Origin: Aphanomyces cochlioides
Taxonomy: Eukaryota > Oomycota > Saprolegniomycetes > Saprolegniales > Verrucalvaceae
Direction: 5' to 3'
Assembly (NCBI GenBank): GCA_019828595.1
Contig: JAHQRK010000041.1
Location: forward strand, 186,001 to 250,000
DNA: 64,000 bases
Of this stretch, positions 1-64,000 are shown one piece after another. The position numbers and the translations under genes are program-made. Position 1 is the first letter of the stretch. Every line of letters begins with the position of its first letter. A model generated the notes under the pieces. That model saw nothing but the letters and a program-made list of their open reading frames with translations. It ran no database searches and was not told the origin of the DNA.

Positions 1-1394
1 TTCTTTCTTTTGCCTGTAGTTTGAACTTCAGTCCATTCCTTGTTGCTGTCTCGGGTCGTTTTCTGCCGTTTGGCAGTGGATGTCGAGACAGCGGCGTCTC
101 CCCGTAGGCGGTGAGGGGTTGCGTGAAGTCCATGTTGGGTGGCGATTACATCGAGGTCAAGGCGCGCGAGCTTCTTGTCACGGTAAAACCATCCTTGACC
201 AAACACGCGGAGGCACCGACCCTTGAAAATGAATTCTTCAATTGATCGACCGTCATTGTGCATAGATTCGGGTATAGCTGTCCCTTCAAAATACAAGCGA
301 TAACGAGAGCTAGCCAAGCCAGTCGTCGAGGAAACTGTGGAGTATGAGCCCCACAAAAAGCGCGGCTCAAGCTTTGACATGATGCTGAACATGAGACGTT
401 CTTCATCCTGTCCTTGGAGACCAGATGGGATATCGATGAAATATCCATCAAGTATATGGGGCTCAGTCATGACAAATCTCTGAGAGCTGCCATCCTTTGC
501 CACTTGGATCTTGAGAGAGACTCCACGCAGCTTTTTAAGAGCATCTTCAGAGGCTATGCCCCACTTGAGAAGACGATTGGAGACATCTTTCTCGCACTTG
601 ATGACATCGACAAATGCATCGTCCAAATCAAGCGCTTGGTTGTCAAACAATAGAGATGTCATTGCCTTGGAGATGTCGATGTATTTGGTGTATTGGCCAG
701 TGGACATTTGTAGCCAGCCAACAACATCTCTGGGGGAATGTTTTTGGATGGGCAAAGTGTCGTCAAACGTGAGAGATCCTGTCGCGCGTTTTTGCAACAA
801 GGACGCCAGCTCGGCCATAGTTGGTCGATAATGGCCGACGTCACTGTTCCGCTGAGCCTTGGCAGATTTAGCTCTCTGCTTGGCTTGGAATTCCCACACG
901 CATTCGTTTGGCTTTTTGGTCGAGGTGTTCGACTCGGGTGGTATTGGCACGGAGCGTGTTGTAGCAGGAGGCGAGGCATCGATTTGAGCTTCAGGCTCCA
1001 TTTCCACATCAACATTGGTGTCGCGAATCGATTGGTCTTCAGAGCGCGGCTCCAGCTCAGTGGCTTGAGTAATCGGTGGGGTATGTGGTTGGTTGTTGTT
1101 GGAGATATCCTCTATGTCTTCATCAGGCATCGGAGAAACATTATCCTTGTTGACAGTTTTGTCGCTGGTACGAGCGCTTGGTAATGGCACGCGACCACCG
1201 AGTGTAGCAAGACGTATGGGCGGTTGAGCAGCAGGCGGAGTTTTGTCGATGATTGAGTCAGGTTCATCGTCATCATCATCGTCAACAATCACCTCCATGA
1301 TACTAGAAGCGTCCGAGGTATTGCGAAAGGGAGAGGCAGAAAAAGCTGAGGGCTTGTGTGCATGAGCACGGCTGGAAGAGCGGGTAGTCGCCAT
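1..1394 (-). CDS. Family A ORF1 protein, N-terminal part (runs off window)
   Basis: Start ATG is at 1394-1392 in the context gacaacATGG; the frame is open to the window edge (464 codons). ORF1 proteins of LINEs usually bind element RNA, but no CCHC knuckle or other domain can be named here. Visible are an acidic stretch near residues 35-45 (VDDDDDDEP) and a conserved block in family B as well (FDDTLPIQKH, LFDNQAL, SRYRLYFEGT, FKGRCLRVFGQGW). The copy is informative because it carries three C (GGG on the + strand, 137-139) where A7 has five, so its frame continues into the basic KR-rich region without a break, while A7 is frameshifted. Whether the remainder is intact cannot be seen. Confidence 0.85.
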   Translation of the reverse strand, partial: MATTRSSSRAHAHKPSAFSASPFRNTSDASSIMEVIVDDDDDDEPDSIIDKTPPAAQPPIRLATLGGRVPLPSARTSDKTVNKDNVSPMPDEDIEDISNNNQPHTPPITQATELEPRSEDQSIRDTNVDVEMEPEAQIDASPPATTRSVPIPPESNTSTKKPNECVWEFQAKQRAKSAKAQRNSDVGHYRPTMAELASLLQKRATGSLTFDDTLPIQKHSPRDVVGWLQMSTGQYTKYIDISKAMTSLLFDNQALDLDDAFVDVIKCEKDVSNRLLKWGIASEDALKKLRGVSLKIQVAKDGSSQRFVMTEPHILDGYFIDIPSGLQGQDEERLMFSIMSKLEPRFLWGSYSTVSSTTGLASSRYRLYFEGTAIPESMHNDGRSIEEFIFKGRCLRVFGQGWFYRDKKLARLDLDVIATQHGLHATPHRLRGDAAVSTSTAKRQKTTRDSNKEWTEVQTTGKRK

Positions 1395-1447
1395 GTTGTC
1401 AGTTTTGGACAGTGGTACTGCGGGGTAGCTGGCAAATTGGAAACTGA
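1..1447 (-). mobile_element. Family A retrotransposon copy A1, 5' part
   Basis: This is the 5' end of a family A non-LTR element, running leftwards off the window edge. It abuts the 5' end of the tRNA-Asn gene at 1448. Read on the minus strand it begins TCAGTTTCCAATTTGCC, a few bases longer than A7 (which starts at TCCAATTTGCC), so it probably represents the complete 5' end. It holds a 5' UTR of about 53 nt and then ORF1. Its 3' end and second target duplication lie outside the window. Confidence 0.92.
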
Positions 1448-1520
1448 TCCTCTATAGCTCAGTTGGTAGAGCGTACGGCTGTTAACCGTAAGGTCGCAGG
1501 TTCGAACCCTGCTGGAGGAG
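1448..1520 (+). tRNA. tRNA-Asn (GTT)
   Basis: A 73-nt cloverleaf with a 7-bp acceptor stem (TCCTCTA with TGGAGGA, one T-G wobble), a 4-bp D stem (GCTC/GAGC), an anticodon stem TACGG/CCGTA with loop CTGTTAA giving anticodon GTT, a 5-nt variable loop and a T arm GCAGG-TTCGAAC-CCTGC. The discriminator is G and no CCA is encoded. A-box sequence TAGCTCAGTTGG and B-box GGTTCGAACCC are the internal Pol III promoter. TTTT at 1524-1527 and again at 1533-1536 can terminate transcription. There is no intron. The 5' flank has been replaced by element A1, whose insertion duplicated nt 1-14 of this gene. Confidence 0.97.
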
Positions 1521-2472
1521 TTCTTTTCTCTCTTTTGCATATCCATAACTGATCACCAATACAAATACTGACGTGTAGATTCTCGGCATGTCTTCTTCGA
1601 GTCAACATATGCGTAAATAAGAAGACTATGTCACGCCAATCCAATACCAGTCCTTTATCTCCAATATGATGTGGAATGGCCTCAAAATTGCTGCTCATCA
1701 ACTAGTGCGCAAGTCATTGCAGAATACATAAGAGAAACTCCAATGAGCGATTCTCTGACAGCAACAGATGTGCGCCACGCTAACTTGGCTTGTATTGGAC
1801 TTGAGGAGAGATCACTCATATGGTGTCTTTTAGACTTTGTCAACTGATATCTTAGACAACGGATCACGGTCGTCAAGAGCGACCTAGAGACAAGTATTCC
1901 ATTGACTTGGTTTGAAATATCATAGCACATGGATGTACTCACTCCATTACCTTGTTCTTTGCATAGAATGTGATCGTCTCCAATGTGGACTGTGTCAAAT
2001 TTCGGTGGTATACATGGACATATTTTCACGACGTTAACATCGATCGAAATCAATCCATATACCGCATCTCAAGACCACAATCGTAACATTCCTACCATTT
2101 TATGCAGCTTGCTGCCAAACATATTCTGGAGAAAGTTCTGTCGCATATGTGTGTGATATTGCTGTTATGCATCTGTGTGAATCGTTTCTTGGCTTGTCGA
2201 CTGACAGCGCCAACAAAGCAGAAATGACACAGACTTGAAATAGTTGTGAAGATAGTCTCAATTACAGTATTGAGATATTTACAAACACGACAAATGATAT
2301 CATTAAAAGGTGCACAGCAGAATAAAACGTGTCCATTCTTTCCTCGCGTCTTAATCAAAGATGTCAGAAGCTACTCATTCTATAGACTTGATGTGAAAGC
2401 TATTGCGAGTTGGATGTGTTTGTTGCGATCACGTCGATAAGTTGGAAGGGATATGCAAAAGAGAGAAAAGAA
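1521..2472. repeat. Spacer A of the tRNA-Asn array (952 bp)
   Basis: This sequence separates the 3' ends of two convergent tRNA-Asn genes and recurs seven more times in the window at exactly 952 bp. Its two ends form an inverted repeat of 24 bp carrying the Pol III terminator T-runs, so the tRNA and its 3' flank are mirrored. Small open frames of 60-125 codons exist inside but show no recognisable protein, start mostly at non-ATG codons and are better seen as chance. I see no other gene in it. Confidence 0.85.
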
Positions 2473-2545
2473 CTCCTCCAGCAGGGTTCGAACCTGCGAC
2501 CTTACGGTTAACAGCCGTACGCTCTACCAACTGAGCTATAGAGGA
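2473..2545 (-). tRNA. tRNA-Asn (GTT)
   Basis: Identical in sequence to the gene at 1448-1520, in opposite orientation. Its mature 5' end (2545) touches the truncated element A2 directly. Confidence 0.97.
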
Positions 2546-4051
2546 ACCCAGCTCGATGAGAGTTACCGTCCCTCAATCCATAGAAGGTGGCAGTACGACA
2601 AGCCTTTAGGCTTGGGAATCCCCCACATTGCATCGAGGCTGCGAACACAACGCCTTCTTCGTTTACAGCTCTTTATGTCTGCCGATTCTCCTGGTGAAAT
2701 CCTGGTGTGGAAGAAACTTGTACAGCGACAATTTAGCCGCACAATACATCAGTTATTCCGAGACAGTCACCCATTCGATTTTCTTTCATACTACCCAAAT
2801 GCAAGCTCCAAGTGGCTTTTGCTTCGCGAGCTCCATCCACTGTGGCTTGATACTTGGAAACATTGGTCAGCCACAGACATGAGTAAGCGAATCGGCGTGC
2901 CTCCAAATCTCGACACGGTACTGAACCTCCCGGTATGGCTCACAGCCTACGACGCAATGCACTTCGGCTCTGCTAAGATGTTAGCAAATGTCGTGAAAGA
3001 TGAAGACATGCGTCTCTGGTGCCGCCACGGGGCCAAAAATGGTCTCAGATGCCTGAAGGATTTCCTGACCCCACATGGCGCTTGGCCAACAGAGACCATG
3101 TTCGTGAACCGAATGTCGTCGAACAATCCAGCTGCCCAAGTTTGTCTAAACCAGGACGGAGTCATGGACTTTGCCACATTGCCCCGCACAACCGACATTT
3201 ACAATCAACTCACACGAATCTTCGACAAAGTTGTTCGATCGTTTGACATTCGGCAAGGGTCGCCACTGCCTAATGTCCCGACTTGTCAACATCCGTTTAC
3301 AGCCAGAATCAAGGATGCTGATTTACCTTTCGAGTCGTGGCCCAAGAAAAACGTGGTGCATTTAGCTTACCACGCCCCCCAGACTGAAGCTATACATCCT
3401 ATGAAGACTACGACAAGAACTGACAAAGACATAGCAAAGTATATCCGTCTCATTCGTACTGTGTGTAATCTACCTCCACCTGTTCAAGGCGATGTATGGT
3501 TTCGATTGCACATGAAGATGTTACCCGTCAACTCGAGGTTTTCCTATATGCAGATCCAAAACCCTGACGCTATTTGTTGTGTCTATGAAGATTGCTCGGA
3601 TGTTGAGACTTTTCATCATGCCTTCCATACATGTCATCATGTACATCAAGTTTGGATGTTCCAAGAGCGAGCATGGAGAGCTTATGGTGTTAAGTTTGAT
3701 TGGGCAACCACCACGAATATCAGTCGCTTCAAGACCAATACGCGAGGAAAACACCTGCATGACGCATTATTCAAATTATGGTCCCTCCTTTGTGCTTCCA
3801 TCACGTACTCCTTATGGACTCAAAGAAATGCAACCAAGTTCGATGGCAAAAGGCCTCTACCGATTTTACTATGGAACGAGATTATATTTGTCAGTTGGAC
3901 AGCTTCCATCAGGCGAACAATTCGTTTGCTCTCGCCTGACGACTTCGACTATCGAAACATCATCGAAGCGGTCTCAGTCCTTTTCTCTCAAGCTGGATAC
4001 AACGAGCTATTCGAAAAATATCCCATGTCTTTTCGAGTTGAACACCAGTAA
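2546..4051 (+). pseudogene. ORF2 C-terminal fragment (family A)
   Basis: Matches residues from about 870 to the end of the A7 ORF2. It is open in frame, but the endonuclease and all reverse transcriptase catalytic motifs are missing. The C-terminal CCHC-type knuckle (C-x4-C-x7-H-x4-C in CCVYEDCSDVETFHHAFHTC) is retained. The frame is open further upstream only by reading through the antisense of the tRNA, which is not meaningful. There is no obvious start; it is a dead fragment. Confidence 0.9.
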
Positions 4052-4264
4052 TTTGATTACAAGCCCCAGCTGTATTCTTGACTTGGTATCCCAGCTGAAT
4101 TTTTGATTGGGAATCCTGGCGACCATCACTCACGATCCGCGCAAAACATTTCACTGCCCAATCAAATCGTGCCTGACTCAAGTGTCGCAACTGAGAATAA
4201 GTTCAGTGAGAATCTCAAAACAATTCTCCAAGACTCACTTTTGATTTTACCCAAGACAACAACA

Positions 4265-5473
4265 ATGGAAGCTTCAACGATTTTCACTGCCGATAGCGTA
4301 CTCCCCGCGCAGACGTCGAGACCCATAACTACACGAGGTGTGGGGAGCTCGATGTCTCCAGGGATTACTCTTGAGGGAGTGGATGGAGTTGAGATTTCTG
4401 TACCTATGACGCAAGACACTCGTCCTTCAAGTCCAGTTACAACTGAAGAACACCAATTTACTCCTGATATGTCCATTTTGAACTCGAGCACCCGCGAATT
4501 TGACCCCTTGGGCAATGACAATGGATCTCCGCTACCATCCCTCATGGATCTATTGGACGATGTTTCTGTTCCAGCCAGGCCACAAACGAATGCGACAACG
4601 GCTGATGCCCCAACCAACCGCCCACGCACTCTGCGAATTCCAACCGACGATGATGACATCGATGAAGTGTTGTTTATCGATGACCACCGCGAAGTGGCAT
4701 CAATGCGAAATCGAATTTCAACTATTCAATACCAAGTCAACTGGAAGTTTCAACGCCCGGATGGACTCGACAAAGACTGGTTCGACGAAAAAGACCTCAG
4801 CGGGTGTCAAGAAGCCGTGGCGATGTACCAACGATGGCGACAAGCTGGAGCCCACTTCCTCACGAACACTGGTCTCGCCCCAACGCTTGCTGAATTTCGA
4901 GCGATGGATCCTCTGTGGCTAGAAATTGGCAACAACAGTGACAAATCTTGTCTTGCGGCTGCAATCCGAATCGTTGCTACCAATTTGAATGTCTCCAATT
5001 TTGAGCTCAGCGAAGAAGTCATTTCGGGTTTCAAAGAGGCCCATGGAGTTCCTCAAGACGCGGGCATTCCCCCTTCCAAGATGCATGATTTTCTCAAGCT
5101 GGCATACACACATGGATTCCACTACAACGACGCCATATTCTCCCGTCAACTGCTCAAGCAATCGGTGGGTGATCCAATTCGTGATATCTGTAGAGCGATA
5201 TTGGATGAGCCTGACGGAGAATTCTTGGTTGTTTCTGTCACTGATTCAACATCCCATTGCTGGGTCCTCGCCAAGCGATACAAGCGCTGCATAGACCGAA
5301 GTCTATGTATGATCCAAGACAATGAAAATGTATACCCCCTGGGTCAGATGCCAAGAGTCAGTTTTATCCGACATATTCGCCGTGTTAGCTTACAAACACC
5401 GAAGAAATCGAAGTCCCAACGTCGAAGCGAATCAAGAAAACGAAAAGCCAAATTGATTTCCAATTCAGCCTAG
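4265..5473 (+). CDS. ORF3: chromodomain-like and cysteine-peptidase-like protein (6-bp deletion copy)
   Basis: 402 codons from ATG at 4265 (context acaacaATGG). It is the same protein as A7 ORF3, except that an in-frame deletion of TCATCC between 4414 and 4415 removes two serines in the N-terminal disordered region (MTQSSDTR becomes MTQDTR). The chromodomain-like segment, the Cys-His-Asp residues of the peptidase-like segment and the basic tail are all present. An in-frame indel in an otherwise open frame is compatible with, but does not prove, selection on the protein. Confidence 0.8.
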   Translation: MEASTIFTADSVLPAQTSRPITTRGVGSSMSPGITLEGVDGVEISVPMTQDTRPSSPVTTEEHQFTPDMSILNSSTREFDPLGNDNGSPLPSLMDLLDDVSVPARPQTNATTADAPTNRPRTLRIPTDDDDIDEVLFIDDHREVASMRNRISTIQYQVNWKFQRPDGLDKDWFDEKDLSGCQEAVAMYQRWRQAGAHFLTNTGLAPTLAEFRAMDPLWLEIGNNSDKSCLAAAIRIVATNLNVSNFELSEEVISGFKEAHGVPQDAGIPPSKMHDFLKLAYTHGFHYNDAIFSRQLLKQSVGDPIRDICRAILDEPDGEFLVVSVTDSTSHCWVLAKRYKRCIDRSLCMIQDNENVYPLGQMPRVSFIRHIRRVSLQTPKKSKSQRRSESRKRKAKLISNSA

Positions 5474-5551
5474 CAGTTGGAAATGGGATGAGCCTTCGGG
5501 CAATATTAGTTTGTAGTTTACATTAACTACAAATAGACTCCCCATTGACAT

Positions 5552-5565
5552 TGAGCTTTAGAGGA
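5552..5565 (-). repeat. Target duplication, mutated (right side of A2)
   Basis: TGAGCTTTAGAGGA, which is tRNA-Asn nt 14-1 with one A-to-T change at 5558. It is an orphan 5' tRNA fragment followed by the start of spacer B. Confidence 0.9.
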
Positions 5566-5841
5566 TTCCATACTATACTTCCCTCACCGTTTCAAACATA
5601 CACTCATACAATCCTTTCCACTGCAAACAACCACCACGGACACAGACATTATGCACATCGTAACCAAACACACGTCAATCAAAACAAACACTTTACACTC
5701 CAATCTCTCCACAAAAACACGATTCGACCAATGGACATCAAAATTTCACATGGACATGATACCCGTCTAAAATACGCGAGCAGTGTGTTTGTTGCGATCA
5801 CGTCGATAAGTTGGAAGGGATATGCAAAAGAGAGAAAAGAA
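5566..5841. repeat. Rearranged spacer B/spacer A junction
   Basis: A 276-bp composite. The first 47 bp are the left end of spacer B. Within the shared ACATACACTCATACAAT it switches to the reverse complement of the right end of spacer B, continuing to about 5784 (CGCGAGCAGT). It then jumps, with about 1 nt of overlap, to the last 58 bp of spacer A (TGTGTTTGTTGCGATC onward). One tRNA(+) and most of both spacers are therefore missing, leaving two tRNA(-) genes in succession. Confidence 0.85.
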
Positions 5842-5914
5842 CTCCTCCAGCAGGGTTCGAACCTGCGACCTTACGGTTAACAGCCGTACGCTCTACCAAC
5901 TGAGCTATAGAGGA
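5842..5914 (-). tRNA. tRNA-Asn (GTT)
   Basis: Same 73-nt sequence as the other copies. Only 58 bp of spacer A remain downstream of its 3' end, but the terminator T-runs (AAAA on this strand) are kept. Its 5' end abuts element A3. Confidence 0.97.
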
Positions 5915-5915
5915 T

Positions 5916-8818
5916 GGACTCAAGGTTCCTATCACGACGGTCAACGTCGATGGCATTCCCGTGTCTGATCCTACCACTATCAAAGAGAGATTCACTGCCC
6001 ATTGGAAGGCAATAATGACTACCACTCGTGGCGAACAACCTCGGCTAAACCGGGCGAGGCGGAGGGCTGTCATACGGTTTATCTCCCGCAAACTCAATGA
6101 TGAGCAACGCGAGGAGCTAGACAGACCTATCACAGCAGCCGAGCTGTGTAGTGCTCTCAAGACAATGAGTCCAAACAAGTCTCCTGGTCCTGATGGATGG
6201 CCAGCGGCCTTCTTCCAAGTAGCACCCGAGGCTTTCTCCGAAATCCTGGTCAGGGTCTTCAACTACCAACTTCACCACCACGGTAAACTACTCCTTCAAC
6301 AAAGGCGTAGTGCTGTGGCTCTGCTCTTCAAAGCTGGTGATCGAGGCGATCCTGGAAACTACCGACCTATTGCACTCATGTCAGTGGAGGTGAAGATACT
6401 ATCCCGTGCCCTCGCTTATCGCCTGGCTACAGTAGCTCCTCATCTCATTCACCCAAGTCAAGCTGGCTTTGTCCCAGGACGACGGCTGCATGACCACGTC
6501 CTGCTTGTGCAAACTTTGCAAACGTTTTGCACCAACGAAGATCACGACTACTATGCAACATTCCTTGACTTTTCGAAAGCGTACGACATGGTGGATCGAG
6601 AATTCATGCTTGATGTGCTGAGAGAAGTCAACACTGGTGATGGTTTCATTGCGTGGGTAGCTCTTTTGTACGACTCACCTTTGGTCCAGATCATCTTCAA
6701 TGGCGAGCTTGGCCCTAAGATCCGACCTACCCGAGGCGTCAAACAAGGCTGTCCTTTATCATGCCTACTGTTCGTCCTATACCTAGAACCTCTTGGTGAG
6801 ATGCTCCGAGCGTCCCCACATCTTGGAATCGCTCTCCCCCACGACTCAGTTATTACGAGTATATTCTTTGCCGACGACTCGACGTTGTTATCAAACTCGC
6901 TGCAATCTGCTGTGGAGCAAATGGCAATTGTGGAAGAGTTTTGCACGGCTTCAGGGGCCCGTCTGAATCGTTCCAAGTGCATGACCTTGGTTCTCAACGA
7001 CCATCTCGATCAAGAAGACATCGAAGCAGATGGTTTGCTCAATATCGTACCAACTGGTCAGTGTACGAAATATCTTGGTATTCTCTTTGGCCATCGACTT
7101 TCGGCTGACTCCCAACTTCAAAAACTCAACGACAAATTCATCTCGTCCTTTCAACTATGGGGTAAACGAGCAAGGACATTGCAGGGCCGAAAGCTTATTG
7201 CCTCCACGATGTTGCTATCTATGTTGTGGCATGTAACAGCCGTTGTACCTGTGCCTCCTGCTATGGTCGTTACGTGGCAACAAATGTTAAACAAGTTCAT
7301 ACTTTGCCGCAAGACCCAGCTCGATGAGAGTTACCGTCCCTCAATCCATAGAAGGTGGCAGTACGACAAGCCTTTAGGCTTGGGAATCCCCCACATTGCA
7401 TCGAGGCTGCGAACACAACGCCTTCTTCGTTTACAGCTCTTTATGTCTGCCGATTCTCCTGGTGAAATCCTGGTGTGGAAGAAACTTGTACAGCGACAAT
7501 TTAGCCGCACAATACATCAGTTATTCCGAGACAGTCACCCATTCGATTTTCTTTCATACTACCCAAATGCAAGCTCCAAGTGGCTTTTGCTTCGCGAGCT
7601 CCATCCACTGTGGCTTGATACTTGGAAACATTGGTCAGCCACAGACATGAGTAAGCGAATCGGCGTGCCTCCAAATCTCGACACGGTACTGAACCTCCCG
7701 GTATGGCTCACAGCCTACGACGCAATGCACTTCGGCTCTGCTAAGATGTTAGCAAATGTCGTGAAAGATGAAGACATGCGTCTCTGGTGCCGCCACGGGG
7801 CCAAAAATGGTCTCAGATGCCTGAAGGATTTCCTGACCCCACATGGCGCTTGGCCAACAGAGACCATGTTCGTGAACCGAATGTCGTCGAACAATCCAGC
7901 TGCCCAAGTTTGTCTAAACCAGGACGGAGTCATGGACTTTGCCACATTGCCCCGCACAACCGACATTTACAATCAACTCACACGAATCTTCGACAAAGTT
8001 GTTCGATCGTTTGACATTCGGCAAGGGTCGCCACTGCCTAATGTCCCGACTTGTCAACATCCGTTTACAGCCAGAATCAAGGATGCTGATTTACCTTTCG
8101 AGTCGTGGCCCAAGAAAAACGTGGTGCATTTAGCTTACCACGCCCCCAGACTGAAGCTATACATCCTATGAAGACTACGACAAGAACTGACAAAGACATA
8201 GCAAAGTATATCCGTCTCATTCGTACTGTGTGTAATCTACCTCCACCTGTTCAAGGCGATGTATGGTTTCGATTGCACATGAAGATGTTACCCGTCAACT
8301 CGAGGTTTTCCTATATGCAGATCCAAAACCCTGACGCTATTTGTTGTGTCTATGAAGATTGCTCGGATGTTGAGACTTTTCATCATGCCTTCCATACATG
8401 TCATCATGTACATCAAGTTTGGATGTTCCAAGAGCGAGCATGGAGAGCTTATGGTGTTAAGTTTGATTGGGCAACCACCACGAATATCAGTCGCTTCAAG
8501 ACCAATACGCGAGGAAAACACCTGCATGACGCATTATTCAAATTATGGTCCCTCCTTTGTGCTTCCATCACGTACTCCTTATGGACTCAAAGAAATGCAA
8601 CCAAGTTCGATGGCAAAAGGCCTCTACCGATTTTACTATGGAACGAGATTATATTTGTCAGTTGGACAGCTTCCATCAGGCGAACAATTCGTTTGCTCTC
8701 GCCTGACGACTTCGACTATCGAAACATCATCGAAGCGGTCTCAGTCCTTTTCTCTCAAGCTGGATACAACGAGCTATTCGAAAAATATCCCATGTCTTTT
8801 CGAGTTGAACACCAGTAA
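5916..8818 (+). pseudogene. ORF2 fragment with RT domain, frameshifted (family A)
   Basis: Lacks the N-terminal endonuclease but keeps the whole reverse transcriptase (LDFSKAYDMVD, PTRGVKQGCPLS, FADDS) and the C-terminal region. The frame breaks at 8143-8147, where a run of six C found in A2 and A7 is five C here. The sequence resumes in another frame and runs through the CCHC knuckle to the stop at 8818. This copy is dead both by 5' truncation and by the 1-nt deletion. Confidence 0.92.
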
Positions 8819-9031
8819 TTTGATTACAAGCCCCAGCTGTATTCTTGACTTGGTATCCCAGCTGAATTTTTGATTGGGAATCCTGGCGACCATCACTCAC
8901 GATCCGCGCAAAACATTTCACTGCCCAATCAAATCGTGCCTGACTCAAGTGTCGCAACTGAGAATAAGTTCAGTGAGAATCTCAAAACAATTCTCCAAGA
9001 CTCACTTTTGATTTTACCCAAGACAACAACA

Positions 9032-10246
9032 ATGGAAGCTTCAACGATTTTCACTGCCGATAGCGTACTCCCCGCGCAGACGTCGAGACCCATAACTACA
9101 CGAGGTGTGGGGAGCTCGATGTCTCCAGGGATTACTCTTGAGGGAGTGGATGGAGTTGAGATTTCTGTACCTATGACGCAATCATCCGACACTCGTCCTT
9201 CAAGTCCAGTTACAACTGAAGAACACCAATTTACTCCTGATATGTCCATTTTGAACTCGAGCACCCGCGAATTTGACCCCTTGGGCAATGACAATGGATC
9301 TCCGCTACCATCCCTCATGGATCTATTGGACGATGTTTCTGTTCCAGCCAGGCCACAAACGAATGCGACAACGGCTGATGCCCCAACCAACCGCCCACGC
9401 ACTCTGCGAATTCCAACCGACGATGATGACATCGATGAAGTGTTGTTTATCGATGACCACCGCGAAGTGGCATCAATGCGAAATCGAATTTCAACTATTC
9501 AATACCAAGTCAACTGGAAGTTTCAACGCCCGGATGGACTCGACAAAGACTGGTTCGACGAAAAAGACCTCAGCGGGTGTCAAGAAGCCGTGGCGATGTA
9601 CCAACGATGGCGACAAGCTGGAGCCCACTTCCTCACGAACACTGGTCTCGCCCCAACGCTTGCTGAATTTCGAGCGATGGATCCTCTGTGGCTAGAAATT
9701 GGCAACAACAGTGACAAATCTTGTCTTGCGGCTGCAATCCGAATCGTTGCTACCAATTTGAATGTCTCCAATTTTGAGCTCAGCGAAGAAGTCATTTCGG
9801 GTTTCAAAGAGGCCCATGGAGTTCCTCAAGACGCGGGCATTCCCCCTTCCAAGATGCATGATTTTCTCAAGCTGGCATACACACATGGATTCCACTACAA
9901 CGACGCCATATTCTCCCGTCAACTGCTCAAGCAATCGGTGGGTGATCCAATTCGTGATATCTGTAGAGCGATATTGGATGAGCCTGACGGAGAATTCTTG
10001 GTTGTTTCTGTCACTGATTCAACATCCCATTGCTGGGTCCTCGCCAAGCGATACAAGCGCTGCATAGACCGAAGTCTATGTATGATCCAAGACAATGAAA
10101 ATGTATACCCCCTGGGTCAGATGCCAAGAGTCAGTTTTATCCGACATATTCGCCGTGTTAGCTTACAAACACCGAAGAAATCGAAGTCCCAACGTCGCAG
10201 CGAATCAAGAAAACGAAAAGCCAAATTGATTTCCAATTCAGCCTAG
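9032..10246 (+). CDS. ORF3: chromodomain-like and cysteine-peptidase-like protein
   Basis: 404 codons from ATG 9032, the full length of ORF3, uninterrupted and essentially the same protein as in A7 (described at 54443). It starts 213 nt after the ORF2 stop. The 78 nt after its own stop are the structured 3' end. Confidence 0.82.
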   Translation: MEASTIFTADSVLPAQTSRPITTRGVGSSMSPGITLEGVDGVEISVPMTQSSDTRPSSPVTTEEHQFTPDMSILNSSTREFDPLGNDNGSPLPSLMDLLDDVSVPARPQTNATTADAPTNRPRTLRIPTDDDDIDEVLFIDDHREVASMRNRISTIQYQVNWKFQRPDGLDKDWFDEKDLSGCQEAVAMYQRWRQAGAHFLTNTGLAPTLAEFRAMDPLWLEIGNNSDKSCLAAAIRIVATNLNVSNFELSEEVISGFKEAHGVPQDAGIPPSKMHDFLKLAYTHGFHYNDAIFSRQLLKQSVGDPIRDICRAILDEPDGEFLVVSVTDSTSHCWVLAKRYKRCIDRSLCMIQDNENVYPLGQMPRVSFIRHIRRVSLQTPKKSKSQRRSESRKRKAKLISNSA

Positions 10247-10324
10247 CAGTTGGAAATGGGATGAGCCTTCGGGCAATATTAGTTTGTAGTTTACATTAAC
10301 TACAAATAGACTCCCCATTGACAT

Positions 10325-10338
10325 TGAGCTATAGAGGA
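10325..10338 (-). repeat. Target duplication between A3 and B1
   Basis: TGAGCTATAGAGGA, exact tRNA nt 14-1. It is the only host sequence left between the two stacked elements. Confidence 0.95.
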
Positions 10339-10584
10339 TCGGGCGTATCGCTATCTGCCATATTGCTTGACACGAGCTTCGGCCTCTTGATTTGGAATAT
10401 CATGGAAACGTTGTATGCCGGCGAAGACGAGAAGTCGCGATACGTCTTGACCACGATCCTGGAATTCCATGAGGCTGGCTCCCTGGACCCCACCTTCGAC
10501 AACCAAGTGATGTTCCAACCCGACACTCAGACACTCATGCTGGGAGATGTTGCGAACGCAACGTCTGTCGCGTTCCGTGGCTAA
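10339..10584 (+). pseudogene. ORF1 C-terminal fragment (family B)
   Basis: The last 81 residues of family B ORF1 (ending SVAFRG) with the natural stop at 10582-10584. It overlaps the start of ORF2 by 38 nt, as in B3. It is truncated by the element's 5' truncation. Confidence 0.9.
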
Positions 10585-13500
10585 GGTGGTCGCGGCCGGT
10601 CTCTTCACCAAGTTCCCCATACTCGAACTGACCACTGCCAACCTCAATGGGCTGAAAGACAACGGACATCTTGTGGCGCGGCGACTCCAAATTCCGACCC
10701 AAGCCGTTTTCTTTCAAGAAACCAAAATCAATAACATCAAACATCTCGAAACCTTCCAACTCCACCTCAACAACGAAGTAGGCGTTGGCAAATACAAGCT
10801 CTTCACCAACGATCTCCGCACTGATCGCGTCGACTCACTCAACAATCGGCGCTGCGGTGTGGCATCGTATTTCCATGGATCCATGCCTGGATTCCTCGAC
10901 CTGCAACACTTGACCACCCATGACCGACCTGGAAGATACATGGTTGTTCGAACTCAGTGGGACGGCGTTCCTGTGTACTTTCACAACGTCTATGCCCCGG
11001 TTATCGCTCACTCTCGAGCACCGTTTTTCGACGACCTGCCTCGCGACTTTGAAGACGACAGCATTCACTTTGTCGGAGGCGATTTCAACTTACCCCTGGA
11101 GGAGCATCTGGACGCGACTCGACCTCGCCAAGACCACAACGCTGGTAAGGCGGAATGCATTGCCTGGCTTTCAGCACTTGGTGTTACCGATGCGTGGAGG
11201 ATGCACCACCCCAACGAGCGCGTTTACAGCGGCCCTGGTCGAAGCAACCGCCTCGACTACCTGTTTGTGGACCAAGATATCGTCGCTCAAACGTACGCAC
11301 GTTCAAGCTATTCCCCAAGCAGCTTTGCAGGCGACCACATGGAACACAAAGTGGTCCTCTCCTGCGAGCAGCGAGCTCCCGACCGAAGTTACTGGCGCCT
11401 CCCCCGTGAGCTCTTAAAGAACCCTCAAGTAGTCGCAGCGATCAAGGCCGAAGCCAATCAACTTTTGGACGAGATGCGCGCAGACGACACTCAAAACTTT
11501 GGCGCAAAGTGGTACGGCTGGTTGAAGAGAATGAAGAAGCGTCTCCAAGTCAGTCATCGCCAGTACATTGACTCGATGAAGTACACACTCAACAGCCTCA
11601 AGATGAAGTGGCTTACTTCCCGCCGAGCATTCGACATGGGACTCGTTGAGACATCCATTGTTAATACCGCCCGTCAAGCCCTTGACACTGCCCGCAGCGA
11701 GTACCGACAGTTCAACCTGGATCAGCAATTCGACTTTCACGCCAACGTCAACGAGCGAGGTACCAGTCACTTTTTTCGTCGACCCAAGGGGATCAAAGTG
11801 CCGCTCTCGTCCGTGACAATCAACGGTGTAACGTCGACTGACCCGTCTGAAGTCAAGGCTGGTTTTACGTCTCATTGGAAAAACATCATGGTCACTCCAA
11901 GAGACCAACCACCGTTGAATCGGGCCCGTCGCCGAGCTATCATTCGAGCCATTACTCGACGTCTCACTCAAGAACAGCGCGACGCTCTGGAAAGTCCTCT
12001 CACGGCGGAAGACCTGTGCGGCGCGCTCAAGTCTATGAACCCGAACAAGTCTCCTGGTTCAGACGGCTGGCCTGCAGCTTTCTTTCAAGTCTCCCCGGAC
12101 GTATTCGCCCAAATCCTGCTCAAGGTGTTCAACTACCAACTCACCCATCACGGTCACCTCCTGCTCCAACAACGCCGAAGTGCAGTGGCGCTCTTGTTCA
12201 AGGCTGGAGACAGAGGCGACCCTGGCAACTATCGGCCGATTACTCTCATGTCGGTTGAAGTCAAGATTCTATCGCGGGCGCTGGCCTACCGTCTTGCACA
12301 AGTTGCCCCATACCTCGCTCACCCAAGCCAAGCTGGTTTTGTCCCTGGCCGTCGCTTGCACGACCACGTGATGCTGGTACAAGCATTGCAGACTTTCTGT
12401 ACCAATGAAGACCACGACTACTACGCGACGTTTCTCGACTTTTCCAAGGCATACGATATGGTTGACCAAGGCTTTCTCTTCGACGTACTCAAGGAGATGA
12501 ACATCGGTCCCACATTTGTGTCTTGGGTTCAGTTGCTTTACAATACGCCTCTGGTCCAGATCATTTTCAACGACGGTCTTGGCCCTACCATACGGCCTAC
12601 CCGCGGAGTCAAGCAAGGTTGCCCCCTATCGTGCATGCTCTTCGTACTTTACCTCGAGCCACTCGGCGAAATGCTACGCGGATCTCCTGATTTTGGTATT
12701 CCCCTTCCAAATGGAGACTCACTGACGAGCATCTACTTTGCCGACGACACGACTCTACTCTCGTCATCCCTCCAAGCGGCGGTCGAGCAAATGGCAATTG
12801 TCGAAGACTTTTGCTCTGTGTCTGGAGCTCGTCTCAACGTTGCCAAGTGCATGACTTTGGCGCTCAACAACAATCTCGATATCGAAGACATCGACGATGG
12901 TGGCCTCTTGAACGTCTTGCCGAGCGAGAAGCCAGTGAAATACCTTGGTATTCTCTTTGGCCACCGACTGCCGCGCGATTTTCAAGTCCAGCAACTGAAC
13001 GACAAGTTTCTGGCTGCGTTTCAAACGTGGGGAAGTCGTGCGCGAACCATCCAAGGCCGCAAACTCATCGTATCGACCATGTTGTTGTCGTTGTTATGGC
13101 ATGTCACGGCTGCAGTGTATGTGCCTCCAACGATGGTTGCCGTTTGGCAAAGAATGGTCAACAAGTACATCCTTGGTCGGAAGACGCAAATCACCGACCA
13201 TCATCGCTCAACTATTTGCCGCAAGTGGCAGTTCGATCAAAAACTCGGCCTCGGTATTCCGCATGTGGCTTCGAAGCTTCGGACTCAGCGACTGCTGCGG
13301 CTCCAACTCTTGATGCAGCCCAATTCACCCAACACATTTGCCCCATGGAAGTTGCTTGTCAAGAGACAATTTTCCCGTGTCATGAACAAGCTGTATCGCG
13401 ACACCCACCCGTTCGACTTTCTCACGTACTTCCCCAACCACAGCTCCAAGTGGTTGTTTTTGTGGGAGCTGCATCCTCTTTGGCACGACATTTGGCATCA

Positions 13501-14701
13501 ATGGGCCGCCACACCTATGGCCAAGCGAACCGCTTCGCCACCAAGCCTCGAAGAACTTTTGAACCTCCCCGTGTGGCTGACATCCTACCCCGCTCTGCAA
13601 GTTGGTCCTGCGGGTGCTACATCAAATGTCGTGAAGACTGCTCTGTGTCGTCGATGGTGTAGACATGCGTCTCAAAACGGTTTCCACTGCCTCAAAGACT
13701 TCTTGACACGGCAAGGGACATGGCCTACAAGAGCTGCGTTTATTGATCGACTGTCATCCAACAACCGTGCGGCACAAGTGACGTTACAAGCGAACGGCAC
13801 GATGGGATTTGCAGCACCCGAACGTGCTGGTCAAGTTTATAGCCACCTCACCAAGATATTCGACCAAGTCCTCCGCACGTCTGGCGTTCGAACTGGAACT
13901 GCTTTGACCGATATCGATACAACAAGTCACCCTTTCAAGGCACTTTTCAAAGATCAATTGCTATCCTTCGAGCGTTGGCCCAAGCGACTCGTATCACGTT
14001 TGGCGCATCACGCCCCTTCGGATGGAAAACCGCACCCAGTGGCGACATCGTCCCGCGTCGAGCAACAAGATATTGCGACCTACGTGCGACTCATCCGCAA
14101 AACATGCCGTTGGCCGCCTCCCCTCCATGGCGACGTTTGGTTTCGACTGTTGTTCAACATGCTGCCTGTCAACTCGCGCTTGTTCTACTTGCAACCTCAG
14201 CAGCCAGACGTAATTTGCTGTGTCTATACCAATTGCGACGCACCGGAGAACCAACACCACGCCTTCCACACCTGCTCTCGCGTGTATCCCCTTTGGCGTT
14301 TTCACGCGACCGCTTGGCGATGCTTCGGTGTCAATTTCGATTGGACTGCCATCACCAACATCGACCGCTTTCAAGTCAACGAACGCGGTAGCCAGCTTCA
14401 AGACATACTGTTTGTGCTCTGGGCTCTTCTGTGTGCTTCCAACCTTCACTATATTTGGACAACGCACAACGCCGCCAAGTTCGAATCGAAGGAGCCGCCT
14501 CCGCCAGAAATTTGGCAAGAAGTCAGCTTCATCCGATGGCATGCATCGATCCGCAGATGGCTTCGCCTCCAAGAAGTTGACAGCCCTCAACGAGTGGAAG
14601 CAATTTCAGCAATCAATACTTTGCATAGACAACCTGTCTATCGCCCACTGGTAGCCAAGTACCCGACTTTGCTCGCGCTCCAACCTTCAGTCCCAAATTA
14701 A
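10547..14701 (+). CDS. Family B ORF2: APE endonuclease / reverse transcriptase, intact
   Basis: 1384 residues from ATG 10547. The N-terminal third is an apurinic-type endonuclease: NLNG, QETK, a NVYAPV segment, GGDFN, RLDY and GDH follow in the usual order. The central reverse transcriptase shows LDFSKAYD (catalytic D631), PTRGVKQGCPLS and FADD (731-734). Near the C-terminus is a CCHC knuckle, C1225-x4-C1230-x7-H1238-x4-C1243, typical of L1-group elements. The ATG lies inside the ORF1 end, in a different frame. The protein would nick the target and copy element RNA into DNA there. Catalytic residues are all present, so this copy could supply activity in trans even though its own ORF1 is lost. 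L1/Tx1 group is my assignment from domain order; clade placement needs a tree. Confidence 0.95.
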   Translation: MLRTQRLSRSVAKVVAAGLFTKFPILELTTANLNGLKDNGHLVARRLQIPTQAVFFQETKINNIKHLETFQLHLNNEVGVGKYKLFTNDLRTDRVDSLNNRRCGVASYFHGSMPGFLDLQHLTTHDRPGRYMVVRTQWDGVPVYFHNVYAPVIAHSRAPFFDDLPRDFEDDSIHFVGGDFNLPLEEHLDATRPRQDHNAGKAECIAWLSALGVTDAWRMHHPNERVYSGPGRSNRLDYLFVDQDIVAQTYARSSYSPSSFAGDHMEHKVVLSCEQRAPDRSYWRLPRELLKNPQVVAAIKAEANQLLDEMRADDTQNFGAKWYGWLKRMKKRLQVSHRQYIDSMKYTLNSLKMKWLTSRRAFDMGLVETSIVNTARQALDTARSEYRQFNLDQQFDFHANVNERGTSHFFRRPKGIKVPLSSVTINGVTSTDPSEVKAGFTSHWKNIMVTPRDQPPLNRARRRAIIRAITRRLTQEQRDALESPLTAEDLCGALKSMNPNKSPGSDGWPAAFFQVSPDVFAQILLKVFNYQLTHHGHLLLQQRRSAVALLFKAGDRGDPGNYRPITLMSVEVKILSRALAYRLAQVAPYLAHPSQAGFVPGRRLHDHVMLVQALQTFCTNEDHDYYATFLDFSKAYDMVDQGFLFDVLKEMNIGPTFVSWVQLLYNTPLVQIIFNDGLGPTIRPTRGVKQGCPLSCMLFVLYLEPLGEMLRGSPDFGIPLPNGDSLTSIYFADDTTLLSSSLQAAVEQMAIVEDFCSVSGARLNVAKCMTLALNNNLDIEDIDDGGLLNVLPSEKPVKYLGILFGHRLPRDFQVQQLNDKFLAAFQTWGSRARTIQGRKLIVSTMLLSLLWHVTAAVYVPPTMVAVWQRMVNKYILGRKTQITDHHRSTICRKWQFDQKLGLGIPHVASKLRTQRLLRLQLLMQPNSPNTFAPWKLLVKRQFSRVMNKLYRDTHPFDFLTYFPNHSSKWLFLWELHPLWHDIWHQWAATPMAKRTASPPSLEELLNLPVWLTSYPALQVGPAGATSNVVKTALCRRWCRHASQNGFHCLKDFLTRQGTWPTRAAFIDRLSSNNRAAQVTLQANGTMGFAAPERAGQVYSHLTKIFDQVLRTSGVRTGTALTDIDTTSHPFKALFKDQLLSFERWPKRLVSRLAHHAPSDGKPHPVATSSRVEQQDIATYVRLIRKTCRWPPPLHGDVWFRLLFNMLPVNSRLFYLQPQQPDVICCVYTNCDAPENQHHAFHTCSRVYPLWRFHATAWRCFGVNFDWTAITNIDRFQVNERGSQLQDILFVLWALLCASNLHYIWTTHNAAKFESKEPPPPEIWQEVSFIRWHASIRRWLRLQEVDSPQRVEAISAINTLHRQPVYRPLVAKYPTLLALQPSVPN

Positions 14702-14868
14702 CAAGCCCCAAGTATTTATTCAACAAGTCAAAAATCGCTGTACTCCAAAGCCCAAAGTAGAAAATCTGCTGAAGCATTTGGAAGTGGGATGAGCCGTTAG
14801 TAGGCAATATTAGTATTAGTAGATATTGAAAGTCTATTAATATACCTCCCCATTGCAGTGAGTTGCAG

Positions 14869-14882
14869 TGAGCTATAGAGGA
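14869..14882 (-). repeat. Target duplication (right side of B1)
   Basis: TGAGCTATAGAGGA; orphan tRNA 5' fragment before spacer B, preceded by the 10-nt duplication at the B1 terminus. Confidence 0.95.
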
Positions 14883-15765
14883 TTCCATACCACACCTCCC
14901 TCACCGTTTCAAACATACACTCATACAATACCTACAATGACAATCCATATCACACCCGTGCATCATGTCACCGTCGTAGTCACCACTCGCTTCTCCGAAT
15001 ATCGACACATTTATACAGAGAAACTACGTCACCAGGCACACCGACGCTTCTCTCAGATAAAACATTGTTGATAAACTCGAGACCTTCACTTCGACAATCT
15101 ACACCAGCACATGGAACAAGAATTATACACTTTCATGACTGTCAAAAACATCCTATTCAGAAAGCCTCGAAAACACTACCACCATTTCTGTAGAATGTGA
15201 AACAAAATCAAGTCCAATCAAGATGATATGAACTGTTTGAAACAAGTTGAGCGATGTTGCTTGATGGATTGAGTACGATAAACAGTTGGTGTAGCTTTGC
15301 TGTTGTTTAGTGAAAAGAATTTAATGTTGTGCCGAATGGAAATATGATTGATATTCTGATTGAACATGTGTTTACCAGGTATATTTTTGTTTCATGGAAA
15401 CCTATGAATTTGTTCTGCGGAGTATTGAGGATATACCCTCCCATTCCTTGCGCGAGCAGGAGACTGATATGCTCTCAATAAGTCGATGTACCGCACGAAA
15501 CTTTGTTTCGGACAAGATTTCGATCCGAAGAAGAGTCAAAATCGGAACTGCTCGCGTATTTTAGACGGGTATCATGTCCATGTGAAATTTTGATGTCCAT
15601 TGGTCGAATCGTGTTTTTGTGGAGAGATTGGAGTGTAAAGTGTTTGTTTTGATTGACGTGTGTTTGGTTACGATGTGCATAATGTCTGTGTCCGTGGTGG
15701 TTGTTTGCAGTGGAAAGGATTGTATGAGTGTATGTGTGGCACGGTGGGTATACGATAGTATGGAA
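14883..15765. repeat. Spacer B of the tRNA-Asn array (883 bp)
   Basis: Separates the 5' ends of two divergent tRNA sites. The first and last 47 bp form an imperfect inverted repeat (both begin TTCCATACTA when read outwards from the tRNA), so both tRNAs have similar 5' flanks. This copy differs from the others near its left end (CCACACCTCCC for CTATACTTCCC). Open frames of up to about 100 codons inside have no recognisable product. A perfect small hairpin CGAAAC-TTT-GTTTCG lies near 15495, of unknown meaning. Confidence 0.85.
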
Positions 15766-15779
15766 TCCTCTATAGCTCA
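15766..15779 (+). repeat. Target duplication (3' side of A4)
   Basis: TCCTCTATAGCTCA, exact tRNA nt 1-14, joined to the 3' terminus of minus-strand element A4. Confidence 0.95.
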
Positions 15780-17163
15780 ATGTCAATGGGGAGTCTATTT
15801 GTAGTTAATGTAAACTACAAACTAATATTGCCCGAAGGCTCATCCCATTTCCAACTGCTAGGCTGAATTGGAAATCAATTTGGCTTTTCGTTTTCTTGAT
15901 TCGCTTCGACGTTGGGACTTCGATTTCTTCGGTGTTTGTAAGCTAACACGGCGAATATGTCGGATAAAACTGACTCTTGGCATCTGACCCAGGGGGTATA
16001 CATTTTCATTGTCTTGGATCATACATAGACTTCGGTCTATGCAGCGCTTGTATCGCTTGGCGAGGACCCAGCAATGGGATGTTGAATCAGTGACAGAAAC
16101 AACCAAGAATTCTCCGTCAGGCTCATCCAATATCGCTCTACAGATATCACGAATTGGATCACCCACCGATTGCTTGAGCAGTTGACGGGAGAATATGGCG
16201 TCGTTGTAGTGGAATCCATGTGTGTATGCCAGCTTGAGAAAATCATGCATCTTGGAAGGGGGAATGCCCGCGTCTTGAGGAACTCCATGGGCCTCTTTGA
16301 AACCCGAAATGACTTCTTCGCTGAGCTCAAAATTGGAGACATTCAAATTGGTAGCAACGATTCGGATTGCAGCCGCAAGACAAGATTTGTCACTGTTGTT
16401 GCCAATTTCTAGCCACAGAGGATCCATCGCTCGAAATTCAGCAAGCGTTGGGGCGAGACCAGTGTTCGTGAGGAAGTGGGCTCCAGCTTGTCGCCATCGT
16501 TGGTACATCGCCACGGCTTCTTGACACCCGCTGAGGTCTTTTTCGTCGAACCAGTCTTTGTCGAGTCCATCCGGGCGTTGAAACTTCCAGTTGACTTGGT
16601 ATTGAATAGTTGAAATTCGATTTCGCATTGATGCCACTTCGCGGTGGTCATCGATAAACAACACTTCATCGATGTCATCATCGTCGGTTGGAATTCGCAG
16701 AGTGCGTGGGCGGTTGGTTGGGGCATCAGCCGTTGTCGCATTCGTTTGTGGCCTGGCTGGAACAGAAACATCGTCCAATAGATCCATGAGGGATGGTAGC
16801 GGAGATCCATTGTCATTGCCCAAGGGGTCAAATTCGCGGGTGCTCGAGTTCAAAATGGACATATCAGGAGTAAATTGGTGTTCTTCAGTTGTAACTGGAC
16901 TTGAAGGACGAGTGTCGGATGATTGCGTCATAGGTACAGAAATCTCAACTCCATCCACTCCCTCAAGAGTAATCCCTGGAGACATCGAGCTCCCCACACC
17001 TCGTGTAGTTATGGGTCTCGACGTCTGCGCGGGGAGTACGCTATCGGCAGTGAAAATCGTTGAAGCTTCCATTGTTGTTGTCTTGGGTAAAATCAAAAGT
17101 GAGTCTTGGAGAATTGTTTTGAGATTCTCACTGAACTTATTCTCAGTTGCGACACTTGAGTCA
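15780..17163 (-). mobile_element. Family A copy A4, ORF3-only truncation
   Basis: A 1.38-kb 5'-truncated copy in which the 5' junction lies 91 nt upstream of the ORF3 ATG (TGACTCAAG...). It contains only ORF3 and the structured 3' end. The same truncation point occurs in A6 and A8, so the three are duplicates of one insertion, spread by array amplification. Confidence 0.93.
15858..17072 (-). CDS. ORF3: chromodomain-like and cysteine-peptidase-like protein (solo copy)
   Basis: 404 codons from ATG 17072-17070, uninterrupted. It encodes the full protein described at 54443, in an element that has lost everything else. The tRNA-Asn gene at 17164 lies head to head 91 nt upstream of the ATG, so any transcript would start near a Pol III gene. 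Compared with A6/A8 it keeps Phe in the VSFIRHIRR segment, as A3, A5 and A7 do. Confidence 0.8.
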   Translation of the reverse strand: MEASTIFTADSVLPAQTSRPITTRGVGSSMSPGITLEGVDGVEISVPMTQSSDTRPSSPVTTEEHQFTPDMSILNSSTREFDPLGNDNGSPLPSLMDLLDDVSVPARPQTNATTADAPTNRPRTLRIPTDDDDIDEVLFIDDHREVASMRNRISTIQYQVNWKFQRPDGLDKDWFDEKDLSGCQEAVAMYQRWRQAGAHFLTNTGLAPTLAEFRAMDPLWLEIGNNSDKSCLAAAIRIVATNLNVSNFELSEEVISGFKEAHGVPQDAGIPPSKMHDFLKLAYTHGFHYNDAIFSRQLLKQSVGDPIRDICRAILDEPDGEFLVVSVTDSTSHCWVLAKRYKRCIDRSLCMIQDNENVYPLGQMPRVSFIRHIRRVSLQTPKKSKSQRRSESRKRKAKLISNSA

Positions 17164-17236
17164 TCCTCTATAGCTCAGTTGGTAGAGCGTACGGCTGTTA
17201 ACCGTAAGGTCGCAGGTTCGAACCCTGCTGGAGGAG
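17164..17236 (+). tRNA. tRNA-Asn (GTT)
   Basis: Same 73-nt sequence; 5' flank is element A4, 3' flank is intact spacer A with the T-run terminator. Confidence 0.97.
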
Positions 17237-18188
17237 TTCTTTTCTCTCTTTTGCATATCCATAACTGATCACCAATACAAATACTGACGTGTAGATTCTC
17301 GGCATGTCTTCTTCGAGTCAACATATGCGTAAATAAGAAGACTATGTCACGCCAATCCAATACCAGTCCTTTATCTCCAATATGATGTGGAATGGCCTCA
17401 AAATTGCTGCTCATCAACTAGTGCGCAAGTCATTGCAGAATACATAAGAGAAACTCCAATGAGCGATTCTCTGACAGCAACAGATGTGCGCCACGCTAAC
17501 TTGGCTTGTATTGGACTTGAGGAGAGATCACTCATATGGTGTCTTTTAGACTTTGTCAACTGATATCTTAGACAACGGATCACGGTCGTCAAGAGCGACC
17601 TAGAGACAAGTATTCCATTGACTTGGTTTGAAATATCATAGCACATGGATGTACTCACTCCATTACCTTGTTCTTTGCATAGAATGTGATCGTCTCCAAT
17701 GTGGACTGTGTCAAATTTCGGTGGTATACATGGACATATTTTCACGACGTTAACATCGATCGAAATCAATCCATATACCGCATCTCAAGACCACAATCGT
17801 AACATTCCTACCATTTTATGCAGCTTGCTGCCAAACATATTCTGGAGAAAGTTCTGTCGCATATGTGTGTGATATTGCTGTTATGCATCTGTGTGAATCG
17901 TTTCTTGGCTTGTCGACTGACAGCGCCAACAAAGCAGAAATGACACAGACTTGAAATAGTTGTGAAGATAGTCTCAATTACAGTATTGAGATATTTACAA
18001 ACACGACAAATGATATCATTAAAAGGTGCACAGCAGAATAAAACGTGTCCATTCTTTCCTCGCGTCTTAATCAAAGATGTCAGAAGCTACTCATTCTATA
18101 GACTTGATGTGAAAGCTATTGCGAGTTGGATGTGTTTGTTGCGATCACGTCGATAAGTTGGAAGGGATATGCAAAAGAGAGAAAAGAA
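17237..18188. repeat. Spacer A (952 bp)
   Basis: Same length and essentially the same sequence as the copy at 1521-2472, between convergent tRNA-Asn genes. No gene seen. Confidence 0.85.
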
Positions 18189-18261
18189 CTCCTCCAGCAG
18201 GGTTCGAACCTGCGACCTTACGGTTAACAGCCGTACGCTCTACCAACTGAGCTATAGAGGA
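18189..18261 (-). tRNA. tRNA-Asn (GTT)
   Basis: Same 73-nt sequence; 5' end abuts element B2. Confidence 0.97.
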
Positions 18262-18945
18262 TCGGATGGAAAACCGCACCCAGTGGCGACATCGTCCCGC
18301 GTCGAGCAACAAGATATTGCGACCTACGTGCGACTCATCCGCAAAACATGCCGTTGGCCGCCTCCCCTCCATGGCGACGTTTGGTTTCGACTGTTGTTCA
18401 ACATGCTGCCTGTCAACTCGCGCTTGTTCTACTTGCAACCTCAGCAGCCAGACGTAATTTGCTGTGTCTATACCAATTGCGACGCACCGGAGAACCAACA
18501 CCACGCCTTCCACACCTGCTCTCGCGTGTATCCCCTTTGGCGTTTTCACGCGACCGCTTGGCGATGCTTCGGTGTCAATTTCGATTGGACTGCCATCACC
18601 AACATCGACCGCTTTCAAGTCAACGAACGCGGTAGCCAGCTTCAAGACATACTGTTTGTGCTCTGGGCTCTTCTGTGTGCTTCCAACCTTCACTATATTT
18701 GGACAACGCACAACGCCGCCAAGTTCGAATCGAAGGAGCCGCCTCCGCCAGAAATTTGGCAAGAAGTCAGCTTCATCCGATGGCATGCATCGATCCGCAG
18801 ATGGCTTCGCCTCCAAGAAGTTGACAGCCCTCAACGAGTGGAAGCAATTTCAGCTATCAATACTTTGCATAGACAACCTGTCTATCGCCCACTGGTAGCC
18901 AAGTACCCGACTTTGCTCGCGCTCCAACCTTCAGCCCCAAATTAA
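18262..18945 (+). pseudogene. ORF2 C-terminal fragment (family B)
   Basis: The final 227 residues of ORF2 (from SDGKPHPVATSS), including the CCHC knuckle, in open frame to the natural stop. It has no catalytic motif and no start of its own. Confidence 0.9.
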
Positions 18946-19102
18946 CAAGCCCCAAGTATTTATTCAACAAGTCAAAAATCGCTGTACTCCAAAGCCCAAA
19001 GTAGAAAATCTGCTGAAGCATTTGGAAGTGGGATGAGCCGTTAGTAGGCAATATTAGTATTAGTAGATATTGAAAGTCTATTAATATACCTCCCCATTGC
19101 AG
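18262..19102 (+). mobile_element. Family B copy B2, 5'-truncated
   Basis: An 841-bp copy holding the last part of ORF2 and the 3' UTR, ending CTCCCCATTGCAG at the target duplication. Confidence 0.93.
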
Positions 19103-19116
19103 TGAGCTATAGAGGA
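19103..19116 (-). repeat. Target duplication (right side of B2)
   Basis: TGAGCTATAGAGGA, exact, followed by spacer B. Confidence 0.95.
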
Positions 19117-19999
19117 TTCCATACTATACTTCCCTCACCGTTTCAAACATACACTCATACAATACCTACAATGACAATCCATATCACACCCGTGCATCAT
19201 GTCACCGTCGTAGTCACCACTCGCTTCTCCGAATATCGACACATTTATACAGAGAAACTACGTCACCAGGCACACCGACGCTTCTCTCAGATAAAACATT
19301 GTTGATAAACTCGAGACCTTCACTTCGACAATCTACACCAGCACATGGAACAAGAATTATACACTTTCATGACTGTCAAAAACATCCTATTCAGAAAGCC
19401 TCGAAAACACTACCACCATTTCTGTAGAATGTGAAACAAAATCAAGTCCAATCAAGATGATATGAACTGTTTGAAACAAGTTGAGCGATGTTGCTTGATG
19501 GATTGAGTACGATAAACAGTTGGTGTAGCTTTGCTGTTGTTTAGTGAAAAGAATTTAATGTTGTGCCGAATGGAAATATGATTGATATTCTGATTGAACA
19601 TGTGTTTACCAGGTATATTTTTGTTTCATGGAAACCTATGAATTTGTTCTGCGGAGTATTGAGGATATACCCTCCCATTCCTTGCGCGAGCAGGAGACTG
19701 ATATGCTCTCAATAAGTCGATGTACCGCACGAAACTTTGTTTCGGACAAGATTTCGATCCGAAGAAGAGTCAAAATCGGAACTGCTCGCGTATTTTAGAC
19801 GGGTATCATGTCCATGTGAAATTTTGATGTCCATTGGTCGAATCGTGTTTTTGTGGAGAGATTGGAGTGTAAAGTGTTTGTTTTGATTGACGTGTGTTTG
19901 GTTACGATGTGCATAATGTCTGTGTCCGTGGTGGTTGTTTGCAGTGGAAAGGATTGTATGAGTGTATGTGTGGCACGGTGGGTATACGATAGTATGGAA
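19117..19999. repeat. Spacer B (883 bp)
   Basis: Standard copy; its right end joins tRNA 20000-20072 without an insertion, showing the native 5' flank (…GTATGGAA then tRNA). No gene seen. Confidence 0.85.
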
Positions 20000-20072
20000 T
20001 CCTCTATAGCTCAGTTGGTAGAGCGTACGGCTGTTAACCGTAAGGTCGCAGGTTCGAACCCTGCTGGAGGAG
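20000..20072 (+). tRNA. tRNA-Asn (GTT), uninserted 5' flank
   Basis: Same 73-nt sequence; 5' flank is native spacer B, so this is an empty target site. Confidence 0.97.
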
Positions 20073-21024
20073 TTCTTTTCTCTCTTTTGCATATCCATAA
20101 CTGATCACCAATACAAATACTGACGTGTAGATTCTCGGCATGTCTTCTTCGAGTCAACATATGCGTAAATAAGAAGACTATGTCACGCCAATCCAATACC
20201 AGTCCTTTATCTCCAATATGATGTGGAATGGCCTCAAAATTGCTGCTCATCAACTAGTGCGCAAGTCATTGCAGAATACATAAGAGAAACTCCAATGAGC
20301 GATTCTCTGACAGCAACAGATGTGCGCCACGCTAACTTGGCTTGTATTGGACTTGAGGAGAGATCACTCATATGGTGTCTTTTAGACTTTGTCAACTGAT
20401 ATCTTAGACAACGGATCACGGTCGTCAAGAGCGACCTAGAGACAAGTATTCCTTTGACTTGGTTTGAAATATCATAGCACATGGATGTACTCACTCCATT
20501 ACCTTGTTCTTTCCATAGAATGTGATCGTCTCCAATGTGGACTGTGTCAAATTTCGGTGGTATACATGGACATATTTTCACGACGTTAACATCGATCGAA
20601 ATCAATCCATATACCGCATCTCAAGACCACAATCGTAACATTCCTACCATTTTATGCAGCTTGCTGCCAAACATATTCTGGAGAAAGTTCTGTCGCATAT
20701 GTGTGTGATATTGCTGTTATGCATCCGTGTGAATCGTTTCTTGGCTTGTCGACTGACAGCGCCAACAAAGCAGAAATGACACAGACTTGAAATAGTTGTG
20801 TAGATAGTCTCAATTACAGTATTGAGATATTTACAAACACGACAAATGATATCATTAAAAGGTGCACAGCAGAATAAAACGTGTCCATTCTTTCCTCGCG
20901 TCTTAATCAAAGATGTCAGAAGCTACTCATTCTATAGACTTGATGTGAAAGCTATTGCGAGTTGGATGTGTTTGTTGCGATCACGTCGATAAGTTGGAAG
21001 GGATATGCAAAAGAGAGAAAAGAA
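20073..21024. repeat. Spacer A (952 bp), variant
   Basis: Carries substitutions shared only with the copy at 23397 (CATCCGTGTG for CATCTGTGTG, GTGTAGATAG for GTGAAGATAG), plus private ones (TTCCTTTGAC, CTTTCCATAG). The shared changes link these two neighbouring units by duplication. No gene seen. Confidence 0.85.
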
Positions 21025-21097
21025 CTCCTCCAGCAGGGTTCGAACCTGCGACCTTACGGTTAACAGCCGTACGCTCTACCAACTGAGCTATAGAGGA
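21025..21097 (-). tRNA. tRNA-Asn (GTT)
   Basis: Same 73-nt sequence; 5' end abuts element A5. Confidence 0.97.
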
Positions 21098-22426
21098 TTT
21101 GAGGAACTTTTGATTTTACCCAAGACAACAACAATGGAAGCTTCAACGATTTTCACTGCCGATAGCGTACTCCCCGCGCAGACGTCGAGACCCATAACTA
21201 CACGAGGTGTGGGGAGCTCGATGTCTCCAGGGATTACTCTTGAGGGAGTGGATGGAGTTGAGATTTCTGTACCTATGACGCAATCATCCGACACTCGTCC
21301 TTCAAGTCCAGTTACAACTGAAGAACACCAATTTACTCCTGATATGTCCATTTTGAACTCGAGCACCCGCGAATTTGACCCCTTGGGCAATGACAATGGA
21401 TCTCCGCTACCATCCCTCATGGATCTATTGGACGATGTTTCTGTTCCAGCCAGGCCACAAACGAATGCGACAACGGCTGATGCCCCAACCAACCGCCCAC
21501 GCACTCTGCGAATTCCAACCGACGATGATGACATCGATGAAGTGTTGTTTATCGATGACCACCGCGAAGTGGCATCAATGCGAAATCGAATTTCAACTAT
21601 TCAATACCAAGTCAACTGGAAGTTTCAACGCCCGGATGGACTCGACAAAGACTGGTTCGACGAAAAAGACCTCAGCGGGTGTCAAGAAGCCGTGGCGATG
21701 TACCAACGATGGCGACAAGCTGGAGCCCACTTCCTCACGAACACTGGTCTCGCCCCAACGCTTGCTGAATTTCGAGCGATGGATCCTCTGTGGCTAGAAA
21801 TTGGCAACAACAGTGACAAATCTTGTCTTGCGGCTGCAATCCGAATCGTTGCTACCAATTTGAATGTCTCCAATTTTGAGCTCAGCGAAGAAGTCATTTC
21901 GGGTTTCAAAGAGGCCCATGGAGTTCCTCAAGACGCGGGCATTCCCCCTTCCAAGATGCATGATTTTCTCAAGCTGGCATACACACATGGATTCCACTAC
22001 AACGACGCCATATTCTCCCGTCAACTGCTCAAGCAATCGGTGGGTGATCCAATTCGTGATATCTGTAGAGCGATATTGGATGAGCCTGACGGAGAATTCT
22101 TGGTTGTTTCTGTCACTGATTCAACATCCCATTGCTGGGTCCTCGCCAAGCGATACAAGCGCTGCATAGACCGAAGTCTATGTATGATCCAAGACAATGA
22201 AAATGTATACCCCCTGGGTCAGATGCCAAGAGTCAGTTTTATCCGACATATTCGCCGTGTTAGCTTACAAACACCGAAGAAATCGAAGTCCCAACGTCGA
22301 AGCGAATCAAGAAAACGAAAAGCCAAATTGATTTCCAATTCAGCCTAGCAGTTGGAAATGGGATGAGCCTTCGGGCAATATTAGTTTGTAGTTTACATTA
22401 ACTACAAATAGACTCCCCATTGACAT
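21098..22426 (+). mobile_element. Family A copy A5, ORF3-only truncation
   Basis: A 1.33-kb copy. After the tRNA come 8 bases (TTTGAGGA, 21098-21105) not found at this place in other family A copies; family A sequence then starts 28 nt before the ORF3 ATG. It is a truncation event separate from A4/A6/A8, yet also keeps just ORF3 and the 3' end. Confidence 0.93.
21134..22348 (+). CDS. ORF3: chromodomain-like and cysteine-peptidase-like protein (solo copy)
   Basis: 404 codons from ATG 21134, uninterrupted, the same protein as described at 54443. The start lies 36 nt from the 5' end of the divergent tRNA-Asn gene, so there is almost no room for an independent promoter. Confidence 0.8.
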   Translation: MEASTIFTADSVLPAQTSRPITTRGVGSSMSPGITLEGVDGVEISVPMTQSSDTRPSSPVTTEEHQFTPDMSILNSSTREFDPLGNDNGSPLPSLMDLLDDVSVPARPQTNATTADAPTNRPRTLRIPTDDDDIDEVLFIDDHREVASMRNRISTIQYQVNWKFQRPDGLDKDWFDEKDLSGCQEAVAMYQRWRQAGAHFLTNTGLAPTLAEFRAMDPLWLEIGNNSDKSCLAAAIRIVATNLNVSNFELSEEVISGFKEAHGVPQDAGIPPSKMHDFLKLAYTHGFHYNDAIFSRQLLKQSVGDPIRDICRAILDEPDGEFLVVSVTDSTSHCWVLAKRYKRCIDRSLCMIQDNENVYPLGQMPRVSFIRHIRRVSLQTPKKSKSQRRSESRKRKAKLISNSA

Positions 22427-22440
22427 TGAGCTATAGAGGA
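22427..22440 (-). repeat. Target duplication (right side of A5)
   Basis: TGAGCTATAGAGGA, exact, followed by spacer B. Confidence 0.95.
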
Positions 22441-23323
22441 TTCCATACTATACTTCCCTCACCGTTTCAAACATACACTCATACAATACCTACAATGACA
22501 ATCCATATCACACCCGTGCATCATGTCACCGTCGTAGTCACCACTCGCTTCTCCGAATATCGACACATTTATACAGAGAAACTACGTCACCAGGCACACC
22601 GACGCTTCTCTCAGATAAAACATTGTTGATAAACTCGAGACCTTCACTTCGACAATCTACACCAGCACATGGAACAAGAATTATACACTTTCATGACTGT
22701 CAAAAACATCCTATTCAGAAAGCCTCGAAAACACTACCACCATTTCTGTAGAATGTGAAACAAAATCAAGTCCAATCAAGATGATATGAACTGTTTGAAA
22801 CAAGTTGAGCGATGTTGCTTGATGGATTGAGTACGATAAACAGTTGGTGTAGCTTTGCTGTTGTTTAGTGAAAAGAATTTAATGTTGTGCCGAATGGAAA
22901 TATGATTGATATTCTGATTGAACATGTGTTTACCAGGTATATTTTTGTTTCATGGAAACCTATGAATTTGTTCTGCGGAGTATTGAGGATATACCCTCCC
23001 ATTCCTTGCGCGAGCAGGAGACTGATATGCTCTCAATAAGTCGATGTACCGCACGAAACTTTGTTTCGGACAAGATTTCGATCCGAAGAAGAGTCAAAAT
23101 CGGAACTGCTCGCGTATTTTAGACGGGTATCATGTCCATGTGAAATTTTGATGTCCATTGGTCGAATCGTGTTTTTGTGGAGAGATTGGAGTGTAAAGTG
23201 TTTGTTTTGATTGACGTGTGTTTGGTTACGATGTGCATAATGTCTGTGTCCGTGGTGGTTGTTTGTAGTGGAAAGGATTGTATGAGTGTATGTGTGGCAC
23301 GGTGGGTATACGATAGTATGGAA
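22441..23323. repeat. Spacer B (883 bp)
   Basis: Standard copy with one private change near the right end (TTTGTAGTGG for TTTGCAGTGG). Joins an uninserted tRNA on the right. No gene seen. Confidence 0.85.
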
Positions 23324-23396
23324 TCCTCTATAGCTCAGTTGGTAGAGCGTACGGCTGTTAACCGTAAGGTCGCAGGTTCGAACCCTGCTGGAGGAG
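23324..23396 (+). tRNA. tRNA-Asn (GTT), uninserted 5' flank
   Basis: Same 73-nt sequence with native spacer B upstream. Confidence 0.97.
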
Positions 23397-24348
23397 TTCT
23401 TTTCTCTCTTTTGCATATCCATAACTGATCACCAATACAAATACTGACGTGTAGATTCTCGGCATGTCTTCTTCGAGTCAACATATGCGTAAATAAGAAG
23501 ACTATGTCACGCCAATCCAATACCAGTCCTTTATCTCCAATATGATGTGGAATGGCCTCAAAATTGCTGCTCATCAACTAGTGCGCAAGTCATTGCAGAA
23601 TACATAAGAGAAACTCCAATGAGCGATTCTCTGACAGCAACAGATGTGCGCCACGCTAACTTGGCTTGTATTGGACTTGAGGAGAGATCACTCATATGGT
23701 GTCTTTTAGACTTTGTCAACTGATATCTTAGACAACGGATCACGGTCGTCAAGAGCGACCTAGAGACAAGTATTCCATTGACTTGGTTTGAAATATCATA
23801 GCACATGGATGTACTCACTCCATTACCTTGTTCTTTGCATAGAATGTGATCGTCTCCAATGTGGACTGTGTCAAATTTCGGTGGTATACATGGACATATT
23901 TTCACGACGTTAACATCGATCGAAATCAATCCATATACCGCATCTCAAGACCACAATCGTAACATTCCTACCATTTTATGCAGCTTGCTGCCAAACATAT
24001 TCTGGAGAAAGTTCTGTCGCATATGTGTGTGATATTGCTGTTATGCATCCGTGTGAATCGTTTCTTGGCTTGTCGACTGACAGCGCCAACAAAGCAGAAA
24101 TGACACAGACTTGAAATAGTTGTGTAGATAGTCTCAATTACAGTATTGAGATATTTACAAACACGACAAATGATATCATTAAAAGGTGCACAGCAGAATA
24201 AAACGTGTCCATTCTTTCCTCGCGTCTTAATCAAAGATGTCAGAAGCTACTCATTCTATAGACTTGATGTGAAAGCTATTGCGAGTTGGATGTGTTTGTT
24301 GCGATCACGTCGATAAGTTGGAAGGGATATGCAAAAGAGAGAAAAGAA
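23397..24348. repeat. Spacer A (952 bp), variant
   Basis: Shares the CATCCGTGTG and GTGTAGATAG variants with the copy at 20073. No gene seen. Confidence 0.85.
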
Positions 24349-24421
24349 CTCCTCCAGCAGGGTTCGAACCTGCGACCTTACGGTTAACAGCCGTACGCTC
24401 TACCAACTGAGCTATAGAGGA
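24349..24421 (-). tRNA. tRNA-Asn (GTT)
   Basis: Same 73-nt sequence; 5' end abuts the full-length element B3. Confidence 0.97.
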
Positions 24422-24473
24422 AGTTTCCAATTTGCCAGCTACCCCGCAGTACCACTCTACGCTATCTGACAAT

Positions 24474-27472
24474 ATGGTTGCTACCCGCTCGACCAACCCT
24501 CGTGCCCCATCTTGCTCCTCCGCGTTCTCTCCCTCGGCGTCCAGCCCCAGCGATATGGACGTCATCGTCGTTGCTGACCCATCCCCAAGCGATACCGACA
24601 TGGCGTCGTCGTTGGAAGAGGACGTCGACGATGCTTCCAACGCTTCGCATCATGACGCGTCTACGAATCCGCTCCCTACTCCAACGCGCGTTCCGTTTCC
24701 ACGTCAACGTGCAACCCCTTCGAAACCGCGCCGTTTTGAACCCTTGCCTGTGACTCGCTCGACGAAGGCTTGCGATCCCGCGAATGATCCAACGACCTCT
24801 GACACTTGCGACGAAGCCTGGCAAGACGGCGTTCCAACCTCGGAAGATGTGCTCATGACGTCAACGACCTTGCCCGAAGAATCTCCATCAACCACGTCCA
24901 TCGTGAGTGATGGTGGCTTGCCTGGCAAGACTCCGTTGGGTTCTGTTCCTTTCGAGAATGTTCTCTCGACGAGTGATAGTGGCTTCTCGAAGACTCGCTC
25001 AAGCACCGACGTCAACATGACGACATGTCAAGGAAGATTCGAGAACAGTCCATCCCTGAGTGAAGGTCCCTTCTCGAAGAATCCCCCGAGCGACAAGTCC
25101 ACTCTGGCGACAGGTCAAGATCCCATCGAGACTAGTCGCTCCATGAGTGATGGTCTCTTCTCGAAGAATCATCGGGCAAGATCTGGAACAATCGCGAACA
25201 ACCCTGTGGCCAGTGTTGGTCATGGGAATACTCAAGACCAAGTCACCCATGGAAGCTTCTCGAAGTCCAACGCGAGTGAAGGTCAAACGTGTGACTCTGT
25301 CCACCATGGGACAGGGTCCGGACAAGACCAAGCCTCTGACGCACGCTTGAGTGTTGGTCTGACGCACGACTCGGACTCTCACTCAGTCCGCCAGCCGTCG
25401 TCTCGGCTTCACCCGGATCGCATTTGGAAAACATTTCTCAATCTGGCGGAGCCCAGACACCTGGCCGTGGCCAACCCAACAACCGCCAGGCCCCCAACGA
25501 CGTATGGGCCTTCCAAGCGCAACAGCGGTCTCAGTCTGCCAAGGCCATCAAGACCAAGGACGTTGCTCCTTACCAGCCCACGATGGAGGAACTCGAACCC
25601 CTCCTTCGCAAGCGTGCTGCTGGAACCCTCACGTTTGAAGACACCCTCCCGATCCAGAAGCACTCGGCGCGCGGCATCGTCGGCTGGTTGCAGATGCCCA
25701 CGGGTGCACACACGAAGACCATCGATGTTTCAGCTGCCATGGCATCGATCCTTTTCGACAACCAAGCCCTCGGCCTCGACACTGCGATTGCTGACATTGT
25801 GAGATGCGAGAAGGACATCCCGAACCGCATGCTCAAGTGGGGTGTTGCCTCTCACGAAGCGATGACGAAGCTGCGAGGCATCGCGTTTAAGATTCAAGTC
25901 GCTCGAGATGGCTCGTCCCAACACTTCACGATGAACGTTCCGCACGTCCTCGGCGGATTTTTCATGGACATCCCTCAAGGCCTTCAAGATCAAGACGAAG
26001 AGCGCCTGATCTTCGACGTCATGACCAAGTTGGAGCCACGCTTCCTGTGGGGCTCCTACCCCAACGTTTCCTCTTCAAGCGGTATGGCGAGCTCTCGGTA
26101 CCGCCTTTACTTTGAAGGAACCTCCGTACCAACGACCATACAGCGCGACGGCCGTCTCGTCGAAGAAATTCTTTTCAAGGGCCGTTGTCTCCGCGTGTAC
26201 GGTCAAGGGTGGTATTTTCGTGACAAGAACTTGGTTCGTTTGGACCTTGATGCAACGTCCCGCCAATATGGATTGAACAAGCCAGCTCCCAGCCCAACCA
26301 ACCCGCCTTCTTCGACTCCCAAGGCGCCAAAACGTCGGAAAACTGCGCAAGCCAACCCTCCGCAGTGGACTGGCGTCAAGGCGTCGAGAGGCAAGCGCAA
26401 GAAGACGCAACAGCAAGTGGATTCCCCCGAGCATGGCCGCTCTTGGATTTCGCCCAACATGTTTGAAGCCCTCGACGAACGTGTGTGTGTCAACCCCGAG
26501 GAACACGTTGCTCAGTTTGGCGATTACAAGATCTCAACGATTGTACCCAAGCTGGACGTCTCGGATGACCCTCCCCACCTCCCTACGTCCGGTCAATTTG
26601 TCGGCGGCACCAAGATCCAAGATGGCGTTCCCAAGCGCATAGAAATGTCTCTTGACGAAATTCTCGCCGAACTACAAGACCTCGACACCAAGACAGCCAA
26701 AGTTCCATTGCATCTCTCAACCCAAGTCGAAGATGCAGTGACCAACAGCTCGTTCAACCTTGCCCAACTCATCAACGACGGCCGCGTCGACATGCTGTGT
26801 AGCCATCTCGAGCGTTCCCCGATTGAATTTGGCTTGCAACTGCACCGACTTTTTGATGAAGACCGTGCATGCTTTGAGTACTTTGTGAGACAACGCCTCC
26901 TCCATCGGTGGCTTCGAGCGACTTGGGGTGGAGACAAACCGTTCTCCCAGCTGTACTCATTGACGTGGGGTGTGCGTATGACCCGCGAGCACGTTCAAGC
27001 CATCTTCAGCAACATCGAGCTATTCAAGAACATCGACTTCATCGATACTACCATTGACGGCGACGAGATTTCCCTCCACCGCGGCGACCTGGAAGAAGTG
27101 TTGGCTGTGGCAGAAGTTCTCTTGGCCATTCATGCTCCAACGTACTACAACAGTGATGCTGCGATCGTGGCCTCTACCAAGTACCCGGTCACTGCACTGG
27201 CTTCTCATTTGGGCTCCCGCTGTTTGTCGGGCGTATCGCTATCTGCCATATTGCTTGACACGAGCTTCGGCCTCTTGATTTGGAATATCATGGAAACGTT
27301 GTATGCCGGCGAAGACGAGAAGTCGCGATACGTCTTGACCACGATCCTGGAATTCCATGAGGCTGGCTCCCTGGACCCCACCTTCGACAACCAAGTGATG
27401 TTCCAACCCGACACTCAGACACTCATGCTGGGAGATGTTGCGAACGCAACGTCTGTCGCGTTCCGTGGCTAA
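24474..27472 (+). pseudogene. Family B ORF1, one frame break
   Basis: Starts at ATG 24474 (context gacaatATGG, parallel to family A). The first frame stays open to 25802, but the part conserved with family A (from NDVWAFQAQQ on) is in another frame, which opens at 25340 and runs to the stop at 27472. The break therefore lies between 25340 and about 25480. The total length of 2999 nt fits either a 2-nt insertion or a 1-nt deletion. The N-terminal third is longer than in family A and contains four imperfect repeats of about 87 nt, each with a GxFSK motif (near 24970-25270). A KR-rich stretch (KRRKT…GKRKKT) may be a nuclear localisation signal. No zinc knuckle or known RNA-binding domain can be named. 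Confidence 0.85.
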
Positions 27473-30400
27473 GGTGGTCGCGGCCGGTCTCTTCACCAAG
27501 TTCCCCATACTCGAACTGACCACTGCCAACCTCAATGGGCTGAAAGACAACGGACATCTTGTGGCGCGGCGACTCCAAATTCCGACCCAAGCCGTTTTCT
27601 TTCAAGAAACCAAAATCAATAACATCAAACATCTCGAAACCTTCCAACTCCACCTCAACAACGAAGTAGGCGTTGGCAAATACAAGCTCTTCACCAACGA
27701 TCTCCGCACTGATCGCGTCGACTCACTCAACAATCGGCGCTGCGGTGTGGCATCGTATTTCCATGGATCCATGCCTGGATTCCTCGACCTGCAACACTTG
27801 ACCACCCATGACCGACCTGGAAGATACATGGTTGTTCGAACTCAGTGGGACGGCGTTCCTGTGTACTTTCACAACGTCTATGCCCCGGTTATCGCTCACT
27901 CTCGAGCACCGTTTTTCGACGATCTGCCTCGCGACTTTGAAGACGACAGCATTCACTTTGTCGGAGGCGATTTCAACTTACCCCTGGAAGAGCATCTGGA
28001 CGCGACTCGACCTCGCCAAGACCACAACGCTGGTAAGGCGGAATGCATTGCCTGGCTTTCAGCACTTGGTGTTATCGATGCGTGGAGGATGCACCACCCC
28101 AACGAGCGCGTTTACAGCGGCCCTGGTCGAAGCAACCGCCTCGACTACCTGTTTGTGGACCAAGATATCGTCGCTCAAACGTACGCACGTTCAAGCTATT
28201 CCCCAAGCAGCTTTGCAGGCGACCACATGGAACACAAAGTGGTCCTCTCCTGCGAGCAGCGAGCTCCCGACCGAAGTTACTGGCGCCTCCCCCGTGAGCT
28301 CTTAAAGAACCCTCAAGTAGTCGCAGCGATCAAGGCCGAAGCCAATCAACTTTTGGACGAGATGCGCGCAGACGACACTCAAAACTTTGGCGCAAAGTGG
28401 TACGGCTGGTTGAAGAGAATGAAGAAGCGTCTCCAAGTCAGTCATCGCCAGTACATTGACTCGATGAAGTACACACTCAACAGCCTCAAGATGAAGTGGC
28501 TTACTTCCCGCCGAGCATTCGACATGGGACTCGTTGAGACATCCATTGTTAATACCGCCCGTCAAGCCCTTGACACTGCCCGCAGCGAGTACCGACAGTT
28601 CAACCTGGATCAGCAATTCGACTTTCACGCCAACGTCAACGAGCGAGGTACCAGTCACTTTTTTCGTCGACCCAAGGGGATCAAAGTGCCGCTCTCGTCC
28701 GTGACAATCAACGGTGTAACGTCGACTGACCCGTCTGAAGTCAAGGCTGGTTTTACGTCTCATTGGAAAAACATCATGGTCACTCCAAGAGACCAACCAC
28801 CGTTGAATCGGGCCCGTCGCCGAGCTATCATTCGAGCCATTACTCGACGTCTCACTCAAGAACAGCGCGACGCTCTGGAAAGTCCTCTCACGGCGGAAGA
28901 CCTGTGCGGCGCGCTCAAGTCTATGAACCCGAACAAGTCTCCTGGTTCAGACGGCTGGCCTGCAGCTTTCTTTCAAGTCTCCCCGGACGTATTCGCCCAA
29001 ATCCTGCTCAAGGTGTTCAACTACCAACTCACCCATCACGGTCACCTCCTGCTCCAACAACGCCGAAGTGCAGTGGCGCTCTTGTTCAAGGCTGGAGACA
29101 GAGGCGACCCTGGCAACTATCGGCCGATTACTCTCATGTCGGTTGAAGTCAAGATTCTATCGCGGGCGCTGGCCTACCGTCTTGCACAAGTTGCCCCATA
29201 CCTCGCTCACCCAAGCCAAGCTGGTTTTGTCCCTGGCCGTCGCTTGCACGACCACGTGATGCTGGTACAAGCATTGCAGACTTTCTGTACCAATGAAGAC
29301 CACGACTACTACGCGACGTTTCTCGACTTTTCCAAGGCATACGATATGGTTGACCAAGGCTTTCTCTTCGACGTACTCAAGGAGATGAACATCGGTCCCA
29401 CATTTGTGTCTTGGGTTCAGTTGCTTTACAATACGCCTCTGGTCCAGATCATTTTCAACGACGGTCTTGGCCCTACCATACGGCCTACCCGCGGAGTCAA
29501 GCAAGGTTGCCCCCTATCGTGCATGCTCTTCGTACTTTACCTCGAGCCACTCGGCGAAATGCTACGCGGATCTCCTGATTTTGGTATTCCCCTTCCAAAT
29601 GGAGACTCACTGACGAGCATCTACTTTGCCGACGACACGACTCTACTCTCGTCATCCCTCCAAGCGGCGGTCGAGCAAATGGCAATTGTCGAAGACTTTT
29701 GCTCTGTGTCTGGAGCTCGTCTCAACGTTGCCAAGTGCATGACTTTGGCGCTCAACAACAATCTCGATATCGAAGACATCGACGATGGTGGCCTCTTGAA
29801 CGTCTTGCCGAGCGAGAAGCCAGTGAAATACCTTGGTATTCTCTTTGGCCACCGACTGCCGCGCGATTTTCAAGTCCAGCAACTGAACGACAAGTTTCTG
29901 GCTGCGCGTTTCAAACGTGGGGAAGTCGTGCGCGAACCATCCAAGGCCGCAAACTCATCGTATCGACCATGTTGTTGTCGTTGTTATGGCATGTCACGGC
30001 TGCAGTGTATGTGCCTCCAACGATGGTTGCCGTTTGGCAAAGAATGGTCAACAAGTACATCCTTGGTCGGAAGACGCAAATCACCGACCATCATCGCTCA
30101 ACTATTTGCCGCAAGTGGCAGTTCGATCAAAAACTCGGCCTCGGTATTCCGCATGTGGCTTCGAAGCTTCGGACTCAGCGACTGCTGCGGCTCCAACTCT
30201 TGATGCAGCCCAATTCACCCAACACATTTGCCCCATGGAAGTTGCTTGTCAAGAGACAATTTTCCCGTGTCATGAACAAGCTGTATCGCGACACCCACCC
30301 GTTCGACTTTCTCACGTACTTCCCCAACCACAGCTCCAAGTGGTTGTTTTTGTGGGAGCTGCATCCTCTTTGGCACGACATTTGGCATCAATGGGCCGCC

Positions 30401-31591
30401 ACACCTATGGCCAAGCGAACCGCTTCGCCACCAAGCCTCGAAGAACTTTTGAACCTCCCCGTGTGGCTGACATCCTACCCCGCTCTGCAAGTTGGTCCTG
30501 CGGGTGCTACATCAAATGTCGTGAAGACTGCTCTGTGTCGTCGATGGTGTAGACATGCGTCTCAAAACGGTTTCCACTGCCTCAAAGACTTCTTGACACG
30601 GCAAGGGACATGGCCTACAAGAGCTGCGTTTATTGATCGACTGTCATCCAACAACCGTGCGGCACAAGTGACGTTACAAGCGAACGGCGCGATGGGATTT
30701 GCAGCACCCGAACGTGCTGGTCAAGTTTATAGCCACCTCACCAAGATATTCGACCAAGTCCTCCGCACGTCTGGCGTTCGAACTGGAACTGCTTTGACCG
30801 ATATCGATACAACAAGTCACCCTTTCAAGGCACTTTTCAAAGATCAATTGCTATCCTTCGAGCGTTGGCCCAAGCGACTCGTATCACGTTTGGCGCATCA
30901 CGCCCCTTCGGATGGAAAACCGCACCCAGTGGCGACATCGTCCCGCGTCGAGCAACAAGATATTGCGACCTACGTGCGACTCATCCGCAAAACATGCCGT
31001 TGGCCGCCTCCCCTCCATGGCGACGTTTGGTTTCGACTGTTGTTCAACATGCTGCCTGTCAACTCGCGCTTGTTCTACTTGCAACCTCAGCAGCCAGACG
31101 TAATTTGCTGTGTCTATACCAATTGCGACGCACCGGAGAACCAACACCACGCCTTCCACACCTGCTCTCGCGTGTATCCCCTTTGGCGTTTTCACGCGAC
31201 CGCTTGGCGATGCTTCGGTGTCAATTTCGATTGGACTGCCATCACCAACATCGACCGCTTTCAAGTCAACGAACGCGGTAGCCAGCTTCAAGACATACTG
31301 TTTGTGCTCTGGGCTCTTCTGTGTGCTTCCAACCTTCACTATATTTGGACAACGCACAACGCCGCCAAGTTCGAATCGAAGAAGCCGCCTCCGCCAGAAA
31401 TTTGGCAAGAAGTCAGCTTCATCCGATGGCATGCATCGATCCGCAGATGGCTTCGCCTCCAAGAAGTTGACAGCCCTCAACGAGTGGAAGCAATTTCAGC
31501 AATCAATACTTTGCATAGACAACCTGTCTATCGCCCACTGGTAGCCAAGTACCCGACTTTGCTCGCGCTCCAACCTTCAGCCCCAAATTAA
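27435..31591 (+). pseudogene. Family B ORF2, one frameshift
   Basis: Starts at ATG 27435, overlapping the ORF1 end. Endonuclease and reverse transcriptase motifs match B1 (QETK, GGDFN, GDH, LDFSKAYD, FADD). At 29903-29908 the sequence GCTGCGCGTTTC replaces GCTGCGTTTC of B1, B6 and B8: a CG dinucleotide has been added. The frame is lost just after the reverse transcriptase core (KFLAA), and the C-terminal part with the CCHC knuckle resumes in the shifted frame to 31591. Confidence 0.92.
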
Positions 31592-31673
31592 CAAGCCCCA
31601 AGTATTTATTCAACAAGTCAAAAATCGCTGTACTCCAAAGCCCAAAGTAGAAAATCTGCTGAAGCATTTGGAA

Positions 31674-31748
31674 GTGGGATGAGCCGTTAGTAGGCAATAT
31701 TAGTATTAGTAGATATTGAAAGTCTATTAATATACCTCCCCATTGCAG
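31674..31748 (+). other. Structured 3' terminus of family B (predicted RNA fold)
   Basis: Three helices can be drawn. P1 is GTGGG (31674-31678) with CCCAT (31739-31743), one G-T pair. P2 is GCC (31683) with GGC (31693). P3 is ATTAGTAGA (31705-31713) with TCTATTAAT (31723-31731), one G-T pair. Family A has the same layout with different bases in P3 and the P2 loop (55667-55735). GGGATGAGCC, GGCAATATTAGT and CTCCCCATTG are shared. LINE reverse transcriptases often recognise 3' RNA structure, so this is a likely recognition element. Confidence 0.65.
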
Positions 31749-31762
31749 TGAGCTATAGAGGA
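31749..31762 (-). repeat. Target duplication between B3 and B4
   Basis: TGAGCTATAGAGGA, exact; only host sequence between the stacked elements. Confidence 0.95.
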
Positions 31763-32518
31763 TATGCCGTTGGCCGCCTCCCCTCCATGGCGACGTTTGG
31801 TTTCGACTGTTGTTCAACATGCTGCCTGTCAACTCGCGCTTGTTCTACTTGCAACCTCAGCAGCCAGACGTAATTTGCTGTGTCTATACCAATTGCGACG
31901 CACCGGAGAACCAACACCACGCCTTCCACACCTGCTCTCGCGTGTATCCCCTTTGGCGTTTTCACGCGACCGCTTGGCGATGCTTCGGTGTCAATTTCGA
32001 TTGGACTGCCATCACCAACATCGACCGCTTTCAAGTCAACGAACGCGGTAGCCAGCTTCAAGACATACTGTTTGTGCTCTGGGCTCTTCTGTGTGCTTCC
32101 AACCTTCACTATATTTGGACAACGCACAACGCCGCCAAGTTCGAATCGAAGGAGCCGCCTCCGCCAGAAATTTGGCAAGAAGTCAGCTTCATCCGATGGC
32201 ATGCATCGATCCGCAGATGGCTTCGCCTCCAAGAAGTTGACAGCCCTCAACGAGTGGAAGCAATTTCAGCAATCAATACTTTGCATAGACAACCTGTCTA
32301 TCGCCCACTGGTAGCCAAGTACCCGACTTTGCTCGCGCTCCAACCTTCAGCCCCAAATTAACAAGCCCCAAGTATTTATTCAACAAGTCAAAAATCGCTG
32401 TACTCCAAAGCCCAAAGTAGAAAATCTGCTGAAGCATTTGGAAGTGGGATGAGCCGTTAGTAGGCAATATTAGTATTAGTAGATATTGAAAGTCTATTAA
32501 TATACCTCCCCATTGCAG
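31763..32518 (+). mobile_element. Family B copy B4, 5'-truncated
   Basis: A 756-bp copy of the ORF2 end and 3' UTR, lying outside B3 and thus probably inserted earlier at the same tRNA. Confidence 0.93.
31765..32361 (+). pseudogene. ORF2 C-terminal fragment (family B)
   Basis: The final 198 residues (from CRWPPPLHGD), with the CCHC knuckle, open to the natural stop; no catalytic motif. Confidence 0.9.
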
Positions 32519-32532
32519 TGAGCTATAGAGGA
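32519..32532 (-). repeat. Target duplication (right side of B4)
   Basis: TGAGCTATAGAGGA, exact, followed by spacer B. Confidence 0.95.
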
Positions 32533-33415
32533 TTCCATACTATACTTCCCTCACCGTTTCAAACATACACTCATACAATACCTACAATGACAATCCATAT
32601 CACACCCGTGCATCATGTCACCGTCGTAGTCACCACTCGCTTCTCCGAATATCGACACATTTATACAGAGAAACTACGTCACCAGGCACACCGACGCTTC
32701 TCTCAGATAAAACATTGTTGATAAACTCGAGACCTTCACTTCGACAATCTACACCAGCACATGGAACAAGAATTATACACTTTCATGACTGTCAAAAACA
32801 TCCTATTCAGAAAGCCTCGAAAACACTACCACCATTTCTGTAGAATGTGAAACAAAATCAAGTCCAATCAAGATGATATGAACTGTTTGAAACAAGTTGA
32901 GCGATGTTGCTTGATGGATTGAGTACGATAAACAGTTGGTGTAGCTTTGCTGTTGTTTAGTGAAAAGAATTTAATGTTGTGCCGAATGGAAATATGATTG
33001 ATATTCTGATTGAACATGTGTTTACCAGGTATATTTTTGTTTCATGGAAACCTATGAATTTGTTCTGCGGAGTATTGAGGATATACCCTCCCATTCCTTG
33101 CGCGAGCAGGAGACTGATATGCTCTCAATAAGTCGATGTACCGCACGAAACTTTGTTTCGGACAAGATTTCGATCCGAAGAAGAGTCAAAATCGGAACTG
33201 CTCGCGTATTTTAGACGGGTATCATGTCCATGTGAAATTTTGATGTCCATTGGTCGAATCGTGTTTTTGTGGAGAGATTGGAGTGTAAAGTGTTTGTTTT
33301 GATTGACGTGTGTTTGGTTACGATGTGCATAATGTCTGTGTCCGTGGTGGTTGTTTGCAGTGGAAAGGATTGTATGAGTGTATGTGTGGCACGGTGGGTA
33401 TACGATAGTATGGAA
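32533..33415. repeat. Spacer B (883 bp)
   Basis: Standard copy, with element insertions on both sides (B4 left, B5 right). No gene seen. Confidence 0.85.
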
Positions 33416-33429
33416 TCCTCTATAGCTCA
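33416..33429 (+). repeat. Target duplication (3' side of B5)
   Basis: TCCTCTATAGCTCA, exact tRNA nt 1-14. Contrast with the altered tRNA 5' end at 33689. Confidence 0.95.
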
Positions 33430-33688
33430 CTGCAATGGGGAGGTATATTAATAGACTTTCAATATCTACTAATACTAATATTGCCTACTAACGGCTCATC
33501 CCACTTCCAAATGCTTCAGCAGATTTTCTACTTTGGGCTTTGGAGTACAGCGATTTTTGACTTGTTGAATAAATACTTGGGGCTTGTTAATTTGGGGCTG
33601 AAGGTTGGAGCGCGAGCAAAGTCGGGTACTTGGCTACCAGTGGGCGATAGACAGGTTGTCTATGCAAAGTATTGATTGCTGAAATTGC
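33430..33688 (-). mobile_element. Family B copy B5, short 5'-truncated
   Basis: Only 259 bp: the last 34 codons of ORF2 and the 3' UTR. At its 5' junction one base of the tRNA end is missing (TTCTCTA instead of TCCTCTA), so integration here was imprecise by 1 nt. Confidence 0.93.
33587..33688 (-). pseudogene. ORF2 terminal remnant (family B)
   Basis: Encodes only the last 33 residues of ORF2 (AISAINTLHRQ… to SAPN) and the stop. Confidence 0.9.
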
Positions 33689-33761
33689 TTCTCTATAGCT
33701 CAGTTGGTAGAGCGTACGGCTGTTAACCGTAAGGTCGCAGGTTCGAACCCTGCTGGAGGAG
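33689..33761 (+). tRNA. tRNA-Asn (GTT), altered acceptor stem
   Basis: As the other copies except that nt 2 is T instead of C, turning acceptor pair 2-71 from C-G into a T-G wobble. The change sits exactly at the junction with B5 and is best read as a base lost from the tRNA end and replaced by an element base. It may still fold, but 5' maturation or aminoacylation could be affected. Confidence 0.93.
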
Positions 33762-34713
33762 TTCTTTTCTCTCTTTTGCATATCCATAACTGATCACCAA
33801 TACAAATACTGACGTGTAGATTCTCGGCATGTCTTCTTCGAGTCAACATATGCGTAAATAAGAAGACTATGTCACGCCAATCCAATACCAGTCCTTTATC
33901 TCCAATATGATGTGGAATGGCCTCAAAATTGCTGCTCATCAACTAGTGCGCAAGTCATTGCAGAATACATAAGAGAAACTCCAATGAGCGATTCTCTGAC
34001 AGCAACAGATGTGCGCCACGCTAACTTGGCTTGTATTGGACTTGAGGAGAGATCACTCATATGGTGTCTTTTAGACTTTGTCAACTGATATCTTAGACAA
34101 CGGATCACGGTCGTCAAGAGCGACCTAGAGACAAGTATTCCATTGACTTGGTTTGAAATATCATAGCACATGGATGTACTCACTCCATTACCTTGTTCTT
34201 TGCATAGAATGTGATCGTCTCCAATGTGGACTGTGTCAAATTTCGGTGGTATACATGGACATATTTTCACGACGTTAACATCGATCGAAATCAATCCATA
34301 TACCGCATCTCAAGACCACAATCGTAACATTCCTACCATTTTATGCAGCTTGCTGCCAAACATATTCTGGAGAAAGTTCTGTCGCATATGTGTGTGATAT
34401 TGCTGTTATGCATCTGTGTGAATCGTTTCTTGGCTTGTCGACTGACAGCGCCAACAAAGCAGAAATGACACAGACTTGAAATAGTTGTGAAGATAGTCTC
34501 AATTACAGTATTGAGATATTTACAAACACGACAAATGATATCATTAAAAGGTGCACAGCAGAATAAAACGTGTCCATTCTTTCCTCGCGTCTTAATCAAA
34601 GATGTCAGAAGCTACTCATTCTATAGACTTGATGTGAAAGCTATTGCGAGTTGGATGTGTTTGTTGCGATCACGTCGATAAGTTGGAAGGGATATGCAAA
34701 AGAGAGAAAAGAA
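33762..34713. repeat. Spacer A (952 bp)
   Basis: Standard copy between convergent tRNA-Asn genes. No gene seen. Confidence 0.85.
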
Positions 34714-34786
34714 CTCCTCCAGCAGGGTTCGAACCTGCGACCTTACGGTTAACAGCCGTACGCTCTACCAACTGAGCTATAGAGGA
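34714..34786 (-). tRNA. tRNA-Asn (GTT)
   Basis: Same 73-nt sequence; 5' end abuts element B6. Confidence 0.97.
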
Positions 34787-34788
34787 TG

Positions 34789-35091
34789 GCCTCTACCAAG
34801 TACCCGGTCACTGCACTGGCTTCTCATTTGGGCTCCCGCTGTTTGTCGGGCGTATCGCTATCTGCCATATTGCTTGACACGAGCTTCGGCCTCTTGATTT
34901 GGAATATCATGGAAACGTTGTATGCCGGCGAAGACGAGAAGTCGCGATACGTCTTGACCACGATCCTGGAATTCCATGAGGCTGGCTCCCTGGACCCCAC
35001 CTTCGACAACCAAGTGATGTTCCAACCCGACACTCAGACACTCATGCTGGGAGATGTTGCGAACGCAACGTCTGTCGCGTTCCGTGGCTAA
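34789..35091 (+). pseudogene. ORF1 C-terminal fragment (family B)
   Basis: The last 100 residues of ORF1 (ASTKYPVTAL… to SVAFRG), natural stop at 35089-35091, overlapping ORF2 by 38 nt. Confidence 0.9.
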
Positions 35092-38000
35092 GGTGGTCGC
35101 GGCCGGTCTCTTCACCAAGTTCCCCATACTCGAACTGACCACTGCCAACCTCAATGGGCTGAAAGACAACGGACATCTTGTGGCGCGGCGACTCCAAATT
35201 CCGACCCAAGCCGTTTTCTTTCAAGAAACCAAAATCAATAACATCAAACATCTCGAAACCTTCCAACTCCACCTCAACAACGAAGTAGGCGTTGGCAAAT
35301 ACAAGCTCTTCACCAACGATCTCCGCACTGATCGCGTCGACTCACTCAACAATCGGCGCTGCGGTGTGGCATCGTATTTCCATGGATCCATGCCTGGATT
35401 CCTCGACCTGCAACACTTGACCACCCATGACCGACCTGGAAGATACATGGTTGTTCGAACTCAGTGGGACGGCGTTCCTGTGTACTTTCACAACGTCTAT
35501 GCCCCGGTTATCGCTCACTCTCGAGCACCGTTTTTCGACGATCTGCCTCGCGACTTTGAAGACGACAGCATTCACTTTGTCGGAGGCGATTTCAACTTAC
35601 CCCTGGAGGAGCATCTGGACGCGACTCGACCTCGCCAAGACCACAACGCTGGTAAGGCGGAATGCATTGCCTGGCTTTCAGCACTTGGTGTTATCGATGC
35701 GTGGAGGATGCACCACCCCAACGAGCGCGTTTACAGCGGCCCTGGTCGAAGCAACCGCCTCGACTACCTGTTTGTGGACCAAGATATCGTCGCTCAAACG
35801 TACGCACGTTCAAGCTATTCCCCAAGCAGCTTTGCAGGCGACCACATGGAACACAAAGTGGTCCTCTCCTGCGAGCAGCGAGCTCCCAACCGAAGTTACT
35901 GGCGCCTCCCCCGTGAGCTCTTAAAGAACCCTCAAGTAGTCGCAGCGATCAAGGCCGAAGCCAATCAACTTTTGGACGAGATGCGCGCAGACGACACTCA
36001 AAACTTTGGCGCAAAGTGGTACGGCTGGTTGAAGAGAATGAAGAAGCGTCTCCAAGTCAGTCATCGCCAGTACATTGACTCGATGAAGTACACACTCAAC
36101 AGCCTCAAGATGAAGTGGCTTACTTCCCGCCGAGCATTCGACATGGGACTCGTTGAGACATCCATTGTTAATACCGCCCGTCAAGCCCTTGACACTGCCC
36201 GCAGCGAGTACCGACAGTTCAACCTGGATCAGCAATTCGACTTTCACGCCAACGTCAACGAGCGAGGTACCAGTCACTTTTTTCGTCGACCCAAGGGGAT
36301 CAAAGTGCCGCTCTCGTCCGTGACAATCAACGGTGTAACGTCGACTGACCCGTCTGAAGTCAAGGCTGGTTTTACGTCTCATTGGAAAAACATCATGGTC
36401 ACTCCAAGAGACCAACCACCGTTGAATCGGGCCCGTCGCCGAGCTATCATTCGAGCCATTACTCGACGTCTCACTCAAGAACAGCGCGACGCTCTGGAAA
36501 GTCCTCTCACGGCGGAAGACCTGTGCGGCGCGCTCAAGTCTATGAACCCGAACAAGTCTCCTGGTTCAGACGGCTGGCCTGCAGCTTTCTTTCAAGTCTC
36601 CCCGGACGTATTCGCCCAAATCCTGCTCAAGGTGTTCAACTACCAACTCACCCATCACGGTCACCTCCTGCTCCAACAACGCCGAAGTGCAGTGGCGCTC
36701 TTGTTCAAGGCTGGAGACAGAGGCGACCCTGGCAACTATCGGCCGATTACTCTCATGTCGGTTGAAGTCAAGATTCTATCGCGGGCGCTGGCCTACCGTC
36801 TTGCACAAGTTGCCCCATACCTCGCTCACCCAAGCCAAGCTGGTTTTGTCCCTGGCCGTCGCTTGCACGACCACGTGATGCTGGTACAAGCATTGCAGAC
36901 TTTCTGTACCAATGAAGACCACGACTACTACGCGACGTTTCTCGACTTTTCCAAGGCATACGATATGGTTGACCAAGGCTTTCTCTTCGACGTACTCAAG
37001 GAGATGAACATCGGTCCCACATTTGTGTCTTGGGTTCAGTTGCTTTACAATACGCCTCTGGTCCAGATCATTTTCAACGACGGTCTTGGCCCTACCATAC
37101 GGCCTACCCGCGGAGTCAAGCAAGGTTGCCCCCTATCGTGCATGCTCTTCGTACTTTACCTCGAGCCACTCGGCGAAATGCTACGCGGATCTCCTGATTT
37201 TGGTATTCCCCTTCCAAATGGAGACTCACTGACGAGCATCTACTTTGCCGACGACACGACTCTACTCTCGTCATCCCTCCAAGCGGCGGTCGAGCAAATG
37301 GCAATTGTCGAAGACTTTTGCTCTGTGTCTGGAGCTCGTCTCAACGTTGCCAAGTGCATGACTTTGGCGCTCAACAACAATCTCGATATCGAAGACATCG
37401 ACGATGGTGGCCTCTTGAACGTCTTGCCGAGCGAGAAGCCAGTGAAATACCTTGGTATTCTCTTTGGCCACCGACTGCCGCGCGATTTTCAAGTCCAGCA
37501 ACTGAACGACAAGTTTCTGGCTGCGTTTCAAACGTGGGGAAGTCGTGCGCGAACCATCCAAGGCCGCAAACTCATCGTATCGACCATGTTGTTGTCGTTG
37601 TTATGGCATGTCACGGCTGCAGTGTATGTGCCTCCAACGATGGTTGCCGTTTGGCAAAGAATGGTCAACAAGTACATCCTTGGTCGGAAGACGCAAATCA
37701 CCGACCATCATCGCTCAACTATTTGCCGCAAGTGGCAGTTCGATCAAAAACTCGGCCTCGGTATTCCGCATGTGGCTTCGAAGCTTCGGACTCAGCGACT
37801 GCTGCGGCTCCAACTCTTGATGCAGCCCAATTCACCCAACACATTTGCCCCATGGAAGTTGCTTGTCAAGAGACAATTTTCCCGTGTCATGAACAAGCTG
37901 TATATCGCGACACCCACCCGTTCGACTTTCTCACGTACTTCCCCAACCACAGCTCCAAGTGGTTGTTTTTGTGGGAGCTGCATCCTCTTTGGCACGACAT

Positions 38001-39210
38001 TTGGCATCAATGGGCCGCCACACCTATGGCCAAGCGAACCGCTTCGCCACCAAGCCTCGAAGAACTTTTGAACCTCCCCGTGTGGCTGACATCCTACCCC
38101 GCTCTGCAAGTTGGTCCTGCGGGTGCTACATCAAATGTCGTGAAGACTGCTCTGTGTCGTCGATGGTGTAGACATGCGTCTCAAAACGGTTTCCACTGCC
38201 TCAAAGACTTCTTGACACGGCAAGGGACATGGCCTACAAGAGCTGCGTTTATTGATCGACTGTCATCCAACAACCGTGCGGCACAAGTGACGTTACAAGC
38301 GAACGGCGCGATGGGATTTGCAGCACCCGAACGTGCTGGTCAAGTTTATAGCCACCTCACCAAGATATTCGACCAAGTCCTCCGCACGTCTGGCGTTCGA
38401 ACTGGAACTGCTTTGACCGATATCGATACAACAAGTCACCCTTTCAAGGCACTTTTCAAAGATCAATTGCTATCCTTCGAGCGTTGGCCCAAGCGACTCG
38501 TATCACGTTTGGCGCATCACGCCCCTTCGGATGGAAAACCGCACCCAGTGGCGACATCGTCCCGCGTCGAGCAACAAGATATTGCGACCTACGTGCGACT
38601 CATCCGCAAAACATGCCGTTGGCCGCCTCCCCTCCATGGCGACGTTTGGTTTCGACTGTTGTTCAACATGCTGCCTGTCAACTCGCGCTTGTTCTACTTG
38701 CAACCTCAGCAGCCAGACGTAATTTGCTGTGTCTATACCAATTGCGACGCACCGGAGAACCAACACCACGCCTTCCACACCTGCTCTCGCGTGTATCCCC
38801 TTTGGCGTTTTCACGCGACCGCTTGGCGATGCTTCGGTGTCAATTTCGATTGGACTGCCATCACCAACATCGACCGCTTTCAAGTCAACGAACGCGGTAG
38901 CCAGCTTCAAGACATACTGTTTGTGCTCTGGGCTCTTCTGTGTGCTTCCAACCTTCACTATATTTGGACAACGCACAACGCCGCCAAGTTCGAATCGAAG
39001 AAGCCGCCTCCGCCAGAAATTTGGCAAGAAGTCAGCTTCATCCGATGGCATGCATCGATCCGCAGATGGCTTCGCCTCCAAGAAGTTGACAGCCCTCAAC
39101 GAGTGGAAGCAATTTCAGCAATCAATACTTTGCATAGACAACCTGTCTATCGCCCACTGGTAGCCAAGTACCCGACTTTGCTCGCGCTCCAACCTTCAGC
39201 CCCAAATTAA
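35054..39210 (+). pseudogene. Family B ORF2, one frameshift
   Basis: Endonuclease and reverse transcriptase are intact from ATG 35054. At 37899-37905, CTGTATATCGCG replaces CTGTATCGCG of B1, B3 and B8, an added AT/TA dinucleotide. The break falls after MNKLY, well downstream of FADD, and the rest continues in the shifted frame to 39210 with the CCHC knuckle. A truncated product would keep both catalytic domains but lose the C-terminal region. Confidence 0.92.
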
Positions 39211-39367
39211 CAAGCCCCAAGTATTTATTCAACAAGTCAAAAATCGCTGTACTCCAAAGCCCAAAGTAGAAAATCTGCTGAAGCATTTGGAAGTGGGATG
39301 AGCCGTTAGTAGGCAATATTAGTATTAGTAGATATTGAAAGTCTATTAATATACCTCCCCATTGCAG

Positions 39368-39381
39368 TGAGCTATAGAGGA
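39368..39381 (-). repeat. Target duplication (right side of B6)
   Basis: TGAGCTATAGAGGA, exact, followed by spacer B. Confidence 0.95.
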
Positions 39382-40264
39382 TTCCATACTATACTTCCCT
39401 CACCGTTTCAAACATACACTCATACAATACCTACAATGACAATCCATATCACACCCGTGCATCATGTCACCGTCGTAGTCACCACTCGCTTCTCCGAATA
39501 TCGACACATTTATACAGAGAAACTACGTCACCAGGCACACCGACGCTTCTCTCAGATAAAACATTGTTGATAAACTCGAGACCTTCACTTCGACAATCTA
39601 CACCAGCACATGGAACAAGAATTATACACTTTCATGACTGTCAAAAACATCCTATTCAGAAAGCCTCGAAAACACTACCACCATTTCTGTAGAATGTGAA
39701 ACAAAATCAAGTCCAATCAAGATGATATGAACTGTTTGAAACAAGTTGAGCGATGTTGCTTGATGGATTGAGTACGATAAACAGTTGGTGTAGCTTTGCT
39801 GTTGTTTAGTGAAAAGAATTTAATGTTGTGCCGAATGGAAATATGATTGATATTCTGATTGAACATGTGTTTACCAGGTATATTTTTGTTTCATGGAAAC
39901 CTATGAATTTGTTCTGCGGAGTATTGAGGATATACCCTCCCATTCCTTGCGCGAGCAGGAGACTGATATGCTCTCAATAAGTCGATGTACCGCACGAAAC
40001 TTTGTTTCGGACAAGATTTCGATCCGAAGAAGAGTCAAAATCGGAACTGCTCGCGTATTTTAGACGGGTATCATGTCCATGTGAAATTTTGATGTCCATT
40101 GGTCGAATCGTGTTTTTGTGGAGAGATTGGAGTGTAAAGTGTTTGTTTTGATTGACGTGTGTTTGGTTACGATGTGCATAATGTCTGTGTCCGTGGTGGT
40201 TGTTTGCAGTGGAAAGGATTGTATGAGTGTATGTGTGGCACGGTGGGTATACGATAGTATGGAA
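39382..40264. repeat. Spacer B (883 bp)
   Basis: Standard copy; right end joins an uninserted tRNA. No gene seen. Confidence 0.85.
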
Positions 40265-40337
40265 TCCTCTATAGCTCAGTTGGTAGAGCGTACGGCTGTT
40301 AACCGTAAGGTCGCAGGTTCGAACCCTGCTGGAGGAG
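40265..40337 (+). tRNA. tRNA-Asn (GTT), uninserted 5' flank
   Basis: Same 73-nt sequence with native spacer B upstream. Confidence 0.97.
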
Positions 40338-41289
40338 TTCTTTTCTCTCTTTTGCATATCCATAACTGATCACCAATACAAATACTGACGTGTAGATTCT
40401 CGGCATGTCTTCTTCGAGTCAACATATGCGTAAATAAGAAGACTATGTCACGCCAATCCAATACCAGTCCTTTATCTCCAATATGATGTGGAATGGCCTC
40501 AAAATTGCTGCTCATCAACTAGTGCGCAAGTCATTGCAGAATACATAAGAGAAACTCCAATGAGCGATTCTCTGACAGCAACAGATGTGCGCCACGCTAA
40601 CTTGGCTTGTATTGGACTTGAGGAGAGATCACTCATATGGTGTCTTTTAGACTTTGTCAACTGATATCTTAGACAACGGATCACGGTCGTCAAGAGCGAC
40701 CTAGAGACAAGTATTCCATTGACTTGGTTTGAAATATCATAGCACATGGATGTACTCACTCCATTACCTTGTTCTTTGCATAGAATGTGATCGTCTCCAA
40801 TGTGGACTGTGTCAAATTTCGGTGGTATACATGGACATATTTTCACGACGTTAACATCGATCGAAATCAATCCATATACCGCATCTCAAGACCACAATCG
40901 TAACATTCCTACCATTTTATGCAGCTTGCTGCCAAACATATTCTGGAGAAAGTTCTGTCGCATATGTGTGTGATATTGCTGTTATGCATCTGTGTGAATC
41001 GTTTCTTGGCTTGTCGACTGACAGCGCCAACAAAGCAGAAATGACACAGACTTGAAATAGTTGTGAAGATAGTCTCAATTACAGTATTGAGATATTTACA
41101 AACACGACAAATGATATCATTAAAAGGTGCACAGCAGAATAAAACGTGTCCATTCTTTCCTCGCGTCTTAATCAAAGATGTCAGAAGCTACTCATTCTAT
41201 AGACTTGATGTGAAAGCTATTGCGAGTTGGATGTGTTTGTTGCGATCACGTCGATAAGTTGGAAGGGATATGCAAAAGAGAGAAAAGAA
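40338..41289. repeat. Spacer A (952 bp)
   Basis: Standard copy. No gene seen. Confidence 0.85.
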
Positions 41290-41362
41290 CTCCTCCAGCA
41301 GGGTTCGAACCTGCGACCTTACGGTTAACAGCCGTACGCTCTACCAACTGAGCTATAGAGGA
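41290..41362 (-). tRNA. tRNA-Asn (GTT)
   Basis: Same 73-nt sequence; 5' end abuts element B7. Confidence 0.97.
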
Positions 41363-42232
41363 TCGTATCACGTTTGGCGCATCACGCCCCTTCGGATGGA
41401 AAACCGCACCCAGTGGCGACATCGTCCCGCGTCGAGCAACAAGATATTGCGACCTACGTGCGACTCATCCGCAAAACATGCCGTTGGCCGCCTCCCCTCC
41501 ATGGCGACGTTTGGTTTCGACTGTTGTTCAACATGCTGCCTGTCAACTCGCGCTTGTTCTACTTGCAACCTCAGCAGCCAGACGTAATTTGCTGTGTCTA
41601 TACCAATTGCGACGCACCGGAGAACCAACACCACGCCTTCCACACCTGCTCTCGCGTGTATCCCCTTTGGCGTTTTCACGCGACCGCTTGGCGATGCTTC
41701 GGTGTCAATTTCGATTGGACTGCCATCACCAACATCGACCGCTTTCAAGTCAACGAACGCGGTAGCCAGCTTCAAGACATACTGTTTGTGCTCTGGGCTC
41801 TTCTGTGTGCTTCCAACCTTCACTATATTTGGACAACGCACAACGCCGCCAAGTTCGAATCGAAGGAGCAGCCTCCGCCAGAAATTTGGCAAGAAGTCAG
41901 CTTCATCCGATGGCATGCATCGATCCGCAGATGGCTTCGCCTCCAAGAAGTTGACAGCCCTCAACGAGTGGAAGCAATTTCAGCAATCAATACTTTGCAT
42001 AGACAACCTGTCTATCGCCCACTGGTAGCCAAGTACCCGACTTTGCTCGCGCTCCAACCTTCAGCCCCAAATTAACAAGCCCCAAGTATTTATTCAACAA
42101 GTCAAAAATCGCTGTACTCCAAAGCCCAAAGTAGAAAATCTGCTGAAGCATTTGGAAGTGGGATGAGCCGTTAGTAGGCAATATTAGTATTAGTAGATAT
42201 TGAAAGTCTATTAATATACCTCCCCATTGCAG
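41363..42232 (+). mobile_element. Family B copy B7, 5'-truncated
   Basis: An 870-bp copy of the ORF2 end and 3' UTR, truncated about 30 nt further upstream than B2, so a separate insertion. Confidence 0.93.
41365..42075 (+). pseudogene. ORF2 C-terminal fragment (family B)
   Basis: The final 236 residues (from VSRLAHHAPS) with the CCHC knuckle, open to the natural stop. It has one private change, SKEQPPPE for SKEPPPPE. Confidence 0.9.
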
Positions 42233-42246
42233 TGAGCTATAGAGGA
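42233..42246 (-). repeat. Target duplication (right side of B7)
   Basis: TGAGCTATAGAGGA, exact, followed by spacer B. Confidence 0.95.
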
Positions 42247-43129
42247 TTCCATACTATACTTCCCTCACCGTTTCAAACATACACTCATACAATACCTACA
42301 ATGACAATCCATATCACACCCGTGCATCATGTCACCGTCGTAGTCACCACTCGCTTCTCCGAATATCGACACATTTATACAGAGAAACTACGTCACCAGG
42401 CACACCGACGCTTCTCTCAGATAAAACATTGTTGATAAACTCGAGACCTTCACTTCGACAATCTACACCAGCACATGGAACAAGAATTATACACTTTCAT
42501 GACTGTCAAAAACATCCTATTCAGAAAGCCTCGAAAACACTACCACCATTTCTGTAGAATGTGAAACAAAATCAAGTCCAATCAAGATGATATGAACTGT
42601 TTGAAACAAGTTGAGCGATGTTGCTTGATGGATTGAGTACGATAAACAGTTGGTGTAGCTTTGCTGTTGTTTAGTGAAAAGAATTTAATGTTGTGCCGAA
42701 TGGAAATATGATTGATATTCTGATTGAACATGTGTTTACCAGGTATATTTTTGTTTCATGGAAACCTATGAATTTGTTCTGCGGAGTATTGAGGATATAC
42801 CCTCCCATTCCTTGCGCGAGCAGGAGACTGATATGCTCTCAATAAGTCGATGTACCGCACGAAACTTTGTTTCGGACAAGATTTCGATCCGAAGAAGAGT
42901 CAAAATCGGAACTGCTCGCGTATTTTAGACGGGTATCATGTCCATGTGAAATTTTGATGTCCATTGGTCGAATCGTGTTTTTGTGGAGAGATTGGAGTGT
43001 AAAGTGTTTGTTTTGATTGACGTGTGTTTGGTTACGATGTGCATAATGTCTGTGTCCGTGGTGGTTGTTTGCAGTGGAAAGGATTGTATGAGTGTATGTG
43101 TGGCACGGTGGGTATACGATAGTATGGAA
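42247..43129. repeat. Spacer B (883 bp)
   Basis: Standard copy; right end joins an uninserted tRNA. No gene seen. Confidence 0.85.
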
Positions 43130-43202
43130 TCCTCTATAGCTCAGTTGGTAGAGCGTACGGCTGTTAACCGTAAGGTCGCAGGTTCGAACCCTGCTGGAGG
43201 AG
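43130..43202 (+). tRNA. tRNA-Asn (GTT), uninserted 5' flank
   Basis: Same 73-nt sequence with native spacer B upstream. Confidence 0.97.
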
Positions 43203-44154
43203 TTCTTTTCTCTCTTTTGCATATCCATAACTGATCACCAATACAAATACTGACGTGTAGATTCTCGGCATGTCTTCTTCGAGTCAACATATGCGTAAAT
43301 AAGAAGACTATGTCACGCCAATCCAATACCAGTCCTTTATCTCCAATATGATGTGGAATGGCCTCAAAATTGCTGCTCATCAACTAGTGCGCAAGTCATT
43401 GCAGAATACATAAGAGAAACTCCAATGAGCGATTCTCTGACAGCAACAGATGTGCGCCACGCTAACTTGGCTTGTATTGGACTTGAGGAGAGATCACTCA
43501 TATGGTGTCTTTTAGACTTTGTCAACTGATATCTTAGACAACGGATCACGGTCGTCAAGAGCGACCTAGAGACAAGTATTCCATTGACTTGGTTTGAAAT
43601 ATCATAGCACATGGATGTACTCACTCCATTACCTTGTTCTTTGCATAGAATGTGATCGTCTCCAATGTGGACTGTGTCAAATTTCGGTGGTATACATGGA
43701 CATATTTTCACGACGTTAACATCGATCGAAATCAATCCATATACCGCATCTCAAGACCACAATCGTAACATTCCTACCATTTTATGCAGCTTGCTGCCAA
43801 ACATATTCTGGAGAAAGTTCTGTCGCATATGTGTGTGATATTGCTGTTATGCATCTGTGTGAATCGTTTCTTGGCTTGTCGACTGACAGCGCCAACAAAG
43901 CAGAAATGACACAGACTTGAAATAGTTGTGAAGATAGTCTCAATTACAGTATTGAGATATTTACAAACACGACAAATGATATCATTAAAAGGTGCACAGC
44001 AGAATAAAACGTGTCCATTCTTTCCTCGCGTCTTAATCAAAGATGTCAGAAGCTACTCATTCTATAGACTTGATGTGAAAGCTATTGCGAGTTGGATGTG
44101 TTTGTTGCGATCACGTCGATAAGTTGGAAGGGATATGCAAAAGAGAGAAAAGAA
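43203..44154. repeat. Spacer A (952 bp)
   Basis: Standard copy. Together with its two tRNAs this is an element-free stretch of the array. No gene seen. Confidence 0.85.
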
Positions 44155-44227
44155 CTCCTCCAGCAGGGTTCGAACCTGCGACCTTACGGTTAACAGCCGT
44201 ACGCTCTACCAACTGAGCTATAGAGGA
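44155..44227 (-). tRNA. tRNA-Asn (GTT), uninserted 5' flank
   Basis: Same 73-nt sequence. It is the only minus-strand tRNA in the window whose 5' end joins spacer B directly (44227/44228), so it gives the pre-insertion sequence of the target. Confidence 0.97.
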
Positions 44228-45110
44228 TTCCATACTATACTTCCCTCACCGTTTCAAACATACACTCATACAATACCTACAATGACAATCCATATCACAC
44301 CCGTGCATCATGTCACCGTCGTAGTCACCACTCGCTTCTCCGAATATCGACACATTTATACAGAGAAATTACGTCACCAGGCACACCGACGCTTCTCTCA
44401 GATAAAACATTGTTGATAAACTCGAGACCTTCACTTCGACAATCTACACCAGCACATGGAACAAGAATTATACACTTTCATGACTGTCAAAAACATCCTA
44501 TTCAGAAAGCCTCGAAAACACTACCACCATTTCTGTAGAATGTGAAACAAAATCAAGTCCAATCAAGATGATATGAACTGTTTGAAACAAGTTGAGCGAT
44601 GTTGCTTGATGGATTGAGTACGATAAACAGTTGGTGTAGCTTTGCTGTTGTTTAGTGAAAAGAATTTAATGTTGTGCCGAATGGAAATATGATTGATATT
44701 CTGATTGAACATGTGTTTACCAGGTATATTTTTGTTTCATGGAAACCTATGAATTTGTTCTGCGGAGTATTGAGGATATACCCTCCCATTCCTTGCGCGA
44801 GCAGGAGACTGATATGCTCTCAATAAGTCGATGTACCGCACGAAACTTTGTTTCGGACAAGATTTCGATCCGAAGAAGAGTCAAAATCGGAACTGCTCGC
44901 GTATTTTAGACGGGTATCATGTCCATGTGAAATTTTGATGTCCATTGGTCGAATCGTGTTTTTGTGGAGAGATTGGAGTGTAAAGTGTTTGTTTTGATTG
45001 ACGTGTGTTTGGTTACGATGTGCATAATGTCTGTGTCCGTGGTGGTTGTTTGCAGTGGAAAGGATTGTATGAGTGTATGTGTGGCACGGTGGGTATACGA
45101 TAGTATGGAA
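44228..45110. repeat. Spacer B (883 bp), variant
   Basis: Shares GAGAAATTACGTC (others GAGAAACTACGTC) with the copy at 55750. Both are followed by the same truncated family A element, so the block was duplicated as a unit. No gene seen. Confidence 0.85.
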
Positions 45111-45124
45111 TCCTCTATAGCTCA
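45111..45124 (+). repeat. Target duplication (3' side of A6)
   Basis: TCCTCTATAGCTCA, exact. Confidence 0.95.
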
Positions 45125-46508
45125 ATGTCAATGGGGAGTCTATTTGTAGTTAATGTAAACTACAAACTAATATTGCCCGAAGGCTCATCCCATTTCCAAC
45201 TGCTAGGCTGAATTGGAAATCAATTTGGCTTTTCGTTTTCTTGATTCGCTTCGACGTTGGGACTTCGATTTCTTCGGTGTTTGTAAGCTAACACGGCGAA
45301 TATGTCGGATAATACTGACTCTTGGCATCTGACCCAGGGGGTATACATTTTCATTGTCTTGGATCATACATAGACTTCGGTCTATGCAGCGCTTGTATCG
45401 CTTGGCGAGGACCCAGCAATGGGATGTTGAATCAGTGACAGAAACAACCAGGAATTCTCCGTCAGGCTCATCCAATATCGCTCTACAGATATCACGAATT
45501 GGATCACCCACCGATTGCTTGAGCAGTTGACGGGAGAATATGGCGTCGTTGTAGTGGAATCCATGTGTGTATGCCAGCTTGAGAAAATCATGCATCTTGG
45601 AAGGGGGAATGCCCGCGTCTTGAGGAACTCCATGGGCCTCTTTGAAACCCGAAATGACTTCTTCGCTGAGCTCAAAATTGGAGACATTCAAATTGGTAGC
45701 AACGATTCGGATTGCAGCCGCAAGACAAGATTTGTCACTGTTGTTGCCAATTTCTAGCCACAGAGGATCCATCGCTCGAAATTCAGCAAGCGTTGGGGCG
45801 AGACCAGTGTTCGTGAGGAAGTGGGCTCCAGCTTGTCGCCATCGTTGGTACATCGCCACGGCTTCTTGACACCCGCTGAGGTCTTTTTCGTCGAACCAGT
45901 CTTTGTCGAGTCCATCCGGGCGTTGAAACTTCCAGTTGACTTGGTATTGAATAGTTGAAATTCGATTTCGCATTGATGCCACTTCGCGGTGGTCATCGAT
46001 AAACAACACTTCATCGATGTCATCATCGTCGGTTGGAATTCGCAGAGTGCGTGGGCGGTTGGTTGGGGCATCAGCCGTTGTCGCATTCGTTTGTGGCCTG
46101 GCTGGAACAGAAACATCGTCCAATAGATCCATGAGGGATGGTAGCGGAGATCCATTGTCATTGCCCAAGGGGTCAAATTCGCGGGTGCTCGAGTTCAAAA
46201 TGGACATATCAGGAGTAAATTGGTGTTCTTCAGTTGTAACTGGACTTGAAGGACGAGTGTCGGATGATTGCGTCATAGGTACAGAAATCTCAACTCCATC
46301 CACTCCCTCAAGAGTAATCCCTGGAGACATCGAGCTCCCCACACCTCGTGTAGTTATGGGTCTCGACGTCTGCGCGGGGAGTACGCTATCGGCAGTGAAA
46401 ATCGTTGAAGCTTCCATTGTTGTTGTCTTGGGTAAAATCAAAAGTGAGTCTTGGAGAATTGTTTTGAGATTCTCACTGAACTTATTCTCAGTTGCGACAC
46501 TTGAGTCA
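45125..46508 (-). mobile_element. Family A copy A6, ORF3-only truncation
   Basis: A 1384-bp copy with the same length and 5' truncation point as A4 and A8. Shares two substitutions with A8 that A4 lacks, so A6 and A8 are the closer pair. Confidence 0.93.
45203..46417 (-). CDS. ORF3: chromodomain-like and cysteine-peptidase-like protein (solo copy)
   Basis: 404 codons from ATG 46417-46415, uninterrupted. Differs from the other copies by Ile for Phe in the C-terminal VSIIRHIRR segment (shared with A8). The predicted catalytic Cys, His and Asp are kept. Confidence 0.8.
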   Translation of the reverse strand: MEASTIFTADSVLPAQTSRPITTRGVGSSMSPGITLEGVDGVEISVPMTQSSDTRPSSPVTTEEHQFTPDMSILNSSTREFDPLGNDNGSPLPSLMDLLDDVSVPARPQTNATTADAPTNRPRTLRIPTDDDDIDEVLFIDDHREVASMRNRISTIQYQVNWKFQRPDGLDKDWFDEKDLSGCQEAVAMYQRWRQAGAHFLTNTGLAPTLAEFRAMDPLWLEIGNNSDKSCLAAAIRIVATNLNVSNFELSEEVISGFKEAHGVPQDAGIPPSKMHDFLKLAYTHGFHYNDAIFSRQLLKQSVGDPIRDICRAILDEPDGEFLVVSVTDSTSHCWVLAKRYKRCIDRSLCMIQDNENVYPLGQMPRVSIIRHIRRVSLQTPKKSKSQRRSESRKRKAKLISNSA

Positions 46509-46581
46509 TCCTCTATAGCTCAGTTGGTAGAGCGTACGGCTGTTAACCGTAAGGTCGCAGGTTCGAACCCTGCTGGAGGAG
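46509..46581 (+). tRNA. tRNA-Asn (GTT)
   Basis: Same 73-nt sequence; 5' flank is element A6. Confidence 0.97.
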
Positions 46582-47533
46582 TTCTTTTCTCTCTTTTGCA
46601 TATCCATAACTGATCACCAATACAAATACTGACGTGTAGATTCTCGGCATGTCTTCTTCGAGTCAACATATGCGTAAATAAGAAGACTATGTCACGCCAA
46701 TCCAATACCAGTCCTTTATCTCCAATATGATGTGGAATGGCCTCAAAATTGCTGCTCATCAACTAGTGCGCAAGTCATTGCAGAATACATAAGAGAAACT
46801 CCAATGAGCGATTCTCTGACAGCAACAGATGTGCGCCACGCTAACTTGGCTTGTATTGGACTTGAGGAGAGATCACTCATATGGTGTCTTTTAGACTTTG
46901 TCAACTGATATCTTAGACAACGGATCACGGTCGTCAAGAGCGACCTAGAGACAAGTATTCCATTGACTTGGTTTGAAATATCATAGCACATGGATGTACT
47001 CACTCCATTACCTTGTTCTTTGCATAGAATGTGATCGTCTCCAATGTGGACTGTGTCAAATTTCGGTGGTATACATGGACATATTTTCACGACGTTAACA
47101 TCGATCGAAATCAATCCATATACCGCATCTCAAGACCACAATCGTAACATTCCTACCATTTTATGCAGCTTGCTGCCAAACATATTCTGGAGAAAGTTCT
47201 GTCGCATATGTGTGTGATATTGCTGTTATGCATCTGTGTGAATCGTTTCTTGGCTTGTCGACTGACAGCGCCAACAAAGCAGAAATGACACAGACTTGAA
47301 ATAGTTGTGAAGATAGTCTCAATTACAGTATTGAGATATTTACAAACACGACAAATGATATCATTAAAAGGTGCACAGCAGAATAAAACGTGTCCATTCT
47401 TTCCTCGCGTCTTAATCAAAGATGTCAGAAGCTACTCATTCTATAGACTTGATGTGAAAGCTATTGCGAGTTGGATGTGTTTGTTGCGATCACGTCGATA
47501 AGTTGGAAGGGATATGCAAAAGAGAGAAAAGAA
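46582..47533. repeat. Spacer A (952 bp)
   Basis: Standard copy. No gene seen. Confidence 0.85.
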
Positions 47534-47606
47534 CTCCTCCAGCAGGGTTCGAACCTGCGACCTTACGGTTAACAGCCGTACGCTCTACCAACTGAGCTAT
47601 AGAGGA
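47534..47606 (-). tRNA. tRNA-Asn (GTT)
   Basis: Same 73-nt sequence; 5' end abuts the full-length element A7, which starts at the next base. Confidence 0.97.
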
Positions 47607-47653
47607 TCCAATTTGCCAGCTACCCCGCAGTACCACTGTCCAAAACTGACAAC

Positions 47654-50121
47654 ATGGCGACTACCCGCTCTTCCAGCCGTGCTCATGCACACAAGCCCTC
47701 AGCTTTTTCTGCCTCTCCCTTTCGCAATACCTCGGACGCTTCTAGTATCATGGAGGTGATTGTTGACGATGATGATGACGATGAACCTGACTCAATCATC
47801 GACAAAACTCCGCCTGCTGCTCAACCGCCCATACGTCTTGCTACACTCGGTGGTCGCGTGCCATTACCAAGCGCTCGTACCAGCGACAAAACTGTCAACA
47901 AGGATAATGTTTCTCCGATGCCTGATGAAGACATAGAGGATATCTCCAACAACAACCAACCACATACCCCACCGATTACTCAAGCCACTGAGCTGGAGCC
48001 GCGCTCTGAAGACCAATCGATTCGCGACACCAATGTTGATGTGGAAATGGAGCCTGAAGCTCAAATCGATGCCTCGCCTCCTGCTACAACACGCTCCGTG
48101 CCAATACCACCCGAGTCGAACACCTCGACCAAAAAGCCAAACGAATGCGTGTGGGAATTCCAAGCCAAGCAGAGAGCTAAATCTGCCAAGGCTCAGCGGA
48201 ACAGTGACGTCGGCCATTATCGACCAACTATGGCCGAGCTGGCGTCCTTGTTGCAAAAACGCGCGACAGGATCTCTCACGTTTGACGACACTTTGCCCAT
48301 CCAAAAACATTCCCCCAGAGATGTTGTTGGCTGGCTACAAATGTCCACTGGCCAATACACCAAATACATCGACATCTCCAAGGCAATGACATCTCTATTG
48401 TTTGACAACCAAGCGCTTGATTTGGACGATGCATTTGTCGATGTCATCAAGTGCGAGAAAGATGTCTCCAATCGTCTTCTCAAGTGGGGCATAGCCTCTG
48501 AAGATGCTCTTAAAAAGCTGCGTGGAGTCTCTCTCAAGATCCAAGTGGCAAAGGATGGCAGCTCTCAGAGATTTGTCATGACAGAGCCCCATATACTTGA
48601 TGGATATTTCATCGATATCCCATCTGGTCTCCAAGGACAGGATGAAGAACGTCTCATGTTCAGCATCATGTCAAAGCTTGAGCCGCGCTTTTTGTGGGGC
48701 TCATACTCCACAGTTTCCTCGACGACTGGCTTGGCTAGCTCTCGTTATCGCTTGTATTTTGAAGGGACAGCTATACCCGAATCTATGCACAATGACGGTC
48801 GATCAATTGAAGAATTCATTTTCAAGGGTCGGTGCCTCCGCGTGTTTGGTCAAGGATGGTTTTACCGTGACAAGAAGCTCGCGCGCCTTGACCTCGATGT
48901 AATCGCCACCCCCAACATGGACTTCACGCAACCCCTCACCGCCCACGGGGAGACGCCGCTGTCTCGACATCCACTGCCAAACGGCAGAAAACGACCCGAG
49001 ACAGCAACAAGGAATGGACTGAAGTTCAAACTACAGGCAAAAGAAAGAAAACCCCAATCTCCGCTGGCTCAATCCCAGCTCCTGATCGTCCTTGGATCTC
49101 CCCGAACATGTTTGCGGCTCTGGACGAACGCGCTAATGTTGAGCCCGAGGAACACGAAACGACAGTTGGCAACACCACTGTCAAAGTAATTGTTCCAAAG
49201 CTGACACTCAAATCTGGTGACAAGGTGCACGTTGCCGCTGAAGAGTTCATTAGCGGGATCAAACCCCACGAGGGCTCAATCCAAAGGTTTGAGAAGTCTC
49301 TCGATGTCATACTTGCCGAGCTCAACGACCTTGACACCAAGGCTCAAAACGCACCACAACATATCCCGGCCCAAGTTAAGGAAGCGTTAGCGCACGATTC
49401 CTTCAACTTATTGAAATTGATTACGGACGGGCGTGTTGACACGATCTGCATCCATCTAGAACGTGCGCCAATCGAATTTGGACTGCAACTGCACCAAATT
49501 TTTGTCTCCAATCGTGACAGCTTCGAATACTTTGTTCGTCTTCGACTGCTTAATCGTTGGCTAAGAGCGTCTGGTGGTGGCACAAAATCTTTTGGTCAGC
49601 TCTACGAGGCAACATTCGGCACTCCAATCACTCACGACCACGTGATCTCGGTGTTCAGTGACCAGAAGATGGTCAACAACCTCCCACTCATCGAGGCAAT
49701 CATCACCGATGATGACATCGTCCTCAACAGAGTTGAAGTCGAAGAAGTGCTGGCCATTGCAGAAGTATTGATGGCAGTTCATGCTCCACTATATTTCAAT
49801 AGCGATGCGGCAATTTTGGCCTCAACAAAAAGTCCAGTGACAGCGTTACCCTCTCGCCTTGGTAAACGCAGTCTATCCTCCGAAACGCTCATGTCACTCC
49901 TGATGTACACCGACCTTGGCCTCCACATATGGAACAGAATGGAATTCATGTACACTGGCGACGGAGAATCGATGTGTCACATCATGACAAAAATCCTTCA
50001 ACTACACGAAAGCAACGATTTGGATATCACTCTCCACAATCAAGTCATGTTTCACCCAAGCGAACCTACTTTAATTCACGGCGACCTAGCGGATCTCACA
50101 ACGATCGCTTCCCGTGGCTAA
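47654..50121 (+). pseudogene. Family A ORF1, one frameshift
   Basis: Starts at ATG 47654. The frame is lost at the C-run 48909-48913, which has five C where A1 has three. Downstream the original reading continues in the next frame (KRQKTTRDSNKEW, GKRKKTP, PWISPNMFAALDE) to the stop at 50119-50121. Without the 2-nt insertion the frame would be 822 codons. The N-terminus is acidic (VDDDDDDEP). The middle (FDDTLPIQKH, SRYRLYFEGT, FKGRCLRVFGQGW) and the C-terminal half match family B ORF1. The KR-rich segments look like nuclear localisation signals. No zinc knuckle or RRM can be named; a nucleic-acid-binding role is inferred only from its place in the element. Confidence 0.9.
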
Positions 50122-53100
50122 AGTGGTCGCGGCTGGTCATTTTGTCAAGCTCCCCATACTTGAAGTGACGACGAGCAACCTCAATGGGCTGAAAGAAAAC
50201 GGACATCTTGTTGCACGGCGTCTTCGGAAACCGACACAAGCTGTTCTCTTTCAAGAAACGAAACTCAACAACGCAAAACATCTTGACACTTTCCACACTC
50301 ACCTCGACAACGAAGTGGGTGTTAGCAAGTACAAACTTTTTACCAACGACTTACGAACAACCCGCACGGACAATTTGAACAACCGTCGATGTGGCGTTGC
50401 ATCATACTTTCACGAATCGATGCCTGGATTCTCAAGCCTGGTGCACTTATCACAACACGATATCCCTGGCCGTTATATTGTGATCAAAACGTACTGGGAT
50501 GAAACCCCAGTCTACATCCACAACATTTACGCGCCAGTTACCCCTCAACATCGGGCTAGTTTCTTTGACAGTCTCCCTCGCGCTTTTGAAGCTAACAGTG
50601 TACACCTGGTTGGGGGAGATTTTAACCTTCCTGTCAACGAACACCTCGATGCTTCCAAACCACGGCAAGATCACACCTTTGGAAAAGTCGAATGTCTTGC
50701 CTGGCTGTCACAACTAGGAGTCATCGACGCGTGGCGCCTACACCACCCTCACGAAAGACTGGCAAGCGGTCCAGGACGAAGCAATCGTCTGGACTACTGG
50801 TTCATTGACCAAGATTTAGTTGCCCAATCCTACCAAAGCTCAAAATATGCCACTAACAGCTTTGCCGGAGATCACTTGGAGCACACTGTCGTTCTCTCTA
50901 CAAGTCATACACCCACGACCCGTGGCTACTGGAGGCTGCCGAGAGAGCTACTCAAAGACCCGCTCGTCATCAAAGCCATACGAGAAGAGGCATCACACCT
51001 CCTCTCTGAGATGCGTGCGGACGAATCGACAAACATGGGAGCCGTCTGGTATGGGTGGCTTAAGCGAATCAAACGACGTTTACAACAATGTCATCGCCAC
51101 CACCTCCAATCCATGCAACACGAGCTCAAAAGCCTAAAACTGAGACATATATCTGCACAACGATCATACGAAGCTGGCTTGCTCGACGAGGCTGCCGTTG
51201 ATGCTACTCGGTTGGCGCTGGAAAACGCAAGAATCGAATATCGCCAATACCGCATGGATCAGCAATTCGATTTTCATGCAAATATCAACGAACGCGGTAC
51301 GAGCCACTTCTTTCGAAGGCCACAAGGACTCAAGGTTCCTATCACGACGGTCAACGTCGATGGCATTCCCGTGTCTGATCCTACCACTATCAAAGAGAGA
51401 TTCACTGCCCATTGGAAGGCAATAATGACTACCACTCGTGGCGAACAACCTCGGCTAAACCGGGCGAGGCGGAGGGCTGTCATACGGTTTATCTCCCGCA
51501 AACTCAATGATGAGCAACGCGAGGAGCTAGACAGACCTATCACAGCAGCCGAGCTGTGTAGTGCTCTCAAGACAATGAGTCCAAACAAGTCTCCTGGTCC
51601 TGATGGATGGCCAGCGGCCTTCTTCCAAGTAGCACCCGAGGCTTTCTCCGAAATCCTGGTCAGGGTCTTCAACTACCAACTTCACCACCACGGTAAACTA
51701 CTCCTTCAACAAAGGCGTAGTGCTGTGGCTCTGCTCTTCAAAGCTGGTGATCGAGGCGATCCTGGAAACTACCGACCTATTGCACTCATGTCAGTGGAGG
51801 TGAAGATACTATCCCGTGCCCTCGCTTATCGCCTGGCTACAGTAGCTCCTCATCTCATTCACCCAAGTCAAGCTGGCTTTGTCCCAGGACGACGGCTGCA
51901 TGACCACGTCCTGCTTGTGCAAACTTTGCAAACGTTTTGCACCAACGAAGATCACGACTACTATGCAACATTCCTTGACTTTTCGAAAGCGTACGACTTG
52001 GTGGATCGAGAATTCATGCTTGATGTGCTGAGAGAAGTCAACACTGGTGATGGTTTCATTGCGTGGGTAGCTCTTTTGTACGACTCACCTTTGGTCCAGA
52101 TCATCTTCAATGGCGAGCTTGGCCCTAAGATCCGACCTACCCGAGGCGTCAAACAAGGCTGTCCTTTATCATGCCTACTGTTCGTCCTATACCTAGAACC
52201 TCTTGGTGAGATGCTCCGAGCGTCCCCACATCTTGGAATCGCTCTCCCCCACGACTCAGTTATTACGAGTATATTCTTTGCCGACGACTCGACGTTGTTA
52301 TCAAACTCGCTGCAATCTGCTGTGGAGCAAATGGCAATTGTGGAAGAGTTTTGCACGGCTTCAGGGGCCCGTCTGAATCGTTCCAAGTGCATGACCTTGG
52401 TTCTCAACGACCATCTCGATCAAGAAGACATCGAAGCAGATGGTTTGCTCAATATCGTACCAACTGGTCAGTGTACGAAATATCTTGGTATTCTCTTTGG
52501 CCATCGACTTTCGGCTGACTCCCAACTTCAAAAACTCAACGACAAATTCATCTCGTCCTTTCAACTATGGGGTAAACGAGCAAGGACATTGCAGGGCCGA
52601 AAGCTTATTGCCTCCACGATGTTGCTATCTATGTTGTGGCATGTAACAGCCGTTGTACCTGTGCCTCCTGCTATGGTCGTTACGTGGCAACAAATGTTAA
52701 ACAAGTTCATACTTTGCCGCAAGACCCAGCTCGATGAGAGTTACCGTCCCTCAATCCATAGAAGGTGGCAGTACGACAAGCCTTTAGGCCTGGGAATCCC
52801 CCACATTGCATCGAGGCTGCGAACACAACGCCTTCTTCGTTTACAGCTCTTTATGTCTGCCGATTCTCCTGGTGAAATCCTGGTGTGGAAGAAACTTGTA
52901 CAGCGACAATTTAGCCGCACAATACATCAGTTATTCCGAGACAGTCACCCATTCGATTTTCTTTCATACTACCCAAATGCAAGCTCCAAGTGGCTTTTGC
53001 TTCGCGAGCTCCATCCACTGTGGCTTGATACTTGGAAACATTGGTCAGCCACAGACATGAGTAAGCGAATCGGCGTGCCTCCAAATCTCGACACGGTACT

Positions 53101-54229
53101 GAACCTCCCGGTATGGCTCACAGCCTACGACGCAATGCACTTCGGCTCTGCTAAGATGTTAGCAAATGTCGTGAAAGATGAAGACATGCGTCTCTGGTGC
53201 CGCCACGGGGCCAAAAATGGTCTCAGATGCCTGAAGGATTTCCTGACCCCACATGGCGCTTGGCCAACAGAGACCATGTTCGTGAACCGAATGTCGTCGA
53301 ACAATCCAGCTGCCCAAGTTTGTCTAAACCAGGACGGAGTCATGGACTTTGCCACATTGCCCCGCACAACCGACATTTACAATCAACTCACACGAATCTT
53401 CGACAAAGTTGTTCGATCGTTTGACATTCGGCAAGGGTCGCCACTGCCTAATGTCCCGACTTGTCAACATCCGTTTACAGCCAGAATCAAGGATGCTGAT
53501 TTACCTTTCGAGTCGTGGCCCAAGAAAAACGTGGTGCATTTAGCTTACCACGCCCCCCAGACTGAAGCTATACATCCTATGAAGACTACGACAAGAACTG
53601 ACAAAGACATAGCAAAGTATATCCGTCTCATTCGTACTGTGTGTAATCTACCTCCACCTGTTCAAGGCGATGTATGGTTTCGATTGCACATGAAGATGTT
53701 ACCCGTCAACTCGAGGTTTTCCTATATGCAGATCCAAAACCCTGACGCTATTTGTTGTGTCTATGAAGATTGCTCGGATGTTGAGACTTTTCATCATGCC
53801 TTCCATACATGTCATCATGTACATCAAGTTTGGATGTTCCAAGAGCGAGCATGGAGAGCTTATGGTGTTAAGTTTGATTGGGCAACCACCACGAATATCA
53901 GTCGCTTCAAGACCAATACGCGAGGAAAACACCTGCATGACGCATTATTCAAATTATGGTCCCTCCTTTGTGCTTCCATCACGTACTCCTTATGGACTCA
54001 AAGAAATGCAACCAAGTTCGATGGCAAAAGGCCTCTACCGATTTTACTATGGAACGAGATTATATTTGTCAGTTGGACAGCTTCCATCAGGCGAACAATT
54101 CGTTTGCTCTCGCCTGACGACTTCGACTATCGAAACATCATCGAAGCGGTCTCAGTCCTTTTCTCTCAAGCTGGATACAACGAGCTATTCGAAAAATATC
54201 CCATGTCTTTTCGAGTTGAACACCAGTAA
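50114..54229 (+). CDS. Family A ORF2: APE endonuclease / reverse transcriptase, intact
   Basis: About 1371 residues. Endonuclease residues in order: N23, E48 (QETK), Y139 (NIYAPV), D169 and N171 (GGDFN), D227 (RLDY), D253-H254 (GDH). Reverse transcriptase: LDFSKAYDLVD with catalytic D622, PTRGVKQGCPLS, and FADD at 722-725. C-terminal knuckle C1215-x4-C1220-x7-H1228-x4-C1233. The frame opens at 50090 and has no ATG before the endonuclease; the first possible codon is GTG 50114, inside the ORF1 end. Family B has an ATG here, family A does not. ORF2 may thus be translated by frameshift or reinitiation at the ORF1 stop. The protein should cut the tRNA-Asn target and copy element RNA onto it. Confidence 0.93.
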   Translation: MAKVVAAGHFVKLPILEVTTSNLNGLKENGHLVARRLRKPTQAVLFQETKLNNAKHLDTFHTHLDNEVGVSKYKLFTNDLRTTRTDNLNNRRCGVASYFHESMPGFSSLVHLSQHDIPGRYIVIKTYWDETPVYIHNIYAPVTPQHRASFFDSLPRAFEANSVHLVGGDFNLPVNEHLDASKPRQDHTFGKVECLAWLSQLGVIDAWRLHHPHERLASGPGRSNRLDYWFIDQDLVAQSYQSSKYATNSFAGDHLEHTVVLSTSHTPTTRGYWRLPRELLKDPLVIKAIREEASHLLSEMRADESTNMGAVWYGWLKRIKRRLQQCHRHHLQSMQHELKSLKLRHISAQRSYEAGLLDEAAVDATRLALENARIEYRQYRMDQQFDFHANINERGTSHFFRRPQGLKVPITTVNVDGIPVSDPTTIKERFTAHWKAIMTTTRGEQPRLNRARRRAVIRFISRKLNDEQREELDRPITAAELCSALKTMSPNKSPGPDGWPAAFFQVAPEAFSEILVRVFNYQLHHHGKLLLQQRRSAVALLFKAGDRGDPGNYRPIALMSVEVKILSRALAYRLATVAPHLIHPSQAGFVPGRRLHDHVLLVQTLQTFCTNEDHDYYATFLDFSKAYDLVDREFMLDVLREVNTGDGFIAWVALLYDSPLVQIIFNGELGPKIRPTRGVKQGCPLSCLLFVLYLEPLGEMLRASPHLGIALPHDSVITSIFFADDSTLLSNSLQSAVEQMAIVEEFCTASGARLNRSKCMTLVLNDHLDQEDIEADGLLNIVPTGQCTKYLGILFGHRLSADSQLQKLNDKFISSFQLWGKRARTLQGRKLIASTMLLSMLWHVTAVVPVPPAMVVTWQQMLNKFILCRKTQLDESYRPSIHRRWQYDKPLGLGIPHIASRLRTQRLLRLQLFMSADSPGEILVWKKLVQRQFSRTIHQLFRDSHPFDFLSYYPNASSKWLLLRELHPLWLDTWKHWSATDMSKRIGVPPNLDTVLNLPVWLTAYDAMHFGSAKMLANVVKDEDMRLWCRHGAKNGLRCLKDFLTPHGAWPTETMFVNRMSSNNPAAQVCLNQDGVMDFATLPRTTDIYNQLTRIFDKVVRSFDIRQGSPLPNVPTCQHPFTARIKDADLPFESWPKKNVVHLAYHAPQTEAIHPMKTTTRTDKDIAKYIRLIRTVCNLPPPVQGDVWFRLHMKMLPVNSRFSYMQIQNPDAICCVYEDCSDVETFHHAFHTCHHVHQVWMFQERAWRAYGVKFDWATTTNISRFKTNTRGKHLHDALFKLWSLLCASITYSLWTQRNATKFDGKRPLPILLWNEIIFVSWTASIRRTIRLLSPDDFDYRNIIEAVSVLFSQAGYNELFEKYPMSFRVEHQ

Positions 54230-54442
54230 TTTGATTACAAGCCCCAGCTGTATTCTTGACTTGGTATCCCAGCTGAATTTTTGATTGGGAATCCTGGCGA
54301 CCATCACTCACGATCCGCGCAAAACATTTCACTGCCCAATCAAATCGTGCCTGACTCAAGTGTCGCAACTGAGAATAAGTTCAGTGAGAATCTCAAAACA
54401 ATTCTCCAAGACTCACTTTTGATTTTACCCAAGACAACAACA

Positions 54443-55657
54443 ATGGAAGCTTCAACGATTTTCACTGCCGATAGCGTACTCCCCGCGCAGACGTCGAGAC
54501 CCATAACTACACGAGGTGTGGGGAGCTCGATGTCTCCAGGGATTACTCTTGAGGGAGTGGATGGAGTTGAGATTTCTGTACCTATGACGCAATCATCCGA
54601 CACTCGTCCTTCAAGTCCAGTTACAACTGAAGAACACCAATTTACTCCTGATATGTCCATTTTGAACTCGAGCACCCGCGAATTTGACCCCTTGGGCAAT
54701 GACAATGGATCTCCGCTACCATCCCTCATGGATCTATTGGACGATGTTTCTGTTCCAGCCAGGCCACAAACGAATGCGACAACGGCTGACGCCCCAACCA
54801 ACCGCCCACGCACTCTGCGAATTCCAACCGACGATGATGACATCGATGAAGTGTTGTTTATCGATGACCACCGCGAAGTGGCATCAATGCGAAATCGAAT
54901 TTCAACTATTCAATACCAAGTCAACTGGAAGTTTCAACGCCCGGATGGACTCGACAAAGACTGGTTCGACGAAAAAGACCTCAGCGGGTGTCAAGAAGCC
55001 GTGGCGATGTACCAACGATGGCGACAAGCTGGAGCCCACTTCCTCACGAACACTGGTCTCGCCCCAACGCTTGCTGAATTTCGAGCGATGGATCCTCTGT
55101 GGCTAGAAATTGGCAACAACAGTGACAAATCTTGTCTTGCGGCTGCAATCCGAATCGTTGCTACCAATTTGAATGTCTCCAATTTTGAGCTCAGCGAAGA
55201 AGTCATTTCGGGTTTCAAAGAGGCCCATGGAGTTCCTCAAGACGCGGGCATTCCCCCTTCCAAGATGCATGATTTTCTCAAGCTGGCATACACACATGGA
55301 TTCCACTACAACGACGCCATATTCTCCCGTCAACTGCTCAAGCAATCGGTGGGTGATCCAATTCGTGATATCTGTAGAGCGATATTGGATGAGCCTGACG
55401 GAGAATTCTTGGTTGTTTCTGTCACTGATTCAACATCCCATTGCTGGGTCCTCGCCAAGCGATACAAGCGCTGCATAGACCGAAGTCTATGTATGATCCA
55501 AGACAATGAAAATGTATACCCCCTGGGTCAGATGCCAAGAGTCAGTTTTATCCGACATATTCGCCGTGTTAGCTTACAAACACCGAAGAAATCGAAGTCC
55601 CAACGTCGAAGCGAATCAAGAAAACGAAAAGCCAAATTGATTTCCAATTCAGCCTAG
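54443..55657 (+). CDS. Family A ORF3: chromodomain-like and cysteine-peptidase-like protein
   Basis: 404 residues from ATG 54443 (context acaacaATGG). The frame is open about 160 nt further upstream but has no ATG there. Residues 1-130 are Ser/Thr/Pro-rich and likely disordered. Residues 133-193 resemble a chromodomain: IDEVLFIDDHR, then QYQVNWKF, DWFDEKDL and an EAVAMY helix; W162 and W174 fit conserved positions, but the first cage aromatic is not evident. Residues 220-360 look like a papain/OTU-type peptidase: D228-K-S-C231-LAAA (compare DGNCLFRA of OTU proteins), H333 (SHCWVL) and D354 (IQDN). The tail (382-398, KKSKSQRRSESRKRKAK) is a likely nuclear signal. All seven copies are open. Chromodomains in Ty3-type elements direct integration to chromatin; a similar role, or processing of host proteins, is speculation. 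Domain calls are by eye. Confidence 0.82.
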   Translation: MEASTIFTADSVLPAQTSRPITTRGVGSSMSPGITLEGVDGVEISVPMTQSSDTRPSSPVTTEEHQFTPDMSILNSSTREFDPLGNDNGSPLPSLMDLLDDVSVPARPQTNATTADAPTNRPRTLRIPTDDDDIDEVLFIDDHREVASMRNRISTIQYQVNWKFQRPDGLDKDWFDEKDLSGCQEAVAMYQRWRQAGAHFLTNTGLAPTLAEFRAMDPLWLEIGNNSDKSCLAAAIRIVATNLNVSNFELSEEVISGFKEAHGVPQDAGIPPSKMHDFLKLAYTHGFHYNDAIFSRQLLKQSVGDPIRDICRAILDEPDGEFLVVSVTDSTSHCWVLAKRYKRCIDRSLCMIQDNENVYPLGQMPRVSFIRHIRRVSLQTPKKSKSQRRSESRKRKAKLISNSA

Positions 55658-55666
55658 CAGTTGGAA

Positions 55667-55735
55667 ATGGGATGAGCCTTCGGGCAATATTAGTTTGTAG
55701 TTTACATTAACTACAAATAGACTCCCCATTGACAT
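55667..55735 (+). other. Structured 3' terminus of family A (predicted RNA fold)
   Basis: P1: ATGGG (55667-55671) with CCCAT (55725-55729). P2: GCC-TTCG-GGC (55676-55685), a UUCG tetraloop. P3: TTTGTAGTT (55694-55702) with AACTACAAA (55709-55717), nine perfect pairs. The same three helices occur in family B with different bases, which supports a real structure. It is followed by the 3' terminus and the target duplication. Confidence 0.68.
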
Positions 55736-55749
55736 TGAGCTATAGAGGA
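55736..55749 (-). repeat. Target duplication (right side of A7)
   Basis: TGAGCTATAGAGGA, exact, followed by spacer B. Confidence 0.95.
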
Positions 55750-56632
55750 TTCCATACTATACTTCCCTCACCGTTTCAAACATACACTCATACAATACCT
55801 ACAATGACAATCCATATCACACCCGTGCATCATGTCACCGTCGTAGTCACCACTCGCTTCTCCGAATATCGACACATTTATACAGAGAAATTACGTCACC
55901 AGGCACACCGACGCTTCTCTCAGATAAAACATTGTTGATAAACTCGAGACCTTCACTTCGACAATCTACACCAGCACATGGAACAAGAATTATACACTTT
56001 CATGACTGTCAAAAACATCCTATTCAGAAAGCCTCGAAAACACTACCACCATTTCTGTAGAATGTGAAACAAAATCAAGTCCAATCAAGATGATATGAAC
56101 TGTTTGAAACAAGTTGAGCGATGTTGCTTGATGGATTGAGTACGATAAACAGTTGGTGTAGCTTTGCTGTTGTTTAGTGAAAAGAATTTAATGTTGTGCC
56201 GAATGGAAATATGATTGATATTCTGATTGAACATGTGTTTACCAGGTATATTTTTGTTTCATGGAAACCTATGAATTTGTTCTGCGGAGTATTGAGGATA
56301 TACCCTCCCATTCCTTGCGCGAGCAGGAGACTGATATGCTCTCAATAAGTCGATGTACCGCACGAAACTTTGTTTCGGACAAGATTTCGATCCGAAGAAG
56401 AGTCAAAATCGGAACTGCTCGCGTATTTTAGACGGGTATCATGTCCATGTGAAATTTTGATGTCCATTGGTCGAATCGTGTTTTTGTGGAGAGATTGGAG
56501 TGTAAAGTGTTTGTTTTGATTGACGTGTGTTTGGTTACGATGTGCATAATGTCTGTGTCCGTGGTGGTTGTTTGCAGTGGAAAGGATTGTATGAGTGTAT
56601 GTGTGGCACGGTGGGTATACGATAGTATGGAA
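55750..56632. repeat. Spacer B (883 bp), variant
   Basis: Carries the GAGAAATTACGTC variant shared with 44228-45110. No gene seen. Confidence 0.85.
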
Positions 56633-56646
56633 TCCTCTATAGCTCA
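56633..56646 (+). repeat. Target duplication (3' side of A8)
   Basis: TCCTCTATAGCTCA, exact. Confidence 0.95.
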
Positions 56647-58030
56647 ATGTCAATGGGGAGTCTATTTGTAGTTAATGTAAACTACAAACTAATATTGCCC
56701 GAAGGCTCATCCCATTTCCAACTGCTAGGCTGAATTGGAAATCAATTTGGCTTTTCGTTTTCTTGATTCGCTTCGACGTTGGGACTTCGATTTCTTCGGT
56801 GTTTGTAAGCTAACACGGCGAATATGTCGGATAATACTGACTCTTGGCATCTGACCCAGGGGGTATACATTTTCATTGTCTTGGATCATACATAGACTTC
56901 GGTCTATGCAGCGCTTGTATCGCTTGGCGAGGACCCAGCAATGGGATGTTGAATCAGTGACAGAAACAACCAGGAATTCTCCGTCAGGCTCATCCAATAT
57001 CGCTCTACAGATATCACGAATTGGATCACCCACCGATTGCTTGAGCAGTTGACGGGAGAATATGGCGTCGTTGTAGTGGAATCCATGTGTGTATGCCAGC
57101 TTGAGAAAATCATGCATCTTGGAAGGGGGAATGCCCGCGTCTTGAGGAACTCCATGGGCCTCTTTGAAACCCGAAATGACTTCTTCGCTGAGCTCAAAAT
57201 TGGAGACATTCAAATTGGTAGCAACGATTCGGATTGCAGCCGCAAGACAAGATTTGTCACTGTTGTTGCCAATTTCTAGCCACAGAGGATCCATCGCTCG
57301 AAATTCAGCAAGCGTTGGGGCGAGACCAGTGTTCGTGAGGAAGTGGGCTCCAGCTTGTCGCCATCGTTGGTACATCGCCACGGCTTCTTGACACCCGCTG
57401 AGGTCTTTTTCGTCGAACCAGTCTTTGTCGAGTCCATCCGGGCGTTGAAACTTCCAGTTGACTTGGTATTGAATAGTTGAAATTCGATTTCGCATTGATG
57501 CCACTTCGCGGTGGTCATCGATAAACAACACTTCATCGATGTCATCATCGTCGGTTGGAATTCGCAGAGTGCGTGGGCGGTTGGTTGGGGCATCAGCCGT
57601 TGTCGCATTCGTTTGTGGCCTGGCTGGAACAGAAACATCGTCCAATAGATCCATGAGGGATGGTAGCGGAGATCCATTGTCATTGCCCAAGGGGTCAAAT
57701 TCGCGGGTGCTCGAGTTCAAAATGGACATATCAGGAGTAAATTGGTGTTCTTCAGTTGTAACTGGACTTGAAGGACGAGTGTCGGATGATTGCGTCATAG
57801 GTACAGAAATCTCAACTCCATCCACTCCCTCAAGAGTAATCCCTGGAGACATCGAGCTCCCCACACCTCGTGTAGTTATGGGTCTCGACGTCTGCGCGGG
57901 GAGTACGCTATCGGCAGTGAAAATCGTTGAAGCTTCCATTGTTGTTGTCTTGGGTAAAATCAAAAGTGAGTCTTGGAGAATTGTTTTGAGATTCTCACTG
58001 AACTTATTCTCAGTTGCGACACTTGAGTCA
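56647..58030 (-). mobile_element. Family A copy A8, ORF3-only truncation
   Basis: 1384 bp, same truncation point as A4 and A6 and same private substitutions as A6. Here the tRNA side is occupied by element B8, which must have inserted after this block was duplicated. Confidence 0.93.
56725..57939 (-). CDS. ORF3: chromodomain-like and cysteine-peptidase-like protein (solo copy)
   Basis: 404 codons from ATG 57939-57937, uninterrupted, with the VSIIRHIRR variant shared with A6. Unlike A4 and A6, the sequence upstream is now the 3' end of B8 rather than a tRNA. Confidence 0.8.
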   Translation of the reverse strand: MEASTIFTADSVLPAQTSRPITTRGVGSSMSPGITLEGVDGVEISVPMTQSSDTRPSSPVTTEEHQFTPDMSILNSSTREFDPLGNDNGSPLPSLMDLLDDVSVPARPQTNATTADAPTNRPRTLRIPTDDDDIDEVLFIDDHREVASMRNRISTIQYQVNWKFQRPDGLDKDWFDEKDLSGCQEAVAMYQRWRQAGAHFLTNTGLAPTLAEFRAMDPLWLEIGNNSDKSCLAAAIRIVATNLNVSNFELSEEVISGFKEAHGVPQDAGIPPSKMHDFLKLAYTHGFHYNDAIFSRQLLKQSVGDPIRDICRAILDEPDGEFLVVSVTDSTSHCWVLAKRYKRCIDRSLCMIQDNENVYPLGQMPRVSIIRHIRRVSLQTPKKSKSQRRSESRKRKAKLISNSA

Positions 58031-58044
58031 TCCTCTATAGCTCA
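58031..58044 (+). repeat. Target duplication between A8 and B8
   Basis: TCCTCTATAGCTCA, exact; marks the former tRNA 5' end and now separates the two elements. Confidence 0.95.
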
Positions 58045-58201
58045 CTGCAATGGGGAGGTATATTAATAGACTTTCAATATCTACTAATACTAATATTGCC
58101 TACTAACGGCTCATCCCACTTCCAAATGCTTCAGCAGATTTTCTACTTTGGGCTTTGGAGTACAGCGATTTTTGACTTGTTGAATAAATACTTGGGGCTT
58201 G

Positions 58202-61200
58202 TTAATTTGGGGCTGAAGGTTGGAGCGCGAGCAAAGTCGGGTACTTGGCTACCAGTGGGCGATAGACAGGTTGTCTATGCAAAGTATTGATTGCTGAAAT
58301 TGCTTCCACTCGTTGAGGGCTGTCAACTTCTTGGAGGCGAAGCCATCTGCGGATCGATGCATGCCATCGGATGAAGCTGACTTCTTGCCAAATTTCTGGC
58401 GGAGGCGGCTTCTTCGATTCGAACTTGGCGGCGTTGTGCGTTGTCCAAATATAGTGAAGGTTGGAAGCACACAGAAGAGCCCAGAGCACAAACAGTATGT
58501 CTTGAAGCTGGCTACCGCGTTCGTTGACTTGAAAGCGGTCGATGTTGGTGATGGCAGTCCAATCGAAATTGACACCGAAGCATCGCCAAGCGGTCGCGTG
58601 AAAACGCCAAAGGGGATACACGCGAGAGCAGGTGTGGAAGGCGTGGTGTTGGTTCTCCGGTGCGTCGCAATTGGTATAGACACAGCAAATTACGTCTGGC
58701 TGCTGAGGTTGCAAGTAGAACAAGCGCGAGTTGACAGGCAGCATGTTGAACAACAGTCGAAACCAAACGTCGCCATGGAGGGGAGGCGGCCAACGGCATG
58801 TTTTGCGGATGAGTCGCACGTAGGTCGCAATATCTTGTTGCTCGACGCGGGACGATGTCGCCACTGGGTGCGGTTTTCCATCCGAAGGGGCGTGATGCGC
58901 CAAACGTGATACGAGTCGCTTGGGCCAACGCTCGAAGGATAGCAATTGATCTTTGAAAAGTGCCTTGAAAGGGTGACTTGTTGTATCGATATCGGTCAAA
59001 GCAGTTCCAGTTCGAACGCCAGACGTGCGGAGGACTTGGTCGAATATCTTGGTGAGGTGGCTATAAACTTGACCAGCACGTTCGGGTGCTGCAAATCCCA
59101 TCGCGCCGTTCGCTTGTAACGTCACTTGTGCCGCACGGTTGTTGGATGACAGTCGATCAATAAACGCAGCTCTTGTAGGCCATGTCCCTTGCCGTGTCAA
59201 GAAGTCTTTGAGGCAGTGGAAACCGTTTTGAGACGCATGTCTACACCATCGACGACACAGAGCAGTCTTCACGACATTTGATGTAGCACCCGCAGGACCA
59301 ACTTGCAGAGCGGGGTAGGATGTCAGCCACACGGGGAGGTTCAAAAGTTCTTCGAGGCTTGGTGGCGAAGCGGTTCGCTTGGCCATAGGTGTGGCGGCCC
59401 ATTGATGCCAAATGTCGTGCCAAAGAGGATGCAGCTCCCACAAAAACAACCACTTGGAGCTGTGGTTGGGGAAGTACGTGAGAAAGTCGAACGGGTGGGT
59501 GTCGCGATACAGCTTGTTCATGACACGGGAAAATTGTCTCTTGACAAGCAACTTCCATGGGGCAAATGTGTTGGGTGAATTGGGCTGCATCAAGAGTTGG
59601 AGCCGCAGCAGTCGCTGAGTCCGAAGCTTCGAAGCCACATGCGGAATACCGAGGCCGAGTTTTTGATCGAACTGCCACTTGCGGCAAATAGTTGAGCGAT
59701 GATGGTCGGTGATTTGCGTCTTCCGACCAAGGATGTACTTGTTGACCATTCTTTGCCAAACGGCAACCATCGTTGGAGGCACATACACTGCAGCCGTGAC
59801 ATGCCATAACAACGACAACAACATGGTCGATACGATGAGTTTGCGGCCTTGGATGGTTCGCGCACGACTTCCCCACGTTTGAAACGCAGCCAGAAACTTG
59901 TCGTTCAGTTGCTGGACTTGAAAATCGCGCGGCAGTCGGTGGCCAAAGAGAATACCAAGGTATTTCACTGGCTTCTCGCTCGGCAAGACGTTCAAGAGGC
60001 CACCATCGTCGATGTCTTCGATATCGAGATTGTTGTTGAGCGCCAAAGTCATGCACTTGGCAACGTTGAGACGAGCTCCAGACACAGAGCAAAAGTCTTC
60101 GACAATTGCCATTTGCTCGACCGCCGCTTGGAGGGATGACGAGAGTAGAGTCGTGTCGTCGGCAAAGTAGATGCTCGTCAGTGAGTCTCCATTTGGAAGG
60201 GGAATACCAAAATCAGGAGATCCGCGTAGCATTTCGCCGAGTGGCTCGAGGTAAAGTACGAAGAGCATGCACGATAGGGGGCAACCTTGCTTGACTCCGC
60301 GGGTAGGCCGTATGGTAGGGCCAAGACCGTCGTTGAAAATGATCTGGACCAGAGGCGTATTGTAAAGCAACTGAACCCAAGACACAAATGTGGGACCGAT
60401 GTTCATCTCCTTGAGTACGTCGAAGAGAAAGCCTTGGTCAACCATATCGTATGCCTTGGAAAAGTCGAGAAACGTCGCGTAGTAGTCGTGGTCTTCATTG
60501 GTACAGAAAGTCTGCAATGCTTGTACCAGCATCACGTGGTCGTGCAAGCGACGGCCAGGGACAAAACCAGCTTGGCTTGGGTGAGCGAGGTATGGGGCAA
60601 CTTGTGCAAGACGGTAGGCCAGCGCCCGCGATAGAATCTTGACTTCAACCGACATGAGAGTAATCGGCCGATAGTTGCCAGGGTCGCCTCTGTCTCCAGC
60701 CTTGAACAAGAGCGCCACTGCACTTCGGCGTTGTTGGAGCAGGAGGTGACCGTGATGGGTGAGTTGGTAGTTGAACACCTTGAGCAGGATTTGGGCGAAT
60801 ACGTCCGGGGAGACTTGAAAGAAAGCTGCAGGCCAGCCGTCTGAACCAGGAGACTTGTTCGGGTTCATAGACTTGAGCGCGCCGCACAGGTCTTCCGCCG
60901 TGAGAGGACTTTCCAGAGCGTCGCGCTGTTCTTGAGTGAGACGTCGAGTAATGGCTCGAATGATAGCTCGGCGACGGGCCCGATTCAACGGTGGTTGGTC
61001 TCTTGGAGTGACCATGATGTTTTTCCAATGAGACGTAAAACCAGCCTTGACTTCAGACGGGTCAGTCGACGTTACACCGTTGATTGTCACGGACGAGAGC
61101 GGCACTTTGATCCCCTTGGGTCGACGAAAAAAGTGACTGGTACCTCGCTCGTTGACGTTGGCGTGAAAGTCGAATTGCTGATCCAGGTTGAACTGTCGGT

Positions 61201-62356
61201 ACTCGCTGCGGGCAGTGTCAAGGGCTTGACGGGCGGTATTAACAATGGATGTCTCAACGAGTCCCATGTCGAATGCTCGGCGGGAAGTAAGCCACTTCAT
61301 CTTGAGGCTGTTGAGTGTGTACTTCATCGAGTCAATGTACTGGCGATGACTGACTTGGAGACGCTTCTTCATTCTCTTCAACCAGCCGTACCACTTTGCG
61401 CCAAAGTTTTGAGTGTCGTCTGCGCGCATCTCGTCCAAAAGTTGATTGGCTTCGGCCTTGATCGCTGCGACTACTTGAGGGTTCTTTAAGAGCTCACGGG
61501 GGAGGCGCCAGTAACTTCGGTCGGGAGCTCGCTGCTCGCAGGAGAGGACCACTTTGTGTTCCATGTGGTCGCCTGCAAAGCTGCTTGGGGAATAGCTTGA
61601 ACGTGCGTACGTTTGAGCGACGATATCTTGGTCCACAAACAGGTAGTCGAGGCGGTTGCTTCGACCAGGGCCGCTGTAAACGCGCTCGTTGGGGTGGTGC
61701 ATCCTCCACGCATCGATAACACCAAGTGCTGAAAGCCAGGCAATGCATTCCGCCTTACCAGCGTTGTGGTCTTGGCGAGGTCGAGTCGCGTCCAGATGCT
61801 CTTCCAGGGGTAAGTTGAAATCGCCTCCGACAAAGTGAATGCTGTCGTCTTCAAAGTCGCGAGGCAGATCGTCGAAAAACGGTGCTCGAGAGTGAGCGAT
61901 AACCGGGGCATAGACGTTGTGAAAGTACACAGGAACGCCGTCCCACTGAGTTCGAACAACCATGTATCTTCCAGGTCGGTCATGGGTGGTCAAGTGTTGC
62001 AGGTCGAGGAATCCAGGCATGGATCCATGGAAATACGATGCCACACCGCAGCGCCGATTGTTGAGTGAGTCGACGCGATCAGTGCGGAGATCGTTGGTGA
62101 AGAGCTTGTATTTGCCAACGCCTACTTCGTTGTTGAGGTGGAGTTGGAAGGTTTCGAGATGTTTGATGTTATTGATTTTGGTTTCTTGAAAGAAAACGGC
62201 TTGGGTCGGAATTTGGAGTCGCCGCGCCACAAGATGTCCGTTGTCTTTCAGCCCATTGAGGTTGGCAGTGGTCAGTTCGAGTATGGGGAACTTGGTGAAG
62301 AGACCGGCCGCGACCACCTTAGCCACGGAACGCGACAGACGTTGCGTTCGCAACAT
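58202..62356 (-). CDS. Family B ORF2: APE endonuclease / reverse transcriptase, intact
   Basis: 1384 codons from ATG 62356-62354, without a break. Same domains and catalytic residues as the B1 protein (endonuclease QETK, GGDFN, GDH; RT LDFSKAYD and FADD; C-terminal CCHC knuckle). Differs from B1 at scattered residues, for example GVIDAWR for GVTDAWR and SKKPPPPE for SKEPPPPE. As it also carries most of ORF1 and may be full length, B8 is a candidate for the most recently active family B copy, limited by one small break in ORF1. Confidence 0.95.
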   Translation of the reverse strand: MLRTQRLSRSVAKVVAAGLFTKFPILELTTANLNGLKDNGHLVARRLQIPTQAVFFQETKINNIKHLETFQLHLNNEVGVGKYKLFTNDLRTDRVDSLNNRRCGVASYFHGSMPGFLDLQHLTTHDRPGRYMVVRTQWDGVPVYFHNVYAPVIAHSRAPFFDDLPRDFEDDSIHFVGGDFNLPLEEHLDATRPRQDHNAGKAECIAWLSALGVIDAWRMHHPNERVYSGPGRSNRLDYLFVDQDIVAQTYARSSYSPSSFAGDHMEHKVVLSCEQRAPDRSYWRLPRELLKNPQVVAAIKAEANQLLDEMRADDTQNFGAKWYGWLKRMKKRLQVSHRQYIDSMKYTLNSLKMKWLTSRRAFDMGLVETSIVNTARQALDTARSEYRQFNLDQQFDFHANVNERGTSHFFRRPKGIKVPLSSVTINGVTSTDPSEVKAGFTSHWKNIMVTPRDQPPLNRARRRAIIRAITRRLTQEQRDALESPLTAEDLCGALKSMNPNKSPGSDGWPAAFFQVSPDVFAQILLKVFNYQLTHHGHLLLQQRRSAVALLFKAGDRGDPGNYRPITLMSVEVKILSRALAYRLAQVAPYLAHPSQAGFVPGRRLHDHVMLVQALQTFCTNEDHDYYATFLDFSKAYDMVDQGFLFDVLKEMNIGPTFVSWVQLLYNTPLVQIIFNDGLGPTIRPTRGVKQGCPLSCMLFVLYLEPLGEMLRGSPDFGIPLPNGDSLTSIYFADDTTLLSSSLQAAVEQMAIVEDFCSVSGARLNVAKCMTLALNNNLDIEDIDDGGLLNVLPSEKPVKYLGILFGHRLPRDFQVQQLNDKFLAAFQTWGSRARTIQGRKLIVSTMLLSLLWHVTAAVYVPPTMVAVWQRMVNKYILGRKTQITDHHRSTICRKWQFDQKLGLGIPHVASKLRTQRLLRLQLLMQPNSPNTFAPWKLLVKRQFSRVMNKLYRDTHPFDFLTYFPNHSSKWLFLWELHPLWHDIWHQWAATPMAKRTASPPSLEELLNLPVWLTSYPALQVGPAGATSNVVKTALCRRWCRHASQNGFHCLKDFLTRQGTWPTRAAFIDRLSSNNRAAQVTLQANGAMGFAAPERAGQVYSHLTKIFDQVLRTSGVRTGTALTDIDTTSHPFKALFKDQLLSFERWPKRLVSRLAHHAPSDGKPHPVATSSRVEQQDIATYVRLIRKTCRWPPPLHGDVWFRLLFNMLPVNSRLFYLQPQQPDVICCVYTNCDAPENQHHAFHTCSRVYPLWRFHATAWRCFGVNFDWTAITNIDRFQVNERGSQLQDILFVLWALLCASNLHYIWTTHNAAKFESKKPPPPEIWQEVSFIRWHASIRRWLRLQEVDSPQRVEAISAINTLHRQPVYRPLVAKYPTLLALQPSAPN

Positions 62357-64000
62357 CTCCCAGCATGAGTGTCTGAGTGTCGGGTTGGAACATCACTTGG
62401 TTGTCGAAGGTGGGGTCCAGGGAGCCAGCCTCATGGAATTCCAGGATCGTGGTCAAGACGTATCGCGACTTCTCGTCTTCGCCGGCATACAACGTTTCCA
62501 TGATATTCCAAATCAAGAGGCCGAAGCTCGTGTCAAGCAATATGGCAGATAGCGATACGCCCGACAAACAGCGGGAGCCCAAATGAGAAGCCAGTGCAGT
62601 GACCGGGTACTTGGTAGAGGCCACGATCGCAGCATCACTGTTGTAGTACGTTGGAGCATGAATGGCCAAGAGAACTTCTGCCACAGCCAACACTTCTTCC
62701 AGGTCGCCGCGGTGGAGGGAAATCTCGTCGCCGTCAATGGTAGTATCGATGAAGTCGATGTTCTTGAATAGCTCGATGTTGCTGAAGATGGCTTGAACGT
62801 GCTCGCGGGTCATACGCACACCCCACGTCAATGAGTACAGCTGGGAGAACGGTTTGTCTCCACCCCAAGTCGCTCGAAGCCACCGATGGAGGAGGCGTTG
62901 TCTCACAAAGCTCAAAGCATGCACGGTCTTCATCAAAAAGTCGGTGCAGTTGCAAGCCAAATTCAATCGGGGAACGCTCGAGATGGCTACACAGCATATC
63001 GACGCGGCCGTCGTTGATGAGTTGGGCAAGGTTGAACGAGCTGTTGGTCACTGCATCTTCGACTTGGGTTGAGAGATGCAATGGAACTTTGGCTGTCTTG
63101 GTGTCGAGGTCTTGTAGTTCGGCGAGAATTTCGTCAAGAGACATTTCTATGCGCTTGGGAACGCCATCTTGGATCTTGGTGCCGCCGACAAATTGACCGG
63201 ACGTAGGGAGGTGGGGAGGGTCATCCGAGACGTCCAGCTTGGGTACAATCGTTGAGATCTTGTAATCGCCAAACTGAGCAACGTGTTCCTCGGGGTTGAC
63301 ACACACACGTTCGTCGAGGGCTTCAAACATGTTGGGCGAAATCCAAGAGCGGCCATGCTCGGGGGAATCCACTTGCTGTTGCGTCTTCTTGCGCTTGCCT
63401 CTCGACGCCTTGACGCCAGTCCACTGCGGAGGGTTGGCTTGCGCAGTTTTCCGACGTTTTGGCGCCTTGGGAGTCGAAGAAGGCGGGTTGGTTGGGCTGG
63501 GAGCTGGCTTGTTCAATCCATATTGGCGGGACGTTGCATCAAGGTCCAAACGAACCAAGTTCTTGTCACGAAAATACCACCCTTGACCGTACACGCGGAG
63601 ACAACGGCCCTTGAAAAGAATTTCTTCGACGAGACGGCCGTCGCGCTGTATGGTCGTTGGTACGGAGGTTCCTTCAAAGTAAAGGCGGTACCGAGAGCTC
63701 GCCATACCGCTTGAAGAGGAAACGTTGGGGTAGGAGCCCCACAGGAAGCGTGGCTCCAACTTGGTCATGACGTCGAAGATCAGGCGCTCTTCGTCTTGAT
63801 CTTGAAGGCCTTGAGGGATGTCCATGAAAAATCCGCCGAGGACGTGCGGAACGTTCATCGTGAAGTGTTGGGACGAGCCATCTCGAGCGACTTGAATCTT
63901 AAACGCGATGCCTCGCAGCTTCGTCATCGCTTCGTGAGAGGCAACACCCCACTTGAGCATGCGGTTCGGGATGTCCTTCTCGCATCTCACAATGTCAGCA
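62319..64000 (-). pseudogene. Family B ORF1, partial, one frameshift
   Basis: Runs from the right edge to the stop at 62319-62321 and overlaps ORF2 by 38 nt. Compared with B3, two bases (TA of GAGTACTTTG) are missing between 62910 and 62911, after the segment LFDEDRACFE. Reading continues in the shifted frame (RQRLLHRWLRATWGG…). The N-terminal repeats seen in B3 are outside the window. Confidence 0.9.

Follow-up and report, generated by a model that had tools for sequence, protein, structure and literature searches.

A third open reading frame with a chromodomain-like segment in a tRNA-gene-associated LINE family of Aphanomyces cochlioides

LINEs normally end with the open reading frame (ORF) that encodes the reverse transcriptase (RT). 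In the sugar-beet root-rot oomycete Aphanomyces cochlioides, one family of such elements, here called family A, carries a third ORF (ORF3) behind it and inserts at tRNA genes. The closest described systems, as far as insertion habit is concerned, are the TRE5 and NLTR elements of Dictyostelium, L1-group LINEs aimed at tRNA genes; TRE5 is found on the upstream side of the tRNA gene in the opposite orientation, and NLTR-A inserts 2-6 bp upstream (PMC5911963, PMC5006619). Family A takes the same position and orientation as TRE5, a likeness by insertion habit. However, the Dictyostelium elements are described as inserting at a distance outside the gene, whereas the duplication made by family A lies inside it (nt 1-14, A-box) and has an exact junction. 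The same A-box stretch is used by Dada DNA transposons, which target the inside of tRNA genes and of which some have target-site duplications (TSDs) reading TAGCTC; these are DDE transposons and not LINEs, likened to family A by target alone (PMC3706591). Among the titles and abstract openings covered, we recognised no LINE that inserts inside a tRNA A-box.

Accessory domains and additional ORFs have also been described in several transposable elements. NeSL and Utopia are site-specific RLE LINEs, some families of which carry Ulp1 at the N-terminus of the RT protein, and oomycete Utopia elements have been reported with RNase H (PMC4640811). They resemble family A in being site-specific and in having a cysteine protease domain, which in ORF3 is putative, but Ulp1 lies within the RT protein of RLE elements, whereas the candidate region of family A, an APE-type element, belongs to a separate downstream ORF and follows the order Cys-His-Asp. 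Family-specific third ORFs captured downstream of pol, and missing in some related families, are known from bdelloid retroelements; these elements are LTR and Penelope-like, however, and the types named in that report (env, GDSL, DEDDy, CC or TM) include no chromodomain (PMC5408684). OTU and Ulp1 are known from Ginger1 transposases (PMC2836005), and chromodomains are named as accessory domains of LTR elements (PMC6338049). In the open-access literature, covered mostly as titles and the beginnings of abstracts and with subscription papers mostly outside, no LINE with a chromodomain was found. To our knowledge, a conserved family-specific third ORF with a chromodomain-like module in a LINE would be the first known case.

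LINE insertion at the A-box of tRNA genes

The stretch analysed, hereafter the window, comprises 64,000 nucleotides of assembly GCA_019828595.1 (contig JAHQRK010000041.1, positions 186,001 to 250,000) and is an array of tRNA-Asn(GTT) genes; ARAGORN and Rfam agree on 17 of them, which Rfam scores at 67-72 bits. These near-identical genes stand in opposed orientations between positions 1448 and 47606, as a tandem array of ~2-kb units expanded by LINE insertions. Spacers resembling satellite units extend from tRNA to tRNA; a reading of the X-Y tandem repeats as plain satellite or centromere was rejected, as they are tRNA-gene arrays by ARAGORN and Rfam. The element under study and, for comparison, a family B element of the window are laid out as follows:

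47534..47606, minus strand: intact tRNA-Asn(GTT) gene that adjoins the element on its upstream side (ARAGORN; Rfam RF00005, 72.1 bits)
47593-47606: left target-site duplication, the first 14 nt of the tRNA-Asn gene (junctions)
47654..50121, plus strand: ORF1 region of this copy, two overlapping frames (47654-49189 and 49108-50121)
50114..54229, plus strand: ORF2, with APE endonuclease-like, reverse transcriptase and zf-RVT-like parts (Pfam, PDB)
54230..54442, plus strand: spacer between ORF2 and ORF3, with a 25-bp tandem repeat at 54243-54294
54443..55657, plus strand: ORF3, third ORF of LINE family A (translation, seven window copies, homologue P0003)
55736..55749, plus strand: right target-site duplication, TGAGCTATAGAGGA (junctions)
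10547..14701, plus strand: family B ORF2, with no ORF3 after it (Pfam, window copy survey)

Family A is an APE-type, L1-like LINE, with endonuclease and RT in ORF2, target-site duplications and 5' truncation. Its ORF2 matches Pfam RVT_1 at E 1.7e-32, with Exo_endo_phos (E 0.0039) and zf-RVT both below the Pfam cut-off, and its best PDB match is human LINE-1 ORF2p, at E 1.5e-56 across the endonuclease and RT; R2 follows at 1.2e-27. The ORF1 of this copy is split, either by a frameshift peculiar to it or by a programmed one, and the family B counterpart is a single 682-aa frame (25424-27472).

Judged by exact 14-mer junctions, the elements of the window start directly where an intact tRNA gene has its 5' end, or else behind a duplication that belongs to another element; they run antisense to the adjoining tRNA gene and end in TGAGCTATAGAGGA, which is the reverse complement of tRNA-Asn nt 1-14. 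One further family A end in the window reads TGAGCTTTAGAGGA, and the tRNA gene at which one truncated family B copy begins has a variant end (33689-33761, 67.3 bits). Junctions without an element are present at 44214-44228 and 19999-20013, and the 14 bp are therefore a target-site duplication. The target of the LINEs is the A-box of tRNA genes (TGAGCTA, 14-bp duplication), and the tRNA gene is left whole. The duplication restores the gene, which is thereby open to further insertions, and stacked elements with the same 14 bp between them are found at 10325, 31749 and 58044. This cycle of rebuilding and renewed insertion explains the nested arrays, and targeting of the tRNA A-box is of interest by itself.

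The same junction extends beyond the window. TGAGCT follows the family A 3' end in 51 of 51 cases across L001-L040 and the window (50 TGAGCTA and one TGAGCTT, the window copies in L029 and L030, at least, being counted twice), with different sequences after it. In the fetched loci, family A junctions correspond to the first 14 nt of tRNA-Asn, Phe, Ala and Lys genes and the family C junction to those of tRNA-Ile; in L045 a family A 5' end lies behind a tRNA-Ile gene. Further junctions, with TGAGCTA followed by TAGGGG, TGACCG, CAACCC or AACGGG, were matched to no named tRNA gene. Two more candidates, tRNA-Val and tRNA-His, were rejected as targets, as their first 14 nt match no junction, and are neighbours in the fetched loci. 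Over the window and L001-L046, families A, B and C are seen at no fewer than five kinds of tRNA gene and stack repeatedly at the same gene.

The third ORF and its copies

ORF3 encodes 404 aa on the plus strand, from an ATG at 54443 to a stop codon ending at 55657 (translation), and sits downstream of the ORF2 stop (54229) and upstream of the 3' end of the element (55735), which confirms the third frame that an earlier note on this DNA had placed there. Six other copies occur in the window:

4265..5473, plus strand: first window copy, 6 bp shorter through a 6-bp in-frame deletion
9032..10246, plus strand: open copy
15858..17072, minus strand: open copy in a 5'-truncated element abutting a tRNA-Asn gene
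21134..22348, plus strand: open copy in a 5'-truncated element abutting a tRNA-Asn gene
45203..46417, minus strand: open copy in a 5'-truncated element abutting a tRNA-Asn gene
56725..57939, minus strand: open copy in a 5'-truncated element stacked behind a family B element

All seven window copies are open and share 99.5-100% protein identity. In the genome (76.2 Mb, 94 contigs), ORF3 matches amount to at least 113 copies, a lower bound in which 113 of 222 candidates were scored, with an internal stop in none of the 113. At the DNA level, 76 BLAST matches in the fetched loci, minus 13 under 900 nt, gave 63 rows that stand for 59 distinct places; 49 of these hold a full-length copy, and there are 17 distinct full-length haplotypes. 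Among the 59 places (at least 900 nt) a single copy lacks 1 bp, at ORF3 nt 1007. The claims that the frame is open in all copies and that the 6-bp deletion is its only indel were accurate for the window, where the deletion is indeed present, but not for the genome as a whole. A pattern search for diverged ORF3 returned one and the same 29-base sequence at 17 places, and in ten fetched loci of this pattern ORF3 is >99% identical; two further pattern searches of the genome gave no diverged copies.

The solo ORF3 copies are 5'-truncated insertions that differ hardly at all from the long ones, and the common first base (54352) in three of them suggests array duplication. Because the copies are so alike, openness is expected even without selection. 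The openness of solo copies, pointed out before, is thus no sign of function and was rejected as proof of selection.

Family B lacks ORF3, as had been proposed: its ORF2 is followed by a 3' end ~78% identical to that of family A. After the family C ORF2, ORF3 was absent in six of six loci examined, over ~1.5 kb downstream in each; in L043, one of the family C loci, an ORF3 fragment of a neighbouring insertion lies beyond the tRNA-Ile 5' end. Seven stretches of 1.3-3 kb downstream of other LINE-like ORF2 matches contained no ORF3 either (best tblastn E 0.28). The evidence supports the occurrence of ORF3 in family A only, among the LINE families examined, and with it the idea that ORF3 was gained or lost as a cassette.

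As to selection, comparison of the 17 full-length haplotypes, the dN/dS check that had been suggested for the copies, gave 10 nonsynonymous (N) and 6 synonymous (S) variants and no stop, where the shares expected for random changes (0.71 N, 0.26 S, 0.04 stop) correspond to ~11.7 N to 4.3 S. This variation within the genome is near neutral and compatible with an absence of selection. A more distant relative, the 360-aa protein P0003, comes from a 1,627-bp metagenome contig and has a full-length frame and the same C-terminus as ORF3. The two are identical at 183 of 278 aligned residues over 121-404 (66%) and at 20 of 78 over 1-120 (26%), a contrast between core and N-terminus with Fisher p 4e-10. 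In simulations of neutral drift to 65-68% identity, with substitutions alone and no indels, the core stayed open in 16-17 of 4000 runs (~0.4%). This comparison has to be read with the caveat that protein databases contain only open frames and that P0003 is known from its short contig alone; the conservation of P0003 is nevertheless better evidence of constraint on ORF3 than the openness of the copies.

These figures bear on the possibility that ORF3 is a passenger, a fragment of a host or transposon gene captured in the 3' region of family A, which has no role and is open through recency. The near-identity of the copies and their near-neutral N:S ratio fit such a history, as do families B and C, which manage without ORF3 at the same kind of site; word-based protein searches, of limited sensitivity, found no homologue beyond A. 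cochlioides and the one metagenome contig, and scans of viral and prokaryote contigs found no relatives. However, P0003 has kept its frame and its C-terminus with strongly uneven conservation at 66% core identity, and neutral drift, as simulated, rarely leaves such a frame open. We consider the passenger history unlikely, but a serious contender.

The chromodomain-like segment and the conserved region behind it

Within ORF3, the following parts can be told apart:

54839..55021, plus strand: chromodomain-like segment, residues 133-193 (Pfam Chromo, PDB, hhalign)
55070..55537, plus strand: conserved region, residues 210-365, putative Cys peptidase (101 of 150 aligned residues identical to P0003)
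55133-55135, plus strand: Cys231, putative catalytic
55439-55441, plus strand: His333, putative catalytic
55502-55504, plus strand: Asp354, putative catalytic
55538..55654, plus strand: basic C-terminal tail, residues 366-404 (14 K/R, 1 D/E)

For the first of these, Chromo (PF00385) is the sole Pfam family up to E 10 in both ORF3 and P0003. The ORF3 fragment 122-200 matches it at E 0.003 (17.9 bits), full-length P0003 at E 0.015 (15.7 bits) and the P0003 fragment at E 0.00076 (19.8 bits), all three below the Pfam curated cut-off of 25.1 bits; Chromo was absent from the Pfam matches of whole-length ORF3 and of the 285-aa core. Against PDB, the segment gave eight weak matches, six of them chromodomains at E 0.09-0.96, with swi6, CDYL, CDY1 and MPP8 among the names, and a two-sequence profile of the core found no chromodomain there. 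Profile-profile comparison by hhalign with a smaller chromodomain set, a check that had been asked of this region, came out two-sided, with P 0.0044 and a probability of only 7.9%. In the weak PDB alignment Trp162 is aligned with one of the three aromatics of the methyl-lysine cage, as in HP1, and the other two positions are not clearly aromatic.

The chromodomain seen by eye in the earlier note is borne out in part, by Pfam Chromo in two sequences that are 66% identical and by PDB chromodomains, but with every score below the cut-off. Residues ~133-193 are, with moderate support, probably a chromodomain-like module. Its weak matches are to cellular chromodomains (swi6/CDY/MPP8) and not to those of local transposons, which hints at a cellular source. 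A crude profile built from 15 chromodomains of this genome, mostly transposon-like, scored neither ORF3 nor P0003 above shuffles. In L059, L060 and L061 we observed a repeated integrase-like ORF of 362-374 aa, presumably of TDD type, with a C-terminal chromodomain, open in many genome copies. ORF3 shares with chromoviruses and such integrases a chromodomain encoded by a transposable element, but theirs is fused to the integrase, and the profile made mostly from local chromodomains of this kind misses ORF3.

The region 210-365 contains fully conserved islands between ORF3 and P0003 (DKSCL, AGIPPSKM, LLKQSVGDPIRDICRAI, SHCWVL and CMIQD). Cys231, His333 and Asp354, singled out before as a papain- or OTU-like arrangement, are present together with the basic tail, and all three residues are kept in P0003. 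The peptidase reading itself found no support: Pfam and NCBIfam gave no peptidase profile in ORF3 or P0003, PDB gave no peptidase match to ORF3, and other Cys and His residues (Cys311, Cys334, Cys350 and His285) are equally conserved. Moreover, the four OTU matches in the genome at E 0.01 include no ORF3 place. The order Cys-His-Asp, with an Asp three residues before the Cys, recalls OTU or papain-like enzymes. Ulp1 (C48) peptidases have the order His-Asp-Cys, from which the proposed ORF3 order differs. Two AlphaFold models (mean pLDDT 38.7 and 39.9) are too poor to speak for or against either a chromo or a peptidase fold; in the second, Cys231 lies in a helix and His333 and Asp354 are next to strands, a hint only that residues 210-365 might adopt a papain/OTU-like fold.

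Possible roles of ORF3

The reading that we favour, tentatively and at somewhat less than even confidence, is that ORF3 is a genuine accessory protein of family A, nuclear, chromodomain-like and maintained by selection, which would act after or beside target choice. It is favoured because P0003 keeps the frame, Chromo appears in both sequences, the tail is basic, and families B and C target tRNA genes without ORF3; against it stand the near-neutral N:S ratio, Chromo scores below the cut-off, an unclear cage and the lack of a peptidase profile. Under this proposal the basic tail would take the protein into the nucleus, and the chromodomain-like module would hold it on chromatin, either at the element or its target or close to them. 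The 210-365 domain, which might be a papain/OTU-type hydrolase with a Cys-His-Asp set, would aid expression or integration there, for example by removing a ubiquitin-like mark or opposing silencing. A narrower version, in which ORF3 is a chromatin-tethered protease that strips Pol III genes of a ubiquitin-like mark or a silencing protein, so that family A keeps inserting at the same tRNA gene, is distinctly unlikely.

Improbable, too, is a role as a partner that binds nucleic acid or RNP, in the manner of a second chaperone akin to ORF1, whose resemblance to chromodomains would go no further than a small beta-barrel fold. The basic tail and the sub-threshold chromodomain scores would suit it, but among named matches the segment scores best with chromodomains, and no RNA-binding profile is matched in Pfam.

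Chromodomains of chromovirus integrases have been proposed to steer integration to particular chromatin. By analogy, the chromodomain-like segment could make ORF3 a targeting factor that steers the integration complex, and here the tRNA targeting, which the earlier note had not recognised, alters the chromodomain story, because ORF3-less families have the same junctions. Exact 3'-end patterns, which require G or C at one tRNA position, occur in the genome at 151 places for family A, 187 for B and 50 for C, with 0 for the reversed-pattern controls. Among the matches listed, A has eight target sequences and B seven of these eight plus one odd place; all 50 places of C together have five, four of them common to A. 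Since families B and C share the A-box junction of A without ORF3, ORF3 is not required to select the A-box site. ORF3 as a site-choosing factor was set aside on these grounds and, with the methyl-lysine cage not clearly present as well, we judge a targeting role quite improbable; ORF3 may have an effect on insertion efficiency. For the accessory protein that we favour, the sister families at the same kind of tRNA site provide a natural control for the contribution of ORF3.

Very improbable, finally, is a self-processing protease made by occasional readthrough from ORF2, which would cut the fusion or ORF1: ORF2 and ORF3 do have a common frame in this copy and the Cys231/His333/Asp354 set is conserved in P0003, but two stops lie between them (TAA at 54227-54229 and TGA at 54257-54259), ORF3 has its own ATG, a common frame is a 1 in 3 chance, the spacer deviates in length in 7 of 34 complete cases (5 of the 7 by a non-multiple of three), its RNA fold is unremarkable (z -0.67), and there is no peptidase signature. 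The 25-bp repeat of this spacer, present in two copies at 54243-54294, 4065-4116 and 8832-8883, spans the second stop between ORF2 and ORF3.

Three public A. cochlioides gene models (P0002, P0004 and P0005) fuse ORF3 with either unrelated sequence or the RT tail of a different LINE family, P0005 containing the C-terminus of the family C ORF2; these models look like annotation errors.
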